In this document: positions 1 through 36,778 of the stretch, in pieces | How the letters are laid out: each line of letters begins with the position of its first letter | Position numbering within the stretch: the first letter of the stretch is position 1 | Source of the DNA: a virus | DNA length: 36,778 nucleotides | IMG/VR virus record: IMGVR_UViG_3300010293_000018 | Span: 1 to 36,778 of that record | Strand: one strand, 5' to 3' | Translations under genes and position numbers: made by a program | The notes under the pieces: generated by a model | Databases searched by the model: none | What the model was told of the DNA's origin: nothing | Seen by the model: only the letters and a program-made list of their open reading frames with translations

Positions 1-162
1 ACTCAAAACCTGAATCTCAGCGGCCCGGCAGCCTTGGCGACCGGTTTCGTCATCGGGATCACGATCACATTCGTGGTTCCGCGGGCGATCAAGGGAATCA
101 AGAAGCTGGTCGCGAAGATTCGGTCCAAGAAGGAACCGAAATCCGAAACCCCGGCAAACTAA
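1..162 (+). CDS. C-terminal end of a small membrane protein (partial)
   Basis: Frame 1 is open from the window edge to TAA at 160-162 and gives 53 residues. The visible part has one hydrophobic segment (about residues 12-27, LATGFVIGITITFVVP) followed by a strongly basic tail (KGIKKLVAKIRSKKEPK). This is the pattern of a single-pass membrane protein with its positive end in the cytoplasm. Codons mostly end in C or G, like the 896-1903 gene and unlike the AT-rich genes further right. The start lies outside the window, so length and family are unknown. It is followed by a hairpin terminator, so it probably ends an upstream transcription unit. A holin-like or superinfection role is possible, but nothing in the sequence shows it. 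Confidence 0.6.
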   Translation, partial: TQNLNLSGPAALATGFVIGITITFVVPRAIKGIKKLVAKIRSKKEPKSETPAN

Positions 163-206
163 GACCGACAGATCGGCGGCTCAGCTCGTAGAAGGATTGG
201 AACTGA

Positions 207-245
207 GGAAGGGTTCATTGTCAAACAATGGCCCTTCCCTTTTTC
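207..245 (+). terminator. Rho-independent terminator before the 267 gene
   Basis: Left arm GGAAGGGTTCATTG (207-220), loop TCAAA, right arm CAATGGCCCTTCC (226-238), then CTTTTTC. The stem has 5 and 7 base pairs separated by a small bulge and is followed by a T-rich run. It lies only 29 bases before the ATG at 267, so it may also shape the 5' leader of that gene. Confidence 0.7.
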
Positions 246-266
246 ATTCTTAAAAAAGGAGAAGAC

Positions 267-875
267 ATGGATAACCTAAAAGGAAATTCCGACGCTGGAA
301 AAATCAAAACCAGAGAAGAAAAACCAAAAATCGAAGCGGTTACTTCTAACGACGTTGTGAAGAAGGAAAGCGAACTCAAAAAATTCAAGAGTCAATTTCT
401 AGCCGAAGACGGGAAAACCGTCCGTCAACATCTTTTCAAAGAAGTATTTGTGCCCGGTCTTCAGCGGGTTTTTTCGGATCTCGTGAAAAACGGGATTGAC
501 TGGCTCATCTATGGAATCAAGGGAGGGCCAAGGCAAAATTCTGGCGGTGGCATCAGAGGTGTTACCTACACGGACTATTCTGACAGAGATCGAAGATATT
601 CGTCTCCTTCCAGAACCAGTTCGAGAAATAACATCTACGCCGTCAATGACGTGGTATTCAAGGATCGTGGTGAAGCCGAAGAGGTTCTGCTTCGTTTGAA
701 AGAAGAGGCATCTAGATACGGCTCCGTTTCAATCGGAGACTTCTACGATGCAATCAATCAACGGACAGATCACACCGATTTCAAATATGGTTGGGTGGAT
801 TTGGACTCAGCTGATGTCGTAAGATCGTACGATGGATATTCCATCAAATTCCCAAAAATCGTTCCACTAGACTAG
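267..875 (+). CDS. Conserved Bacillota-phage protein of unknown function
   Basis: This gene encodes 202 residues. I chose ATG 267 because AAAGGAGA stands at 256-262; an earlier in-frame ATG (228) lies inside the terminator hairpin. The N-terminal 45 residues are charged and probably disordered. The core contains FLAEDGKTVRQHLFKEVFVPGL followed by a glycine-, serine- and arginine-rich stretch around residues 88-125, then a C-terminal domain ending in DVVRSYDGYSIKFPKIVPLD. I recognise this architecture (helical N-part, low-complexity RGG-like middle, RGEAEEVL region and a -P-I/L-D end) as a small family that recurs in Bacillota phages without a known role. It opens a cassette with the two membrane proteins at 896 and 1913. 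The flexible arginine-rich middle could bind nucleic acid, which is only inference. Confidence 0.85.
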   Translation: MDNLKGNSDAGKIKTREEKPKIEAVTSNDVVKKESELKKFKSQFLAEDGKTVRQHLFKEVFVPGLQRVFSDLVKNGIDWLIYGIKGGPRQNSGGGIRGVTYTDYSDRDRRYSSPSRTSSRNNIYAVNDVVFKDRGEAEEVLLRLKEEASRYGSVSIGDFYDAINQRTDHTDFKYGWVDLDSADVVRSYDGYSIKFPKIVPLD

Positions 876-895
876 TCTGAAAGGAGAACACTATC

Positions 896-1903
896 ATGTT
901 TTTGAAAAAACTTGGAGAAACAGCAATTTTGTCCATTTCGAAACTCGAATTTTGGACAAAAAAACACAGTCCCGAACTTCTGATCGTCGGCGGAATCATT
1001 TCCACGGCGGCTTCGATCATCCTAGCGGTGAAAGCCACGACGAAACTCGAGTCAGTACTCAAGCCGGCGAATGAAAAGATCAAAAAGATTCATGAAGACA
1101 TGCACAACGAAAACAAACTCGCCTCCGGAGAATATACCGTCGCACACGGAAGAAAAGACTTGACCGTCGCCTATGCGAAGACCGGTTTCGAACTTGTCAA
1201 ACTTTACGCCCCGAGCGCAATTGCATTTTCTCTTTCTGTCGCCTCGATGGTCGGATCGCACAACATCATGAAAGGTCGGAACCTCGCTCTTGCCGCGGCG
1301 TACACGACTCTGGAAAACGGCTACAAGGGATATCGTGATCGTATCCGGGCGAAGATCGGCGAAAAGGCCGAACGGGCCATCTATCGCGGAGAAACCGATG
1401 AAGAAATTGTCATCTCCGAGATCGGGAAGGATGGAAAAGAGAAGGAAGTTACGAAAAAGGTCAAGTCGCCGAAAGTTGATATTGACGCCGATCCGTATCT
1501 CCTGGTCTTTGATTCCACGAATCCGAACTGGGAGCCGAGCGGAAGAAAAAATCTCGATTTTCTGATCGGAAAACAAATGTACCTCAACCAACGTCTGAGA
1601 GCAAAAGGTCACCTTTTCCTTCATGAAGTTTATGAGGGTCTTGGCATCGAACCGTTCACTCTCGGAGAAAACAAAGTCGCCGCTTCAAGATTTCTCGGGT
1701 GGATCTACAATCCGGACATCAAGACCATCGACAACTACGTCAGTTTCGGGATTTCCGACAGCATGGGGAATCTGAATCAGGACGTCGCTGATGCTCTTCG
1801 TCGCGGCGAAAGGGATATTTTCATTGAGTTCAATTGCGATGGAGATATCTTGAACAACGATGACCCGTTGAAAAACTTCCAAAAATACGCAAGAGCGTTC
1901 TAG
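896..1903 (+). CDS. DUF6353-like phage membrane protein
   Basis: This gene encodes 335 residues, with AAAGGAGA 10 bases before the ATG. It has two hydrophobic segments: about residues 28-48 (LLIVGGIISTAASIILAV) and about 103-122 (YAPSAIAFSLSVASMVG). After the second come NxxxxxxLALAAAYTTLE and a long soluble C-terminal half. The order first TM, ILAVKAT, charged helix, second TM with SxxGS, N-x-ALA-AYT matches the DUF6353 family as I know it from Bacillota phages and prophages; its function is unknown. The C-terminal part (LNQRLRAKGHLFLHEVYEGLGIEP) also fits that family. This copy has a relatively long middle insert. Codons are strongly C/G-ending, which suggests high expression. It sits 20 bases after the 267 gene and 9 before the 1913 gene. 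Confidence 0.85.
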   Translation: MFLKKLGETAILSISKLEFWTKKHSPELLIVGGIISTAASIILAVKATTKLESVLKPANEKIKKIHEDMHNENKLASGEYTVAHGRKDLTVAYAKTGFELVKLYAPSAIAFSLSVASMVGSHNIMKGRNLALAAAYTTLENGYKGYRDRIRAKIGEKAERAIYRGETDEEIVISEIGKDGKEKEVTKKVKSPKVDIDADPYLLVFDSTNPNWEPSGRKNLDFLIGKQMYLNQRLRAKGHLFLHEVYEGLGIEPFTLGENKVAASRFLGWIYNPDIKTIDNYVSFGISDSMGNLNQDVADALRRGERDIFIEFNCDGDILNNDDPLKNFQKYARAF

Positions 1904-1912
1904 GAAAAGTCT

Positions 1913-2551
1913 ATGAAGAAAAATATATACAATGTACTTCTTCTGATCTTTTCTTCTGTCGGGGGGTTTTTTCTCGGATGGAAAATGGCGAAGAAGAAAT
2001 ACGAGAATTTGGCGGATGAAGAGGTTGCTTCTGTAAAGGCAAGGTTCGAAAATAGAGTCTTGAAAGAATCTTCTGAACCTCTTCCCGCCGACAGATCCTC
2101 GAATCAATCAAGAGGCGGCGTCAAAGGATATTCGAGACAACCGTCTGGAGAAAAAGAAAAATACATAAACTATTCGGGAGAATATCGCAGTCCCGATGAC
2201 AAACCAAAAAAATATGTCGCGCCGGATAGCGTCGACGGAGAGGGGGTCAGAGTCAAAATTGAAGTTCCGTGTAGGTTGACAGACGAAGAATTCGCAGAAA
2301 GCGAGATCGAGTCGGAGACACTCTATTATTTCCACGATAGAGTTCTAACTGACTCTGACTACAACATCATTCAAGACGTCCCAAGGATAGTCGGTGATGC
2401 TCTGATAAACCTCACGGACGAGGCCATTGTTTACGTAAGAAATTTTGAATATGGGAAGGATTACGAAATTGTGATCGATGAAAGATCCTATTACGACGCT
2501 TCACATAGACAACGCCCCGTAGAAGACAGCGATGATGACGAAACCGACTGA
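1913..2551 (+). CDS. Single-pass membrane-anchored phage protein
   Basis: This gene encodes 212 residues. An N-terminal hydrophobic segment (residues 4-24, IYNVLLLIFSSVGGFFLGWK) is followed by MAKKKYENLADEEVASVKARFE, a helix rich in charge. This N-terminal pattern (TM, then K-x-Y/F-E-x-LADEEVASVK) is a recurrent unnamed family in Bacillota phages. The middle is polar and probably disordered. The C-terminal 85 residues form an acidic domain (CRLTDEEFAESEIESETLYYFHDRVLTD) ending in a run of aspartates. Its stop overlaps the next ATG by one base (TGATG), so the two are translationally coupled. It is probably a cytoplasm-facing membrane protein that acts with the DUF6353-like neighbour; the function is unknown. 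The ribosome site is weak, with only GGAAAAG just upstream. Confidence 0.8.
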   Translation: MKKNIYNVLLLIFSSVGGFFLGWKMAKKKYENLADEEVASVKARFENRVLKESSEPLPADRSSNQSRGGVKGYSRQPSGEKEKYINYSGEYRSPDDKPKKYVAPDSVDGEGVRVKIEVPCRLTDEEFAESEIESETLYYFHDRVLTDSDYNIIQDVPRIVGDALINLTDEAIVYVRNFEYGKDYEIVIDERSYYDASHRQRPVEDSDDDETD

Positions 2552-3114
2552 TGCGCCGAAGACCGGAATTGAAGGATACATATTTTGACTGGATGACCTC
2601 TTTGGTCATCCCCAATGTCAGCGAGAGAGGCAGGTATTCAAATTTACTTGCTTCTCTCGAGGACAATGTTTTCTATTTTACAATCCCGTTGGATGAAAAC
2701 AGATATATAGACGGAATGGCTCTAAGGAATCGATTTGCCTATGAAAACGGCATAAACGAGTCATATGCTTTACAAGAGTTTGATAACAAAAAATGTTCCA
2801 TGCTTGAGATGCTTGTCGCTCTTTCGTTACGAATCGAAGAACAAATAATGGAAGACGCGGATATGGGAAACAGAATAAGTACCTGGTTCTTCGAAATGAT
2901 AAAGACGTTGCGGTTATATCATATGACCGATGACAATTTTGATCCTGGCTGGGTAAAATATAGGATAGACTCCCTATTGAATCATAAATACGAGTCTAAT
3001 GGTGATGGGGGACTTTTCAGAGTTGATAAACCCAGACAAGATTTAAGATCAGTAGAGATCTGGTATCAAATGGTTTGGTATCTAGACTCTATAATGAAGG
3101 GAGAAAGACGTTGA
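2551..3114 (+). CDS. Conserved phage protein with IWYQMVWYLD motif
   Basis: This gene encodes 187 residues and starts at the ATG that overlaps the previous stop. No membrane segment is seen. Recognisable stretches are YFDWMTSLV near the N-terminus, LENR-x(2)-DG-x-LR-type DENRYIDGMALRNRF, LEMLVALSLRIEEQIMED, TWFFEMIKTLRLYHM and a C-terminal VEIWYQMVWYLD. I know this as a recurrent Bacillota-phage family without assigned function, usually beside the membrane cassette seen here. The composition is aromatic-rich and acidic, as in a compact helical cytoplasmic protein. It is AT-rich compared with the 896 gene, so it is probably expressed at a lower level. The next gene overlaps its stop. Confidence 0.8.
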   Translation: MRRRPELKDTYFDWMTSLVIPNVSERGRYSNLLASLEDNVFYFTIPLDENRYIDGMALRNRFAYENGINESYALQEFDNKKCSMLEMLVALSLRIEEQIMEDADMGNRISTWFFEMIKTLRLYHMTDDNFDPGWVKYRIDSLLNHKYESNGDGGLFRVDKPRQDLRSVEIWYQMVWYLDSIMKGERR

Positions 3115-3410
3115 ATCCTACATACATATGCAAAAACAACTATATTTCATCGATGATTGGCAAGACTGTAAGTGGAGACCCGATGGTAATCATAGCAATA
3201 ATCCAGAGTGAAGAAGGACTTCCGCTTTGGGATCTATTGAAAAAGAGCCAAACTCCGCAAGATATTCTGGCAAAACTTATGGTTAAGCATGGTGTTCTTA
3301 ATCTTTATGGCTACAGTCTTGTTGAGATAACAAAGGGAAGCGAAGAGGGAAAAGACGTAGTTGTTACAAAAGACGCGTTTGTCAAATTGAGAGGGGAATA
3401 CAGACTATGA
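3111..3410 (+). CDS. Small conserved hypothetical protein, TTG start
   Basis: This gene encodes 99 residues if it starts at TTG 3111, which overlaps the previous TGA (TTGA) and has AGGGAGA at 3098-3104. An ATG at 3075 is in frame but lies inside the upstream gene without a clear ribosome site. The product (NPTYICKNNYISSMIGKTVSGDPMVI...) is short and mixed alpha/beta, with no catalytic motif or membrane helix. I do not recognise the family. It fits a coupled operon leading to the replication protein. The coding call rests on length, overlap geometry and codon pattern. Confidence 0.65.
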   Translation: MNPTYICKNNYISSMIGKTVSGDPMVIIAIIQSEEGLPLWDLLKKSQTPQDILAKLMVKHGVLNLYGYSLVEITKGSEEGKDVVVTKDAFVKLRGEYRL

Positions 3411-3472
3411 AATCGCGCTTTGACGGTGGCAAGAAAGAAGAGAAACCCGAAAAAGAAACGTCAGGGAGTTAA
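3407..3472 (+). CDS. Possible 21-residue peptide
   Basis: ATG 3407 overlaps the previous TGA (ATGA) and the frame stops at 3470-3472. The product would be MKSRFDGGKKEEKPEKETSGS, very charged and disordered. It may be only a translational bridge: GGGAG inside it (3464-3468) serves as the ribosome site for the polymerase gene at 3479. There is no family evidence. Confidence 0.35.
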   Translation: MKSRFDGGKKEEKPEKETSGS

Positions 3473-3478
3473 ACTATT

Positions 3479-6400
3479 ATGTTTGACTTCATGATGATTT
3501 CGACTCGCTCTAGACACGGTGTCGTCGAGATCTATCCGAAGTTCATAGTGATGAATAATAGCCAGGATTTGATGATTAGGGGTGGCGATTTCTATGCCAT
3601 CTGGATCGAGAGTCTTGGTCTATGGTCGACGAATGAGGGTGACGTTATTCAATTAATCGACGCAGAACTTGACGGTTATGCGAAGTCCATGAAGGCCAAA
3701 TTTGAAGACCATGTGAAAGTTTTATATATGTGGGACGCAGAATCTGGGGTGATCGATTTATGGCATAAATACTGTCAGAAGCAACTTCGCGATAATTACG
3801 TCCCGCTCGACGAAAAGCTCATATTTTCAAACCAGGAAACAAAAAAGGAAGACTACGCAAGTAAAAAATTGAATTACCCACTGGAAAAGGGTTCAACTGA
3901 GGCTTTCGATGAACTCCTATCGACTTTATATTCCGAGGAAGAACGACATAAAATTCAATGGGCTATCGGTGCTGTCGTTACTGGTCAATCCAAAACCATA
4001 CAAAAGTTTTTGGCTTTCTATGGTCCCCCTGGTAGTGGTAAATCGACCGTTCTCAACATAATCGAGGCACTATTCAATGGATATTCTGCTACTTTTGACG
4101 CCGAGGCTCTCGGTTCCGCTACTAATGCATTCGCCCTTGAACAATTCAAATCAAATCCATTGGTGGCTGTGTGTCATGACGCAGATCTCTCAAAGATCGA
4201 AAAAAATACAACACTCAACAGTTTAACGTCTCACGAGAGACTGTTAGTGAACGAAAAATATTCAAAGCAGTACTCTATGAGATTTAATAGCTTCCTTTTC
4301 ATCGGTACAAACAAACCAGTGAAAATAACAGATGCAAAATCCGGTTTGATACGAAGATTGATCGATGTCCATCCTTCGGGAAACAAGCTACCCTTTGCTA
4401 GATACAATAGACTTGTGAAGCAGATCCCATTTGAGCTCGGAGCCATTGCGGAGAAGTGTAAGGGTATATTCTTGGAAGATATCGAGGCTTATGACGACTA
4501 CAAACCTACTCTGATGATGGGTGAGTCCAACGACTTTTATAATTTCATGCTTGATAGTTACTCTGTCTTTCGAAAAGACGACGGCGTTACATTGAAAGCT
4601 GCATGGGAGATGTATAAAGAGTATTGTGAGGATGCAAAAGTCCCATACCCATTTTCGAAAAGGATATTCAAATCTGAGCTTACAAACTATTTCAAAGAAT
4701 ACGAAGATAGGGTCAGAGTCGGCGATGACTGGGTAAGATCATATTTCTCAGGATTTAGGATCGAAGCGTTCGAACCGACCAAGAAGGACAAACAAGCGAG
4801 AGCTAAGGAAAGACTCAAAGAAAGAGAGAGTTTCCTAAATCTGTCTGAACAGCATTCTGTACTTGATGATATTTGTGCAGAATGTCCGGCCCAATACGCA
4901 AATGAGCATGGGACGCCAATGATAAAGTGGATCGATGTAAATACGAAGTTGAAAGACCTAGACACCACTAAAGTTCACTATCTTAAGGTCCCAGAAAATC
5001 TTATAGTCGTTGATTTTGATATGACTGATGAAAGTGGCGAGAAATCGCTCGATAGAAATCTCGAGGAGGCTAGTAAATGGCCAAAGACCTACACGGAAGT
5101 TAGTAAAGGTGGGTCTGGGATTCACCTTCATTATATATTTGACGGGGATACGTCAACGTTGAGTAGGATGTATGCTGACTCTATTGAGATAAAGATATTT
5201 ACAGGTAACAGCGCACTCAGGCGTAGGTTATCTCTCTGCAACAGCGAGTCTATAGCAAAAATAAGCTCTGGGTTGCCAATGAGGGAGGCAAAAGTGGTAA
5301 ACTTTGATAGTGTAAAGAATGAAAAGGCCATAAGGACAATGATCAGAAAGAATCTTAATAAAGAGTACCATGGTGCAACAAGGCCTTCGGTAGACTTTAT
5401 ATTTAAGATTCTAGAAGATGCCTATAATGCTGGAATAAAGTACGATGTTAGTGACATGTTCAATTCTGTTCTGTCATTTGCTGCCGCCAGCACAAATCAG
5501 TCGGACTACTGTTTAAGACTTATTCCGAAAATGCATTTTAAATCGGACGAGCCATCAGACCCGATGAGCAATGAAGAGAAACAAGTAATATTTTTCGATA
5601 TGGAAGTCTTCCCGAATGTTGTTTTCCTCAACTGGAAGTTCGAGGGTTTAGGCAAATCCATGAATAGGGTCATAAATCCGACCTCTAAATACATTGAATG
5701 GTTCCTTGGCATTGGCAAGTTGGTTGGTTTTAACTGCCGAAAGTATGACAATCATATTTTGTATGCCATTTTCATTGGAAAGACGGTTCCTGAAGTGTAT
5801 ATGTTGTCCCAGAGAATGATCAAAGAGCAAAAGGGATATTTTGGAGAGGCTTATAACATCAGTTACACCGATGTTTATGATTACTCTATTGACAAAAAAA
5901 GTCTGAAAAAATGGCAAATCGAACTCAATCTTCATCATAAAGAGTTGGGTTTGGATTGGGATAAGCCTGTCCCGGAAGAGTTGTGGTCAAAGGTCTCGGA
6001 ATATTGCGACAACGACGTCGTTTCGCTGGAAGCTGTCTGGCATGAGACAAAATCCGACTTTGAAGGTAGACAGATTCTAGCTGATATTACTGGTATGTCC
6101 GTCAACGAGACTACTAATAAACTAACAGCAAAACTTATATTTGGGAACGATATGAGTCCTGCTTTGAATTATGTGGATTTATCTGAAGAGTTTCCTGGTT
6201 ATGAGTTTGTAAAGGTCTGGAATAATGAGACTAAAAAATACGACAAGTTCAATATGTATCGCGAGGTGGATCTTGGCTTCGGAGGCTTTGTTTATGCAGA
6301 GCCTGGCATGTATGGAAACGTGGCATTACTTGACGTTGTCAGCATGCATCCACACTCTGCGATAGCAATGAATTATTTTGGTAAGTATACTCCTAGATTC

Positions 6401-7426
6401 GAGGAGTTAGTGAATTCCCGAGTATTCATTAAAAATGGGGAATATGCGGTTTTGGAGAATCTATTCGAGGGTAAATTAATGAAATATTTGATTGGCCCTG
6501 AAGTTGCTGCAAAACTATCAGCCGCTCTGAAAGTAGCAATCGTTTCTGTGTATGGCTTGACTTCTGCCGGATTTGACAACATCTTCAAAGATCCCAGAAA
6601 CGAGAATAACATTGTTGCTTTGCGAGGAGCTTTATTTATGAAAACTCTACAAGATGAAGTGGTCAAAAAGGGTTTCAAAGTTGTACACATCAAAACAGAC
6701 TCGATAAAAATCCCCGACGCAACTCCAGAGATCATATCTTTCTGCAAAGAGTTTGCTAGGAGTTATAAATACGACTTTGATCACGAAGCCACATATGATC
6801 GGATCACTCTTGTTAATGACGCCGTTTATATTTCTAAATACATGTCGAGAGACCTGTGCTTGGAGCAATACGGTTATATACCAAAGAAGAACAGGACAGA
6901 AGAAAACACTTGGGTTGCTGTTGGGACTCAATTCCAGATTCCCTATGTTTTCAAAAAGTGTTTTAGCCATGAACCTATTGTCTTCAGAGATTTCTGCGAA
7001 GCCAAAGAAGTCAAATCTTCAACTATATATTTGAACTTTGGGGCTCAGGATCCAGTGGACGAGGCATCTTTGAGGTTTATTGGTCGCATTGGGTTATTTA
7101 CCCCGATACGAGAAGAGTTTAATGCAGCATATTTAGTCAAGGCTGTCGTCAAGAAGGATGGGAGCACTGGGTATGATGCGGTTACCGGAACGAAAGGATA
7201 CAAATGGCTCGAGTCGGAAGAGGTTGTCGACAAGGGTATGCAGAATTGCGTCGATGAGTCTTATTATGTAAGACTCGTTGACAACGCGATTGATTCGATT
7301 AACAAATTCGGGGATTATGAATGGTTCGTAAGTGACGACCCATATAAGAGACCCCCTTTGGTAGACGGTCGTCCAAACTATAATCACGACAATTTACAAA
7401 TCGATAATCCGTTTAGGTTTTCTTAA
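3479..7426 (+). CDS. Replication protein: SF3 helicase, AEP primase, DnaQ-like exonuclease and family-B-like DNA polymerase in one chain
   Basis: The product has 1,315 residues. Residues 85-420 are a D5-type SF3/AAA+ helicase: Walker A G182-P-P-G-S-G-K188-S-T190, Walker B-like region CHDAD (D234/D236), then FLFIGTNKPV. Residues about 430-600 look like an archaeo-eukaryotic primase: VVDFD (D512, D514), SKGGSGIHLHY (H549/H551) and IEIKIF (E570, K572). Residues about 700-860 carry DEDDy exonuclease motifs: FFDME (D707, E709), FN-CRKYD (N752, D757) and YCDND (Y842, D846). The polymerase palm follows: motif A LLDVVSMHP (D952), motif B KVAIVSVYG (K1018-G1026) and motif C KTDS (D1074). Together they would unwind, prime, extend and proofread phage DNA. 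Similar fused proteins are known from gut-phage metagenomes. The first aspartate of the usual DTDS is lysine, and the motif B asparagine is valine. Confidence 0.88.
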   Translation: MFDFMMISTRSRHGVVEIYPKFIVMNNSQDLMIRGGDFYAIWIESLGLWSTNEGDVIQLIDAELDGYAKSMKAKFEDHVKVLYMWDAESGVIDLWHKYCQKQLRDNYVPLDEKLIFSNQETKKEDYASKKLNYPLEKGSTEAFDELLSTLYSEEERHKIQWAIGAVVTGQSKTIQKFLAFYGPPGSGKSTVLNIIEALFNGYSATFDAEALGSATNAFALEQFKSNPLVAVCHDADLSKIEKNTTLNSLTSHERLLVNEKYSKQYSMRFNSFLFIGTNKPVKITDAKSGLIRRLIDVHPSGNKLPFARYNRLVKQIPFELGAIAEKCKGIFLEDIEAYDDYKPTLMMGESNDFYNFMLDSYSVFRKDDGVTLKAAWEMYKEYCEDAKVPYPFSKRIFKSELTNYFKEYEDRVRVGDDWVRSYFSGFRIEAFEPTKKDKQARAKERLKERESFLNLSEQHSVLDDICAECPAQYANEHGTPMIKWIDVNTKLKDLDTTKVHYLKVPENLIVVDFDMTDESGEKSLDRNLEEASKWPKTYTEVSKGGSGIHLHYIFDGDTSTLSRMYADSIEIKIFTGNSALRRRLSLCNSESIAKISSGLPMREAKVVNFDSVKNEKAIRTMIRKNLNKEYHGATRPSVDFIFKILEDAYNAGIKYDVSDMFNSVLSFAAASTNQSDYCLRLIPKMHFKSDEPSDPMSNEEKQVIFFDMEVFPNVVFLNWKFEGLGKSMNRVINPTSKYIEWFLGIGKLVGFNCRKYDNHILYAIFIGKTVPEVYMLSQRMIKEQKGYFGEAYNISYTDVYDYSIDKKSLKKWQIELNLHHKELGLDWDKPVPEELWSKVSEYCDNDVVSLEAVWHETKSDFEGRQILADITGMSVNETTNKLTAKLIFGNDMSPALNYVDLSEEFPGYEFVKVWNNETKKYDKFNMYREVDLGFGGFVYAEPGMYGNVALLDVVSMHPHSAIAMNYFGKYTPRFEELVNSRVFIKNGEYAVLENLFEGKLMKYLIGPEVAAKLSAALKVAIVSVYGLTSAGFDNIFKDPRNENNIVALRGALFMKTLQDEVVKKGFKVVHIKTDSIKIPDATPEIISFCKEFARSYKYDFDHEATYDRITLVNDAVYISKYMSRDLCLEQYGYIPKKNRTEENTWVAVGTQFQIPYVFKKCFSHEPIVFRDFCEAKEVKSSTIYLNFGAQDPVDEASLRFIGRIGLFTPIREEFNAAYLVKAVVKKDGSTGYDAVTGTKGYKWLESEEVVDKGMQNCVDESYYVRLVDNAIDSINKFGDYEWFVSDDPYKRPPLVDGRPNYNHDNLQIDNPFRFS

Positions 7427-7438
7427 ATTGGCTTCAAA

Positions 7439-7461
7439 GGGGTGGTCCAAAGGGTCACCCC
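7439..7461 (+). promoter_or_regulatory. Strong hairpin in the leader of the 7490 gene
   Basis: Arms GGGGTGGTCC (7439-7448) and GGGTCACCCC (7452-7461) pair over 10 positions (two G-T) around an AAA loop. No T-run follows (TAAAAACTATAAAAGG), so it does not look like a normal terminator. It lies just after the polymerase stop and 28 bases before ATG 7490. It may protect or process the mRNA of the downstream gene. Confidence 0.6.
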
Positions 7462-7489
7462 TAAAAACTATAAAAGGAGATTATCAGAA

Positions 7490-8038
7490 ATGAGTAGAGT
7501 AACAGAACAGATCTACAAAGAGCTTCGAGATTCGGAGTTCGAAATGCTGAATGAGAAAACCCTTGAAGTCGTCAAGGCCGCCATTTTTTGGCCGAACTTC
7601 GAAGGTCGACCCAACAAGTGGAATCAGACCGCTGTGACCTTCAACCTCGCCGTCAGCGACGCCGTCGCGGAAGACCTCGAGAAAATGGGTTTCCGCGTTC
7701 GGAAAAACAACATCGACGATGAGACGGTCCTCCGGTTTGTCAACATCAAGGTGAACATGAAATCCCAACAGCCGCCCTTGATCAAACTCCTGACGGAAAG
7801 CAAGGGCAAGAAAAGCGCGAGGATTCTCGACGATGAAGAAAAAATCAAGGTGCTCGACAGCGTCGACATCGAAGAAGCATCGTGTGTCATCAATCTCTAT
7901 GAATCCAGAGCGGTTCCGGGGAAAGTGACCGGATACCTCAAAAAGCTCGTCGTCGTTCAAAATCCGAAATCGACCTTCAACGGACGATATGACGATTGGG
8001 AAAAAAGCAACTTCGAGGGAGAAAACGACGAAGAATGA
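7490..8038 (+). CDS. Putative single-stranded DNA-binding protein
   Basis: This gene encodes 182 residues. ATG 7490 is chosen because AAAGGAGA is at 7473-7480; an in-frame start at 7442 falls in the hairpin. The core reads AIFWPNFEGRPNKWNQTAVTFNLAVSDAVAEDL...GFRVR, then RFVNIKVNMKS, then a long beta-rich part ending in a conserved YLKKLVVVQN strand and an acidic tail (GENDEE). This pattern of F-x-NF-x-G-x(3)-K-x-N, a strand, VNIKV and YLK is one I know from a Bacillota-phage family suspected to be SSB-like. The acidic C-terminal tip resembles SSB tails that recruit partners. The placement between polymerase and helicase fits. Codons are C/G-ending, which suggests high expression. The OB fold is inferred, not shown. 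Confidence 0.6.
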   Translation: MSRVTEQIYKELRDSEFEMLNEKTLEVVKAAIFWPNFEGRPNKWNQTAVTFNLAVSDAVAEDLEKMGFRVRKNNIDDETVLRFVNIKVNMKSQQPPLIKLLTESKGKKSARILDDEEKIKVLDSVDIEEASCVINLYESRAVPGKVTGYLKKLVVVQNPKSTFNGRYDDWEKSNFEGENDEE

Positions 8039-8427
8039 ACCAAACCAACGTCGACCAGGCGCCCGAAGAGAAAATCGTTTTTCTGTGCCTCCCAATGAAG
8101 GGAAGAACGGAAGAAGATATTCTTTCGAGCGTCCAAAGGATGGGTTACCTAGTTAGAAAAAAATTAGGAAAGAACATCAAAGTCGTTCACAACTATGCTT
8201 CTAGCATTGAAGACCCGGAAGCATCGAAAGTAAAGGCACAGGGTCTTTGGTATCTGGGCAAGGCGTTTCAACTCCTATCCAAATCGGATTACCTTGTCTA
8301 CATAAAAGGAATCAAGAAAGGCGAATCCAATGGCTGCGATATGGAAAAACTCGCAGCTAAGCTATACGGCATTGAGACATTTGGTGTCGGGAACAAATCA
8401 TACGTTTGTCCTGATATTTTGAAGTAG
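8035..8427 (+). CDS. DUF4406-like (nucleoside deoxyribosyltransferase-fold) protein
   Basis: This gene encodes 130 residues, starting at ATG 8035, which overlaps the previous TGA (ATGA). An upstream in-frame ATG (7996) lies inside the neighbour. The N-terminus IVFLCLPMKGRTEEDI matches the I-x-LSxPMxG-x(4)-E opening of DUF4406-type proteins. Later parts LWYLGKAFQLLSKSDYLVYIKG and GCDMEKLAAKLYGIETFGV match the LxxL-x-AD and GC-x-E-x(2)-A-x(2)-YG segments. The family shares the fold of nucleoside 2-deoxyribosyltransferases and is common in phages. A role in nucleotide or nucleotide-sugar metabolism is usually guessed; the catalytic Glu could be E of GCDMEK. It is coupled to the ssDNA-binding candidate. 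Confidence 0.75.
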   Translation: MNQTNVDQAPEEKIVFLCLPMKGRTEEDILSSVQRMGYLVRKKLGKNIKVVHNYASSIEDPEASKVKAQGLWYLGKAFQLLSKSDYLVYIKGIKKGESNGCDMEKLAAKLYGIETFGVGNKSYVCPDILK

Positions 8428-8441
8428 GGAGTGTGTAGGGA

Positions 8442-9767
8442 GTGGGATTGCAACTTAAGCCTCATCAAATCGAGGCACTTGAAAAGATGAAGATTGGTTG
8501 CATCCTTAAGGGAGGTGTTGGCTCTGGAAAGAGTATCACCTCCCTTGCCTACTACTTTGAACTTAATGGTGGGGAGGTAACCGGTCCTTATCTTAAGCCT
8601 ATGGTCGGAAGACCCAAAGATTTGTATATAATAACTACAGCTAGAAAACGAGATACCCTGGAATGGATAGGGGAACTCACAAATTTTTCAATGTTTCCAG
8701 ATCCGAGTGTTTCTAGGTATAAACATAAGATTGTAATAGATTCATGGAATAACATAAAAAAGTATGTAGATGTTAAATCGTCCTTCTTTATATTCGACGA
8801 ACAACGTGTAATCGGTTATGGAGCCTGGACAAAATCGTTTTTGAAGATTGCGAAGCATAATGACTGGGTATTACTAACTGCGACACCTGGTGATACATGG
8901 AGCGACTATATCCCAGTGTTTATAGCGAATGGTCATTTCAGAAACAAGAGCGATTTTTATGACCAACATGCTGTATTTTCAAGGTTTAGTAAATACCCGA
9001 TGATAGAAAGGTATATAAACGAAGGGCGCCTCTTAAAGTATAGGAATGATATTTTAATAGAGATGCAAGACGAGAGACACACGATACCACATCATGAAAC
9101 TATAATTACAGAGTATGATAGGCACTTGTACAATCATATTACAAAAACGAGATGGAATGTGTACAAAGACAAGCCTATTGAAACTGCTAGTGAATTCTGT
9201 TTTACTTTAAGAAGGGTTGTAAACTCTGATTATAGCAGAGTTGAAGCTGTCCATTCAATACTTTTAAAACATCCAAAAGCTATTATATTCTATTCGTATG
9301 ACTATGAATTGGATATTCTGAGAGGGTTGTTTAGCGAGTTCTACGACACCGCTATTTGGGATGAGAACAGAAAAGAAAAAATCCCCGACGGCGAAAATTG
9401 GCTGTACTTTGTAAAGGACCCATTCCAAATGACGGAATGGAACGGGCATAAACACGAGGCTATCCCAGATTCTGAAAAATGGGTTTATCTCGTGGAGTAT
9501 ATCGCTGGTAGTGAGGGTTGGAACTGTATCGTTACAGACACGATCATATTCTATTCCCAAAACTACTCTTTTAGAACGGAAACGCAGGCCGCCGGGAGAA
9601 TCGACAGAATGAATACTCCCTTCACCGACCTATTCTATTTTCATTTCAGAAGTAACTCTAAAATCGACATGGCCATACGAGACGCCTATAAGCGAAAGAA
9701 GAGATTTAATGAAATGAAATTTGCTCCAGTGTTTAAAAAAAATACTATTGATCCAAAAGGAGAGTAA
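8442..9767 (+). CDS. SF2 DNA helicase (DEAD/SNF2-like)
   Basis: This gene encodes 441 residues with a GTG start at 8442; TTG 8448 with AGGGAG at 8437 is an equally good alternative. Motif I is GGVGSGKS (K30), motif II DEQR (D119, E120), motif III TATP (146-149) and motif VI QAAGRIDR (Q382-R389). An early PHQ (P7-H8-Q9) is a Q-motif-like adenine contact. These are the standard ATP-binding and arginine-finger motifs of superfamily 2. Phage enzymes of this size act in replication initiation, fork remodelling or recombination. It lies in the replication module after the polymerase and SSB candidate. The C-terminus is basic (RKKRFNEMKFAPVFKKN), which fits DNA contact. DEQR instead of DEAH/DEAD is a common phage variant. 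Confidence 0.92.
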   Translation: MGLQLKPHQIEALEKMKIGCILKGGVGSGKSITSLAYYFELNGGEVTGPYLKPMVGRPKDLYIITTARKRDTLEWIGELTNFSMFPDPSVSRYKHKIVIDSWNNIKKYVDVKSSFFIFDEQRVIGYGAWTKSFLKIAKHNDWVLLTATPGDTWSDYIPVFIANGHFRNKSDFYDQHAVFSRFSKYPMIERYINEGRLLKYRNDILIEMQDERHTIPHHETIITEYDRHLYNHITKTRWNVYKDKPIETASEFCFTLRRVVNSDYSRVEAVHSILLKHPKAIIFYSYDYELDILRGLFSEFYDTAIWDENRKEKIPDGENWLYFVKDPFQMTEWNGHKHEAIPDSEKWVYLVEYIAGSEGWNCIVTDTIIFYSQNYSFRTETQAAGRIDRMNTPFTDLFYFHFRSNSKIDMAIRDAYKRKKRFNEMKFAPVFKKNTIDPKGE

Positions 9768-9768
9768 C

Positions 9769-9978
9769 ATGAAAAAAGTATTCACAGCGACTTTCGTCAG
9801 AACGATCGAAGCAAACGGAAAGTATCACAGCGTTCCCCAGAAGCGACGTGTTCGCGGACACACCTACGGTGACGCTCTCGCCCGAATTCGGAAATTGTTT
9901 GGTTATGAGGTCTCCGACATCCATATCCTGCCGTTCAAGAAGAAAAACATCTTCTCGTTCCTTAAGAAAAAGAAGTAG
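9769..9978 (+). CDS. Small very basic protein
   Basis: This gene encodes 69 residues, from ATG 9769 with AAAGGAGAG just upstream; the in-frame start at 9721 is inside the helicase gene. The product (MKKVFTATFVRTIEANGKYHSVPQKRRVRGHTYGDALARIRKLFGYEVSDIHILPFKKKN...) is lysine- and arginine-rich, with a lysine-only tail. Codons end mostly in C or G, unlike the AT-rich genes on both sides. I do not recognise the family. The charge suggests RNA or DNA binding, which is inference. No cysteines or membrane helix. Confidence 0.7.
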   Translation: MKKVFTATFVRTIEANGKYHSVPQKRRVRGHTYGDALARIRKLFGYEVSDIHILPFKKKNIFSFLKKKK

Positions 9979-9983
9979 TCGTC

Positions 9984-10220
9984 ATGGTCGTCAAATACGA
10001 CCGCTGGAATAGACGTTTAGGCAAAGAATCAACCATGATAACAGAAACAAAACTCTTCGTTGTTACCAGCGGTTACAAGTTCAGATACGTTGACTCATAT
10101 TTTACTCAGGAATCTTTGTCGGATGCAATAAATGATAGGAAGATACTAAGAGATACTATCGAAATAAAGAGCTCTAAAGTAAGAAAAATATATGTGAAAG
10201 AGGGAGACTGGAATGAATAA
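9984..10220 (+). CDS. Small hypothetical protein
   Basis: This gene encodes 78 residues. ATG 9984 follows the previous stop by five bases but has only a weak ribosome site; ATG 10035 (61 residues) is an alternative start. The body reads TKLFVVTSGYKFRYVDSYFTQESLSDAINDRKILRDTIEIKSSKVRKIYVKEGDWNE, a compact mixed alpha/beta sequence without known motifs. The stop overlaps the next ATG by eight bases, which supports coupled expression. Family unknown. Confidence 0.55.
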   Translation: MVVKYDRWNRRLGKESTMITETKLFVVTSGYKFRYVDSYFTQESLSDAINDRKILRDTIEIKSSKVRKIYVKEGDWNE

Positions 10221-10470
10221 CGGATACGATGGGGCATGCTTCAGAGTCCCAGTAGAAGAAAAAAGCTTCAGCGTTGGACAAAAAGTCGTCATCCTTGATA
10301 AGGAAACAAATCCGAAAAAACTGCATGGGGTCGTCGGGGTTATCGTATCATATGATCCGAAAATTGGCTACGCTGTGAAAGTCCCATACAGCGAAGTCGC
10401 ATATTACGGATTTGAGTACAGCGAACTCATGGCTGTCCCTGGAGATCAAGATGAGTCAGAAAAAAAATAA
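10213..10470 (+). CDS. Small beta-rich hypothetical protein (KOW/SH3-like?)
   Basis: This gene encodes 85 residues, with GAGGGAGA upstream of ATG 10213. The segment FSVGQKVVILDKETNPKKLHGVVGVIVSYDPKIGYAVKVPYSE resembles small SH3/KOW-type barrels (VGQ-x-V-x(5)-G-x-VG-x-V-x-Y). Such folds often bind nucleic acid or proteins, but no family can be named with confidence. The C-terminus is acidic (DQDESEKK). It overlaps both neighbours, so it belongs to the same operon. Confidence 0.65.
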   Translation: MNNGYDGACFRVPVEEKSFSVGQKVVILDKETNPKKLHGVVGVIVSYDPKIGYAVKVPYSEVAYYGFEYSELMAVPGDQDESEKK

Positions 10471-10816
10471 AGAGCACAAATCCTCTTCGCTTCTTCAGCT
10501 CGATCCATCGGATTATTCAGCACTCAAGTATACCATGAGAAATTTTGGCTTCATGCCAAATAAGTATCTCAGCATGGACTGCTGGGTAACTTGGATGAAG
10601 GAGCTCAATGAACTCAGACTCGGCAGGATTGATATTTTGTCAGAAGCTGATAGAAAATTTCGCGAACATATTCAAGCCCAAAGAGAGAACAGCGCTTTAA
10701 ACATACTTGGTTCATTGCACGGTTTCATCGGCTCTAGAGCATATCATGCCGGCCCGAGGTTTCCACGTATGACAAGAAAAGAAAAAAGAAAGAAAACGAG
10801 GCCCTATGATCGATGA
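10451..10816 (+). CDS. Small hypothetical protein with basic tail
   Basis: This gene encodes 121 residues. ATG 10451 has GGAG seven bases upstream and overlaps the end of the previous gene; the in-frame ATG 10412 is less likely. The sequence is helical, with a central LSMDCWVTWMKELNELRLGRIDIL and a C-terminal basic stretch (TRKEKRKKTRPYDR) that may bind nucleic acid. No motif is recognised. Its stop region overlaps the following ATG (ATGA-type). Confidence 0.6.
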   Translation: MSQKKNKEHKSSSLLQLDPSDYSALKYTMRNFGFMPNKYLSMDCWVTWMKELNELRLGRIDILSEADRKFREHIQAQRENSALNILGSLHGFIGSRAYHAGPRFPRMTRKEKRKKTRPYDR

Positions 10817-11223
10817 AAAAGATATATTACGTCGCTAAGATAAGCGACGGCGCCTGTGTAAATCCATGGCTTTTGGAGATGGCAAACGAATTCGAAAGTT
10901 TCGAACTCCTAGCTGTTACAACAAGCTCTCGTATAATCAAATCGGTTCATGATTCTCCGACCAAAACGATTGATATTGAAACAGAACCAACAGCATATCA
11001 ATTGTCTTTCTCTTTGTATGAGTCTGAAATTACTCGTCTAAAGGAGAATCTAAAGATCATGTCCTCACCAGATTATATCAAGAATCTCCTTGGAAAGTCC
11101 TACAATAAAGATAATGAATACTCCAAGATGAGGATAGAAGCCCATAAAAAAGTAACCTCGGATAATATTGCTCTTATAAACAAGAAACTCGATCTTTTGA
11201 AAAAATACACTAGTTCTTGGTAG
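10813..11223 (+). CDS. Hypothetical protein with C-terminal coiled coil
   Basis: This gene encodes 136 residues and overlaps the previous stop. It has a beta-rich N-terminal half (IYYVAKISDGACVNPWLLEM...FELLAVTTSSRII) and a long charged helical C-terminal half (about residues 75-136), probably a coiled coil. I do not recognise it. It ends the coupled small-gene run before the non-coding structured region at 11265. Confidence 0.6.
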   Translation: MKKIYYVAKISDGACVNPWLLEMANEFESFELLAVTTSSRIIKSVHDSPTKTIDIETEPTAYQLSFSLYESEITRLKENLKIMSSPDYIKNLLGKSYNKDNEYSKMRIEAHKKVTSDNIALINKKLDLLKKYTSSW

Positions 11224-11264
11224 ATTGATTTTCCGGAAAGGATGACATCATGATTCAACTAGTT

Positions 11265-11735
11265 GTTCTGGCGCGACGAACGGGTCGTCGGGCATGCCGG
11301 ACTATTGAAATGATTCGAATTCCTCATTCGCAATAATACAATTGAATAGCGGGTTGGACCTTCGTTGGGCCCATACAAAAACCCGCCTGTAGTGGTAGGA
11401 AAGCTCGCTTGCGACCGTGAGCCGCGCCGAGACCTTTAAAGTATGCGAGTTGAACTCCATCGCCACAAATAAGCGACTCTCCATTACCCGGTGTCCCGAT
11501 ATGTCGCGTCGGCCCTACGACACCGCGGACCATCGTTTCACTGCCGCGCGGCCAGGTGGCTCGCGGCGAGGTCTGGTAGAGAGCATCCCCTAAGATCAGG
11601 AACAGAGAACAGGGATAGATAGCCGCCAGACCCCCAACCCCGAAGTCCCTAGTGGTAGAGATAGGCCACTCCATGGAACTCTTTAATGCCCCCGCACACA
11701 GATCGGCCCCGGGAGCGCCACGAGGGACTTTTTTG
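11265..11735 (+). ncRNA. Large structured non-coding RNA candidate (about 470 nt)
   Basis: No credible gene lies between 11224 and 11763. The segment is GC-rich against its AT-rich surroundings and is filled with local stems: CGACGA/TCGTCG (11274-11290); TATTG/CAATA enclosing AATGA/TCATT (11303-11335); GCGGGTT/AACCCGC (11349-11386); GCTCGC/GTGAGC (11403-11422); CGGTGTC/GACACCG enclosing CCGA/TCGG (11489-11525); GCCGCG/CGCGGC enclosing GCC/GGC (11543-11567); AAGTCCCT/AGGGACTT enclosing AGTGG/CCACT (11643-11730). The last stem runs into six Ts, so transcription likely ends there. This looks like an ornate phage RNA of the size class of ROOL or GOLLD RNAs; I cannot assign it to either from memory. 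The + orientation is inferred from the T-run and from the gene strand. Confidence 0.65.
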
Positions 11736-11739
11736 TTTT
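11643..11739 (+). terminator. Terminator closing the structured RNA
   Basis: Arms AAGTCCCT (11643-11650) and AGGGACTT (11723-11730) form an 8-bp outer stem holding an inner hairpin AGTGG/CCACT (11651-11670). TTTTTTGTTTT follows. It is unusual in enclosing about 70 bases, so it is both a 3' domain of the RNA and a probable intrinsic terminator. Confidence 0.55.
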
Positions 11740-11763
11740 AAATCCATAAAAGGAGAAATGAAA

Positions 11764-12240
11764 ATGCCACTACCTCATACATCTCGCTTCGAGGACATCT
11801 TGATAATGCTATCATATGGTATGGTAAAGAAACCCTGGCTTTACTATATTCTTAGCATTGTTTGGGGTCTTCCTCTCACTATCATTGGATATTTACTAGC
11901 ACTAGTCTTGCTTCCTTTTGGGAAGCTGGAGAGAGTTGGTTTGACCTATTGTCTTATTCTGAACAGGGAAACATCCTGGGGAATGAGCATTGGGACGATG
12001 ATATTCATTGGTAGGAACTCCGTTGGAGATCGAAGGATGCTCGAACACGAGTATGGCCACACTTTCCAAAATGCCATATTTGGTCCATTTACTCTGTTTC
12101 TTGTTTCCATACCAAGTGCTGTAAGATTTTGGATTAGACAATATATGTATGCTCATGGAAAAACCCCGAAAACAGACTATGATTCTGTATGGTTTGAGGG
12201 TAGCGCATCAAAAATAGGACTCTTCACAATACCGTTTTAA
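11764..12240 (+). CDS. Membrane protein with HEYGH metalloprotease-like motif
   Basis: This gene encodes 158 residues. ATG 11764 lies 8 bases after GGAG; ATG 11758 is too close to the ribosome site, and the in-frame start at 11686 is inside the RNA. Hydrophobic segments lie at about residues 24-53 (LYYILSIVWGLPLTIIGYLLALVLLP) and about 105-120. Between them is LEHEYGHTFQN with H95-E96-Y-G-H99, the HExxH zinc motif. The C-terminal VWFEGSASKIG supplies E in WFEG-x-A, a plausible third ligand. I recognise this small family (HEYGHT-x-Q, GP, SIPSA-x-R, WFEGTASK) from bacteria and phages, but no substrate is known. It follows the structured RNA directly and has a strong AAAGGAGA site. Confidence 0.75.
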   Translation: MPLPHTSRFEDILIMLSYGMVKKPWLYYILSIVWGLPLTIIGYLLALVLLPFGKLERVGLTYCLILNRETSWGMSIGTMIFIGRNSVGDRRMLEHEYGHTFQNAIFGPFTLFLVSIPSAVRFWIRQYMYAHGKTPKTDYDSVWFEGSASKIGLFTIPF

Positions 12241-12252
12241 AAAGGAGAAATC

Positions 12253-12378
12253 ATGGAGAAATTCGAAATCAAAGAAGAAGGAATGAAAGACCCTCATCAA
12301 CTCAAGAACGACTACCAAAAACACGCCTATGAACAAATTCGAGCGTGGGCGAACGCCGCGATTGCTCGACACACCTAG
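12253..12378 (+). CDS. Small 41-residue protein
   Basis: ATG 12253 has a perfect AAAGGAGA leader (AAAGGAGAAATC) 13 bases after the previous gene and stops at TAG 12376. The product MEKFEIKEEGMKDPHQLKND... is charged and helical. The same leader precedes the 12589, 13170 and 13636 genes, which supports real translation. After the TAG, the +1 frame stays open to 12504 (SFREMPWWQFLSAQFHLL...), so a frameshift or lost reading frame is possible. Family unknown. Confidence 0.5.
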   Translation: MEKFEIKEEGMKDPHQLKNDYQKHAYEQIRAWANAAIARHT

Positions 12379-12588
12379 TTTCAGAGAAATGCCGTGGTGG
12401 CAATTCCTCAGCGCGCAGTTTCACCTCCTCCTTTCGCTCTGGACCATTGCGTCCCCGAAAACCCCCATGCCTGGGGTTTTTAACTCAGCGCCTACGCCTT
12501 AAAGTAGTAAAGGTCTGTTCTTCCGTCGCCTCCACGATCTCTAACAGGCTTTACTCGCCACGACAATTTCATTTTTAAAGGAGAAATC
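12379..12588 (+). ncRNA. Second structured intergenic segment
   Basis: These 210 bases hold no convincing gene. They contain an AAAACCCC/GGGGTTTT hairpin (12458-12480) and a nested stem AGTAAAG/CTTTACT (12506-12555) enclosing CTGTT/AACAG. The GC content is higher than in the flanking genes. It may be a small RNA, or a processed leader of the 12589 gene. It could also be a decayed gene. Confidence 0.35.
12458..12481 (+). terminator. Rho-independent terminator
   Basis: AAAACCCC (12458-12465), loop CATGCCT, GGGGTTTT (12473-12480), then T. The 8-bp stem with flanking A and T runs is the usual bidirectional terminator form. Confidence 0.65.
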
Positions 12589-13173
12589 ATGGATAAAAAA
12601 CAAACGCCCGTAGATCTTGATTTTGAAGAATTGAATCGGGATTTTGCAGAACGTCGAAAACAGGAACTTGACGCCTGTGGTTTTGGTTCGGAGACTCTGA
12701 GATTGGCTAGGGAAAAAAGAGATAACGAAAGACTTAGACGATTTCAAGAGGCCCCACGTGTTTACGCTATTTACCTTTTTGATAAAAAGGCTTTCAAAAA
12801 GTTTCCGTATCTGTTTTTGGAAAAGGCAGCCTTTACAAATCTTGTCACAAAATTCTATCCGAGGGCATGCAGTGCAATCTTGACAAATCGAAACGGCATG
12901 TCGGAAAATGGCTCATACCCAATCGTGGTTCTGCAAGCGATCATGCTCGATGTTTCAGATGATATTTACCAAGACGATGGGGAAGTATATATTTGGAGCA
13001 AAAAGCAAAAAAAATACTATCAGGTTGGTGTGCTGAGGCACTCTTTCACATCATTGGATCCAAAACCATGGGCGACATTGGAATTTTTTGACGAACGGTT
13101 CTCGAAATCAAAAGTGGATGTTTTTGATGTCTTTTGCGAGATGTCGAAAGGACCCTTGAAGGAGAAATCATGA
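12589..13173 (+). CDS. Hypothetical protein
   Basis: This gene encodes 194 residues, with AAAGGAGAAATC before the ATG. The N-terminal 60 residues are a charged helix (FEELNRDFAERRKQELDACGF...LRLAREKRDNERLRRF). The rest is a globular mixed alpha/beta domain with DGEVYIWSKKQKKYYQVGVLRH, which looks like paired strands. No known motif, membrane helix or metal site. The last bases overlap the start of the 13170 gene, so the two are co-translated. Family not recognised. Confidence 0.7.
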   Translation: MDKKQTPVDLDFEELNRDFAERRKQELDACGFGSETLRLAREKRDNERLRRFQEAPRVYAIYLFDKKAFKKFPYLFLEKAAFTNLVTKFYPRACSAILTNRNGMSENGSYPIVVLQAIMLDVSDDIYQDDGEVYIWSKKQKKYYQVGVLRHSFTSLDPKPWATLEFFDERFSKSKVDVFDVFCEMSKGPLKEKS

Positions 13174-13586
13174 ATCAATGGAAGGTCGAAAAGACCATTG
13201 TTACAGCAGAGCAGTATCTCGGTATGATGAAAGAAATTATTGGGCGGCTAGAAAAGCGCGGTGTCAAAAAAATGTATACAACCAAGGAAGTTCTTGGCAT
13301 GCTCGATGTAGCCTCTGAGGCTGCCGGTATCGATCCAAAAAAACGTGTACAGATTCTTAAAGATTACTTTGGTAGTCTTGAGAACGCCTCTACGATAAAT
13401 GAGTACACTGTCGCAGAGGTTTTTACAATTTTGGACGCTGCCATTCTTGGTATCGTTCTGCCGCCACTTCGGAACCGAGAGCAGATCTTCGTTGACTTCG
13501 TTGCCGAGGTTGTTTTTAAAGCCTCCAAATCAACGGGTTGGCCGTTGCTTAAGAGCGGGAATCCCAATTCCTTGAGAGTGTCCTGA
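13170..13586 (+). CDS. Hypothetical helical protein
   Basis: This gene encodes 138 residues, from ATG 13170 with AAGGAGAAATC; the in-frame ATG 13134 lies inside the neighbour and lacks a site. The sequence is mostly helical: TAEQYLGMMKEIIGRLEKRGVKKMYTTKEVLGMLDVASEAAG, then VAEVFTILDAAILGIVLPPL. There is a possible internal repeat, since YTTKEVLGMLDVA (about residues 35-47) resembles YTVAEVFTILDAA (about 78-90). Function unknown. It overlaps the stop of the gene before it. Confidence 0.65.
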   Translation: MNQWKVEKTIVTAEQYLGMMKEIIGRLEKRGVKKMYTTKEVLGMLDVASEAAGIDPKKRVQILKDYFGSLENASTINEYTVAEVFTILDAAILGIVLPPLRNREQIFVDFVAEVVFKASKSTGWPLLKSGNPNSLRVS

Positions 13587-13635
13587 TTATGAACAATTCA
13601 AGATATTAGGCAAACTGCCATACTAAGGAGAAATC

Positions 13636-13833
13636 ATGTTCTATTATCTTTGCCACGGCATCGAGATCTATGCCGACGTGTTTTACAGAAGCGAAAAACT
13701 GATTCCCGCAGAGAAGAGATATTGTTCCTCCTGCGAAACCTGGGATCGATATCTTGGGGAGTTTGACAACGATTTTGAATTCAAGGAATCTTATCCAAAC
13801 TATATGAGCATCGAAGAGCATCATAATTCCTAA
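13636..13833 (+). CDS. Small protein with a CxxC pair
   Basis: This gene encodes 65 residues, with AAGGAGAAATC before ATG 13636. It contains YCSSCETWDRYLGEF. A single CxxC pair with nearby C6/H7 could hold a metal or mediate dimerisation, but one pair alone is weak evidence. The sequence is aromatic-rich and acidic. Family unknown. It is followed by a 33-base gap and the 13867 gene. Confidence 0.6.
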   Translation: MFYYLCHGIEIYADVFYRSEKLIPAEKRYCSSCETWDRYLGEFDNDFEFKESYPNYMSIEEHHNS

Positions 13834-13866
13834 GCTCAAAAAAATACAATCTGGGAGTGTGCAATC

Positions 13867-14481
13867 ATGACAACAATTTCGAAAGATCAAAGAAAGATTC
13901 AAGATTCGCTTTGGAAGCAAGAGCTTTGCCGTGTTGGAGCGCCGGTATTCCACATGAATGATATCTGGAAGATTTCCGGAATCGGTGGCGGATTCATTCT
14001 TGGCGGGATGCTCGAAATAGTGATGTATAGATCTGGAACAAGACTTTCGAAAGTCGTTCACGTAAACGACATCGAATTCGTCGGTGATCCGATTTATGCA
14101 ACACTCAATGAAGTCCGAAATCATCTCTACGAATCAAATTTGAGCATTAGTTCGATCGAAGAATACTGCTCAAATCTCGCGAAAGCTTGTCTGCCACCCG
14201 ATGAAGAAAGAGTTTGTGTTGCTCTTTACTCCGTCGCAAGGGACATTTTCAAACCTCACACCGGAAAGGTCATCTTCGATCGCGAAGATTACTGCTTCAA
14301 ATTCTTGAAAGCCCATGGGCATGAGACAGAGTCCATCACCATGGTCCGTTTTCAAGGACACCCAAACGTCCAAGACTCGATTCGTTTGACGATTCTGACG
14401 GGTGGAATCCCGATTGGGGTCTACGATATGATCTATAGATTCTATATGGGCATATCAAAACATTCATTAAAAGGAGAATAA
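13867..14481 (+). CDS. Hypothetical protein
   Basis: This gene encodes 204 residues, preceded by GGGAG about ten bases upstream. A glycine-rich stretch ISGIGGGFILGGMLEIVMY near residues 36-54 is hydrophobic, but is more likely a buried beta-hairpin than a membrane helix. It contains several cysteines (ELCRV, EYCSNLAKACLPP, RVCVAL) without regular spacing. No catalytic motif is recognised. It stands two bases before the 14484 gene, and the AAAAGGAGAA site of that gene is inside its last codons. Function unknown. Confidence 0.65.
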   Translation: MTTISKDQRKIQDSLWKQELCRVGAPVFHMNDIWKISGIGGGFILGGMLEIVMYRSGTRLSKVVHVNDIEFVGDPIYATLNEVRNHLYESNLSISSIEEYCSNLAKACLPPDEERVCVALYSVARDIFKPHTGKVIFDREDYCFKFLKAHGHETESITMVRFQGHPNVQDSIRLTILTGGIPIGVYDMIYRFYMGISKHSLKGE

Positions 14482-14483
14482 TC

Positions 14484-15218
14484 ATGGGCACTGACCCAAA
14501 GACTTTTCAAGAATCAACGGATTATCTCGTTTTCGCACAAACTCAGGTTCTTTACAGGGCTGTCTCTAAGCTAAGAGGCTCATTTATTTATGGTTCCCTC
14601 AACAAGATGAAAACCAGAAAAGATTCGACGCCTGGGTCAACAACTGACGAAATCATTGCGTTCTTTATTGTTGAACATGGAAAAGCCAATTTCAAGAACA
14701 TAAACGATATCGTCAATTCCCCGAAACACCTCGATGCATTCATATGCCGCATGGAGGAAGTATGGCCGGAAACACTCCATGTGTTTACCGGAAAGCAAGA
14801 CAAGTATAAAAACAATATTTTTTGTGGCGACAAGCTTGCCTTTAGCGATTCCCACAAAACGAATATTCTCTACACGGTTTATTTCAACGAAAGCACTCTC
14901 ACTTTCGAAGCAATTAGCGAAAGCGGAAAATACACAATGGCACCAAAACTTTGGGAAGAGGGCGAAGTTGTATCCAATGTTTTGACGGGCACCCATTTTT
15001 TTTGGGACGCAAAAGACCAGTGCTTCAAAAAAAGCAGCAGAAAAGAAAATAATTACTTCAAATGCATGAATTGCGGTGTTATTCGACTAGAAGACGGGCT
15101 CGAATGCCCGACGTGCGCCGCTCCTTGGGATATAAGCAGAAGACCTGGGATGCCTGATTCCAAAAGTTACTTGCAGACTGGAGAGTTCGCCTACGAAGGC
15201 GAAATCAAGAAGAAATGA
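14484..15218 (+). CDS. Hypothetical protein with C-terminal zinc ribbon
   Basis: This gene encodes 244 residues, with AAAAGGAGAATA before ATG 14484. The N-terminal 185 residues are unrecognised (IIAFFIVEHGKANFKNINDIV...). Residues about 192-215 form a zinc-ribbon-like pair: CMNCGVIRLEDG-x-ECPTC (CxxC, 11 residues, CxxC). The C-terminal tail is short and polar. Ribbons of this type bind zinc and often contact DNA, RNA or protein. The following gene is also a zinc ribbon and overlaps it (ATGA), so the two may work together, perhaps in regulation before the XRE gene. Confidence 0.65.
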   Translation: MGTDPKTFQESTDYLVFAQTQVLYRAVSKLRGSFIYGSLNKMKTRKDSTPGSTTDEIIAFFIVEHGKANFKNINDIVNSPKHLDAFICRMEEVWPETLHVFTGKQDKYKNNIFCGDKLAFSDSHKTNILYTVYFNESTLTFEAISESGKYTMAPKLWEEGEVVSNVLTGTHFFWDAKDQCFKKSSRKENNYFKCMNCGVIRLEDGLECPTCAAPWDISRRPGMPDSKSYLQTGEFAYEGEIKKK

Positions 15219-15442
15219 CCTTCGACAACCAAGACACTTGCGTCGTGTGTGGGGTATATGTTCCGGAAGGATCTATTGTCTGTCCACAATGTTTGAAACC
15301 GTTATCGGAAGATGACGTTGATCTCGTTACCGATGTTGAGGAGTTTGACGAAACTGTGAGTTTCGAAAAAATCCCAAAGCACAAAGCCGGTCATGTCGAT
15401 ACCGACAGGAAGGTGAAGTCAAATGCTAAAAAATGTCGATAG
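15215..15442 (+). CDS. Small zinc-ribbon protein
   Basis: This gene encodes 75 residues. ATG 15215 overlaps the previous TGA. The N-terminal half has CVVCGVYVPEGSIVCPQC, two CxxC knuckles typical of a rubredoxin-like zinc ribbon. The C-terminal half is acidic, then basic (KHKAGHVDTDRKVKSNAKKCR). Its last 20 bases overlap the XRE gene in another frame. The role is unknown; it may be an adaptor or nucleic-acid-binding protein. Confidence 0.65.
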   Translation: MTFDNQDTCVVCGVYVPEGSIVCPQCLKPLSEDDVDLVTDVEEFDETVSFEKIPKHKAGHVDTDRKVKSNAKKCR

Positions 15443-15662
15443 TCTCACGAACACTCCGGACAGAACTCTGGCAAAAAAGCTTGCAAACCAAAAAGGTCTT
15501 GACTACGAAACTCTCGGGAAACTGGTTGGGGTTTCTGAAATCAGTATACACCGTTATCTTAATGGTGAACGCCAACCGCCTTGGGATGTTGCCAACAGGA
15601 TTGCGGAGGTCTTAGGAGTGCCAGCGGAAGACTACAAAAACTTGTTCAAATATATTGATTGA
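15423..15662 (+). CDS. XRE-family helix-turn-helix regulator
   Basis: This gene encodes 79 residues, from ATG 15423 with GAAGGTGA upstream. The sequence LAKKLANQKGLDYETLGKLVGVSEISIHRYLNGERQPPWDVANRIAEVLGV is a clear Cro/CI-type five-helix domain: helix 2-3 is YETLGKLVGVSEISIHRYLNG, followed by the usual P-x(6)-IAEVLGV. The protein is only the DNA-binding domain, so it probably binds as a Cro-like dimer. It sits directly before the repeat-rich control region 15663-16111, whose two palindromes are natural candidate operators. It probably switches expression between the left genes and the nuclease/RNAP/packaging genes. Confidence 0.85.
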   Translation: MLKNVDSLTNTPDRTLAKKLANQKGLDYETLGKLVGVSEISIHRYLNGERQPPWDVANRIAEVLGVPAEDYKNLFKYID

Positions 15663-15844
15663 GATATACTTGAGAGAAACTATCACACTATTCTTAATGT
15701 TAAGGGGGTGTTATGCGCCTTGTCAAAACTATGACAAATTTCTCATCCTTGTCAAAAGTTTTTGAGACTTTCGCGTATTTCACCCCCTAAACCGTGATAA
15801 AACCAAAAAAGATTTGACAAGAAAATACGGATTTGACAAGGCCA

Positions 15845-15887
15845 ACTATCCGTTTGGATAGCTACATGTGACTATCCGTTTGGATAG
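15845..15887 (+). promoter_or_regulatory. Two identical palindromes, candidate operators
   Basis: ACTATCCGTTTGGATAG occurs exactly at 15845-15861 and 15871-15887, 26 bases apart. Each holds CTATCC/GGATAG around GTTT. Twin palindromes next to an XRE gene fit operator sites OR1/OR2 for dimers. The spacing is about 2.5 helical turns. Confidence 0.65.
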
Positions 15888-15896
15888 TTGTGTCAT

Positions 15897-15925
15897 TTGT
15901 CAGAAATTTTACTAAAAAGTATTTA
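15897..15925 (+). promoter_or_regulatory. Candidate sigma-A promoter
   Basis: TTGTCA (15897-15902), 17-base spacer, TATTTA (15920-15925), in a very AT-rich stretch 10 bases after the second palindrome. The -10 box is imperfect. It would drive the nuclease genes at 16112 and beyond. The rest of 15663-16111 holds no gene. Confidence 0.35.
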
Positions 15926-16111
15926 AAAATAATTTTAATTATAAAAGTTTTTGGAAATATTTTTGACAAGTGACAAGGGGGTCAAAAACGCATCTTTTAC
16001 AAACACTTATTTTTTTTCGCCCACGCGTAAAATACAAGGACTTTTATGAGGAGAAGGATAAAATGCCTATTGGCATGGACAAAGCCTTTTATTTTTTGTC
16101 TGGAGGACATT

Positions 16112-16438
16112 ATGAAAACAAAAATCATTCCGACATATAATAGCGAAACAAAAGATTACCATCCACATTTGAAACAACGTTTACAAGAGACATTTCCGGG
16201 TTGTACTGTTTTGAAAAATGACCCGAACAGAATTCAAGGGATTGAAGATTTTACAGTTCTTTATGGAAAGAAATGGGCCACACTAGAAGCGAAAATTTCA
16301 GAGAAAGCAAGAAGGAAGCCAGAGCCAAATCAAGAACATTATGTCGAGCAACATGGAAAAATGTCTTATTCAGCTTTTGTATACCCGGAGAATGAGGACC
16401 AGGTTTTTGAAGAGTTGAGAGAGCACTTCAAAGACTAA
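16112..16438 (+). CDS. VRR-NUC-like endonuclease
   Basis: This gene encodes 108 residues. ATG 16112 is chosen for TGGAGGA nine bases upstream; the in-frame ATG 16046 has a weaker site. The core QGIEDFTVLYGKKWATLEAK gives the catalytic pattern D46-x(12)-E59-A-K61 of the PD-(D/E)XK fold, with N-terminal helix LKQRLQETFPGC and C-terminal PNQEHYVEQHGKMSYSAFVYPEN. This is the layout of small phage VRR-NUC enzymes, where GxxD and ExK bind the metal and Q/Y complete the site. They are thought to resolve branched DNA or process replication intermediates. It is the first gene after the control region. Confidence 0.82.
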   Translation: MKTKIIPTYNSETKDYHPHLKQRLQETFPGCTVLKNDPNRIQGIEDFTVLYGKKWATLEAKISEKARRKPEPNQEHYVEQHGKMSYSAFVYPENEDQVFEELREHFKD

Positions 16439-16464
16439 AATTTTTTCAAGAGGGAGAAACCAAA

Positions 16465-17103
16465 ATGCAATGGAATGATCACCATGAGTTAGAAGGAAAG
16501 CACGCTTTCTTGGGAGCGAGCAATTTCAGATGGATGAATCAGAACGACGTAGATTTCGAAAAAAGGTATTATGCACAATTTGCAACCTCGATCGGCACAG
16601 CCATTCACGAATTAGCAAAAGACTGTATTGACAGTCGAATGAAGTTAACTAAACATGATAAGCGTTTAGTTGAATATTCGATGTACAAGAATGGCATTCC
16701 AAAAAGAGCCTATGACCCAGACACAATCTTAACAAATCTCCTCCCCTTCGTTAATGATGCAATTGGATACCGTATGAGTTCTGAGATTATTCTTTTCTAT
16801 AGTTATAATAGTTTTGGAACGACCGACGCAATAGTGTTTAACGAAAAAGAGAAGACTCTTCGAATTCATGATTTAAAGACGGGCACAACGCCAAGTCATA
16901 TTGAGCAGTTAATAGTGTACGCAGCCTTATTCTGTCTAGAATACAAAAAGAAACCGAAGGATTTTACAACAGAACTTCGTATTTATCAAAGTTCGGAAAT
17001 TTTAAATTATACAGCGGAGCCGATGGAGATCGAAAAGACAATGGAACTCATCAAACTCAGAGACTCGGACATAAAAGAATATTACGAGGGGGATTTTAGA
17101 TAA
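16465..17103 (+). CDS. RecB/Cas4-like PD-(D/E)XK exonuclease
   Basis: This gene encodes 212 residues, with AGGGAGA upstream. Motifs: N-terminal SIGTAIHELAKDCI (His in the usual GxxxHE position), then GTTDAIVF (D121), IHDLKTG (D136, K138) and QLIVYAALF (Q-x(3)-Y). This is the RecB C-terminal nuclease signature, without the four iron-sulfur cysteines of Cas4. Such phage proteins work as 5'-3' or end-processing exonucleases in recombination. TAATG overlap couples it to the large DFDGD protein at 17103, so the three genes 16112-20078 form an operon. Confidence 0.82.
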   Translation: MQWNDHHELEGKHAFLGASNFRWMNQNDVDFEKRYYAQFATSIGTAIHELAKDCIDSRMKLTKHDKRLVEYSMYKNGIPKRAYDPDTILTNLLPFVNDAIGYRMSSEIILFYSYNSFGTTDAIVFNEKEKTLRIHDLKTGTTPSHIEQLIVYAALFCLEYKKKPKDFTTELRIYQSSEILNYTAEPMEIEKTMELIKLRDSDIKEYYEGDFR

Positions 17104-20078
17104 TGGAAGACGACGAGAACAAAAAAATTGAGGACCAAACATTATCGCATTATGGAATGCCCAGACGTTCGGGTCGATATCCTTGGGGATCTGGAGAAAC
17201 CCCCTATCAAGGCGAAGGCGATTTTCTTAGTAGAATCCAGCCTTACAGAGATAAGGGAATGACCGATAATGAAATTGCAAAGGAACTCGATATTTCTACC
17301 ACAAAGTTTAGACAAAATCAGAGTCTGGCGATTGATCAAAGAAAGTCGGATCTTGTCGCTAGAATAAAGAGCATGCAGTCTGATGGATTGAGCAATCCAA
17401 AGATTGCGGCTGAACTCGGATTGGCTGGAGAATCCACGGTACGGTCTTTACTAGCGTCAGACGCAAAATCAAGACTTAAAATTGCAAGAAAAGCAGCCGA
17501 CTCTATTCGTGAAATTATCGATGAAAAGGGTATGCTTGACGTTGGTGTTGGCGTGGAACGAGAACTTGGCATCTCCAGAGAAAAATTAGGTCAAGCAATC
17601 CAGATTCTGCAAGAAGAGGGTTATTTACTTTACCCAGGAAGAGTTCCACAATCTACCAATAAGGGTAAATATACAACCATAAAAGTTTTGTGTCCTCCCG
17701 GAACACAGCATAAAGAAATCTATGAATATGACAAGATCAATCATTTGACTGATTATATTTCTAGAGATGAAGGGGATACATTTGAACCAGGTTTTATTTA
17801 CCCATCTTCTCTTAATTCTGATAGGATTCAAATTCGCTATGCAGAAGAAGGCGGAAAAGAAAAAGACGGGGTCGTTGAACTTAGAAGAGGAGTTCCTGAT
17901 ATTTCTCTAGGCTCTTCGAATTATGCTCAAGTTCGTATTCTGGTAGATGGAACTCATTACATCAAGGGCATGGCTTTATATTCAGATAACATGCCCGAAG
18001 GTGTCGATATTGTCTTCAATACCAATAAAAAAATCGGAACTGACAAGATGAAAGTTCTTAAGGCCATCAAAGAAGACCCCGACAATCCGTTTGGTTCTGC
18101 AATTAAGGAACATGGTGGGCAATCATATTACATCGATCCTGTCACCGGAGAAAAGAAACTCTCCGTAATCAACAAAAGAGCAGATGAGGGTGATTGGGGA
18201 GAATGGTCGAAAGAGTTGTCTTCTCAATTCCTATCAAAACAGCCAACGAAAATGATTGAGAAACAAATTAATTTGGCTATGGTTGACAAAAATGCAGAAT
18301 TTAACGAGATCATGTCTCTTACGAATCCAACAGTAAAGAAAGCCTTACTTGAAGCATTTGCAGATGACTGTGACTCGTCAGCTGTTCACCTTAAAGCTGC
18401 GTCTCTTCCTGGAACTCACTATAAAGTTATATTGCCAATCGGCTCTTTAAAAGATGATGAAACATACGCTCCCCATTTGAAAGATGGAACACAAGCGGCT
18501 CTAATTCGTTTTCCGCATGGAGGAACGTTTGAGATTCCGATTGTAACTGTAAATAATCGTAATAAAGAAGGCATCAGTGTTTTAACGCCAAATCCTCAAG
18601 ATGCAATCGGTATTAATTCCAAAGTTGCGGAACGTTTGTCCGGAGCTGATTTTGATGGTGACACTGTAATGGTTATTCCACTTAGCGAAACCGTTAAGAT
18701 CAAATCCACACCCGCTCTTAAAGGCTTGCAAGGGTTTGATACAAAAATGACTTACGGACCGGATAGTAGTAAAATTGGATCCGATGGGATAGAACATTTT
18801 TATAGAGGTGAAAAAGAAATCTCCGTTATGAAGGAATCAAATCTTCAGTTGAAAATGGGGATTGCCTCGAACCTCATCACAGACATGACATTGAAAGGCG
18901 CCACAGATGAGGAAAAAACCCGTGCCGTAAAGCATTCAATGGTTGTAATCGATGCTGTAAAACATCATCTTGATTATAAACAAAGCGAAATTGATAATGG
19001 GATTAAGGCTCTACACAAGAAGTATCAAGGCCACATTGATCCCGAAACGGGCCGTGAAAGACAAGGTGCCGCAACTCTTATTTCTAGAGCAAAATCAGAA
19101 GTCACAATTAATGAGAGAAAAGAAGCACCTGGATATTTTGCAAAAGATACTGGGAACAGACTCATTCTCGTTGATGAAGACAATAAGGTATTTTTGGATG
19201 AAGAGAGCGGTAGATTCTACTCTGAAAAAGAGAAAAGAACGTTATATGCTGATCCAAAAACAGGGGAAAAGTTGTATAAAGACACGGGTAGAGAATATAC
19301 AAAAGTTCATTACAAGGATTCCACTGGAAAGAGTCAAACGTCCACTGGTATTGTCAGAGATGGCAGACTATTTTACAAAGATGAAGATAAAAAATGGATT
19401 GAGGTCACGAGTGAGAAATTCAAGACACAACTTGCGACTATGAAATCCACAAGAATGGCAGAGGCCAAAGATGCTAGAGAACTTTCTTCTGGCACTCCAC
19501 AAGAAGAGCTTTATGCGACATATGCAAATAGTCTTAAGGCTCTAGGCAATGAGGCTAGAAAAGCCTTTTTGGCAATTAAGGAGATATCGTACTCTCCCTC
19601 TGCAAGACAGACCTATCAACAAGAGGTTAATCAACTAGAAGAGAAGCTCAATAGGGCCCTCCTAAACGCACCAAAGGAGCGCTATGCTCAAATGCTTGCC
19701 GCTACAAGAATCAAGGCGAAGCTAGCTGGTGTTGTAACATTGACCCCCGAACAAGAGAAGAAGATAAGACAACAAGAACTCTCTAGAGCCAGAGTAAAAG
19801 TTGGAGCAAAGCGTAGCAACATTCGTCTTGAGATGAGAGAATGGGAAGCAATTCAAGCTGGTGCTATAACAAAGACAAGACTTGAACAAATCATTGCGAA
19901 CTCTGACTTAGACATTCTCAGACAACTAGCGATGCCTAGAGCCACAACTGTTCTCAGTGACAACAAAGTAAGAAGATTGATCAGCATGTCTGCTTCTGGA
20001 TACACTTCATCTGAGATCGCAGATGCTTTGAACATTCCAGTATCAACGATCAGTAACTATCTGAGAAAGGAGGAATAG
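17103..20078 (+). CDS. Candidate single-chain RNA polymerase (DFDGD motif) with HTH domains and N-terminal LSHYG...PWGSG tag
   Basis: The product has 991 residues. Residues 14-36 carry the tag LSHYG, then RRSGRYPWGSGE. Residues 44-75 and 80-115 look like two helix-turn-helix units (MTDNEIAKELDISTTKF; LSNPKIAAELGLAGESTV). A central part holds RFPHGG (R469-P471) followed by ERLSGADFDGDTVMVIPL with D516-F-D518-G-D520. ADFDGD is the metal-binding loop of the beta'-subunit double-psi barrel of cellular RNA polymerases and, as DxDGD, of YonO-like phage enzymes and RNAi polymerases; R-x-P before it also fits. The last 35 residues form a third HTH (GYTSSEIADALNIPVSTISNYL). It lacks separate beta and beta' subunits. 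It probably transcribes phage genes, but activity is not proven. Confidence 0.72.
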   Translation: MEDDENKKIEDQTLSHYGMPRRSGRYPWGSGETPYQGEGDFLSRIQPYRDKGMTDNEIAKELDISTTKFRQNQSLAIDQRKSDLVARIKSMQSDGLSNPKIAAELGLAGESTVRSLLASDAKSRLKIARKAADSIREIIDEKGMLDVGVGVERELGISREKLGQAIQILQEEGYLLYPGRVPQSTNKGKYTTIKVLCPPGTQHKEIYEYDKINHLTDYISRDEGDTFEPGFIYPSSLNSDRIQIRYAEEGGKEKDGVVELRRGVPDISLGSSNYAQVRILVDGTHYIKGMALYSDNMPEGVDIVFNTNKKIGTDKMKVLKAIKEDPDNPFGSAIKEHGGQSYYIDPVTGEKKLSVINKRADEGDWGEWSKELSSQFLSKQPTKMIEKQINLAMVDKNAEFNEIMSLTNPTVKKALLEAFADDCDSSAVHLKAASLPGTHYKVILPIGSLKDDETYAPHLKDGTQAALIRFPHGGTFEIPIVTVNNRNKEGISVLTPNPQDAIGINSKVAERLSGADFDGDTVMVIPLSETVKIKSTPALKGLQGFDTKMTYGPDSSKIGSDGIEHFYRGEKEISVMKESNLQLKMGIASNLITDMTLKGATDEEKTRAVKHSMVVIDAVKHHLDYKQSEIDNGIKALHKKYQGHIDPETGRERQGAATLISRAKSEVTINERKEAPGYFAKDTGNRLILVDEDNKVFLDEESGRFYSEKEKRTLYADPKTGEKLYKDTGREYTKVHYKDSTGKSQTSTGIVRDGRLFYKDEDKKWIEVTSEKFKTQLATMKSTRMAEAKDARELSSGTPQEELYATYANSLKALGNEARKAFLAIKEISYSPSARQTYQQEVNQLEEKLNRALLNAPKERYAQMLAATRIKAKLAGVVTLTPEQEKKIRQQELSRARVKVGAKRSNIRLEMREWEAIQAGAITKTRLEQIIANSDLDILRQLAMPRATTVLSDNKVRRLISMSASGYTSSEIADALNIPVSTISNYLRKEE

Positions 20079-20086
20079 AGTATAAT

Positions 20087-20395
20087 ATGAGCAAGGAAAT
20101 CAGAGTTACAACAGCAGACAACCCTTATGACCCATTCAATGAGTGGGAAAAATGGCTATTGTTTGACACAAACAAGGGATACCACACCTGCGAAAGACTT
20201 GCTTCTGTTACTACTGTATCCGATCAGTTCTCAGATGATGAGGTTTACGAAGCCGTTGAGAATGGTATTGCAGAACTCATGAAGACAGGTGCAATTAACA
20301 AACTTGGTGAAATCGTAGAGTTTAAGAAAGTAGTCAAAGAGGTTCCAGATATGATTCAAGAAGCTCCTGTTGACGAAACAGGGGCAAGCAACTAA
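20087..20395 (+). CDS. Small conserved acidic protein following the RNAP-like gene
   Basis: This gene encodes 102 residues, with AGGAGGAAT about 14 bases upstream inside the previous stop region. The sequence DNPYDPFNEWEKWLLFDTNKGYHTCERLASV, then VSDQFSDDEVYEAVENGIAELMKTGAINKLGE, is a family I know from Bacillota phages directly downstream of large proteins like the 17103 product. The function is unknown. The constant neighbourhood suggests an accessory factor of the RNAP-like protein or of packaging. It is acidic, with no membrane helix. A 356-base non-coding region follows. Confidence 0.75.
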   Translation: MSKEIRVTTADNPYDPFNEWEKWLLFDTNKGYHTCERLASVTTVSDQFSDDEVYEAVENGIAELMKTGAINKLGEIVEFKKVVKEVPDMIQEAPVDETGASN

Positions 20396-20751
20396 TTTGG
20401 TACATTACTATTCTGTACCTGTATACTGTTTGTGTCTATTCTGTGTGGTGGTACCTATAGGGAGGGGTCGTGAAAAACACACCCCCCCTTGCCATCGCGC
20501 CGGTCTTAAAAATTCCCCCGGAGGTATATTTAGGTGGATATTTTCAACACTCGGTTGGCTGCTTAATCGAATACATAAGAAATTACCTAGCTGAAACAGG
20601 CATGGTTCCTCTTCCCGATTTCTCCTTTCTCCCTCTCTCTGTCCAAATCCGTGGATATTGCTGGGTAAGGCCTTGTGTATTCCATTAAGTAGCTAACCTA
20701 AATTGCTAAAACTATTCCAAACTTAGTAGAAACTCAGGAAAGGAGAAGCAA
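20396..20751 (+). other. Non-coding region with GC hairpin, candidate packaging (cos) region
   Basis: There is no credible gene here. The stretch has a GC hairpin: GGAGGGGT-C-GTG (20461-20472), loop AAAAA, CACACCCCCCC (20478-20488). CCCCCGGAGG (20515-20524) then lies before an AT-rich TATATTTAGGTGGATATTTTC. The region directly precedes the likely small terminase and HNH genes, where cos sites of Bacillota siphophages are usually found, and C/G clusters are typical of cohesive ends. The cut position cannot be told from sequence alone. A promoter for the packaging operon may also be here. Confidence 0.4.
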
Positions 20752-21105
20752 ATGCCTAGAAGTAAGTACGTTATCTCATCAGAAGAACCTAGAAAGCCGA
20801 TGAGACCTGCTTTTACACCAGATGCTAGGGAGAACCAGATGATTTCTCTAGCGATTGATTTGGCTGAGAAGCAGCTAGCTGATGGCACAGCTTCCTCCCA
20901 AGTCATAACACATTTTTTAAAACTTGGTTCCAGCAGAGAAAGACTTGAACAAGAACTGCTAGTAAAACAGAAGGAACTACAAGAAGCAAAGACAAAGAAT
21001 CTCATATCTGCCGAGAATTCAGAGGTTCTTTACAAAGAAGCGCTTAAAGCAATGCGTGTATATTCTGGCGCAGATTTGGAGAGAGAGGACGATGAAGAAG
21101 ATTAG
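20752..21105 (+). CDS. Likely small terminase subunit or packaging accessory protein
   Basis: This gene encodes 117 residues, with AAAGGAGAAGC before the ATG. The N-terminus is basic (MPRSKYVISSEEPRKPMRPAFTPDARENQM). A helical core, ISLAIDLAEKQLADGTASSQVITHFLKLGSSRERLEQELL, is followed by a coiled coil (KQKELQEAKTKN) and an acidic end. I know this sequence pattern (LA-x-DLAEKQL-x-GTASSQVITHFLKLG) as a frequent Bacillota-phage gene just upstream of HNH and terminase genes. Position and charge layout fit a DNA-recognising small terminase, but no classical HTH is visible, so the function is inferred from place. The next gene starts inside its end. Confidence 0.6.
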   Translation: MPRSKYVISSEEPRKPMRPAFTPDARENQMISLAIDLAEKQLADGTASSQVITHFLKLGSSRERLEQELLVKQKELQEAKTKNLISAENSEVLYKEALKAMRVYSGADLEREDDEED

Positions 21106-21535
21106 GACGTACAGCGAGTTGATGACCATACCCTCATTCGAGGAAAGGTTCAGATATTTGAAACTCGACGGTGAAGTCGGTAAAGACACGTTTGGGTTCG
21201 ACCGGCAGTTGAATCAGAAGTTATATTCCTCTCCAGAGTGGAGAAGGGTACGAAATCACATTATCGTTAGGGATTTAGGTTGTGATCTGGGTGTTAGGGG
21301 CAAAGATCTCGGAAGCAGATCAGTCTACATCCATCATATGAATCCCATATCCATCGAGGACATACAGAAGTCCACGGAGTTTCTACTCAACCCCGAATAT
21401 TTGATAACGACATGTATGGATACGCACAACGCGATACATTACGGGGATGAGAAATTCCTTGACAACAACAAGATTGCAGTGAGAACAAAGAACGACACAT
21501 CACCATGGAGGAAAAGCCCAAATGGCAACAACTAA
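21092..21535 (+). CDS. HNH endonuclease (packaging-associated)
   Basis: This gene encodes 147 residues. ATG 21092 overlaps the previous gene, with GAGAGAGGA upstream; the in-frame ATG 21056 is deeper inside the neighbour. The motif reads EWRRVRNHIIVRD...SVYIHHMNPI...LNPEYLITTCMDTHNAIHYG: an HH pair for the general base and metal, N before the second helix, and the final H. HNH proteins beside terminase genes are needed for cos cleavage and packaging in HK97-like phages. Cysteines in the usual zinc pairs are largely missing (only TTCMDTHN), so this is a simplified HNH. It overlaps the next ATG by 14 bases. Confidence 0.85.
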   Translation: MKKIRTYSELMTIPSFEERFRYLKLDGEVGKDTFGFDRQLNQKLYSSPEWRRVRNHIIVRDLGCDLGVRGKDLGSRSVYIHHMNPISIEDIQKSTEFLLNPEYLITTCMDTHNAIHYGDEKFLDNNKIAVRTKNDTSPWRKSPNGNN

Positions 21536-21803
21536 AAAAAAAGCTGTCACCACGCCGGTGGCAGTTGAACAAGAGAAAATTGACACGACAGTGAGAGATA
21601 TTTCCAAGGAAAAAATTGGAATTGTGTCGGGATGCAGCATCCTGAATGTCAGAAAGATCCCAAATCCGCTCAGTGAAGTTCTATTCACAATCGCCCGTAG
21701 AACCCATGTGAAAATTGATTTGGAAGGGTCAACGGAGAGATATTACAGAGTCGTACTTCAAGGTGTCGAGGGCTTTTGCCAGAAAGATTTCATTGAGGTA
21801 TAG
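21522..21803 (+). CDS. Small bacterial SH3-like domain protein
   Basis: This gene encodes 93 residues, with ATGGAGGAAAAG upstream. A basic leader (MATTKKKAVTTPVAVEQEK) is followed by IGIVSGCSILNVRKIPNPLSEVLFTIARRTHVKIDLEGSTERYYRVVLQGVEGFCQKDFIEV. This shows the SH3b pattern: a G-x(6)-LNVR-x(2)-P opening, central I/V-x-ID, and GVEGFCxKDFI at the end. SH3b domains usually bind peptides or cell wall. Here, between HNH and the head-tail connector, it may be a minor virion protein. The gap to the next gene is two bases. Confidence 0.8.
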   Translation: MATTKKKAVTTPVAVEQEKIDTTVRDISKEKIGIVSGCSILNVRKIPNPLSEVLFTIARRTHVKIDLEGSTERYYRVVLQGVEGFCQKDFIEV

Positions 21804-21805
21804 TC

Positions 21806-22180
21806 ATGCCGACGCCCTCATTCAAAGATCAGAGTATATTGGATTCAACGAAGAAAATTCTTGGTCTCTCTGAGGATGACATTTCTTTTGACGATCAGAT
21901 CATCACTCATATCAACACTGTTTTTTCAGATTTGACACAGATGGGAATCGGCCCATCCGCCGGTTTTATCATCGAAGATAAGACACAGAAATGGTCGGAT
22001 TTTATCAAGGATGAATCGCTTCCGGATAACACGGTTGTCCTATCGCGAGTCAGAACCTATCTTCCGGCCAAAGTAAGAATGATGTTTGATCCTCCCTCCG
22101 GCAGCGTTCATATGGACGCCCTGAAGGCGGTTATTACGGAATCCGAATATAGACTCTACGTCGCAGCAGGAGGTCATTAG
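21806..22180 (+). CDS. Head-tail connector (gp6-like)
   Basis: This gene encodes 124 residues. The sequence SILDSTKKILGLSEDDISFDDQIITHINTVFSDLTQMGIGP matches the helical connector fold of HK97 gp6-like proteins, followed by FIIEDKTQKWSDF and VRTYLPAKVRMMFDPPSG, also characteristic. The protein forms a ring under the portal and links the head to the tail. Unusually it lies before the large terminase, not after the capsid gene. The start has no strong ribosome site (TATAGTC), so translation is probably coupled to the preceding stop. Confidence 0.82.
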   Translation: MPTPSFKDQSILDSTKKILGLSEDDISFDDQIITHINTVFSDLTQMGIGPSAGFIIEDKTQKWSDFIKDESLPDNTVVLSRVRTYLPAKVRMMFDPPSGSVHMDALKAVITESEYRLYVAAGGH

Positions 22181-22183
22181 TTT

Positions 22184-22717
22184 ATGCGAAACACTTATAT
22201 TGTCAAAAGAACAAACGTTTTATCCCACGCCGGAATCAAAGACATGAAGTGGGGTATTCGGCGTTTCCAGAACAAAGACGGGACTCTAACTGAGGCTGGA
22301 AAACTTCGATATAGGAGTGGCGGGGATTTTGCCCAATCGGTAGATTCCCGTGGTAGGAGAACCGAGAATATGACCGAGGAAGGTAAGAAAAACTACAGCT
22401 CAAGAGCCTCCGTTGCTTCGAATGTCTCGAAAGGTCTTGAATCTGCGGCAAAACTTACCGATATCGGGAAACAAAAATCAAAGACTACTAGACCAAACTA
22501 CGATAATGTTACTGATGAAGAACTCAAGAAACGTGTTGCAAGATTGAGTTTGGAAGAGCAATATGGGAGACTTTCCGGAGACGCCAAAAAGGTCCGCACT
22601 GGTTCCGATTGGGTTCATGAGATTCTTCAGACGGGTTCGATTCTGGCAAGTATGGCGGGCACTGCTGTCTCAATTTATATTGCATTAAAAGCTTTAAGGG
22701 GCGGAAAAGTCGTATGA
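22184..22717 (+). CDS. HxG-WG-R tag protein 1 (C-terminal TM)
   Basis: This gene encodes 177 residues. The tag LSHAGIKDMKWGIRRFQNKDGTLTEAGKLRYR is at residues 12-44. A polar middle follows, then TDEELKKRVARLSLEEQYGRLSG, a helical segment. A C-terminal hydrophobic stretch (IASMAGTAVSIYIALKAL) is probably membrane-spanning. The tag matches the recurrent H-x-G-x-(K/L/P)-(G/D)-(M/Q)-(K/R)-WG-x-R-(R/K)-(F/-)-Q pattern found in the next genes. It is common in Bacillota phage proteins, but its role is not known to me. Here the tyrosine is alanine (HAG). The stop region overlaps the next ATG. Confidence 0.8.
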   Translation: MRNTYIVKRTNVLSHAGIKDMKWGIRRFQNKDGTLTEAGKLRYRSGGDFAQSVDSRGRRTENMTEEGKKNYSSRASVASNVSKGLESAAKLTDIGKQKSKTTRPNYDNVTDEELKKRVARLSLEEQYGRLSGDAKKVRTGSDWVHEILQTGSILASMAGTAVSIYIALKALRGGKVV

Positions 22718-23118
22718 TCCGCGTAACATATCCGAACGAGCTTTCTCACTATGGTGTCAAAGGTATGCGTTGGGGCCATCGTAAACTCGAAAAAGCTGCC
22801 AAAAGAATCTCCAACAAAAGGAAAGAGAAGATAAAAGCCGCTCCAGCGAAAGATGCAATAAGAACCGGTTTCAAAACCTATGCTTCGATGTTGGCCACAG
22901 GACTCCTGACAAGCACAATAGCAGGTTTGATGATTGGGAAAGCCAGAGCCACTGGCTCACTACTTTCGGTTGGGCAAGCGAGAGCTGTTAAGATTCTTTC
23001 GAAAGTTGGGACGTTTACGTTTAACAATGCCGCACTTATCGGTGTATCCGCAGCCGTAAAACAATCGAAAGTGAACGATTATATTTTAAAAGAGAATCAA
23101 GAAGGAGGAGCCTCATGA
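22714..23118 (+). CDS. HxG-WG-R tag protein 2 (membrane, basic)
   Basis: This gene encodes 134 residues. The N-terminus MIRVTYPNELSHYGVKGMRWGHRK is the tag. A very basic helix follows (KLEKAAKRISNKRKEKIKA), then hydrophobic segments ATGLLTSTIAGLMIG and FTFNNAALIGVSAAV. The pattern of tag, basic patch and membrane segments recurs in genes 23115 and 26713. It is probably a small virion or ejected protein, which is inference. It overlaps the previous gene by four bases and the next one too. Confidence 0.8.
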   Translation: MIRVTYPNELSHYGVKGMRWGHRKLEKAAKRISNKRKEKIKAAPAKDAIRTGFKTYASMLATGLLTSTIAGLMIGKARATGSLLSVGQARAVKILSKVGTFTFNNAALIGVSAAVKQSKVNDYILKENQEGGAS

Positions 23119-23441
23119 ACAGACAAGCATATCCCAATGAACTTTATCACTACGGAGTATTAGGAATGCGTTGGGGGCAAAGAAAAGCCTCCGGTGGAAA
23201 CGGCATTCAAAGCAAGATCAAATTACCAAAAAACACATCCCCAACACCCAGAACGCCAGACGAACAAAAAGCCAGAGCCCGTCGAATTCGTCGGGGGATG
23301 GTTGTCGGTGGGTCCATCCTCGCCCTTATCGGAGCCGGTATCGTCGCTGATAACAAATTTGCTGCTCGTCAAGGTCTTCCGAGTATTATTGATCTTGGAA
23401 AAGTGTGGGCAACTAAGGCTACCAAAGGTAGCATTCTATGA
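23115..23441 (+). CDS. HxG-WG-R tag protein 3 (single TM)
   Basis: This gene encodes 108 residues, from ATG 23115 with AAGGAGGAG just upstream. The tag is MNRQAYPNELYHYGVLGMRWGQRK. A proline-rich basic linker (LPKNTSPTPRTPDEQKARARRIRRG) follows, then one hydrophobic segment (MVVGGSILALIGAGIVA). The first 20 bases are almost identical to those of the 23438 and 26713 genes, which shows recent duplication or recombination. Function unknown. Confidence 0.8.
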   Translation: MNRQAYPNELYHYGVLGMRWGQRKASGGNGIQSKIKLPKNTSPTPRTPDEQKARARRIRRGMVVGGSILALIGAGIVADNKFAARQGLPSIIDLGKVWATKATKGSIL

Positions 23442-23926
23442 ACAGACAAGCATATCCGAATGAGCTTTACCACTATGGCATTTTAGGTCAAAAGTGGGGT
23501 GTTCGACGTTTTCAGAATCCCGATGGTTCTCTGACAGAGGCTGGAAAAAAAAGAGTGTCAAAAGAATTCGATAAAACGTTCGATGCTGGGTATAAAAAAT
23601 ACGCAAAAACAGGCCCTCATTTGAATGCTTATAACAGAGCGGCCGATGAAATGAATAATGGCATGATTGACAAATTCAATAAAAAACATTGGAAACCGAA
23701 CATGACGGAAAGCCAGCAGGACGATTATGTTCACGCGTATGAGAATCTATTCGAAGAGATCTACACCAAACATCAACACGATTTGGTAAAAGAATTCTCC
23801 AAAACTAGCCCAGAATTTAAGTTTGCGGAGGATGTTTTAAAAAAATACGGGAGTGAGTTTGTCGGACCCAAAAACGAGTGGAAAGTCAACTTCATAAAAG
23901 AACATCTCATTACTAAGAAGGACTGA
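23438..23926 (+). CDS. HxG-WG-R tag protein 4 (soluble)
   Basis: This gene encodes 162 residues. Its tag YHYGILGQKWGVRRFQNPDGSLTEAGKKR has the long form with the extra FQNPDGSLTEAG, like proteins 22184 and 25670. The rest is a soluble helical domain (FDAGYKKYAKTGPHLNAYNRAADEMNNGMIDKFNKKH, then DDYVHAYENLFEEIYTKHQHDLVKEF) with no membrane segment. The ribosome site is AAAGGTAG inside the preceding gene. It differs from its neighbours, which are membrane proteins, so the tag is attached to unrelated cargo domains. It directly precedes the terminase. Confidence 0.8.
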   Translation: MNRQAYPNELYHYGILGQKWGVRRFQNPDGSLTEAGKKRVSKEFDKTFDAGYKKYAKTGPHLNAYNRAADEMNNGMIDKFNKKHWKPNMTESQQDDYVHAYENLFEEIYTKHQHDLVKEFSKTSPEFKFAEDVLKKYGSEFVGPKNEWKVNFIKEHLITKKD

Positions 23927-23930
23927 TATT

Positions 23931-25673
23931 ATGCTCTCTAATACGGCTGTGCCAATCTATTACGGCCGCTTTAGAGAAGCGGTTCTTGACGGAAGAATCC
24001 CTGTTTGTAAAGAGATTTCAATGGAGATGAATCGCATTGATAATCTTATAGCAGACCCTAACTTTTACTACGATGATTTAGCCGTGGAGGGTTTTATAAA
24101 GTACTGCGAGAACGAATTAACGCTGACAGATGGTACTGACTTGGTTCTTCTTGACTCCTTTAAACTATGGGCCGAGCAAATTTTCGGTTGGTATTACTTT
24201 GTAGAACGAAGTGTCTTTGTTCCGAGTAAGGATGGGAGAAGCGGTTACTATGAGAAGCGTTTTATCAAGAAGCGCCTCGTCAACAAGCAGTACCTAATCG
24301 TTGCTCGTGGAGCAGCTAAATCCATGTACGGCTCTGTTCTACAAAGTTACTCTCTGAACATTGACACATCAACCACATATCAGGTAACAACCGCCCCAAC
24401 AATGAAACAGGCTGAAGAGATTCTATCTCCTATCAGAACATCTATCGCAAGAGCGAGAGGACCCCTATTCAAATTTTTAACAGAGGGCTCTTTGCAAAAC
24501 ACCACTGGCTCCAAAGCGAACAGAGTCAAGCTTGCAGCGACAAAGAAAGGTATTGAAAACTTTTTGACTGGATCGTTGATCGAGATAAGACCTATGCGGA
24601 TTGACAAGCTTCAAGGTCTTCGCTGTAAGGTTGCAACAATCGACGAATGGCTATCTGGTGACGTTCGAGAGGATGTAGTAGGGGCCATAGAGCAAGGTGC
24701 TTCGAAAGTTGAAGACTATCTTATCGTTGCAATGTCTTCTGAAGGCACTGTTCGTAATGGTAGTGGTGATTCAATCAAAATGGAGTTGATGGACATACTT
24801 CGCGGAGAGTATTACAACCCACACGTGTCCATTTGGTATTACAGACTTGATTCTATCGATGAAGTCTCCGATCCAAACATGTGGCCAAAAGCCAATCCAA
24901 ACATTGGGAAGACGGTTTCCTACGAAACCTATCAACTTGACGTGGAAAGAGCCGAGAAAGCCCCCGCAACAAGGAACGATATTCTAGCAAAGCGCTTTGG
25001 TATACCGATGGAAGGCTACACTTACTTCTTTACCTATGAAGAAACACTTCCTCATAGAACTAGAGATTTTTGGAAATTGCCTTGCGCTCTTGGTGCAGAC
25101 CTTTCACAGGGCGATGACTTCTGCGCCTTCACATTCCTATTTCCTCTGAAAGGTGAAACTTTTGGTGTAAAGACTAGAAGCTACATAAGCTCTTTCACCC
25201 TTCACAAACTTCCCCCAGCGATGAGGTCAAAGTATGATGAGTTTATGCAAGAGGGCTCTTTGATTGTATTTGAAGGGACTATTCTTGACATGATGATAGT
25301 CTATGACGATCTTGATAGGTTTATTATCGCACATGGCTACGATGTAAGAGCTTTGGGATTTGACCCATATAATGCAAAAGAGTTTGTCGAAAGATGGACT
25401 TCAGAAAATGGTGCATATGGAGTCGAAAAAGTAATTCAAGGTGCTAGAACAGAGTCGGTCCCGCTTGGAGAATTGAAGAAACTAGCGGAACAAAGGTCTC
25501 TCATATTTGACGAAGAGCTCATGACTTTTGCGATGAGTAACTGTATAACCATGGAAGACACAAATGGTAATAGAAAGCTCTATAAGAAGCGTCAAGAAGC
25601 AAAGATTGATAATGTTGCCGCTTTGATGGATGCTTTTGTTGCTTATAAACTTAATAAGGAGGCGTTCGAATGA
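23931..25673 (+). CDS. terL: Terminase large subunit
   Basis: This gene encodes 580 residues. The N-terminal ATPase has ARGAAKS (R126-S131, K130) as Walker A and TIDE (D238, E239) as Walker B. The C-terminal RNase H-like nuclease has GADLSQGDD (D390), LGFDPYN (D478) and KIDNVAALMDA (D560, D567). It cuts concatemeric DNA and drives it into the prohead at the portal. The Walker A is RGAAKS instead of the common RGxGKS. The length is usual for this family. Uniquely in this window, it is flanked on both sides by tag proteins, with the 25670 ATG overlapping its stop (ATGA). Confidence 0.95.
   Translation: MLSNTAVPIYYGRFREAVLDGRIPVCKEISMEMNRIDNLIADPNFYYDDLAVEGFIKYCENELTLTDGTDLVLLDSFKLWAEQIFGWYYFVERSVFVPSKDGRSGYYEKRFIKKRLVNKQYLIVARGAAKSMYGSVLQSYSLNIDTSTTYQVTTAPTMKQAEEILSPIRTSIARARGPLFKFLTEGSLQNTTGSKANRVKLAATKKGIENFLTGSLIEIRPMRIDKLQGLRCKVATIDEWLSGDVREDVVGAIEQGASKVEDYLIVAMSSEGTVRNGSGDSIKMELMDILRGEYYNPHVSIWYYRLDSIDEVSDPNMWPKANPNIGKTVSYETYQLDVERAEKAPATRNDILAKRFGIPMEGYTYFFTYEETLPHRTRDFWKLPCALGADLSQGDDFCAFTFLFPLKGETFGVKTRSYISSFTLHKLPPAMRSKYDEFMQEGSLIVFEGTILDMMIVYDDLDRFIIAHGYDVRALGFDPYNAKEFVERWTSENGAYGVEKVIQGARTESVPLGELKKLAEQRSLIFDEELMTFAMSNCITMEDTNGNRKLYKKRQEAKIDNVAALMDAFVAYKLNKEAFE
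25653..25671 (+). repeat. 19-bp leader repeat, copy 1
   Basis: AATAAGGAGGCGTTCGAAT here recurs exactly at 26097-26115. This copy spans the end of the terminase gene and the ATG of the 25670 gene. A repeat that includes a ribosome site points to duplication of the translation-start cassette. Confidence 0.85.
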
Positions 25674-26101
25674 GCACTAGATATTACATAGCACACGAAG
25701 GTATCAAAGGTCAAAAATGGGGCGTTCGACGTTTCCAGAATGAAGATGGGACTCTAACTGAGGCAGGTAAAGAAAGATATTCAAAGAATTACAATGGTCA
25801 ACAACGAACAAGAGATAGGAGAATCTATGGACCAAACGCCGTTGAAAGAATTAACAAACGGATGTTGAATGGCGAATCGATTCAGAGTGCAAGGAATGCG
25901 GAAGTGAAGATCAAAAGAACAAAAGAGAGCGGAAAAGCTATTGGAAAAAATATCGCAAAAGCTGCTCTTATAGTAAGTGGTGCAGCTGCGGTTGCCATTC
26001 TTCTAAAAAAGAAGGGAATTGGTGGTGGAGTTGCCACTGATATATTGACCGAGCAAGTGGTTAATGTGGGTAGACAAGTCGTCAACTCTATATTTAAATA
26101 A
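25670..26101 (+). CDS. HxG-WG-R tag protein 5 (C-terminal TM)
   Basis: This gene encodes 143 residues, with AAGGAGG before the ATG. The tag is IAHEGIKGQKWGVRRFQNEDGTLTEAGKERYS (HEG, not HYG), again in the long FQ-x-DG-(T/S)-LTEAG form. The middle is basic and helical; a hydrophobic segment (AALIVSGAAAVAILL) lies near residue 107. The C-terminus is short and amphipathic. It may be an internal virion protein delivered with DNA, which is only inference. It lies between the terminase and the 26117 gene. Confidence 0.8.
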   Translation: MSTRYYIAHEGIKGQKWGVRRFQNEDGTLTEAGKERYSKNYNGQQRTRDRRIYGPNAVERINKRMLNGESIQSARNAEVKIKRTKESGKAIGKNIAKAALIVSGAAAVAILLKKKGIGGGVATDILTEQVVNVGRQVVNSIFK

Positions 26102-26115
26102 GGAGGCGTTCGAAT
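26097..26115 (+). repeat. 19-bp leader repeat, copy 2
   Basis: This is an exact second copy of the 25653-25671 sequence, here as the intergenic leader before the 26117 gene. The ATG is two bases further on than in copy 1 (GAATAATG). It supports tandem duplication of gene starts in this cluster. Confidence 0.85.
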
Positions 26116-26116
26116 A

Positions 26117-26701
26117 ATGGAACTTAGGAAAGACCACTATGATAAAGTTCCATCTCTTGTCTGCGAAGTTCTTGATAATTTGATAGAGAAGTATTCGGAC
26201 GAGGAATGGTTTGAAGAAGCCTGGAACAAGTACAGATCTTACGTTCTTAGGACATCGGCTGACAATCAGCGTATGCCCGGTTATATTTTCAAGCACTACA
26301 TCAAACCAGACACGGCCAAGCACTCTGATTATTTGATTCACTATGGTGTTCTTGGTATGAAGTGGGGAGTCAGGAAACAACAAGCCGATATTTCCAACGG
26401 TCGTAAAAGAACTCTCACGGATAAGCAAAAAAACACCCTAAAGACAGTTGGTATTCTGGCCGCTGGCGTGGCCGTTGGCGCGACTGCGGTTGGCGCGGCA
26501 TGGTATCTTAAGAATATGAAAAACAAAAAGATATTGCTCGCAAAGAGAGCCGCTGCGATCGCAAAAGGTCAAGCTACCAGAGCTGCAAGAAAAGCATCTG
26601 GAGAGTATCTCAAATTCAAAAACGTTGCCGTCACAATTTCAAAAGGAAGTGACTTCGTCAAGGAGTTCTCCGGTGTCAAACTTGCAAAACTCATTCTATA
26701 A
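26117..26701 (+). CDS. HxG-WG-R tag protein 6 (internal tag)
   Basis: This gene encodes 194 residues, with AAGGAGG in the duplicated leader. Unlike the others, it has about 70 residues before the tag: MELRKDHYDKVPSLVCEVLDNLIEKYSDEEWFEEAWNKYRSYVL, a helical domain. The tag YLIHYGVLGMKWGVRK follows at about residues 72-87. After it come a basic stretch, a hydrophobic segment (VGILAAGVAVGATAVGAAWYL) and a basic alanine-rich helix. The internal position may mean that an untagged domain was fused in front, or that the tag is exposed after cleavage by the prohead protease. The latter is speculation. Confidence 0.78.
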   Translation: MELRKDHYDKVPSLVCEVLDNLIEKYSDEEWFEEAWNKYRSYVLRTSADNQRMPGYIFKHYIKPDTAKHSDYLIHYGVLGMKWGVRKQQADISNGRKRTLTDKQKNTLKTVGILAAGVAVGATAVGAAWYLKNMKNKKILLAKRAAAIAKGQATRAARKASGEYLKFKNVAVTISKGSDFVKEFSGVKLAKLIL

Positions 26702-26712
26702 GGAGGAGCCTC

Positions 26713-27087
26713 GTGAACAGACAACCATATCCGAATGAACTTTACCACTATGGCGTTCCCGGCATGCGCTGGGGCCATCGTAAGGCTCGCATTGAGGAAA
26801 GAAAAGAAAGGCAAAGAAAACGCGGAATCGATCGCCCAATCGGGACCGCAATTGGAAAAGGTTTGATAACCTGGGGAGCCATCACTGCCGCTGGTTTAGC
26901 AACTGTAACTGTCGGTGCAATGTTGTTAAAAAGCAAAACCATGACCTTAGGTAAGTTAAAAGCCTCTGCTATGATCGTAAGTATTGGGAAACTCACAATG
27001 GGCTCGGCCGCTTTAGCCGGGGTAATTGCAGGCGGGGTTAAACTTGGAAAGAATCTAGACAACATAAAAAAACAAAATAATTCGTAA
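26713..27087 (+). CDS. HxG-WG-R tag protein 7 (membrane, GTG start)
   Basis: This gene encodes 124 residues, from GTG 26713 with AAGGAGGAGCCTC, the same leader as the 23115 gene. The tag is MNRQPYPNELYHYGVPGMRWGHRK, followed by a basic helix (IEERKERQRKRG) and two hydrophobic segments (ITWGAITAAGLATVTVGAMLL; LTMGSAALAGVIAGGV). It closely resembles protein 2 in layout. It is the last tag gene before the portal gene. The GTG start replaces the ATG of its copy. Confidence 0.8.
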   Translation: MNRQPYPNELYHYGVPGMRWGHRKARIEERKERQRKRGIDRPIGTAIGKGLITWGAITAAGLATVTVGAMLLKSKTMTLGKLKASAMIVSIGKLTMGSAALAGVIAGGVKLGKNLDNIKKQNNS

Positions 27088-27104
27088 CAGAAGGAGATCG
27101 TCAT

Positions 27105-28520
27105 ATGGGCTTTATTGATAGACTACAACATGCCTGGAATGCATTTGTAGAAAACGATCTCTCGAGAGGGAGACGTGATTACGTCAACCTAGGATATTCC
27201 ACCTCGTTTCGCCCAGACAGACTATTTCTAAGCAGAGGAAACGAGAAGTCCATTGTCAATGCGATTTACAATCGCATAGCTCTCGACTGCGCGTCTATCA
27301 TCATAAGGCATGTCCGCCTTGACGACAATGGAAGATTCATAAACGAAGTTCCGAGTGGACTTAACAATTGCCTATCCGTTGAGGCCAACAAAGATCAAAG
27401 TGCGATCGCCTTCATGCAAGATATTGTGATCTCTATGTTTGATGAAGGGGTCGTTGCAATCGTCCCGGTAGATACCAGTATCAATGCGGTAGAGTCGAAC
27501 TCCTATGATATTCTGTCCTTGCGAACGGGACGGATTACTCAATGGTATCCGGACCACGTCCGCATTGATGTTTACAACGATCAAAAAGGAATGAGGGAAG
27601 AAATTACAGTGCCGAAGAAAATTGTCGCCATCGTTGAGAATCCCTTATATTCTGTCATGAATCAAAAGAACTCAATGCTTCAGAGACTCGTCCAAAAGCT
27701 GAATTTGCTTGATGCGATTGACCAGCAATCCGGATCTGGCAAATTGGATCTTATCATCCAGTTACCATATGTAATAAAAACTGACGAAAGACGTAAACAG
27801 GCGGACCTCAGACGAGCTGATATTGAATCCCAGCTTTCTGGTTCTAAATATGGTGTGGCGTATACGGATGGTACTGAAAAGGTTACGCAGTTGAATCGTC
27901 CAGTGGAAAACAATCTATTGAAGCAAGTCGAATTTCTAACGAGTATGTCATACGGCCAGTTAGGGATTACGCCAAGTGTCATGGATGGTACCGCTGACGA
28001 GAAAACCATGCTAAACTACCTCAACAGGACCATTGAGCCGGTTGTTGCAGCGATCGCTCAAGAGATGAATCGAAAATTCTTGACGAAAACCGCCAGAAGC
28101 CAAAAACAGACCATTAAGTATTTCAACAATCAGTTTAAACTGGTCCCCCTCGGAAACCTTGCCGAAATCGTGGACAAATTCACCAGAAACGAAGTTTTGT
28201 CTCCGAATGAAATTAGGCAAATTATTGGCATGAAGCCGGCTTCTGACCCGAAAGCCGACGAACTCAGGAATAGGAACATTAATGCCAATGGTCAAATGAT
28301 TGAGTATACCGAAGAAGGAGAGGCCGGTCATTCCGGTCTGCCGAGAGTCATTGAATCGTCTGACAAAGGCAGGAAAAAATTCAAAATTAAGCTCATCAAT
28401 CAGGGCGGACATGAAGTAGAATTTCTTGTTTTAGCGAAGGATGAAGAAGATGCGGTAAAGGCAGCGATCGACGGTACCGATGTGCCACGAGAGAACATTA
28501 AACTCGTGGAAGCTATTTAG
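27105..28520 (+). CDS. Portal protein
   Basis: This gene encodes 471 residues, with GAAGGAGA before ATG 27105. The sequence MGFIDRLQHAWNAFV, the long alpha/beta body and QLGITPSVMDGTADEKTMLNYLNRTIEPVVAAIAQEMNRKFL are typical of HK97-type portals: the LG-x-PxxxL loop and the long helical crown are visible. The C-terminal 60 residues contain HEVEFLVLAKDEEDAVKAAIDG, an extra small domain beyond the usual core. Twelve copies form the entry ring for DNA and bind the terminase. It precedes the protease-capsid fusion by 20 bases. Confidence 0.9.
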   Translation: MGFIDRLQHAWNAFVENDLSRGRRDYVNLGYSTSFRPDRLFLSRGNEKSIVNAIYNRIALDCASIIIRHVRLDDNGRFINEVPSGLNNCLSVEANKDQSAIAFMQDIVISMFDEGVVAIVPVDTSINAVESNSYDILSLRTGRITQWYPDHVRIDVYNDQKGMREEITVPKKIVAIVENPLYSVMNQKNSMLQRLVQKLNLLDAIDQQSGSGKLDLIIQLPYVIKTDERRKQADLRRADIESQLSGSKYGVAYTDGTEKVTQLNRPVENNLLKQVEFLTSMSYGQLGITPSVMDGTADEKTMLNYLNRTIEPVVAAIAQEMNRKFLTKTARSQKQTIKYFNNQFKLVPLGNLAEIVDKFTRNEVLSPNEIRQIIGMKPASDPKADELRNRNINANGQMIEYTEEGEAGHSGLPRVIESSDKGRKKFKIKLINQGGHEVEFLVLAKDEEDAVKAAIDGTDVPRENIKLVEAI

Positions 28521-28540
28521 GATGGAGGTACAAAATCAAA

Positions 28541-30256
28541 ATGGCGAAGAAACCAAAAGGTAGTTTCGACTTCGCAGGATGGGCGACTCGTTTCAACATC
28601 AAGTGTTCCGACGGGAGAACCATCAAAAACGAAGCTTTCATGCATCATGATGGAATGACGGTGCCTCTCGTCTGGGGGCATAAGCACAATGATATTGACA
28701 ACGTATTGGGTCATGCGTTGTTGGAATTTCGTGAGAACGAGGGTATTTATACCTACGGCTCGTTCAACAGCACAGACGAAGGAAAAAGAGCTAAAGAAAT
28801 GGTCTCCCATGGGGATATTACGGCTCTTTCTATCTATGCGAACAAATTGAAACATAAGGGCTCCGACGTAGTCCACGGTGAAATCAAGGAAGTAAGCTTG
28901 GTTCTCGCCGGAGCAAATCCGGGAGCCCACATCGAGACCGTTCTCGCACACAGCGAGGATGAGGGAGATGAAGCGGTTATTTTCAATGTAAGTGATCAAC
29001 TGTTTCTTGAACATTCTGATCAACAGGATGATGAAGAAAAAAACCCCAAGGAGGACACGAAAGTGGAAAAAACGGTTCAGCAAGTTTTTGACGAGTTCAG
29101 CGAAGAGCAAAAGAACGTCGTCTACGCAATGATCGGCCTTGCCCTCGAAGAAGGCGGCAAAAAAACCCAGGAGGAAGACACGATGAAGCAAAATCTGTTC
29201 AACAACACCCAGCAAAATGATGAAGAAAGCATCCTCAAACACGAAGAAGTTCTCGAAGCCATCAAGGACGCCAAGAAGGTCGGGTCGCTGAAGACTTCGT
29301 TCCTCGAACATGGAATCACGGACGTCTCGCAACTGTTCCCCGAGACCCAGGCCGTCAATCGTACGCCGGAGACCATCTCCCGCGACATGAACTGGGTCCA
29401 GAAGGTCATGAGCAAAGTCAAGCACTCGCCCTTCTCCCGCGTCAAATCGACCGCCGTCAATCTCACCGCCGATGAAGCCAAAGCGAAAGGCTACATCAAG
29501 GGCGACCAAAAGGCCGAACAGGTCATCGTCGCTCTGAAGCGCTCGACGACCCCCCAGACCATCTACATCAACCAGAAAATGGACCGTGACGACGTCGTCG
29601 ACATCACCGATTTCGACGTTGTCGCCTTCCTTAAATCCGAAATGCGAATCCTTCTCGACGAAGAAATCGCCCGTGCCATCCTGATCGGCGACGGCCGCCT
29701 GGCCTCCGACGAACACAAGATCAAGGCCGACAACGTTCGCCCGATCCTCGGCGACAATGCGGTCTACACCGTTCCGAAGATCATGGAACCGGCCAGCGGC
29801 GAAAGCGAATACGCCTTTGCCAAGCGTCTGATCAAAGAAATCATCAAAGCCCGCAAGGACTACAAAGGCTCCGGAAATCCGGACTTCTTCACGACCGAAG
29901 ACATGCTCACCAACATGCTTCTGATCGAAGACACCAATGGCCGCGTCATCTATGAAACCGTCGACCGCCTGAAAACGGCGCTTCGCGTTTCCGACATCAT
30001 CACCGTTCCGGTCATGGAAAACGTCGTTCGTACCAACGATGCTAGCACCTTCGACTACACCTGCCTCGGCATCCTCGTCAACCTGAACGACTACAACGTC
30101 GGCGCGGACAAGGGTGGCGCGGTCTCCATGTTCGAAGATTTCGACATCGACTACAACAAGGAAAAATACCTCATCGAAACCCGCATCTCCGGCGCGCTCA
30201 TCAAGCCGTATTCGGCGATCAGCTTCGAACTCAAAACGAACCACGTCGCCGGCTAA
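28541..30256 (+). CDS. Fusion of prohead protease and major capsid protein
   Basis: This gene encodes 571 residues. Residues 1-150 resemble HK97-type prohead protease: VPLVWGHKH (H47) and DITALSIYA (S97), the His-Ser pair of this serine protease, then VVHGEIKEVSLVLAGANPGA. Residues 150-215 are an acidic, helical, scaffold-like linker. From about residue 215 the HK97-fold capsid protein follows (PFSRVKSTAVNLTADEAKAKGY, DITDFDVVAFLKSEMRILLDEEIARAILIGDGR). Two internal in-frame starts have good ribosome sites: GTG 29063 (V175, AAGGAGG at 29048) and ATG 29183 (M215, AGGAGG at 29169). So a free capsid protein may be made besides the fusion. The capsid part uses C-ending codons, unlike the protease part. 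Confidence 0.9.
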   Translation: MAKKPKGSFDFAGWATRFNIKCSDGRTIKNEAFMHHDGMTVPLVWGHKHNDIDNVLGHALLEFRENEGIYTYGSFNSTDEGKRAKEMVSHGDITALSIYANKLKHKGSDVVHGEIKEVSLVLAGANPGAHIETVLAHSEDEGDEAVIFNVSDQLFLEHSDQQDDEEKNPKEDTKVEKTVQQVFDEFSEEQKNVVYAMIGLALEEGGKKTQEEDTMKQNLFNNTQQNDEESILKHEEVLEAIKDAKKVGSLKTSFLEHGITDVSQLFPETQAVNRTPETISRDMNWVQKVMSKVKHSPFSRVKSTAVNLTADEAKAKGYIKGDQKAEQVIVALKRSTTPQTIYINQKMDRDDVVDITDFDVVAFLKSEMRILLDEEIARAILIGDGRLASDEHKIKADNVRPILGDNAVYTVPKIMEPASGESEYAFAKRLIKEIIKARKDYKGSGNPDFFTTEDMLTNMLLIEDTNGRVIYETVDRLKTALRVSDIITVPVMENVVRTNDASTFDYTCLGILVNLNDYNVGADKGGAVSMFEDFDIDYNKEKYLIETRISGALIKPYSAISFELKTNHVAG

Positions 30257-30281
30257 GATCTGACCGGCCTGGAAATTCAAA

Positions 30282-30599
30282 ATGGCTAAATTCTATGGAG
30301 TCGTAGGCTATAGCGGATCGGTGGAAAGCAAACCCGGTGTGTGGACGCAGCCGATCACTGAGCGTCATATTTATGGTGATCTGATTCGCAACAGCAAAAA
30401 GACCGAAGGTAGTGGGAAGGTAAACGAAGATATTTCCATTTCCAATCAGATAAGCTTTTTAGCTGATCCATACGCCAACATGAATTTCCACAAAATCAAA
30501 TATGTAAAGTTTATGGGGACTTCCTGGAAGGTTCTATCCGTCGAGGTTCAGTCCCCAAGACTTTTACTCACATTGGGTGGTGTCTATAATGAAGAGTAG
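30282..30599 (+). CDS. Head closure / head-tail stopper protein
   Basis: This gene encodes 105 residues, directly after the capsid gene. The compact beta-rich sequence YGVVGYSGSVESKPGVWTQPITERHIYGDLIRNSKKTEGSGKVNEDISISNQISFLADPYANMNFHKIKYVKFMGTSWKVLSVEVQSPRLLLTLGGVYNE fits the small stopper family of siphophages, with the D-x-Y/F, IKYV and WKV strands. It plugs the connector and joins the tail. Its end overlaps the next gene. Confidence 0.82.
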   Translation: MAKFYGVVGYSGSVESKPGVWTQPITERHIYGDLIRNSKKTEGSGKVNEDISISNQISFLADPYANMNFHKIKYVKFMGTSWKVLSVEVQSPRLLLTLGGVYNEE

Positions 30600-30894
30600 A
30601 CTCGAGCTTCACGAAGCCCTGGTAGATATTCTTGGAAGTAGAAATGTTTACTTCCAACCACCTGAAAAAACAGAAATGAAGTTCCCGGCAATAGTCTATT
30701 CCAAATCGGACATAAAGAATGGATTTGCCAACGGGAAAGTTTATCTTCAGAATCATATTTTCAAAGTTATCGTGGTTGACAAAGATCCCGATAGTGAAAT
30801 TGTAACAAAAATGTCGAAATTTGACACTGCAAAGTTCGATAGGAGCTACATTGTTGACAGATTGAATCACACAGTCTTCACAATATTCTATTAA
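30589..30894 (+). CDS. Tail terminator-like protein
   Basis: This gene encodes 101 residues from ATG 30589; GTG 30577 in the same frame is an alternative. Both lie inside the end of the previous gene. The sequence LHEALVDILGSRNVYFQPPEKTEMKFPAIVYSKSDIKN...HIFKVIVVDKDPDSEIVTKM is the layout of tail terminators: helix, FPAIVY strand, then VIVVDKDPDSE before the second helix. It caps the tail tube. It precedes the major tail protein by 27 bases, the normal order. Confidence 0.82.
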   Translation: MKSRLELHEALVDILGSRNVYFQPPEKTEMKFPAIVYSKSDIKNGFANGKVYLQNHIFKVIVVDKDPDSEIVTKMSKFDTAKFDRSYIVDRLNHTVFTIFY

Positions 30895-30921
30895 AAAATA
30901 CGAGTCAGAAGGAGAAAAACC

Positions 30922-31584
30922 ATGTCCAAACTGCAATGGGATAAGAGCGGCGAAAGATTCTTCGAAAACGGAGTCTCGAAAGGCGTTCTCTACCCGATGT
31001 CGAAAGTCACCCCCGGAAGCTACACCAAAGGCGTTGCCTGGAACGGTCTGTCGAATGTTTCGATCAATCCGTCCGGCGGCGAACCGAATCCGATTTATGC
31101 CGACAATATCAAGTATCTCAATCTTCTCGGGATCGAAGAAGTCGAAGGTTCCATCGAAGCCTACACCTATCCCGACGAATTCGCCGATTGCGACGGATCT
31201 GCGCAAGCCGAACAAGGTCTCTTCCTCGGTCAGCAAACCCGTTATCCGTTCGCGTTCTGCTTCCAAACCAAGATCGGAAACGATCTGAATCCCGAACTTG
31301 GATTCAAACTGCACATCGTCTACGGCGCTCTCGTCGGTCCCTCCGAGAGAGCCTACGAAACCGTCAACGAAAGTCCGGAACCGATGGCTTTCTCTTGGGA
31401 TTTCACGACGACCCCTGTCGAAGTCTCTGGTTTCAAACCGACCGCCTATGTCGTCATCGATTCGACCAAGGCCGATCCGACCAATTTGGCGACGCTTCTC
31501 GATGAGCTCTATGGAAAAGACGCCGGCGAACCGACCCTCAAAACCCCGAGCGAAATCGCTGCGATTCTTCACGTCGCCGGCTAA
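30922..31584 (+). CDS. Major tail protein
   Basis: This gene encodes 220 residues, with AGAAGGAGA before ATG 30922. Its beta-rich sequence (LQWDKSGERFFENGVSKGVLYPM, then GVAWNGLSNVSINPSGGEPNPIYADNIKYLNLLG) is typical of tail tube proteins of Bacillota siphophages. The second half has GFKLHIVYGALVGPSERAYETVNESPEPMAFSWDFTTTPV. Codons end strongly in C, as expected for a highly made protein. A terminator hairpin follows at 31625. Confidence 0.9.
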   Translation: MSKLQWDKSGERFFENGVSKGVLYPMSKVTPGSYTKGVAWNGLSNVSINPSGGEPNPIYADNIKYLNLLGIEEVEGSIEAYTYPDEFADCDGSAQAEQGLFLGQQTRYPFAFCFQTKIGNDLNPELGFKLHIVYGALVGPSERAYETVNESPEPMAFSWDFTTTPVEVSGFKPTAYVVIDSTKADPTNLATLLDELYGKDAGEPTLKTPSEIAAILHVAG

Positions 31585-31624
31585 GAGCTGGACTTCTTAG
31601 CCAGAATCAAAATGGAGTAAGGAT

Positions 31625-31666
31625 GGGGTGCTTTGGCGTTTGTCATAGCACCCCTCTTTATATTTT
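31625..31666 (+). terminator. Terminator after the major tail protein gene
   Basis: GGGGTGCT (31625-31632) pairs perfectly with AGCACCCC (31647-31654) across a 14-base loop, followed by TCTTTATATTTT. It probably reduces read-through so that head and tube genes are made in excess over the tail genes behind it. Confidence 0.75.
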
Positions 31667-31695
31667 ACAAAAATAAAAGGAGAAAAAGGAAAACC

Positions 31696-32076
31696 ATGCT
31701 GAAACAAACCGTGAAATACACCGATTACAACGGTGTCGAGAAAACCGAAGACTTCCTGTTCAATCTCAACAAGGCCGAAATCGCCGAAATGGAGCTTACG
31801 ACCCCCGGCGGCCTCGCTGAGCACATCAAGAAAAGCGCCGAAAACAATGACAATGCGGCTCTTTTCGCCCTTTTCAAGGATCTTATCCTTCGTTCCTACG
31901 GCATCAAAAGCGCCGATGGAAAGCGTTTCATCAAATCCAAAGAACTCCGTGAAGAGTTCTCCCAAACCGAAGCCTACTCCGAGCTCTTCATCGAGCTCGC
32001 CAGCGACCCGAAAAAGGCCGCTGCTTTTGTGGAAGGAATCACCCCGAAGGACCTTCCGACCGCTCCGAAAAACTAA
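31696..32076 (+). CDS. Tail assembly chaperone (G-like)
   Basis: This gene encodes 126 residues. ATG 31696 is preceded by AAAGGAGAAAAAGGAAAACC; the in-frame TTG at 31633 lies inside the terminator loop. The sequence LKQTVKYTDYNGVEKTEDFLFNLNKAEIAEMELTTPGGLAEHIKKSAENNDNAALFALFKDLILRSYGIKSADGKRFIKSKELREEFSQTEAYSELFIELASDPKKAAAFVEGI is a clear member of the Bacillota-phage tail chaperone family. It binds the tape measure and guides tail assembly. Codons are C-ending. The frame stays open after its TAA into the next gene. Confidence 0.88.
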   Translation: MLKQTVKYTDYNGVEKTEDFLFNLNKAEIAEMELTTPGGLAEHIKKSAENNDNAALFALFKDLILRSYGIKSADGKRFIKSKELREEFSQTEAYSELFIELASDPKKAAAFVEGITPKDLPTAPKN

Positions 32077-32109
32077 ACAAAAAATCTAAGAAAGAGAGGA
32101 TACCAGGGA

Positions 32110-32670
32110 ATGCTGACAATTACAATACCAGGTGTTGAAGTCTGGGATGAGGCAAAACAAGAATTCGGCAGCACAAAAAGCCAAATGTTGTGTCTAGAGC
32201 ATTCCTTGGTGTCTATTTCGAAATGGGAATCCGTATGGCATAAGCCATTCATAGGGCAGACAAAAAGAACCGTTGAAGAAACGGTTAGTTATATAAAGTG
32301 CATGACAACCACTCAGAATGTAGACCCGAAAGCCTACATGATGTTGACAAAAGACAATCTAGAAGATGTCTCGAAGTATATAGACGATTCAATGACCGCA
32401 ACTTGGTTTGTTGAGAGAAAAGACATCGGAACCCCACCAAAGAATAAAGAACAGGTAACAAGTGAACTTATTTATTACTGGATGATAGCTCTAGAGATAC
32501 CGTTTGAATGTCAAAGATGGCATTTGAATAGACTCTTAACCTTGATAAGAATTTGTAACATAAAAAATAATGCTGGTCAGAAGAAAGGTAAAAAGAATCC
32601 CAGAGAAATTCTATCCCAGAACGCAGCCATAAATGCTGCAAGAAGAAAAGAGCTTGGTACAACAGGATAG
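32110..32670 (+). CDS. Second tail chaperone-region protein
   Basis: This gene encodes 186 residues. The start is ATG 32110, with GAGAGG about 11 bases upstream. LEHSLVSISKWESVWHKPFIG, then IKCMTTTQNVDPKAYMMLT and YWMIALEIPFECQRWHLNRLLTLIRICNIKN, are well conserved in Bacillota siphophages just before the tape measure gene. It stands where lambda T lies. It is in the same reading frame as the 31696 gene, separated by one TAA and no further stop. The function is likely tape measure chaperoning. It is AT-rich compared with 31696. Confidence 0.82.
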   Translation: MLTITIPGVEVWDEAKQEFGSTKSQMLCLEHSLVSISKWESVWHKPFIGQTKRTVEETVSYIKCMTTTQNVDPKAYMMLTKDNLEDVSKYIDDSMTATWFVERKDIGTPPKNKEQVTSELIYYWMIALEIPFECQRWHLNRLLTLIRICNIKNNAGQKKGKKNPREILSQNAAINAARRKELGTTG

Positions 32671-32687
32671 TATCGTAGGAGGCTGCC

Positions 32688-33065
32688 ATGATAACCATCA
32701 AGAGCAAAGGTGACTTCAAGAAAGTTCAAAGATTCCTTAAGAAGTCTAAAAAAATCTCAGGTTTTAAGAACGTTGAGCTTTTTGCAAAGCTCTGTGTTGA
32801 GAGATTAAGAGAAGTCACCCCTGTAGATTCTGGTTTAACGGCGGAGTCCTGGGAATACGAGATAGATAAAAAGAAGGGCTCTAAGTCATTAACAATAAAA
32901 AACACGAATATTCAAAATGGAGCGAATGTTGCAATTCTGATAGAATATGGTCATGCAACTTCGTCTGGAGCTTGGGTGGAAGGAAGAGAGTTTATAGAAC
33001 CCGCCATCATAAGAACGTTCAATGATATTATAGACAAGACGTGGAAGGAGATAAAGAGCCTATGA
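32688..33065 (+). CDS. HK97 gp10-like tail completion protein
   Basis: This gene encodes 125 residues. The sequence FAKLCVERLREVTPVDSGLTAESWEYEI, then NVAILIEYGHATSSGAWVEGREFIEPAI, is the classic pattern of the gp10-like family: T-P-V-D-x-G-x-x-A-x-S-W, then a Y/E-G-H turn, and E-G-x-F/E-I-P. These proteins bind at the head-tail joint. It is unusual for the gene to come after the chaperones rather than between stopper and terminator, although this order occurs in Bacillota phages. The tape measure ATG overlaps its stop (ATGA). Confidence 0.85.
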   Translation: MITIKSKGDFKKVQRFLKKSKKISGFKNVELFAKLCVERLREVTPVDSGLTAESWEYEIDKKKGSKSLTIKNTNIQNGANVAILIEYGHATSSGAWVEGREFIEPAIIRTFNDIIDKTWKEIKSL

Positions 33066-36000
33066 GCAGGTTAATCGACGAACGCGTCGTAGAGATGGGT
33101 TTTGATAATAGAGAGTTTGAGTCTAATGTCAAGACTAGCATGTCTACGATCAATAATTTAAAGTCAAGCCTGGATTTCTCAGGCGTTTCAACTTCTATGA
33201 ATAAAGCCTTCAGTGGTGTTAACACATCAATTCTCGCTGGAGGGGTACAGGCTGTAGCGCAACAGTTTTCAACAATGCAAATTGCCGCAATCACCGCAAT
33301 TTCGAACATAACAAACAGGCTCGTTGATCTTGGCATTAACATGGTGAAATCCCTATCAATTGATAACATTATGGTTGGTTGGGAGAAATACGGAGAAAAG
33401 ACCAAGTCAGTTGGTACTCTAGTCGCCCAAGGCTATGATATGGATGTAGTGAACACGCAGCTTGAAAAATTGGCGTGGTATACCGATGAAACATCATATA
33501 GCTTTACCGAGATGGTTTCCAGCATCAGTAAGTTTACGGCATCTGGTCAAAGTCTAGATAGCTCTGTTCAAGCCATGATGGGTATTGCGAACTGGGCAGC
33601 TCTTTCTGGTCAAAATACGCAAACAGCTTCAAGAGCAATGTATCAACTAGCTCAAGCTATTGGATCTGGCTCCGTCAAACTGCAAGACTGGAGATCTATC
33701 CAGAATGCAAACATGGACACCCAGGAGTTTAGGCAAAGTGTATTGGACGCGGCCGTTGCCGCCGGTAAATTAAATCGTACCATTACGGGTGAGTATGCAA
33801 CTCAGTCTGGAAAAACTTTTGGTATTAATCAGTTTACAGAGTTTCTCTCCGAAGAAGGTTGGTTCACATCTGAGGTTTTGATGAAAACGCTTGGAAAATA
33901 CTCAAGCGCAGTTGATACTCTCTATGAAAAGGTTAAAGTAACAGGAGAGGCCACCACTTCCTCAGAAGCAATGGAGATGTTCGAAAAACAGCTTGACGAA
34001 TTTGGTCTTAAAGCATTTAGAGCCGCTCAGGAAGCTAGAACCTTAAGAGATGCCCTGAACGCCATTAAGGAAGCTGTTGGTTCAGCGTGGACTCAGGTGT
34101 TTGAAAACATATTTGGCGCCTATGACGATGCTAAAACTTTATGGACCGACTTGTCATATGAGCTTTATGATATTTTTGTTCCTGGTCTTCAGAAAGTAAA
34201 TGCGGTTCTAAAAGAATGGAATGTTCTTGGCGGACGAAATGATATTTTCGAAAACACGAAAGAGTCTACTGGTGCGTTCTGGAATCTCTTCAGAGCGGTG
34301 ACAGATATTGTTAACGTCATAAAGGGTGCTTGGAACATTATATTCCCTCTTTCTGAGATGGAAGAAGGTTCCGAACAGATAAAAGATATTGCAACAAAGC
34401 TAAAAGGCCTAACTGAAGGTCTCAAAGCTTTTGCCGAAAAATTAAGAATGTCCGAAGAGACTTCTGGAAAACTTTCAAGTATATTCCAAGGGTTATTCTC
34501 CATTGTCAAGTTCGTTGGAAAAGCTTTTAGAGGTCTGTGGACTGGTGTTCAACCTCTAGTTGATATTTTCAGAGATCTTGTTAAATGGGTGTTTGATTTG
34601 TTGGCTATCGGTGGAACAAAATTCACGAAGTTTGTGGATAATTTCACCATGTTCGAGACCATTGGATATTATATGGCTTTTGGACTTAAATATTTGATCG
34701 ATTGGGTGAAAAACTCTGGAGTTATACAAAAAGCCTTTGAAAAAATAGGAAGAGCTTTTAATTTTGTAAAAAATACGATCTCAGCTTTTGTTAACGGCAT
34801 CATGCTTGGTAGAAATAGTTTTGGTTCTGCATTATTTGTGATCCCGGAAAACCTAAGTAACATAGAAAAAGCAGGGTTTAAACTAGCGGTTCTGATTTCA
34901 ACCTTGGTTGAAAGATTTAAGGAACTTAACGTTTTAGAGAAGATTAAAAGCCTTCTCCACAGTATAAAAAATGGCTTTGTATCGGCCTGGGAATCAGTTT
35001 CCGGGTTTGCTATGAAATTAACGGGGTTAAGCATCGGGGAAATCCTCGAGTATATTTGGGTCAAACTAAAAGGCGCTTTCGAAGCCATAACGGGTACACT
35101 CGGCGAATTTGGTGATGTTGATTTTAGTGGCGTGAAAACATTTACGACGCAATTCCTTGAAAAGTTCAAACCAGTGACCGCGATTATTGAGGGGCTGTTT
35201 GATTTCTTCATGGGGCTTTGGAGTTTAGTCAGGGCGGTCCTTCCCGTTCTTGGTGGCGTTCTCTCCTGGATCGGGGATACTCTTTCAAATCTTGGAAAAA
35301 CAATCTCCGCTGCCTTCGGGGAATCCGGTGGTATCATTAAGATTCAAAATCTTTTTGACGCTGCTTTCTGGGGAGGGTTGCTTGCTTATGGTTATTGGAT
35401 GATATCTGCTCTTTTCGAGCTGCAGTTAAATTTCGCGAGTTTAATTGCTGGTTTTATAGGCATAATGGACTCTAAAGCAATGCAACAGTATGCCGCGGCT
35501 TTGAAAGATGCCGCCATTGCGTTCTTGATATTTGTCGCAGCCCTTGTCCTTATCGCATCAATTGACCAGGACAAACTCGCCGGGGCTCTTGTATCTCTTG
35601 GCGTTATCATGGGGATGGTAGTTGCGATGTTCTCCGCGATTATGACACTCGTGGTTAAACTTCAGGCTTCTGCAAAATCGATTGGGATCAAATCTCTGAG
35701 CACTGCTATGCAAGTGAATATGATGATTGGAAGTCTTGTTGAAATGGCAATAGCGATTCTTCTTCTTGCGTTTGCCGTGAAGATCATGTCGACAATAAAA
35801 ATTGAAGATATGATCACAGCCCTGCTTGGCTTAACGGCTGTGATTGCTATCATGAGTTTCGCTGCAATTACGATAGCTAAGTATTCAAAAATCACCGACT
35901 ACCAAAAAGGTGTGAAGGGGCTTATATCTTTGGCTGTAGCAGTTCTGCTTCTGTCTATTCCATTGAAGACCATAGCCGAGCTGTCGATGAATCAGCTTAA

Positions 36001-36778
36001 ACAAGGCGTTCTTGGGGTTTCATTCATGGTAACACTATGCTTGCTATTTGCCAGTATTTCTGGAAAAATTAAAGGTGCTGTTACATCAGCCTTTGGTATG
36101 ATCCTATTTTCGATTGCTCTTGGCATGATGGTTGCTCCGCTGTTCGTAATCGGAAAGATGGACTGGGGTACTATTTCCAGAGGATTGTTTGGGATGCTCA
36201 GTGTTTTGGCGATAATGTATTTGTTTGGACAAATGAGTGGTACTGTAAAAGGCACCGTTATGGTTGCATTGTCTCTGATCCCATTAAGTGCCGCACTCCT
36301 AGTTTTCGCAACATCAATGAAAGCAATGGGACTTATAAGCTGGAAAGATATTACCATGGCCATGTGGAGCCTTCTCCTGGTAGTCGGGTCACTTTATATT
36401 CTAGCACCAATGATGAAGGGCTCTGTACTCCTAAAAATGTCGGCCTTCGGGCTTGCTATCATTCCGTTGAGTCTTGGTTTGATGGTATTTGCAACAGCGA
36501 TGAAAGCCCTCGGAACAATTAACTGGAAAGATATTGGGATGGCCATGGCATCAATAGTACTCGTTCTGGCCTTGTTTAGTATCTTTGCTGGTGTATTTGG
36601 CATCCTTTCGCCGATGATGGTTGGCTTTGGGATTGCTTTGATGGCTCTTTCCGCCGGATTGATATTCTACGCCGCAGCTCTAAAAGCTCTTGGACTTGTG
36701 AAATTTCTTGATGTTTTGAAGTCGATGTATATTTTGGCATTGACGTTTGCCGCTTTGGCAATAGTAGCAAAGCTTATG
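33062..36778 (+). CDS. Tape measure protein (3' end missing)
   Basis: The frame from ATG 33062 is open to the window edge (1,239 residues, last codon ATG 36776-36778), so the stop is beyond the window. The first 120 residues are coiled (NREFESNVKTSMSTINNLKSSLDFSGV...). The domain WEKYGEKTKSVGTLVAQGYDMDVVNTQLEKLAWYTDETSYSFTEMVSSISKFTASGQSLDSSVQAMMGIANWAALSGQNTQTASRAMYQLAQAI is the usual tape measure N-domain. From about residue 780 the sequence is strongly hydrophobic, with repeats of about 60 residues. The protein sets tail length and may form a channel for DNA. It overlaps the 32688 gene by four bases. Confidence 0.92.
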   Translation, partial: MSRLIDERVVEMGFDNREFESNVKTSMSTINNLKSSLDFSGVSTSMNKAFSGVNTSILAGGVQAVAQQFSTMQIAAITAISNITNRLVDLGINMVKSLSIDNIMVGWEKYGEKTKSVGTLVAQGYDMDVVNTQLEKLAWYTDETSYSFTEMVSSISKFTASGQSLDSSVQAMMGIANWAALSGQNTQTASRAMYQLAQAIGSGSVKLQDWRSIQNANMDTQEFRQSVLDAAVAAGKLNRTITGEYATQSGKTFGINQFTEFLSEEGWFTSEVLMKTLGKYSSAVDTLYEKVKVTGEATTSSEAMEMFEKQLDEFGLKAFRAAQEARTLRDALNAIKEAVGSAWTQVFENIFGAYDDAKTLWTDLSYELYDIFVPGLQKVNAVLKEWNVLGGRNDIFENTKESTGAFWNLFRAVTDIVNVIKGAWNIIFPLSEMEEGSEQIKDIATKLKGLTEGLKAFAEKLRMSEETSGKLSSIFQGLFSIVKFVGKAFRGLWTGVQPLVDIFRDLVKWVFDLLAIGGTKFTKFVDNFTMFETIGYYMAFGLKYLIDWVKNSGVIQKAFEKIGRAFNFVKNTISAFVNGIMLGRNSFGSALFVIPENLSNIEKAGFKLAVLISTLVERFKELNVLEKIKSLLHSIKNGFVSAWESVSGFAMKLTGLSIGEILEYIWVKLKGAFEAITGTLGEFGDVDFSGVKTFTTQFLEKFKPVTAIIEGLFDFFMGLWSLVRAVLPVLGGVLSWIGDTLSNLGKTISAAFGESGGIIKIQNLFDAAFWGGLLAYGYWMISALFELQLNFASLIAGFIGIMDSKAMQQYAAALKDAAIAFLIFVAALVLIASIDQDKLAGALVSLGVIMGMVVAMFSAIMTLVVKLQASAKSIGIKSLSTAMQVNMMIGSLVEMAIAILLLAFAVKIMSTIKIEDMITALLGLTAVIAIMSFAAITIAKYSKITDYQKGVKGLISLAVAVLLLSIPLKTIAELSMNQLKQGVLGVSFMVTLCLLFASISGKIKGAVTSAFGMILFSIALGMMVAPLFVIGKMDWGTISRGLFGMLSVLAIMYLFGQMSGTVKGTVMVALSLIPLSAALLVFATSMKAMGLISWKDITMAMWSLLLVVGSLYILAPMMKGSVLLKMSAFGLAIIPLSLGLMVFATAMKALGTINWKDIGMAMASIVLVLALFSIFAGVFGILSPMMVGFGIALMALSAGLIFYAAALKALGLVKFLDVLKSMYILALTFAALAIVAKLM
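35561..36778 (+). repeat. Hydrophobic repeats in the tape measure protein, about 60 residues each
   Basis: Seven aligned units begin at 35561 (IDQDKLAGALVSL), 35795 (IKIEDMITALLGL), 35981 (LSMNQLKQGVLGV), 36158 (MDWGTISRGLFGM), 36335 (ISWKDITMAMWSL), 36518 (INWKDIGMAMASI) and 36698 (VKFLDVLKSMYIL). Intervals are 78, 62, 59, 59, 61 and 60 codons. The units contain two hydrophobic stretches each. The closest DNA pair is 36305-36364 and 36488-36547. Confidence 0.7.

Follow-up and report, generated by a model that had tools for sequence, protein, structure and literature searches.

A GC-rich non-coding gap separates two genes in the rightward early operon of a phage known from a 36.8-kb IMG/VR virus record. 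The window analyzed here is the whole of this record, all 36,778 nt of IMGVR_UViG_3300010293_000018. Its helicase shares 54% identity with the helicase of Faecalibacterium phage FP_oengus and at most 63% with those of the 68 relatives found by a helicase scan of IMG/VR. These values point to a tailed, Bacillota-type phage for which the collections searched contain no closely related sequence, and we describe the host phage as a gut- or rumen-type Bacillota phage. The HEYGH motif that names the downstream gene is of the HExxH type, and the genes neighboring the gap are all on the + strand. The following features are considered below:

11224..11763, + strand: non-coding GC-rich gap between the gene for a 136-aa protein (end 11223) and the HEYGH-motif gene (start 11764)
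11236..11336, + strand: Shine-Dalgarno-like GGAAAGGA and a 28-codon ORF from ATG 11250 (MIQLVVLARRTGRRACRTIEMIRIPHSQ), read from the sequence; no family match, codon usage unlike phage genes
11245..11318, + strand: long imperfect hairpin, CGACGA/TCGTCG; z -2.3, a stability reached by 2% of shuffles; chosen post hoc
11570..11633, + strand: domain closed by GGTCTGG/CCAGACC, in both the minimum free energy (MFE) and centroid structures; z -1.8 for 11560-11640; chosen post hoc
11643..11735, + strand: 3' domain with stem AAGTCCCTaGTGG/CCACgAGGGACTT followed by T6, a terminator-like end; z -2.2, 1.5% of shuffles; chosen post hoc
12384..12578, + strand: another non-coding element, downstream of the HEYGH gene; T5 follows its closing stem, and a terminator-like hairpin lies inside it at 12463-12481; z about -3

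The first-pass annotation had described a gene-free, GC-rich segment in an AT-rich operon, and the sequence does show such a segment in an AT-richer phage. The + strand is gene-free from 11224 to about 11763, and GC content is 0.54 over 11224-11685, with a peak of 0.62 in 200-nt windows, compared with 0.43 for the whole window. We compared it with the non-coding gaps of 140 nt or longer in the window and its relatives, 151 in all, and the segment ranks first in GC excess. Ranks 2 and 3 are held by gaps of L002, the nearest relative found, and the gap that contains the L002 tmRNA falls within the top 12.

No ORF of at least 60 aa lies within 11224-11763 on the + strand, and the longest sense frame in the segment, at 64 aa, falls below the median for shuffles (80). 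The sense frames tested differ in codon usage from the phage's own genes, comparison of the frames tested with Pfam and PHROGs produced no convincing match, and the period-3 signal of the segment is low (480-nt score of 1.41, vs. a coding median of 4.5). A clear protein reading frame conserved in relatives had been named at the outset as evidence against an RNA; by length, codon usage and Pfam/PHROGs comparison, no protein signal was found on either strand. The segment is non-coding as far as these tests reach. The 28-codon frame, with GGAAAGGA and its ATG at 11250, is possibly the leftover of a gene start. Elsewhere in the window, between 22184 and 27087, at least six small ORFs carry a motif of the HYGVLGMRWG or KWGVRRFQN type near the N-terminus, a module repeated across different short genes.

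Fold stability and the 3' closing stem

The segment had been proposed to hold an ornate RNA with at least seven local stems of 5-8 bp. Perfect stems of 5-7 bp do exist, but none reaches 8 bp (loop up to 60), and their number is that of shuffles; for fold stability the baseline was dinucleotide shuffles. With loops of up to 60, we counted 24 stems of at least 5 bp (21.8 ± 5.0 in shuffles), six of at least 6 bp (5.4 in shuffles) and three of at least 7 bp (1.5 in shuffles). The MFE of the whole segment was likewise at chance level (z = -0.05, with 46 of 100 shuffles equally or more stable; z -0.10 in a second run), 120-nt windows along the segment ranged from about -1.6 to +1.4, and its structural excess ranked only 142nd among the 151 gaps. 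Three sub-domains (11245-11318, 11560-11640, and 11641-11735) have z values of about -2, but these were selected after inspection. The claim of ornate structure is thus not sustained beyond chance: the composition of the segment is unusual, its folding is not. A z near zero is nevertheless only weak evidence against a structured RNA and no refutation, because with the same folding the real tmRNA of L002 scored only -1.2, and two of four true ROOLs from Lachnospiraceae genomes scored -1.5 and -1.8 (the other two, -6.3 and -6.4).

The first-pass annotation also assigned the segment its own terminator. AAGTCCCTaGTGG (11643-11655) pairs with CCACgAGGGACTT (11718-11730) to form a closing stem of 13 bp with one mismatch, and T6 follows directly. 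The arms are separated by 62 nt, however, so that this is no tight hairpin, and an equally good inverted repeat occurs in 5% of whole-segment shuffles, which makes the closing stem borderline. A standard terminator scan called no terminator at the 3' end of the segment, because the arms lie so far apart; the closing stem and T6 may still terminate transcription. The element at 12384-12578 and an element at 7757-7980 in L002 likewise end in a long closing stem and a T-run.

The first of these lies downstream of the HEYGH gene and of a 41-aa ORF. Inside it are a terminator-like hairpin, CCCCATGCCTGGGGTTTTT, and an imperfect hairpin of 12 bp, and with z values of -2.9 and -3.0 it is better supported as a structured RNA than the segment at 11224-11763. 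It has no relative among phages and no sequence kinship with 11224-11763. The L002 element, 224 nt directly before the helicase gene, has a very long closing stem followed by TAACTTTTT and is very stable (z -6.2); it matched nothing in Rfam, or among phages by blastn.

Strong folding (z -6.7) was also observed in an AT-rich gap at 15663-16045 of the window, where inverted repeats of the TATCCGTTTGGATAG type recur alongside the motifs TTGACAAG/TTGTCAA. In many relatives, too, gaps past the early genes fold strongly, and such gaps are probably operator or promoter regions.

Homologues and known large RNAs

Searches by DNA sequence, by flanking proteins and by structure recovered no homologue of the segment. 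Blastn against phages and against plasmids returned nothing or chance matches, and IMG/VR scans with the HEYGH protein and the 136-aa protein found no relative. None of the 68 relatives from the IMG/VR helicase scan was found with the segment. A search for its DNA in 47 relative records gave no homologue, nor did a search in nine genomes with related helicases, and 391 clostridial genomes from the class of the Butyrivibrio relative yielded a single 32-nt AT-rich chance match. IMG/VR pattern scans with pieces of the segment had no match, or matches in unrelated coding-looking sequence, and a covariance model built from 11560-11735 as its one sequence recovered only itself when applied to 41 phage records and 38 sequences. 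Among the sequences searched the segment thus appears to be an orphan, a status conditional on the collections, from which very near records may be absent. Kinship with the other GC-rich elements, both in the window and in L002, was considered in view of an 11-mer in common (ATGGAACTCTT, among other resemblances) and rejected, as alignment scores equaled those of shuffles.

GOLLD and ROOL, the large RNAs suggested as possible identities, are found in phages or prophages, often near tRNA islands, and form homo-oligomeric cages (PMC12286853). The Infernal cmscan search against Rfam recommended by the first-pass annotation matched no known RNA family: the whole window had no match at gathering scores, and the segment had just one chance lncRNA match at E ≤ 10. 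The ROOL (RF03087) and GOLLD (RF02032) models detected nothing in the segment at E ≤ 10, whereas the ROOL model recovered the true ROOLs in Lachnospiraceae genomes with 310-383 bits. The segment resembles ROOL in its phage or prophage location, its length of several hundred nucleotides and the absence of a protein, but it lacks a covariance match at E ≤ 10 and a nearby tRNA, and it folds more weakly than true ROOLs. With GOLLD it shares being phage-borne, large and non-coding; unlike GOLLD, it has no match at E ≤ 10 to RF02032, with its universally conserved 3' region, and no tRNA nearby, and it is shorter than many GOLLD members, which exceed 800 nt (PMC12286853).

A tmRNA was the third candidate. 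L002 has a true one at 11235-11634 (RF00023, 114 bits), with an encoded CCA and AGFKSRTVFSY as its predicted tag; no other tmRNA passed the cut-off in 47 related records. It sits immediately after its upstream gene, some 2 kb beyond the helicase, and the segment is similar to it in size and in this early-operon slot right after a small gene. The segment differs in having no tRNA-like ends, no CCA and no Rfam or ARAGORN match, while the same tools do detect the L002 tmRNA. ARAGORN found no tRNA or tmRNA in the 36.8-kb window. A tRNA-like array, prompted by the D-arm-like TGGTAGRRA at 11393, 11574, and 11653, was rejected when relaxed ARAGORN hits proved equal to those of shuffles; a triple repeat of this kind occurs in 3% of shuffles. 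Two further GC-rich gaps were noted in other records. One, at 13535-13830 of L002, is non-coding and has a D-arm-like stretch (GTACAATGGTAGTCTAGTAAAC; z -1.1), and the other, a long gap at 12245-12945 of L017, has internal GGCAATGG-type repeats and precedes a tRNA-Ile(TAT) gene at 13058.

Candidate explanations for the segment

What we observe is a non-coding, GC-rich segment with a closing stem and T6, absent from all sequences searched. Our tentative preference is for an orphan RNA element of one phage lineage, transcribed within the early operon. The segment would be transcribed as part of that operon, and its last ~90 nt would fold into a stem-closed domain in which the 13-bp stem and U6 end the transcript or help process it, placing the transcript end just before the HEYGH ribosome-binding site. 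The product would be a discrete RNA, structured and GC-rich and no longer than ~490 nt. Its likeliest role would be an accessory one, that of a small moron-like RNA acting early in infection and not of a core RNA of replication, because relatives with the same replication genes do not have the segment. The main argument for an RNA is by analogy with the L002 gaps, namely those of the tmRNA and the 224-nt element and a third, unexplained one: RNA genes appear plausible in such GC-rich gaps because one of those in L002 holds a genuine tmRNA and another a very stable structured element. The largest GC excess among the 151 gaps and the failure of protein-coding explanations add to it. The main arguments against an RNA are the chance-level folding and the lack of homologues in our searches; a plausible ribosome-binding site and ATG at the 5' end are odd for an RNA gene, and the closing stem is borderline.

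Almost as likely is a non-functional or recently acquired insert that took the place of an earlier gene here, either GC-rich DNA of foreign origin or a gene in decay. The ribosome-binding site and ATG 11250, followed by the 28-codon frame, would then be a surviving gene start, and the stems a chance product of GC-rich sequence. Stem counts and fold energy equal to those of shuffles, the orphan status of the segment and a composition that sets it apart from the remainder of the phage all agree with an insert. Phage genomes are tightly packed, however, and some 500 nt of dead DNA is rarely retained in them. The weak codon-like periodicity, which is not decisive for a decayed gene, the codon usage unlike that of phage genes and the lack of a protein family match also weigh against this reading.

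It is quite unlikely that the segment instead acts in cis as a leader for the HEYGH gene, with 11643-11735 as an attenuator-type terminator that governs read-through to the genes downstream and that may be coupled to translation of the 28-codon frame. The 3' domain (z -2.2), flush with T6 and ~30 nt ahead of the HEYGH start codon, and the small upstream ORF with its ribosome-binding site fit a leader; but no alternative antiterminator pairing was demonstrated, intrinsic terminators do not usually have arms 62 nt apart, and L003 has its HEYGH homologue immediately after the helicase, with no such segment between them. A distant GOLLD, ROOL, tmRNA or other known large RNA, to which phage location, size and the comparably placed L002 tmRNA would point, is highly improbable and already largely refuted by the searches at E ≤ 10 and by ARAGORN, relaxed or not. 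Equally hard to credit is a minus-strand protein gene in the 137-codon open frame at 11324-11737, which is matched in length by only 5.5% of shuffles but has codon usage unlike that of phage genes, no homologue found and neighbors that are all on the + strand.

A bolder reading is a new class of large phage RNAs in a narrow lineage of oengusvirus-like phages, whose early-operon slots would hold unrelated, fast-turning-over structured RNAs: the segment, the element at 12384-12578, the L002 element at 7757-7980, and the tmRNA. We regard this as rather unlikely. More generally, the stem-rich look of a GC-rich gap, without homologues or a transcript, is no evidence of an ornate RNA. If the segment does encode a real RNA, it would be one more phage-borne non-coding RNA without a known role, in an early-operon location where related phages carry different RNA genes.

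What the first reader, a model, noticed from the sequence alone, without database searches (positions are those of the whole stretch)
17103..20078. ADFDGD protein with three HTH units: a candidate single-chain RNA polymerase
SGADFDGDTVMVIPL at residues 514-528 closely matches the catalytic loop of the cellular RNA polymerase beta' subunit (NADFDGDQM), and R-x-P precedes it as in the beta' barrel. YonO of SPbeta and the crAss-like phage polymerases are known single-chain relatives. Here the enzyme core is framed by two N-terminal and one C-terminal helix-turn-helix units, so promoter recognition could be built in. I do not know a described enzyme with this arrangement.
Basis: partly seen in the sequence, partly recalled or inferred. 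Interest (0 to 1): 0.82.

Follow-up and report, generated by a model that had tools for sequence, protein, structure and literature searches.

The report
Tagged phage-carried single-chain RNA polymerase
This phage gene encodes a one-piece relative of cellular RNA polymerase, already annotated in at least 250 phage records but, as far as I could find, never tested, and a short tag at its front end suggests it is packed into the virus particle, trimmed by the capsid protease and injected with the DNA.

Summary
ORF 17103-20078 encodes 991 aa with SGADFDGDTVMVIPL (S513-L527), HTH units at both ends, and a predicted fold matching two-barrel polymerases (QDE-1 Z 17.3; Thermus phage RNAPs Z 13-14). 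D516/518/520, R469-x-P471-H and barrel-A lysines K288/K309 are invariant in 51 relatives. The enzyme family is not new: PHROG_4291 matches end to end and 250 phage records carry it.

New here is the N-terminus. A disordered but nearly invariant tag, LxHxG...SGRYPWGSG, follows a 5-32 aa leader. The same LxHxG start opens the 25-aa DUF7211 motif on seven neighbouring head-block proteins. LxH is also by far the most enriched pair in the linker of the fused maturation protease/capsid protein (97 observed vs 10 expected), as expected of a protease cleavage site analogous to T4 LxE. The Lactococcus phage 1706 homologue was deposited as "structural protein".

Best model: a virion-packaged, protease-trimmed RNA polymerase injected with the DNA. 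RNAP identity about 0.93, packaging about 0.6, cleavage at H16 about 0.5. Nothing was tested at the bench. One supporting test (LxH avoidance in the RNAP body) did not replicate and was dropped.

The parts
17103..20078 (+). Single-chain two-barrel RNA polymerase gene (991 aa, PHROG_4291)
17142..17195 (+). N-terminal tag, residues 14-31: LSHYGMPRRSGRYPWGSG; putative cleavage after H16 (17148-17150)
   Evidence: L14 45/51, H16 50/51, G18, S23, G24, R25, G29, G31 51/51; disordered, pLDDT <50; 76 of 79 prophage copies
17223..17456 (+). Two N-terminal helix-turn-helix units (residues about 41-118)
   Evidence: models; below-cut-off NCBIfam Cbp1 match 44-138; DosR, archaeal factor, ParB/KorB fold matches Z 5-6
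17457..17693 (+). Winged-helix-like unit (residues about 119-197)
   Evidence: model; TFIIIC tau138 eWH Z 7.4, TFIIE Z 6.0, suggestive only
17805..18092 (+). Barrel A region (about 235-330) with invariant K288-G-M and N-x-N-K309
   Evidence: fold match
18408..18692 (+). Barrel B region (about 436-530): R469-x-P471-H472 and catalytic D516-x-D518-G-D520
   Evidence: Pfam RdRP E 0.0075 at 507-630, below cut-off
18834..18965 (+). Helices 578-621, candidate bridge-helix region
   Evidence: model; position by analogy, inferred
19950..20072 (+). C-terminal helix-turn-helix (about 950-990)
22184..27087 (+). Block holding seven ORFs with DUF7211-type tags (22184, 22714, 23115, 23438, 25670, 26117, 26713) around TerL (23931-25673)
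28541..30256 (+). S78 head maturation protease fused to major capsid protein; sites in and beside the linker: LAH137, LEH158, LKH234, LEH257, VKH295
20460..20535 (+). Conserved noncoding element = predicted cos site (nick near 20506)

Best explanation
It is a single-chain, two-barrel, probably DNA-dependent RNA polymerase that the phage carries in its capsid. Model: the protein is recruited into the procapsid by its N-terminal tag (leader-LxHxG...SGRYPWGSG). The maturation protease, which is fused to the major capsid protein and appears to cut after (L/I/V/M)-x-H, trims the leader after H16. The enzyme is then ejected with the DNA and transcribes phage genes early in infection, with its HTH and winged-helix units contributing promoter recognition. 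Shown here by computation: fold class, catalytic residues, tag conservation, LxH enrichment, and sharing of the LxHxG start with DUF7211-tagged head-block proteins. Inferred: catalysis, packaging (supported by the 1706 deposit label), cleavage, ejection, early-gene role and promoter binding.
For: RNAP: QDE-1/RDR2 fold match (VIA Z about 17) and Thermus phage RNAPs (Z 13-14); invariant D516/D518/D520, R469, P471, K288, K309 in 51 relatives. Packaging: the original GenBank record EU081845 labels the phage 1706 homologue orf75 'structural protein', as it does orf62 and orf71, which also lie outside the head/tail block; the RefSeq copy says 'RNA-dependent RNA polymerase'; the ReqiPepy6 record notes gp106 as similar to 1706 gp75, structural protein. 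Tag: near-invariant yet disordered; 5-32 aa up to H, like the 10-20 aa T4 capsid-targeting propeptides (PMC5694885); the tag query hit 252 phage records, and every listed hit but one weak one is on this protein. Protease motif: in 37 linkers under 60% identity LxH is the top pair, 97 vs 10.2 expected, while ExH is 0 vs 28.7; 1 LxH vs 11.9 expected in capsid bodies of 42 relatives. DUF7211-type tags: H in 238 and L at -2 in 218 of 240 contexts. Tagged neighbours in Gordonia phages include a GNAT acetyltransferase joined to a second tagged, papain-fold-like domain, and a LigT-like phosphoesterase, resembling packaged polyvalent effectors (PMC5512222). RNAP was found in 29 of 29 clade contigs picked by other genes, and DUF7211 in 40 of 41 clade contigs.
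Against: I could not read the 1706 paper, so that the 'structural' label rests on virion proteomics is inferred. LxH avoidance in the RNAP body, seen in the first set (8 vs 19.3), did not replicate in 38 new sequences (11 vs 10.9), so it is not counted. Residues after H differ: linker sites prefer A/S/N/G then D/E, tags have H/Y/F/E/S then G. The gene overlaps the end of the exonuclease gene by one base, which suits a middle-gene, YonO-like role. The DUF7211 profile hits RNAP N-termini only weakly, in four records. A folded 110 kDa enzyme would probably have to unfold to leave through a siphovirus tail.
Confidence: 0.55

Rival explanations
1. It is a non-virion, YonO-like polymerase, made in infection from the replication operon to transcribe late genes; the N-terminal tag has another role, such as contact with capsid, terminase or a regulator, and its LxH is coincidental.
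For: One-base overlap with the upstream exonuclease gene; the endonuclease-exonuclease-RNAP order is conserved in FP_oengus and Circum; YonO is a single-chain RNAP that specifically transcribes SPbeta late genes (PMC5467207); P23-45 gp64 is a non-virion two-barrel RNAP (PMC10770324).
Against: The 1706 homologue was deposited as a structural protein. The tag shares its LxHxG start with head-block proteins and its LxH with the protease linker. YonO shows no such tag.
Confidence: 0.35
2. It copies RNA templates (RNA-dependent RNA polymerase), as the database name says.
For: Nearest solved folds are QDE-1 and plant RDR2; PHROG_4291 is named RNA-dependent RNA polymerase.
Against: The name rests on homology; QDE-1 entries include complexes with DNA template; the phage relatives tested (YonO, P23-45 gp96 and gp64) act on DNA; the HTH arrays suit duplex DNA.
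Confidence: 0.05
3. It is a catalytically dead structural or DNA-binding derivative of an RNAP.
For: Many records call it only an HTH DNA-binding protein.
Against: All catalytic residues are invariant in 51 relatives while overall identity to the window protein falls to 44%.
Confidence: 0.05

Closest known systems
PHROG_4291 'RNA-dependent RNA polymerase' (e.g. FP_oengus gp55, Arthrobacter Circum gp98, Lactococcus 1706 orf75, ReqiPepy6 gp106)
   Same: Same protein end to end: tag, N-terminal HTHs, core and C-terminal HTH; same kind of gene neighbourhood
   Different: Only sequence divergence (about 43-47% to the best isolates, up to 64% to metagenomic relatives); no biochemistry found for any member
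YonO of phage SPbeta (PMC5467207)
   Same: Single-chain two-barrel RNAP of a phage; same order of K-G, R-x-P-H and D-x-D-G-D motifs by eye
   Different: No detectable profile similarity; no tag seen in its sequence; shown to transcribe late genes
QDE-1 and plant RDR2
   Same: Best fold matches, spanning both barrels (Z about 17)
   Different: Eukaryotic RNA-silencing enzymes, 10-18% identity in the alignments; no HTH array or tag known to me
P23-45 gp96 virion RNAP and gp64 non-virion RNAP; crAss-like phi14:2 gp66 (PMC10770324)
   Same: Single-chain two-barrel phage RNAPs; gp96 and gp66 ride in the virion
   Different: gp96 is fused to the tail tape measure; here a short N-terminal capsid-type tag with a candidate protease site. 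phi14:2 gp66 was not compared here
T4 internal proteins and Alt with capsid-targeting sequence cut at LxE/IxE (PMC5694885)
   Same: Short N-terminal leader ending in a hydrophobic-x-residue site of the head protease
   Different: P1 is His, not Glu; a conserved tag continues after the site; cleavage not shown

Membership tests
Two-barrel (double-psi beta-barrel) RNA polymerase superfamily | D-x-D-x-D metal-binding motif in barrel B | tested here: met
   ADFDGD, D516/518/520 invariant in 51 sequences
Two-barrel (double-psi beta-barrel) RNA polymerase superfamily | Second barrel supplying conserved basic residues | tested here: met
   K288 and K309 invariant; fold match to QDE-1 over model 236-828. 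Side-chain geometry was not measured
Two-barrel (double-psi beta-barrel) RNA polymerase superfamily | Bridge helix and trigger loop | tested here: inconclusive
   Helices at 578-621 in the expected place; not assigned residue by residue
Two-barrel (double-psi beta-barrel) RNA polymerase superfamily | Template-directed RNA synthesis | not testable with these tools
   Needs purified protein
PHROG_4291 | Full-length profile match | tested here: met
   E 0, 1164.9 bits, profile 5-908 of 909
YonO-like RNAPs | Detectable sequence or profile similarity to YonO | tested here: inconclusive
   hhalign probability 0.1 against single-sequence YonO; motif order agrees by eye only
Virion RNA polymerases | Presence in the virion | tested here: inconclusive
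   Deposit label 'structural protein' for 1706 orf75; source paper not readable
Virion RNA polymerases | Transcribes early genes after injection | not testable with these tools
   Needs infection experiments
Capsid-targeting sequences (T4 type) | Short N-terminal leader ending at a head-protease site | tested here: met
   Leader 5-32 aa ending LxH; LxH is the most enriched pair in the protease-capsid linker. Met in form only: that LxH is the protease site is itself inferred
Capsid-targeting sequences (T4 type) | Leader is cleaved and directs packaging | not testable with these tools
   Needs N-terminal proteomics and mutants
DUF7211 (PF23847) | Pfam match above the curated cut-off at the RNAP N-terminus | tested here: not met
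   No match listed for P0001; sub-threshold hits on four relatives, E 7e-4 to 6e-3

The most novel reading that the evidence does not exclude
DUF7211 and the RNAP tag are two forms of one head-delivery system used by a large clade of phages of mostly Gram-positive bacteria. LxHxG tags recruit proteins, including a two-barrel RNA polymerase and effector-like enzymes sometimes strung together as polyproteins, into the procapsid. The protease fused to the capsid protein cuts them after LxH and they are injected with the DNA.
Probability: 0.45. Interest if true: 0.82.

Novelty: new variant of a known kind. Interest (0 to 1): 0.63.

Why it matters
A common, unstudied phage RNA polymerase family would gain a function, a delivery route and a testable cleavage site. 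Cultured phages that carry it exist (on Arthrobacter, Gordonia, Streptomyces, Lactococcus, Faecalibacterium). It would give a function to DUF7211, a Pfam family of unknown function, and a handle for finding injected proteins in these phages. A packaged single-chain two-barrel RNAP with its own HTH modules would also help show how such enzymes find promoters without sigma factors.

Tried and rejected
(1) LxH avoidance in the RNAP body as proof of exposure to the protease: seen in the first set but not replicated; T-x-H also deviated, so the test is noisy. Dropped. (2) Promoter-like reading of the 'CTATAGGGAG' stretch at about 20456-20465: the conserved element around it is a cos site, because the 1706 and Circum records start and end inside it. 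(3) Sequence profile of A1 against PDB chains: only HTH and helical hits, no polymerase; fold search was needed. (4) hhalign against single YonO: nothing. (5) Rfam: nothing. (6) Repeats in the window: the largest families are the DUF7211 coding tags. (7) Literature on DUF7211 or the tag strings: no relevant paper. (8) The Garneau 2008 and Rhodococcus phage papers were not held. (9) Foldseek against viral models gave two significant matches, both named RNA-dependent RNA polymerase; nothing further.

Full report
What is there. The window is a 36,778-base phage contig. ORF 17103-20078 on the + strand encodes 991 aa. It matches PHROG_4291 end to end, and tblastn finds it in 250 phage records, mostly phages of Arthrobacter, Gordonia, Streptomyces and Lactococcus, 241 of them over at least 80% of its length. 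Copies on bacterial contigs, presumably prophages, occur in many Lachnospiraceae, Oscillospiraceae and other gut genomes.

Is it an RNA polymerase? An AlphaFold model from 51 relatives (mean pLDDT 81.5) matches QDE-1 (VIA Z 17.3, rmsd 4.5 over 387 residues), maize RDR2 (Z 17.5) and the Thermus phage proteins 8f5m (P74-26 gp62) and 8f72 (Z 14.4 and 13.3), well above the multisubunit RNAP rows at about Z 10. Foldseek agrees (E about 1e-5), although its TM-scores are low (about 0.27), which may reflect domain placement. D516, D518, D520, R469, P471, H472, K288 and K309 are identical in all 51 sequences. I could not measure the lysine-aspartate geometry. In sequence it is far from YonO, but the K-G, R-x-P-H and D-x-D-G-D order is shared by eye.

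HTH parts. Two HTHs lie at about 41-118, a winged-helix-like unit at about 119-197 and an HTH at about 950-990. N-terminal fold matches stay below Z 8, so only the general HTH/winged-helix class is claimed. A promoter role is inference.

The tag. Residues 14-31 (LSHYGMPRRSGRYPWGSG) are predicted disordered yet nearly invariant: H16 in 50 of 51, L14 in 45 of 51, G18 and SGR..xGxG in all, and in 76 of 79 copies on bacterial contigs. The stretch up to H is 5-32 aa and unconserved. Searching phages with the tag alone returned 252 records, by genus the same set as the RNAP.

DUF7211. Seven ORFs in the head block carry a motif such as ELYHYGVLGMRWGQRK, matching Pfam DUF7211, five of them above cut-off. 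Over 240 distinct contexts in the loci fetched, H is present in 238 and L two residues before it in 218. DUF7211 was found in 40 of 41 clade contigs, and its profile grazes four RNAP N-termini below cut-off. In isolate phages the motif occurs in nearly the same genera as the RNAP. In Gordonia Secretariat gp15 a tagged GNAT domain is followed by LKH and VEH sites, a second tag and a papain-fold-like domain (sub-threshold Pfam match); gp12 joins a LigT-like domain to a tag. These look like packaged effectors of the polyvalent-protein kind (PMC5512222).

The protease link. ORF 28541-30256 fuses an S78 head protease to the major capsid protein. Among 37 relatives under 60% identity, LxH is the most enriched of all residue pairs at this spacing in the linker (97 vs 10.2), with 4.7 [LIVM]xH sites per linker on average and at least 3 in each, and ExH absent where 28.7 are expected. 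In an earlier set of 42, capsid bodies held 1 LxH against 11.9 expected. A removed linker full of sites and a mature protein almost free of them is what a protease specificity predicts; T4 (ITE, LTE in Alt) and SPN3US (AxE) head proteases behave this way (PMC5694885). Enrichment does not prove cleavage, several linker sites are conserved positions rather than independent events, and the residues after H differ between linker and tags.

Evidence from isolates. EU081845.1, the original phage 1706 deposit, labels orf75 (the RNAP) 'structural protein', along with orf62 and orf71 outside the head-tail block. The RefSeq copy has 'RNA-dependent RNA polymerase' instead. ReqiPepy6 carries the label by similarity. 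I infer that the label came from virion proteomics; the paper could not be read.

Genome position. The RNAP gene is followed by a small conserved ORF (20087-20395) and then by a conserved noncoding element which is a cos site: the 1706 and Circum records begin and end in it, and ReqiPepy6 annotates a 3' cos overhang at the same end. So the RNAP gene sits at one end of the packaged DNA in these phages.

What failed. A column-controlled test suggested that the RNAP body avoids LxH, but a second set did not repeat it. It is not used.

Judgement. RNAP identity about 0.93; LxH as the protease site about 0.75; virion packaging about 0.6; cleavage of the RNAP at H16 about 0.5. The family is already catalogued, so the enzyme is not a new kind; the delivery tag and its link to the protease and DUF7211 appear to be new, as far as the searches here can tell.

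Noticed in passing
window 20460-20535: Strongly conserved noncoding element that is the cos site of this phage group; phage 1706 and Circum records start and end inside it.
   Followed up: yes
window 3479-7426: 1315-aa protein joining a primase/D5-type helicase region to a DNA polymerase region (PHROG_4210); conserved at the same relative place in 1706, Circum and FP_oengus.
   Followed up: partly
L328:5989-7542 (Gordonia phage Secretariat gp15): Polyprotein-like ORF: DUF7211 tag, GNAT domain, LKH and VEH sites, second tag, papain-fold-like domain (sub-threshold Pfam match).
   Followed up: partly
EU081845.1 vs NC_010576.1, orf75: The RefSeq copy carries a homology name in place of the depositor's label 'structural protein', hiding possible evidence for a virion RNA polymerase.
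   Followed up: yes
window 22184-27087: Seven small ORFs sharing the DUF7211-type start, several with very similar first 16 codons, suggesting recent duplication of the tag.
   Followed up: partly
EU081845.1 orf62 and orf71: Two small proteins outside the head/tail block also deposited as 'structural protein'; no LxHxG tag seen in either.
   Followed up: partly
L351, L398, L403: RNAP copies on contigs filed under WOR-3, Absconditabacteria and Bathyarchaeum genomes, probably mis-binned phage contigs.
   Followed up: no
window 28517-30280 (-): A 587-aa open frame antisense to the protease-capsid gene, presumably an artefact of codon use.
   Followed up: no

Follow-up and report, generated by a model that had tools for sequence, protein, structure and literature searches.

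A phage two-barrel RNA polymerase with an N-terminal DUF7211-like tag as a probable virion enzyme of early transcription

The window, meaning the whole stretch of DNA that was analysed (36,778 nt), comprises positions 1 to 36,778 of the IMG/VR record IMGVR_UViG_3300010293_000018. Its genes are arranged in the order replicase, helicase, nucleases, RNA polymerase, a gp76-like gene, HNH, connector and tagged proteins, continuing with terminase, tagged proteins again, portal and a protease-capsid fusion (Table 1). Allowing for genome ends, this order is common to Lactococcus phage 1706, Rhodococcus phage ReqiPoco6, Faecalibacterium phage FP_oengus and Gordonia phage Kenosha. A nucleotide search of the window against phages found no relatives, and an Rfam search gave no match. 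The small gp76-like gene directly follows the polymerase gene in 49 of 57 loci; its product yielded a confident structural model without any PDB fold match at E ≤ 0.001, and is a possible partner of the polymerase.

Table 1. Features of the window discussed in the text
Feature	Position	Strand	Basis
Single-chain two-barrel RNA polymerase (PHROG 4291), 991 aa	17103..20078	+	PHROG 4291, AF2 model, Foldseek, VIA-align
Variant tag LSHYGMPRRSGRYPWGSGE, residues 14-32 (L14-E32) of the polymerase	17142..17198	+	Predicted disordered
Helical DNA-binding-like region after the tag, residues 41-125	17223..17477	+	phrog_3855 HTH at residues 68-117; model helices
SGADFDGD catalytic aspartate motif, residues 513-520	18639..18662	+	D516, D518 and D520 invariant in 46 homologues
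C-terminal sigma-4/LuxR-like HTH, residues 951-989	19953..20069	+	GerE 3.8e-8, HTH_23 3e-7, Sigma70_r4_2 6.4e-7
Small conserved gene 3' of the polymerase (1706 gp76-like, PHROG 4303)	20087..20395	+	PHROG 4303 1.6e-22
Connector protein (1706 gp6-like)	21806..22180	+	Phage_connect_2 5.8e-33; 1706 gp6 7.3e-21
Tagged protein LSHAGIKDMKWG, hydrophobic segment	22184..22717	+	DUF7211 4.1e-4, below cut-off; hydropathy
Tagged protein LSHYGVKGMRWG, borderline hydrophobic segment	22714..23118	+	DUF7211 1.6e-10; hydropathy 1.5
Tagged protein LYHYGVLGMRWG, hydrophobic segment	23115..23441	+	DUF7211 5.2e-10; hydropathy
Tagged protein LYHYGILGQKWG, soluble	23438..23926	+	DUF7211 1.8e-6; hydropathy
Terminase large subunit, between tagged genes	23931..25673	+	Homologous loci; position as TerL of ReqiPoco6 and 1706
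Tagged protein IAHEGIKGQKWG, hydrophobic segment	25670..26101	+	DUF7211 4.1e-4, below cut-off; hydropathy
Tagged protein LIHYGVLGMKWG, tag at residue 73, hydrophobic segment	26117..26701	+	DUF7211 5.3e-11; hydropathy
Tagged protein LYHYGVPGMRWG, hydrophobic segment	26713..27087	+	DUF7211 8.3e-10; hydropathy
Prohead protease fused to major capsid protein	28541..30256	+	Peptidase_S78 3.1e-6; phrog_3270 head maturation protease 1.5e-201

The translation of the polymerase gene, which begins MEDDENKKIEDQTLSHYGMPRRSGRYPWGSGETPYQ, matches PHROG 4291 ('RNA-dependent RNA polymerase') over its full length (1164.9 bits, residues 7-990), and its AF2 model (mean pLDDT 81.5) has high confidence throughout, apart from residues 1-38 and 219-230. 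The model matched QDE-1 with a Foldseek E value of 6e-8, and VIA-align returned a Z score of 14.0 to both QDE-1 (7y7s) and plant RDR2 (7w82), a core match at this level extending over 367 residues with an rmsd of 4.4, and a Z score of 12.5 to the Thermus phage protein gp64 (8f72). Structure comparison also matched the core with the catalytic region of cellular polymerases. Only the top Foldseek matches were compared in this way, hence the absence of crAss gp66 from the comparison is uninformative. At the sequence level, Pfam RdRP matched weakly at residues 507-630 and NCBIfam HTH_Cbp1 fell below its cut-off at residues 44-138. No Pfam match to a T7-type polymerase domain was found in the protein, the fold matches being two-barrel enzymes, and a PDB sequence search retrieved nothing beyond helix-turn-helix proteins, designed proteins and repeat proteins, plus a very weak match to the P23-45 tape measure protein. 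The protein is accordingly a phage-encoded, single-chain polymerase of the DNA-dependent type with a QDE-1/RDR fold, in which the fold is observed and the synthesis of RNA is inferred. The term 'RNA-dependent' in database names stems from the fold family, while the DNA-dependent reading draws on YonO together with further relatives from phages (PMC5467207, PMC10770324). The C-terminal HTH and the helical segments after the tag may help the polymerase to locate promoters, as inferred from their domain matches and model.

Seven proteins of the window carry the 25-position motif of Pfam PF23847 (DUF7211). Five of these small head-region proteins exceed the DUF7211 cut-off (27 bits), with the remaining two at 20.1, and a hydrophobic segment is clear in five of the seven and borderline in a sixth. 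Pfam searches of 80 tagged ORFs from relatives identified domains of the GNAT acetyltransferase, LigT/2'-5' RNA ligase-like and glutamine-deamidase-like papain fold types, as well as an ADP-ribosyltransferase and one portal protein, in which the tag follows the portal domain. The tag mostly lies within the first 40 residues (220 of 236 tagged ORFs), and 47 ORFs contain two or more tags. We infer from these properties that the tagged proteins resemble cargo for injection. No relevant paper on DUF7211 or the peptide was found in the literature.

The original prediction was that the polymerase carries a variant of this tag. Its residues 14-32 do read LSHYGMPRRSGRYPWGSGE in the translation, as quoted there, and the LSHYG start is identical to that of the tagged protein encoded from position 22,714. 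Both forms have the core L-x-H-x-G ... W-G in common, the polymerase version being longer by about four residues. The peptide falls within residues 1-38, for which the model has a pLDDT below 50, and its residues H16, G18, S23, G24, R25, G29, S30 and G31 are invariant in 46 homologues, as are the catalytic aspartates. Shuffling the first 60 residues produced a loose pattern (aliphatic/aromatic-x-H-x-G-x(1-14)-WG) in 0.045% of cases, and 0.01 occurrences would be expected among all ORF N-termini in the window. When the tag profile was compared with the whole 991-column polymerase profile by hhalign, the single meaningful match was the N-terminal peptide (residues 10-36, P 1.9e-4, score 27.8), the second-best score being 13.5. 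Anchoring both profiles on H-x-G, a comparison biased by the anchoring itself, gave P 1.9e-7 and a score of 26.4 versus 15.9 for the best of 100 column shuffles. A chance resemblance of the peptide to the tag was rejected on the basis of the shuffles together with the whole-profile comparison. The N-terminus of the window polymerase does not reach the DUF7211 cut-off in Pfam, and a few homologues show weak partial matches (E 7e-4 to 6e-3); the peptide is therefore a variant of the tag rather than a formal member of the family. The polymerase-type SGRYPWGSG motif was not found in any other protein. That no other large protein of the window is tagged holds in substance, with the qualification that the capsid-protease fusion encoded from position 28,541 fits the loose pattern (MHHDGMTVPLVWG). 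This look-alike was set aside because it falls in the S78 prohead protease domain and looks like a component of that fold, linked to the active-site region.

The original prediction was to be refuted if tag and polymerase never co-occurred in other genomes; their co-occurrence proved near-perfect, in both Bacillota and Actinomycetota. The tag was present in 37 of 44 polymerase-bearing records, and most of the seven without it are fragments. Among 15 long contigs chosen by terminase alone, polymerase and tag were each found in 14, and G055, the contig that lacks a polymerase, is truncated a short way upstream of the terminase. Within a single bacterial family (299 genomes), tags occurred in five and the polymerase in six, and all five tag-bearing genomes had the polymerase on the same contig within about 7 kb; across 398 genomes of the phylum, tag or polymerase occurred only in the centre genome. 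A search of 50,697 phage records assigned tag and polymerase matches to the same set of genera, and the two counts were identical in Gordonia (55), Streptomyces (54), Curtobacterium (7), Microbacterium (4) and Rhodococcus (4), and the N-terminal 41 aa of the polymerase used as query hit 251 places in 250 records. All seven named polymerase-bearing phages contained tags, and DUF7211 was found in none of eight control genomes (sk1, 949, phiC31, HK97, SPBc2, phi14:2, P23-45 and N4). Contig G012 encodes the polymerase without a DUF7211 match. Because these phages share a syntenic core, co-occurrence alone is no proof of joint function, and tag, polymerase and promoter may travel together through membership of one syntenic lineage.

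A search for repeated intergenic motifs in the relatives yielded TCGCA-N4-TTACA-N4-YTATAATGAGA and close variants, hereafter the TATAATGAGA motif. Phage 1706 contains twelve copies of TTTTACA-N4-CTATARTAGAAAG, where 0.08 are expected, with equivalent sets in P078 and CHPC971, and Kenosha and ReqiPoco6, which infect high-GC hosts, contain TCGCA-N4-TTACACG-N2-CTATAATGAGACCCC. Counted by a fixed pattern that tolerated up to one mismatch, sites numbered 12, 10 and 11 in the Lactococcus phages, 8 in the Gordonia phage, 5 in the Rhodococcus phage, 5, 7, 6 and 17 in four Arthrobacter phages, and 3 and 12 in the gut contigs G009 and G016; these eleven polymerase-bearing relatives thus hold 3-17 sites each, all on the coding strand. 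With one mismatch allowed, five control phages (sk1, 949, phiC31, HK97 and SPBc2) had none. Two of these five infect the host species of 1706. FP_oengus has a divergent but similarly placed repeat (TGACGCGAAAAAT...CTTTATGGAA), G036 a related motif on the other strand, and G004 few sites. In those genomes that were mapped, none of the sites fell within the structural genes, and most were located between the tail genes and the replication genes; no site precedes the 1706 polymerase gene, and a placement at late genes, as for YonO-like late polymerases, was not seen in the mapped relatives. The window itself has no site, since the fragment consists largely of genes for replication and the head, and the early region lies outside it. 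Searching IMG/VR with TCGCA-N4-TTACA-N4-YTATAATGAGA, without protein information, retrieved at least 120 stretches, and the share of motif contigs encoding the polymerase was 30 of 39 at ≥30 kb, 22 of 24 at ≥40 kb and 14 of 14 at ≥46 kb. This reverse search is partly non-independent, because some of these phages were the ones in which the motif had initially been recognised; most of the contigs were new. TTACA and TCGCA lie 5 and 14 nt before TATAAT, not about 17, and the -10-like part drifts, being TATAGT in 1706, CTTTATGG in FP_oengus and TATTATGG in G009. In the absence of transcription data, this suggests that the shared early motif is promoter-like and not sigma70-like.

Evidence that the enzyme is a virion component comes from phage 1706, in whose record (EU081845) the depositors labelled the polymerase homologue gp75 (1030 aa, SLQHYGTKRHSGRYPWGSG) a 'structural protein', a label also given to gp7, which carries two DUF7211 tags. 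The homologue thus appears to be a virion protein as was predicted, on the strength of the depositors' label, and for the window phage this is inferred. The structural label of ReqiPoco6 gp106 was copied by similarity from 1706 gp75. In total, 15 ORFs of EU081845 are labelled structural, portal, capsid or tail (6, 7, 9-13, 17-21, 62, 71 and 75). This agrees with the 2008 study by Garneau, which reportedly found 15 phage 1706 proteins by LC-MS/MS. The labelled set includes gp62 and gp71, small untagged proteins of the early/middle region, and co-purification or contamination is therefore not excluded. No virion proteomics of relatives was found in open papers.

Taken together, the enzyme is probably a late-made, tag-loaded polymerase that is ejected with the DNA and starts early transcription at a compact phage promoter. 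It would be made late together with the head proteins, and loaded into the prohead at least partly via its disordered N-terminal tag, which would represent a form, specific to polymerases, of the DUF7211 tag borne by the cargo proteins encoded nearby. Once ejected into the host with the DNA, the polymerase may start early-gene transcription at the compact phage promoter. As the polymerase gene sits beside head genes, while the sole phage-specific promoter-like motif detected is placed at early genes, arrival of the enzyme in the virion is probable; if it does read the motif, it has to be there ahead of expression from its own gene, and hence comes with the virion. The original prediction of a packaged, early-acting polymerase is in this way supported by the 1706 labels, the early motif and the co-occurrence. 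That the N-terminal tag is the loading signal of the polymerase is the most likely reading, with tag-driven loading itself inferred; that the polymerase reads the motif, and that the mechanism applies to the window phage as in its relatives, are inferences as well.

On the one hand, the polymerase could be made after infection and serve later genes, its peptide having a role in the enzyme and resembling the tag by chance or convergence. YonO is a single-chain two-barrel enzyme that transcribes the late genes of SPbeta (PMC5467207), the SGRYPWGSG part is confined to polymerases and may therefore serve the enzyme itself, and the frequent gp76-like neighbour leaves room for a peptide that binds a partner. 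However, 1706 gp75 bears a structural label, the common motif is found at early rather than late genes and is missing upstream of the 1706 polymerase gene, the tag profile selects exactly the N-terminal peptide out of the whole polymerase profile, and SPbeta has no DUF7211 match; we regard this account as improbable. On the other hand, an early-acting polymerase could be present in the virion and owe its loading to another part or a partner, the motif serving promoter recognition or catalysis. The peptide matches the active site in its invariance and precedes helical segments of DNA-binding-like character, and the virion polymerases of crAss-like phages and P23-45 are packaged without the tag (PMC10172136, PMC10770324). 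Loading of this kind leaves the profile match, the H-x-G...WG core and the tagged head-region cargo nearby unexplained, and only a slim chance is given to it.

Doubts may also be raised about the motif and about the tag as such. Because the motif contains TATAAT, which forms its 3' half in many genomes, a host sigma factor acting with an activator is possible; the early motif would then combine a host sigma-A promoter and an activator site, leaving a different role to the polymerase. The spacing of TTACA and TCGCA to TATAAT is nevertheless wrong for such a promoter, the -10-like part drifts, and the motif is missing from phages of the same host species while it accompanies the polymerase in hosts from two phyla, which makes a sigma-A promoter quite improbable. 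DUF7211 could instead be an assembly tether, for example to portal or terminase, with injection being incidental. The tagged genes flank terminase and portal and one portal protein is itself tagged, in keeping with a tether, whereas the virion label of 1706 gp7 and the enzyme domains borne by tagged proteins suit delivery into the host. A tether is unlikely, though it retains a real chance of being correct. We retain a virion-borne, tag-loaded polymerase as the preferred reading.

Extended to the relatives, the data slightly favour an injection programme common to a large lineage of long-tailed phages that infect Gram-positive hosts of two phyla. In it, a short portable tag would mark a polymerase, membrane proteins and enzymes (such as acetyltransferases, ADP-ribosyltransferases and deamidases) for head loading, and the polymerase, injected along with them, would read one conserved promoter type, TCGCA-N4-TTACA-N4-YTATAATGAGA, in hosts of very different base composition. 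The enzyme is carried by about 250 sequenced phages of Streptomyces, Gordonia, Arthrobacter, Rhodococcus, Lactococcus and gut bacteria, and is mostly annotated as 'helix-turn-helix protein', 'hypothetical' or 'RNA-dependent RNA polymerase'. If it is truly a virion polymerase, the early transcription of the whole group would be explained and its promoters would become predictable, and the tag would provide a handle to find or deliver injected proteins.

The original prediction compared the enzyme with the virion RNA polymerases of N4 and crAss-like phages, of which only the latter comparison stands; gp66 of the crAss-like type is closer, as is gp96 of Thermus phage P23-45. The N4 enzyme is packaged, injected and used for early genes, and is a poor parallel since it is a very large member of the T7-like family; the N4 genome also lacks a DUF7211 match. 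In T4, a short N-terminal capsid-targeting sequence is present on several injected proteins, including the ADP-ribosyltransferase Alt, and is cleaved by the prohead protease, whereas no cleavage has been shown for the window-type tag, which can be internal or repeated. Virion two-barrel polymerases are already known from crAss-like phages and P23-45 (PMC10172136, PMC10770324), while a free, late-encoded and tagged virion polymerase with its own conserved promoter in two phyla was not found in the literature searched. YonO of Bacillus phage SPbeta is likewise a phage-encoded, single-chain two-barrel enzyme of about 100 kDa (PMC5467207), and differs in transcribing late genes after induction, in a phage without DUF7211. 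In crAss-like phages, a two-barrel polymerase is present in the particle with other cargo proteins and has been proposed to start early transcription (phi-crAss001 gp47, gp49 and gp50; PMC10172136), and phi14:2 gp66 is reported to be a virion RNA polymerase of this group (Drobysheva 2021, cited in PMC10770324). The window enzyme shares the two-barrel fold and, by inference, would share the packaging with cargo and the early role; it differs in its size of about 100 kDa, its siphovirus-type genomes and its short N-terminal tag, phi14:2 being without DUF7211. The long-tailed siphovirus P23-45 delivers the two-barrel polymerase gp96 with the particle for reading pre-early genes (PMC10770324), and the gp64-type fold matches the polymerase model. 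The P23-45 genome has no DUF7211 match, and gp96 forms the N-terminal portion of the tape measure protein, whereas the polymerase of the window is free and tagged.

A DUF7211 tag (PF23847) lies about 35 residues C-terminal of the portal domain in the portal protein of one relative (L132:4585-6216), a position hinting that its site of action is the portal or the head interior. The sole long polymerase contig without DUF7211, G012, encodes a protein (L205:16037-16999) with KHGGWVKDDTKGFVPKGTPGAHPTG at the tagged position, and this may represent a diverged or replaced tag. The MHHDGMTVPLVWG segment of the window's protease-capsid fusion imitates the tag pattern. In Lactococcus phage 1706, orf62 and orf71 (EU081845), two small untagged proteins from the early/middle region, are also labelled structural; neither matched Pfam.

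A small gene of PHROG 4303 directly follows the polymerase gene in nearly all the relatives, and its product, in which the T-D-N-P-P-W-D residues are invariant, is a possible polymerase partner. Its structure was predicted confidently, and the model matched none of the PDB folds.

Features of the window
Feature	Position	Remark
1.3-kb stretch	11224-12588	One uncertain ORF
443-bp gap	15663-16105	After small XRE-type HTH gene
PHROG 4303 small gene	20087-20395	Directly after polymerase gene
Prohead protease-capsid protein fusion	28541-30256	

Within the 443-bp gap, ACTATCCGTTTGGATAG occurs twice without mismatch, together with several repeats of the TTTGACAAG/CTTGTCAAA type; the gap has the appearance of a cluster of operators or iterons. 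The 1.3-kb stretch gave no match in an Rfam search; by eye, its first part is apparently of higher G+C than its surroundings. Among the relatives, an early promoter-like motif, TCGCA-N4-TTACA-N4-YTATAATGAGA, is common to phages from two bacterial phyla: it was found in gut contigs (L220, L222), Lactococcus phages 1706 (L083/L085) and P078 (L212), Gordonia phage Kenosha (L216), Rhodococcus phage ReqiPoco6 (L215) and Arthrobacter phages (L226-L240).

Follow-up and report, generated by a model that had tools for sequence, protein, structure and literature searches.

The window analyzed here, a 36,778-nucleotide stretch of viral DNA, contains a head module in which seven small proteins share the signature H-x-G-[IV]-x-[GD]-[MQ]-[KR]-W-G-x-R, hereafter the form A tag. 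Six-frame translation of the window gave seven exact matches to this pattern, and 50 mononucleotide shuffles gave none, confirming all seven signature-bearing open reading frames (ORFs) proposed in an earlier note on this DNA. All features described below lie on the plus strand (+), and Shine-Dalgarno-like sequences precede most of the seven ORFs. Four of the genes lie upstream of the terminase large subunit gene (terL; 23931–25673; PF20441, 3.5e-35) and three downstream, rather than seven in a row as previously described. On the upstream side, tagged protein 1 (177 aa; 22184–22717; tag 22220–22264) combines a long-form tag, a conserved helical core (VTDEELKKRVARLSLEEQYGRLSGD...), and a C-terminal hydrophobic segment, and corresponds to the tagged core protein that usually precedes terL. 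It is followed by protein 2 (134 aa; 22714–23118; tag 22741–22785), which is basic with a net charge of +17 and matches DUF7211 at 1.6e-10; protein 3 (108 aa; 23115–23441; tag 23142–23186), basic with one hydrophobic segment; and protein 4 (162 aa; 23438–23926; tag 23465–23509), near-neutral with a long-form tag and without a transmembrane-like segment. Downstream of terL are protein 5 (143 aa; 25670–26101; tag 25688–25732), basic with one hydrophobic segment and a long-form tag; protein 6 (194 aa; 26117–26701), in which about 72 residues precede an internal tag (26333–26377) and then a basic and hydrophobic part; and protein 7 (124 aa; 26713–27087; tag 26740–26784), which has a GTG start, is basic, and contains two hydrophobic segments. 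The portal gene (27105–28520), assigned by synteny with annotated portals and with homologues found, comes next, followed by a gene for a prohead protease/major capsid protein fusion (28541–30256; phrog_3270, 1.5e-201).

The form A tag corresponds to the Pfam family DUF7211 (PF23847), which spans 25 positions and to which Pfam assigns no function. Five of the seven proteins (2, 3, 4, 6, and 7, starting at 22714, 23115, 23438, 26117, and 26713) pass the curated cut-off of 27 bits, and proteins 1 and 5 fall below it (20.1 bits, E 4e-4) with their core motif intact. The signature histidine sits at residues 15, 12, 12, 12, 9, 75, and 12 in gene order, in agreement with the earlier description of a usually N-terminal signature with protein 6 as the exception, and 86% of 235 tagged proteins from related phages likewise carry the tag within 30 residues of the N-terminus, with a minority of internal or repeated tags. 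The short and long forms that had been distinguished were both seen, the long one in 34% of these 235 relatives. No paper was found in a literature search for DUF7211 and the motif strings.

Beyond the tag, most of the window proteins have little in common, but their cargo is not unrelated throughout, as the note had it: proteins 2 and 7 are paralogues whose homology extends into the remainder of the protein (31% over 108 aa, E 7e-8). The similarity after the tag among proteins 1, 4, and 5 falls mainly inside the long-form tag. Apart from protein 4, the tagged window proteins have a strongly positive charge, between +8.5 and +13 per 100 residues, and they differ in this from the other window genes, which are centered near zero (Mann-Whitney p 1.5e-4). 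Searches of the window cargo against Pfam, PHROGs, and NCBIfam assigned no function.

An eighth carrier: the RNA polymerase

The list of seven carriers was incomplete, as a variant of the tag, form B (LSHYGMPRRSGRYPWGSG; 17142–17195), is also present at residues 14–31 of a 991-aa single-chain RNA polymerase encoded at 17103–20078. This protein matches phrog_4291 (E 0, 1165 bits), contains GADFDGD and a C-terminal helix-turn-helix (HTH), and is a probable virion polymerase. At the sequence level, the polymerase profile had mainly HTH matches in the PDB and one marginal match to a tape-measure polymerase, which prompted a fold search. The AlphaFold model (pLDDT 83) had its best PDB matches in Foldseek with QDE-1 (E 1.6e-8), RDR2, and phage P74 gp62 (E 1.3e-6), all at low TM-scores, and the predicted structure has the two-barrel fold.

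The catalytic ADFDGD, which conforms to DxDxD, is invariant among 37 polymerase sequences, a full-length set chosen by this very motif, which the window protein has regardless. Within form B, positions H16, G18, S23–P27, and G29–G31 are invariant in the same 37 proteins, and W28 is conserved in at least 90%; part of the set was fetched with the pattern GRYPWGSG, and members fetched via TerL or the polymerase share the tag as well. Judged from these alignments, form B is nearly as conserved as the catalytic motif. The PF23847 model found no match in the window polymerase and weak, sub-threshold matches at several other polymerase N-termini, so the polymerase tag reads as a related variant and not as a member of DUF7211.

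The tag region was predicted to be disordered in both AlphaFold models, those of the polymerase (pLDDT <50 at residues 1–38) and of one tagged cargo protein. The tag is therefore predicted not to be a folded catalytic domain; such a domain is what the earlier note had named as evidence against its own interpretation.

Tag forms and the core protein

A profile of the helical module that follows the tag retrieved 83 complete core proteins, 81 of which match the tag pattern. In the remaining two, the tag reads HFGILGQKKGVRR with the tryptophan changed to lysine (contig L012), or is replaced by a motif resembling a third form (L073). This form C, LIHFNKNHxxxTGxFxxG, occurs on the core protein or its neighbors in four contigs (L073, L293, L294, and L295), and in L294 forms A and C are found in adjacent genes. 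L073 and L293 seem to represent one phage or two very closely related ones. The polymerase-type tag occurs on genes of the terL-portal region in two IMG/VR contigs (L131 and L164). Since forms B and C are found on the same terL-flanking genes in some phages, the forms look interchangeable, and they may follow a common pattern, roughly L-x-H-[YFH]...G-[RKQM]-[YFK]-x-[WS]-G.

Distribution and linkage across phages

Of 50,697 phage records, 245 contain the tag and 250 the polymerase. Compared as counts by genus rather than record by record, the two agree for Arthrobacter (95), Gordonia (55), Streptomyces (54), Curtobacterium (7), Microbacterium (4), Rhodococcus (4), and Faecalibacterium (2), and differ for Lactococcus (tag 8, polymerase 13), although direct reading of phages 1706 and CHPC971 shows the tag in both. 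For the capsid-protease fusion, the genus counts equal those of the polymerase (95, 55, 54, 13, 7, 4, 4, and 2). Form B lies at the polymerase N-terminus across isolates having the polymerase; a search of all 50,697 records gave genus counts equal to those of the polymerase, with almost all of the matches listed lying in polymerase genes. Tag matches in Klebsiella were treated as chance, as those with annotation are in unrelated genes (e.g., ribose-phosphate diphosphokinase). Of 28 records picked through TerL or taken from annotated phages, 27 have the polymerase, and of 23 picked through the polymerase tag, 22 have DUF7211 (20 over the family cut-off, a few weak); each of the two exceptions is a contig that is truncated ahead of the region in question. 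Signatures of this type had been called common in Bacillota phages; among isolates, the signature is limited to a single phage lineage, whose hosts are Bacillota and also Actinomycetota.

A tagged gene adjoins terL on its upstream side in 83 of 104 loci. Intervening tagged genes were counted in 90 loci having both terL and portal, with none in 31 cases, one in 38, and two to eight in 21. Relatives carry one to nine tagged genes per phage, including eight in ReqiPepy6, seven in ReqiPoco6, nine in Qui, six in Arthrobacter phage ElephantMan, and one in Streptomyces phage Bilo. Seven copies are thus a high number and not an exceptional one, and their portrayal as a marked expansion was overstated.

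Cargo and virion annotation in relatives

The earlier note had proposed listing the domains to which the tag is fused. Pfam searches of 135 tagged proteins identified seven GNAT acetyltransferases, four 2H phosphoesterase domains of the 2'-5' RNA ligase type, two papain-fold domains of the glutamine deamidase type, and one portal fusion. The portal fusion belongs to one lineage of three identical contigs and has its tag after the portal domain, at the portal C-terminus, which normally points into the capsid interior. PADLOC gave two weak JetC2 matches only among the 135 proteins. Another family of cargo in relatives has the motif GY[DN]AI-x-D-x-ND. Its alignment offered no conserved stretch for a search and a single-protein search matched only itself, but a DNA pattern independent of the tag retrieved it, and 31 of its 32 complete ORFs, counted by eye with the WKSNV family and L248 set apart as unrelated, carry the tag. 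The top Foldseek matches of its structural model are mostly diphtheria-toxin-like, Tse6, and NADase chains (best E 5e-3, none <1e-3), a weak resemblance to NAD-processing toxins and transferases; this family is possibly ADP-ribosyltransferase-like. Overall, the cargo appears to be mostly small and basic, plus enzyme domains.

For Lactococcus phage 1706, Garneau et al. (2008) reportedly used mass spectrometry. Its ORF7, located between the adaptor-like ORF6 and terL, has two tags, and its ORF75 is the polymerase with form B; both are labeled "structural protein" by the depositors of record EU081845. We take the virion presence of ORF7 and ORF75 from this database annotation. The structural labels of ReqiPepy6 were assigned by similarity to 1706.

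Discussion

We consider it likely that the tag loads the seven proteins and the polymerase into the phage head for delivery into the bacterium. During assembly, a short disordered docking motif would recruit its clients to the head, where the prohead protease/capsid fusion is a candidate receptor. The clients would comprise the single-chain RNA polymerase with its variant tag, the one conserved helical protein whose gene usually lies directly ahead of terL, and a variable complement of enzyme domains and of small proteins that are mostly basic or membrane-prone. Tagged proteins would probably travel with the DNA, first into the head and then into the host, after which the polymerase could transcribe early genes and the accessory proteins could help entry, take-over, or counter-defense. 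The presence of the tag, its modularity, its linkage to the polymerase and the capsid-protease fusion, and the occurrence of its alternative forms at the same gene positions are evident at the sequence level; we infer the capsid interior as destination, the fusion as receptor, cleavage, ejection, and the functions of the cargo. The earlier note's proposal that the tag addresses proteins to the prohead is thus supported in part and is the explanation with the most support, with independent backing from the polymerase variant, the 1706 labels, the alternative forms, and the predicted disorder. To that proposal our analysis adds the probable virion RNA polymerase, which is probably a client of the tag. 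We regard as an even call a broader reading, in which the tag would be a degenerate signal for encapsidation, written in three or more interchangeable forms, and would act as a loading code throughout a lineage spanning two bacterial phyla, so that any protein bearing it would be packed with the virion polymerase and injected. The linkage could stem from inheritance of the head module as a whole, the capsid-protease fusion included, and we therefore treat it as supporting rather than decisive. Several features argue against loading. Form C is rare, being one pattern in four contigs; hydrophobic segments in several tagged proteins are unusual for soluble head cargo; internal and repeated tags, such as the two in 1706 ORF7, are unlike the cleaved N-terminal peptide of T4. 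A conserved cleavage site was not identified in the tagged proteins.

The tag might instead be an assembly peptide, with the tagged proteins as inner-head scaffold or structural parts to which the polymerase is anchored, so that only the polymerase need be injected. The recurrence of one helical tagged core protein near terL, the several tags per protein, which suggest multivalent bridging, and the structural label of 1706 ORF7 are in line with such a role, which we nevertheless consider unlikely, as a cargo that varies from one to nine proteins and includes GNAT, 2H phosphoesterase, and papain-type domains is hard to fit to a scaffold. Hydrophobic segments, found in five of the seven window proteins and in 23% of tagged relatives compared with 11% of other window proteins, might point to targeting of the host membrane or envelope during infection. 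However, many tagged proteins, some of them enzymes, have no such segment, the polymerase is tagged as well, and the tag is sometimes internal and predicted to be disordered, unlike a signal peptide, which makes membrane targeting very improbable.

Two further explanations look to the neighbors of the tag for its partner. Its tight co-occurrence with the polymerase would suit a tag whose binding partner is the phage RNA polymerase or the RNA made by it, the tagged proteins being late transcription partners for which presence in the virion is unnecessary. This is quite improbable, given that the polymerase carries the motif itself and therefore looks like a client, the tagged genes sit in the head module, both tagged proteins of phage 1706 are assigned to the virion by annotation, and the capsid-protease fusion co-occurs equally tightly. 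Docking on the terminase or packaging motor, suggested by the tagged gene that so often adjoins terL upstream, is the least probable reading. The terL neighborhood does not point to the terminase as partner because TerL homologues outnumber the tag about eightfold (1,895 versus 245 phage records), so that most phages with a relative of the window TerL have no tag, and the polymerase gene is located apart from terL. The terminase was set aside as tag receptor on the basis of these counts.

The proteins injected with phage DNA are largely unknown outside a few models. If the tag is a loading signal, the injected protein set of each phage would be readable from its genome, hundreds of related phages could be scanned, and injected proteins, including candidate counter-defense enzymes and the virion polymerase, would be predicted across some 240 isolates as well as many phages that are uncultured. 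DUF7211 would gain a function, and the tag would offer a handle for putting proteins into the heads of Gram-positive phages.

Comparison with known systems

The head modules of 1706 and ReqiPepy6 have the same gene order and tagged proteins, and differ in the number of form-A genes, which is seven in the window, one in 1706, and eight in ReqiPepy6. The family membership of form A does not extend to form B, on which the DUF7211 model does not reach its cut-off. Like phi14:2 gp66 and P23-45 gp96, the window polymerase is a single-chain two-barrel enzyme with DxDGD, and like these and the giant-phage virion RNA polymerase, it is a probable virion protein for early transcription. An encapsulin recruits cargo into its HK97-fold shell through a short disordered cargo-loading peptide, a description that would also suit the tag, except that the phage shell contains DNA. 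The crAss-like and P23-45 virion polymerases exist as fusions with large proteins or with the tape measure (PMC10770324), whereas the window polymerase is free and has a short tag common to other proteins.

In T4, targeting peptides of 10–19 residues are found on basic internal proteins, and Alt, an ADP-ribosyltransferase, also undergoes packing and processing (PMC9026906; PMC5694885). The capsid targeting sequence of T4 (IPI–III and the Alt propeptide) and the tag are both short, mostly N-terminal motifs on small basic proteins and effector enzymes, encoded by phages that have a prohead protease. We know of no sequence relation between the two. The tag differs in its length of about 15–18 residues with nearly invariant H, G, W, and G, in that it can be internal or repeated, in its occurrence in phages of Bacillota and Actinomycetota, and in clients that include an RNA polymerase. 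By analogy, our best reading of this mostly N-terminal short peptide is that it would act in the manner of the T4 capsid targeting sequence.

Among the related phages, the cargo family marked by the motif GY[DN]AIxDxND (for example, L256:1744-2583) is nearly always fused to the tag, and its members are possibly ADP-ribosyltransferase- or NADase-like. The tag is also found, together with an extra domain, at the C-terminus of a portal protein (L057:4585-6216), of which two other loci (L059 and L062) hold identical copies; this portal-tag fusion is a single event among 85 portals. The form-B-tagged (polymerase-type) protein at L131:2773-3798 contains, as judged by eye, a candidate SLOG-type Rossmann domain in its middle part and a candidate GNAT acetyltransferase in its C-terminal part. 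A third tag form, LIHFNKNHxxxTGxFxxG, is carried by head-module genes of L073 (7723-9058), L293, L294, and L295, where it stands in place of the form A tag (DUF7211) or beside it.

The RNA polymerase is longer in some relatives (G011, G012, and W11), with open frames of 1025–1085 aa, and G012 additionally encodes short polymerase-like fragments. In the window, a gap without a confident gene (20396-20751) separates the polymerase block from the head block. Because the linear genomes of relatives have their ends between the polymerase genes and the head genes, this gap may contain a cos site.
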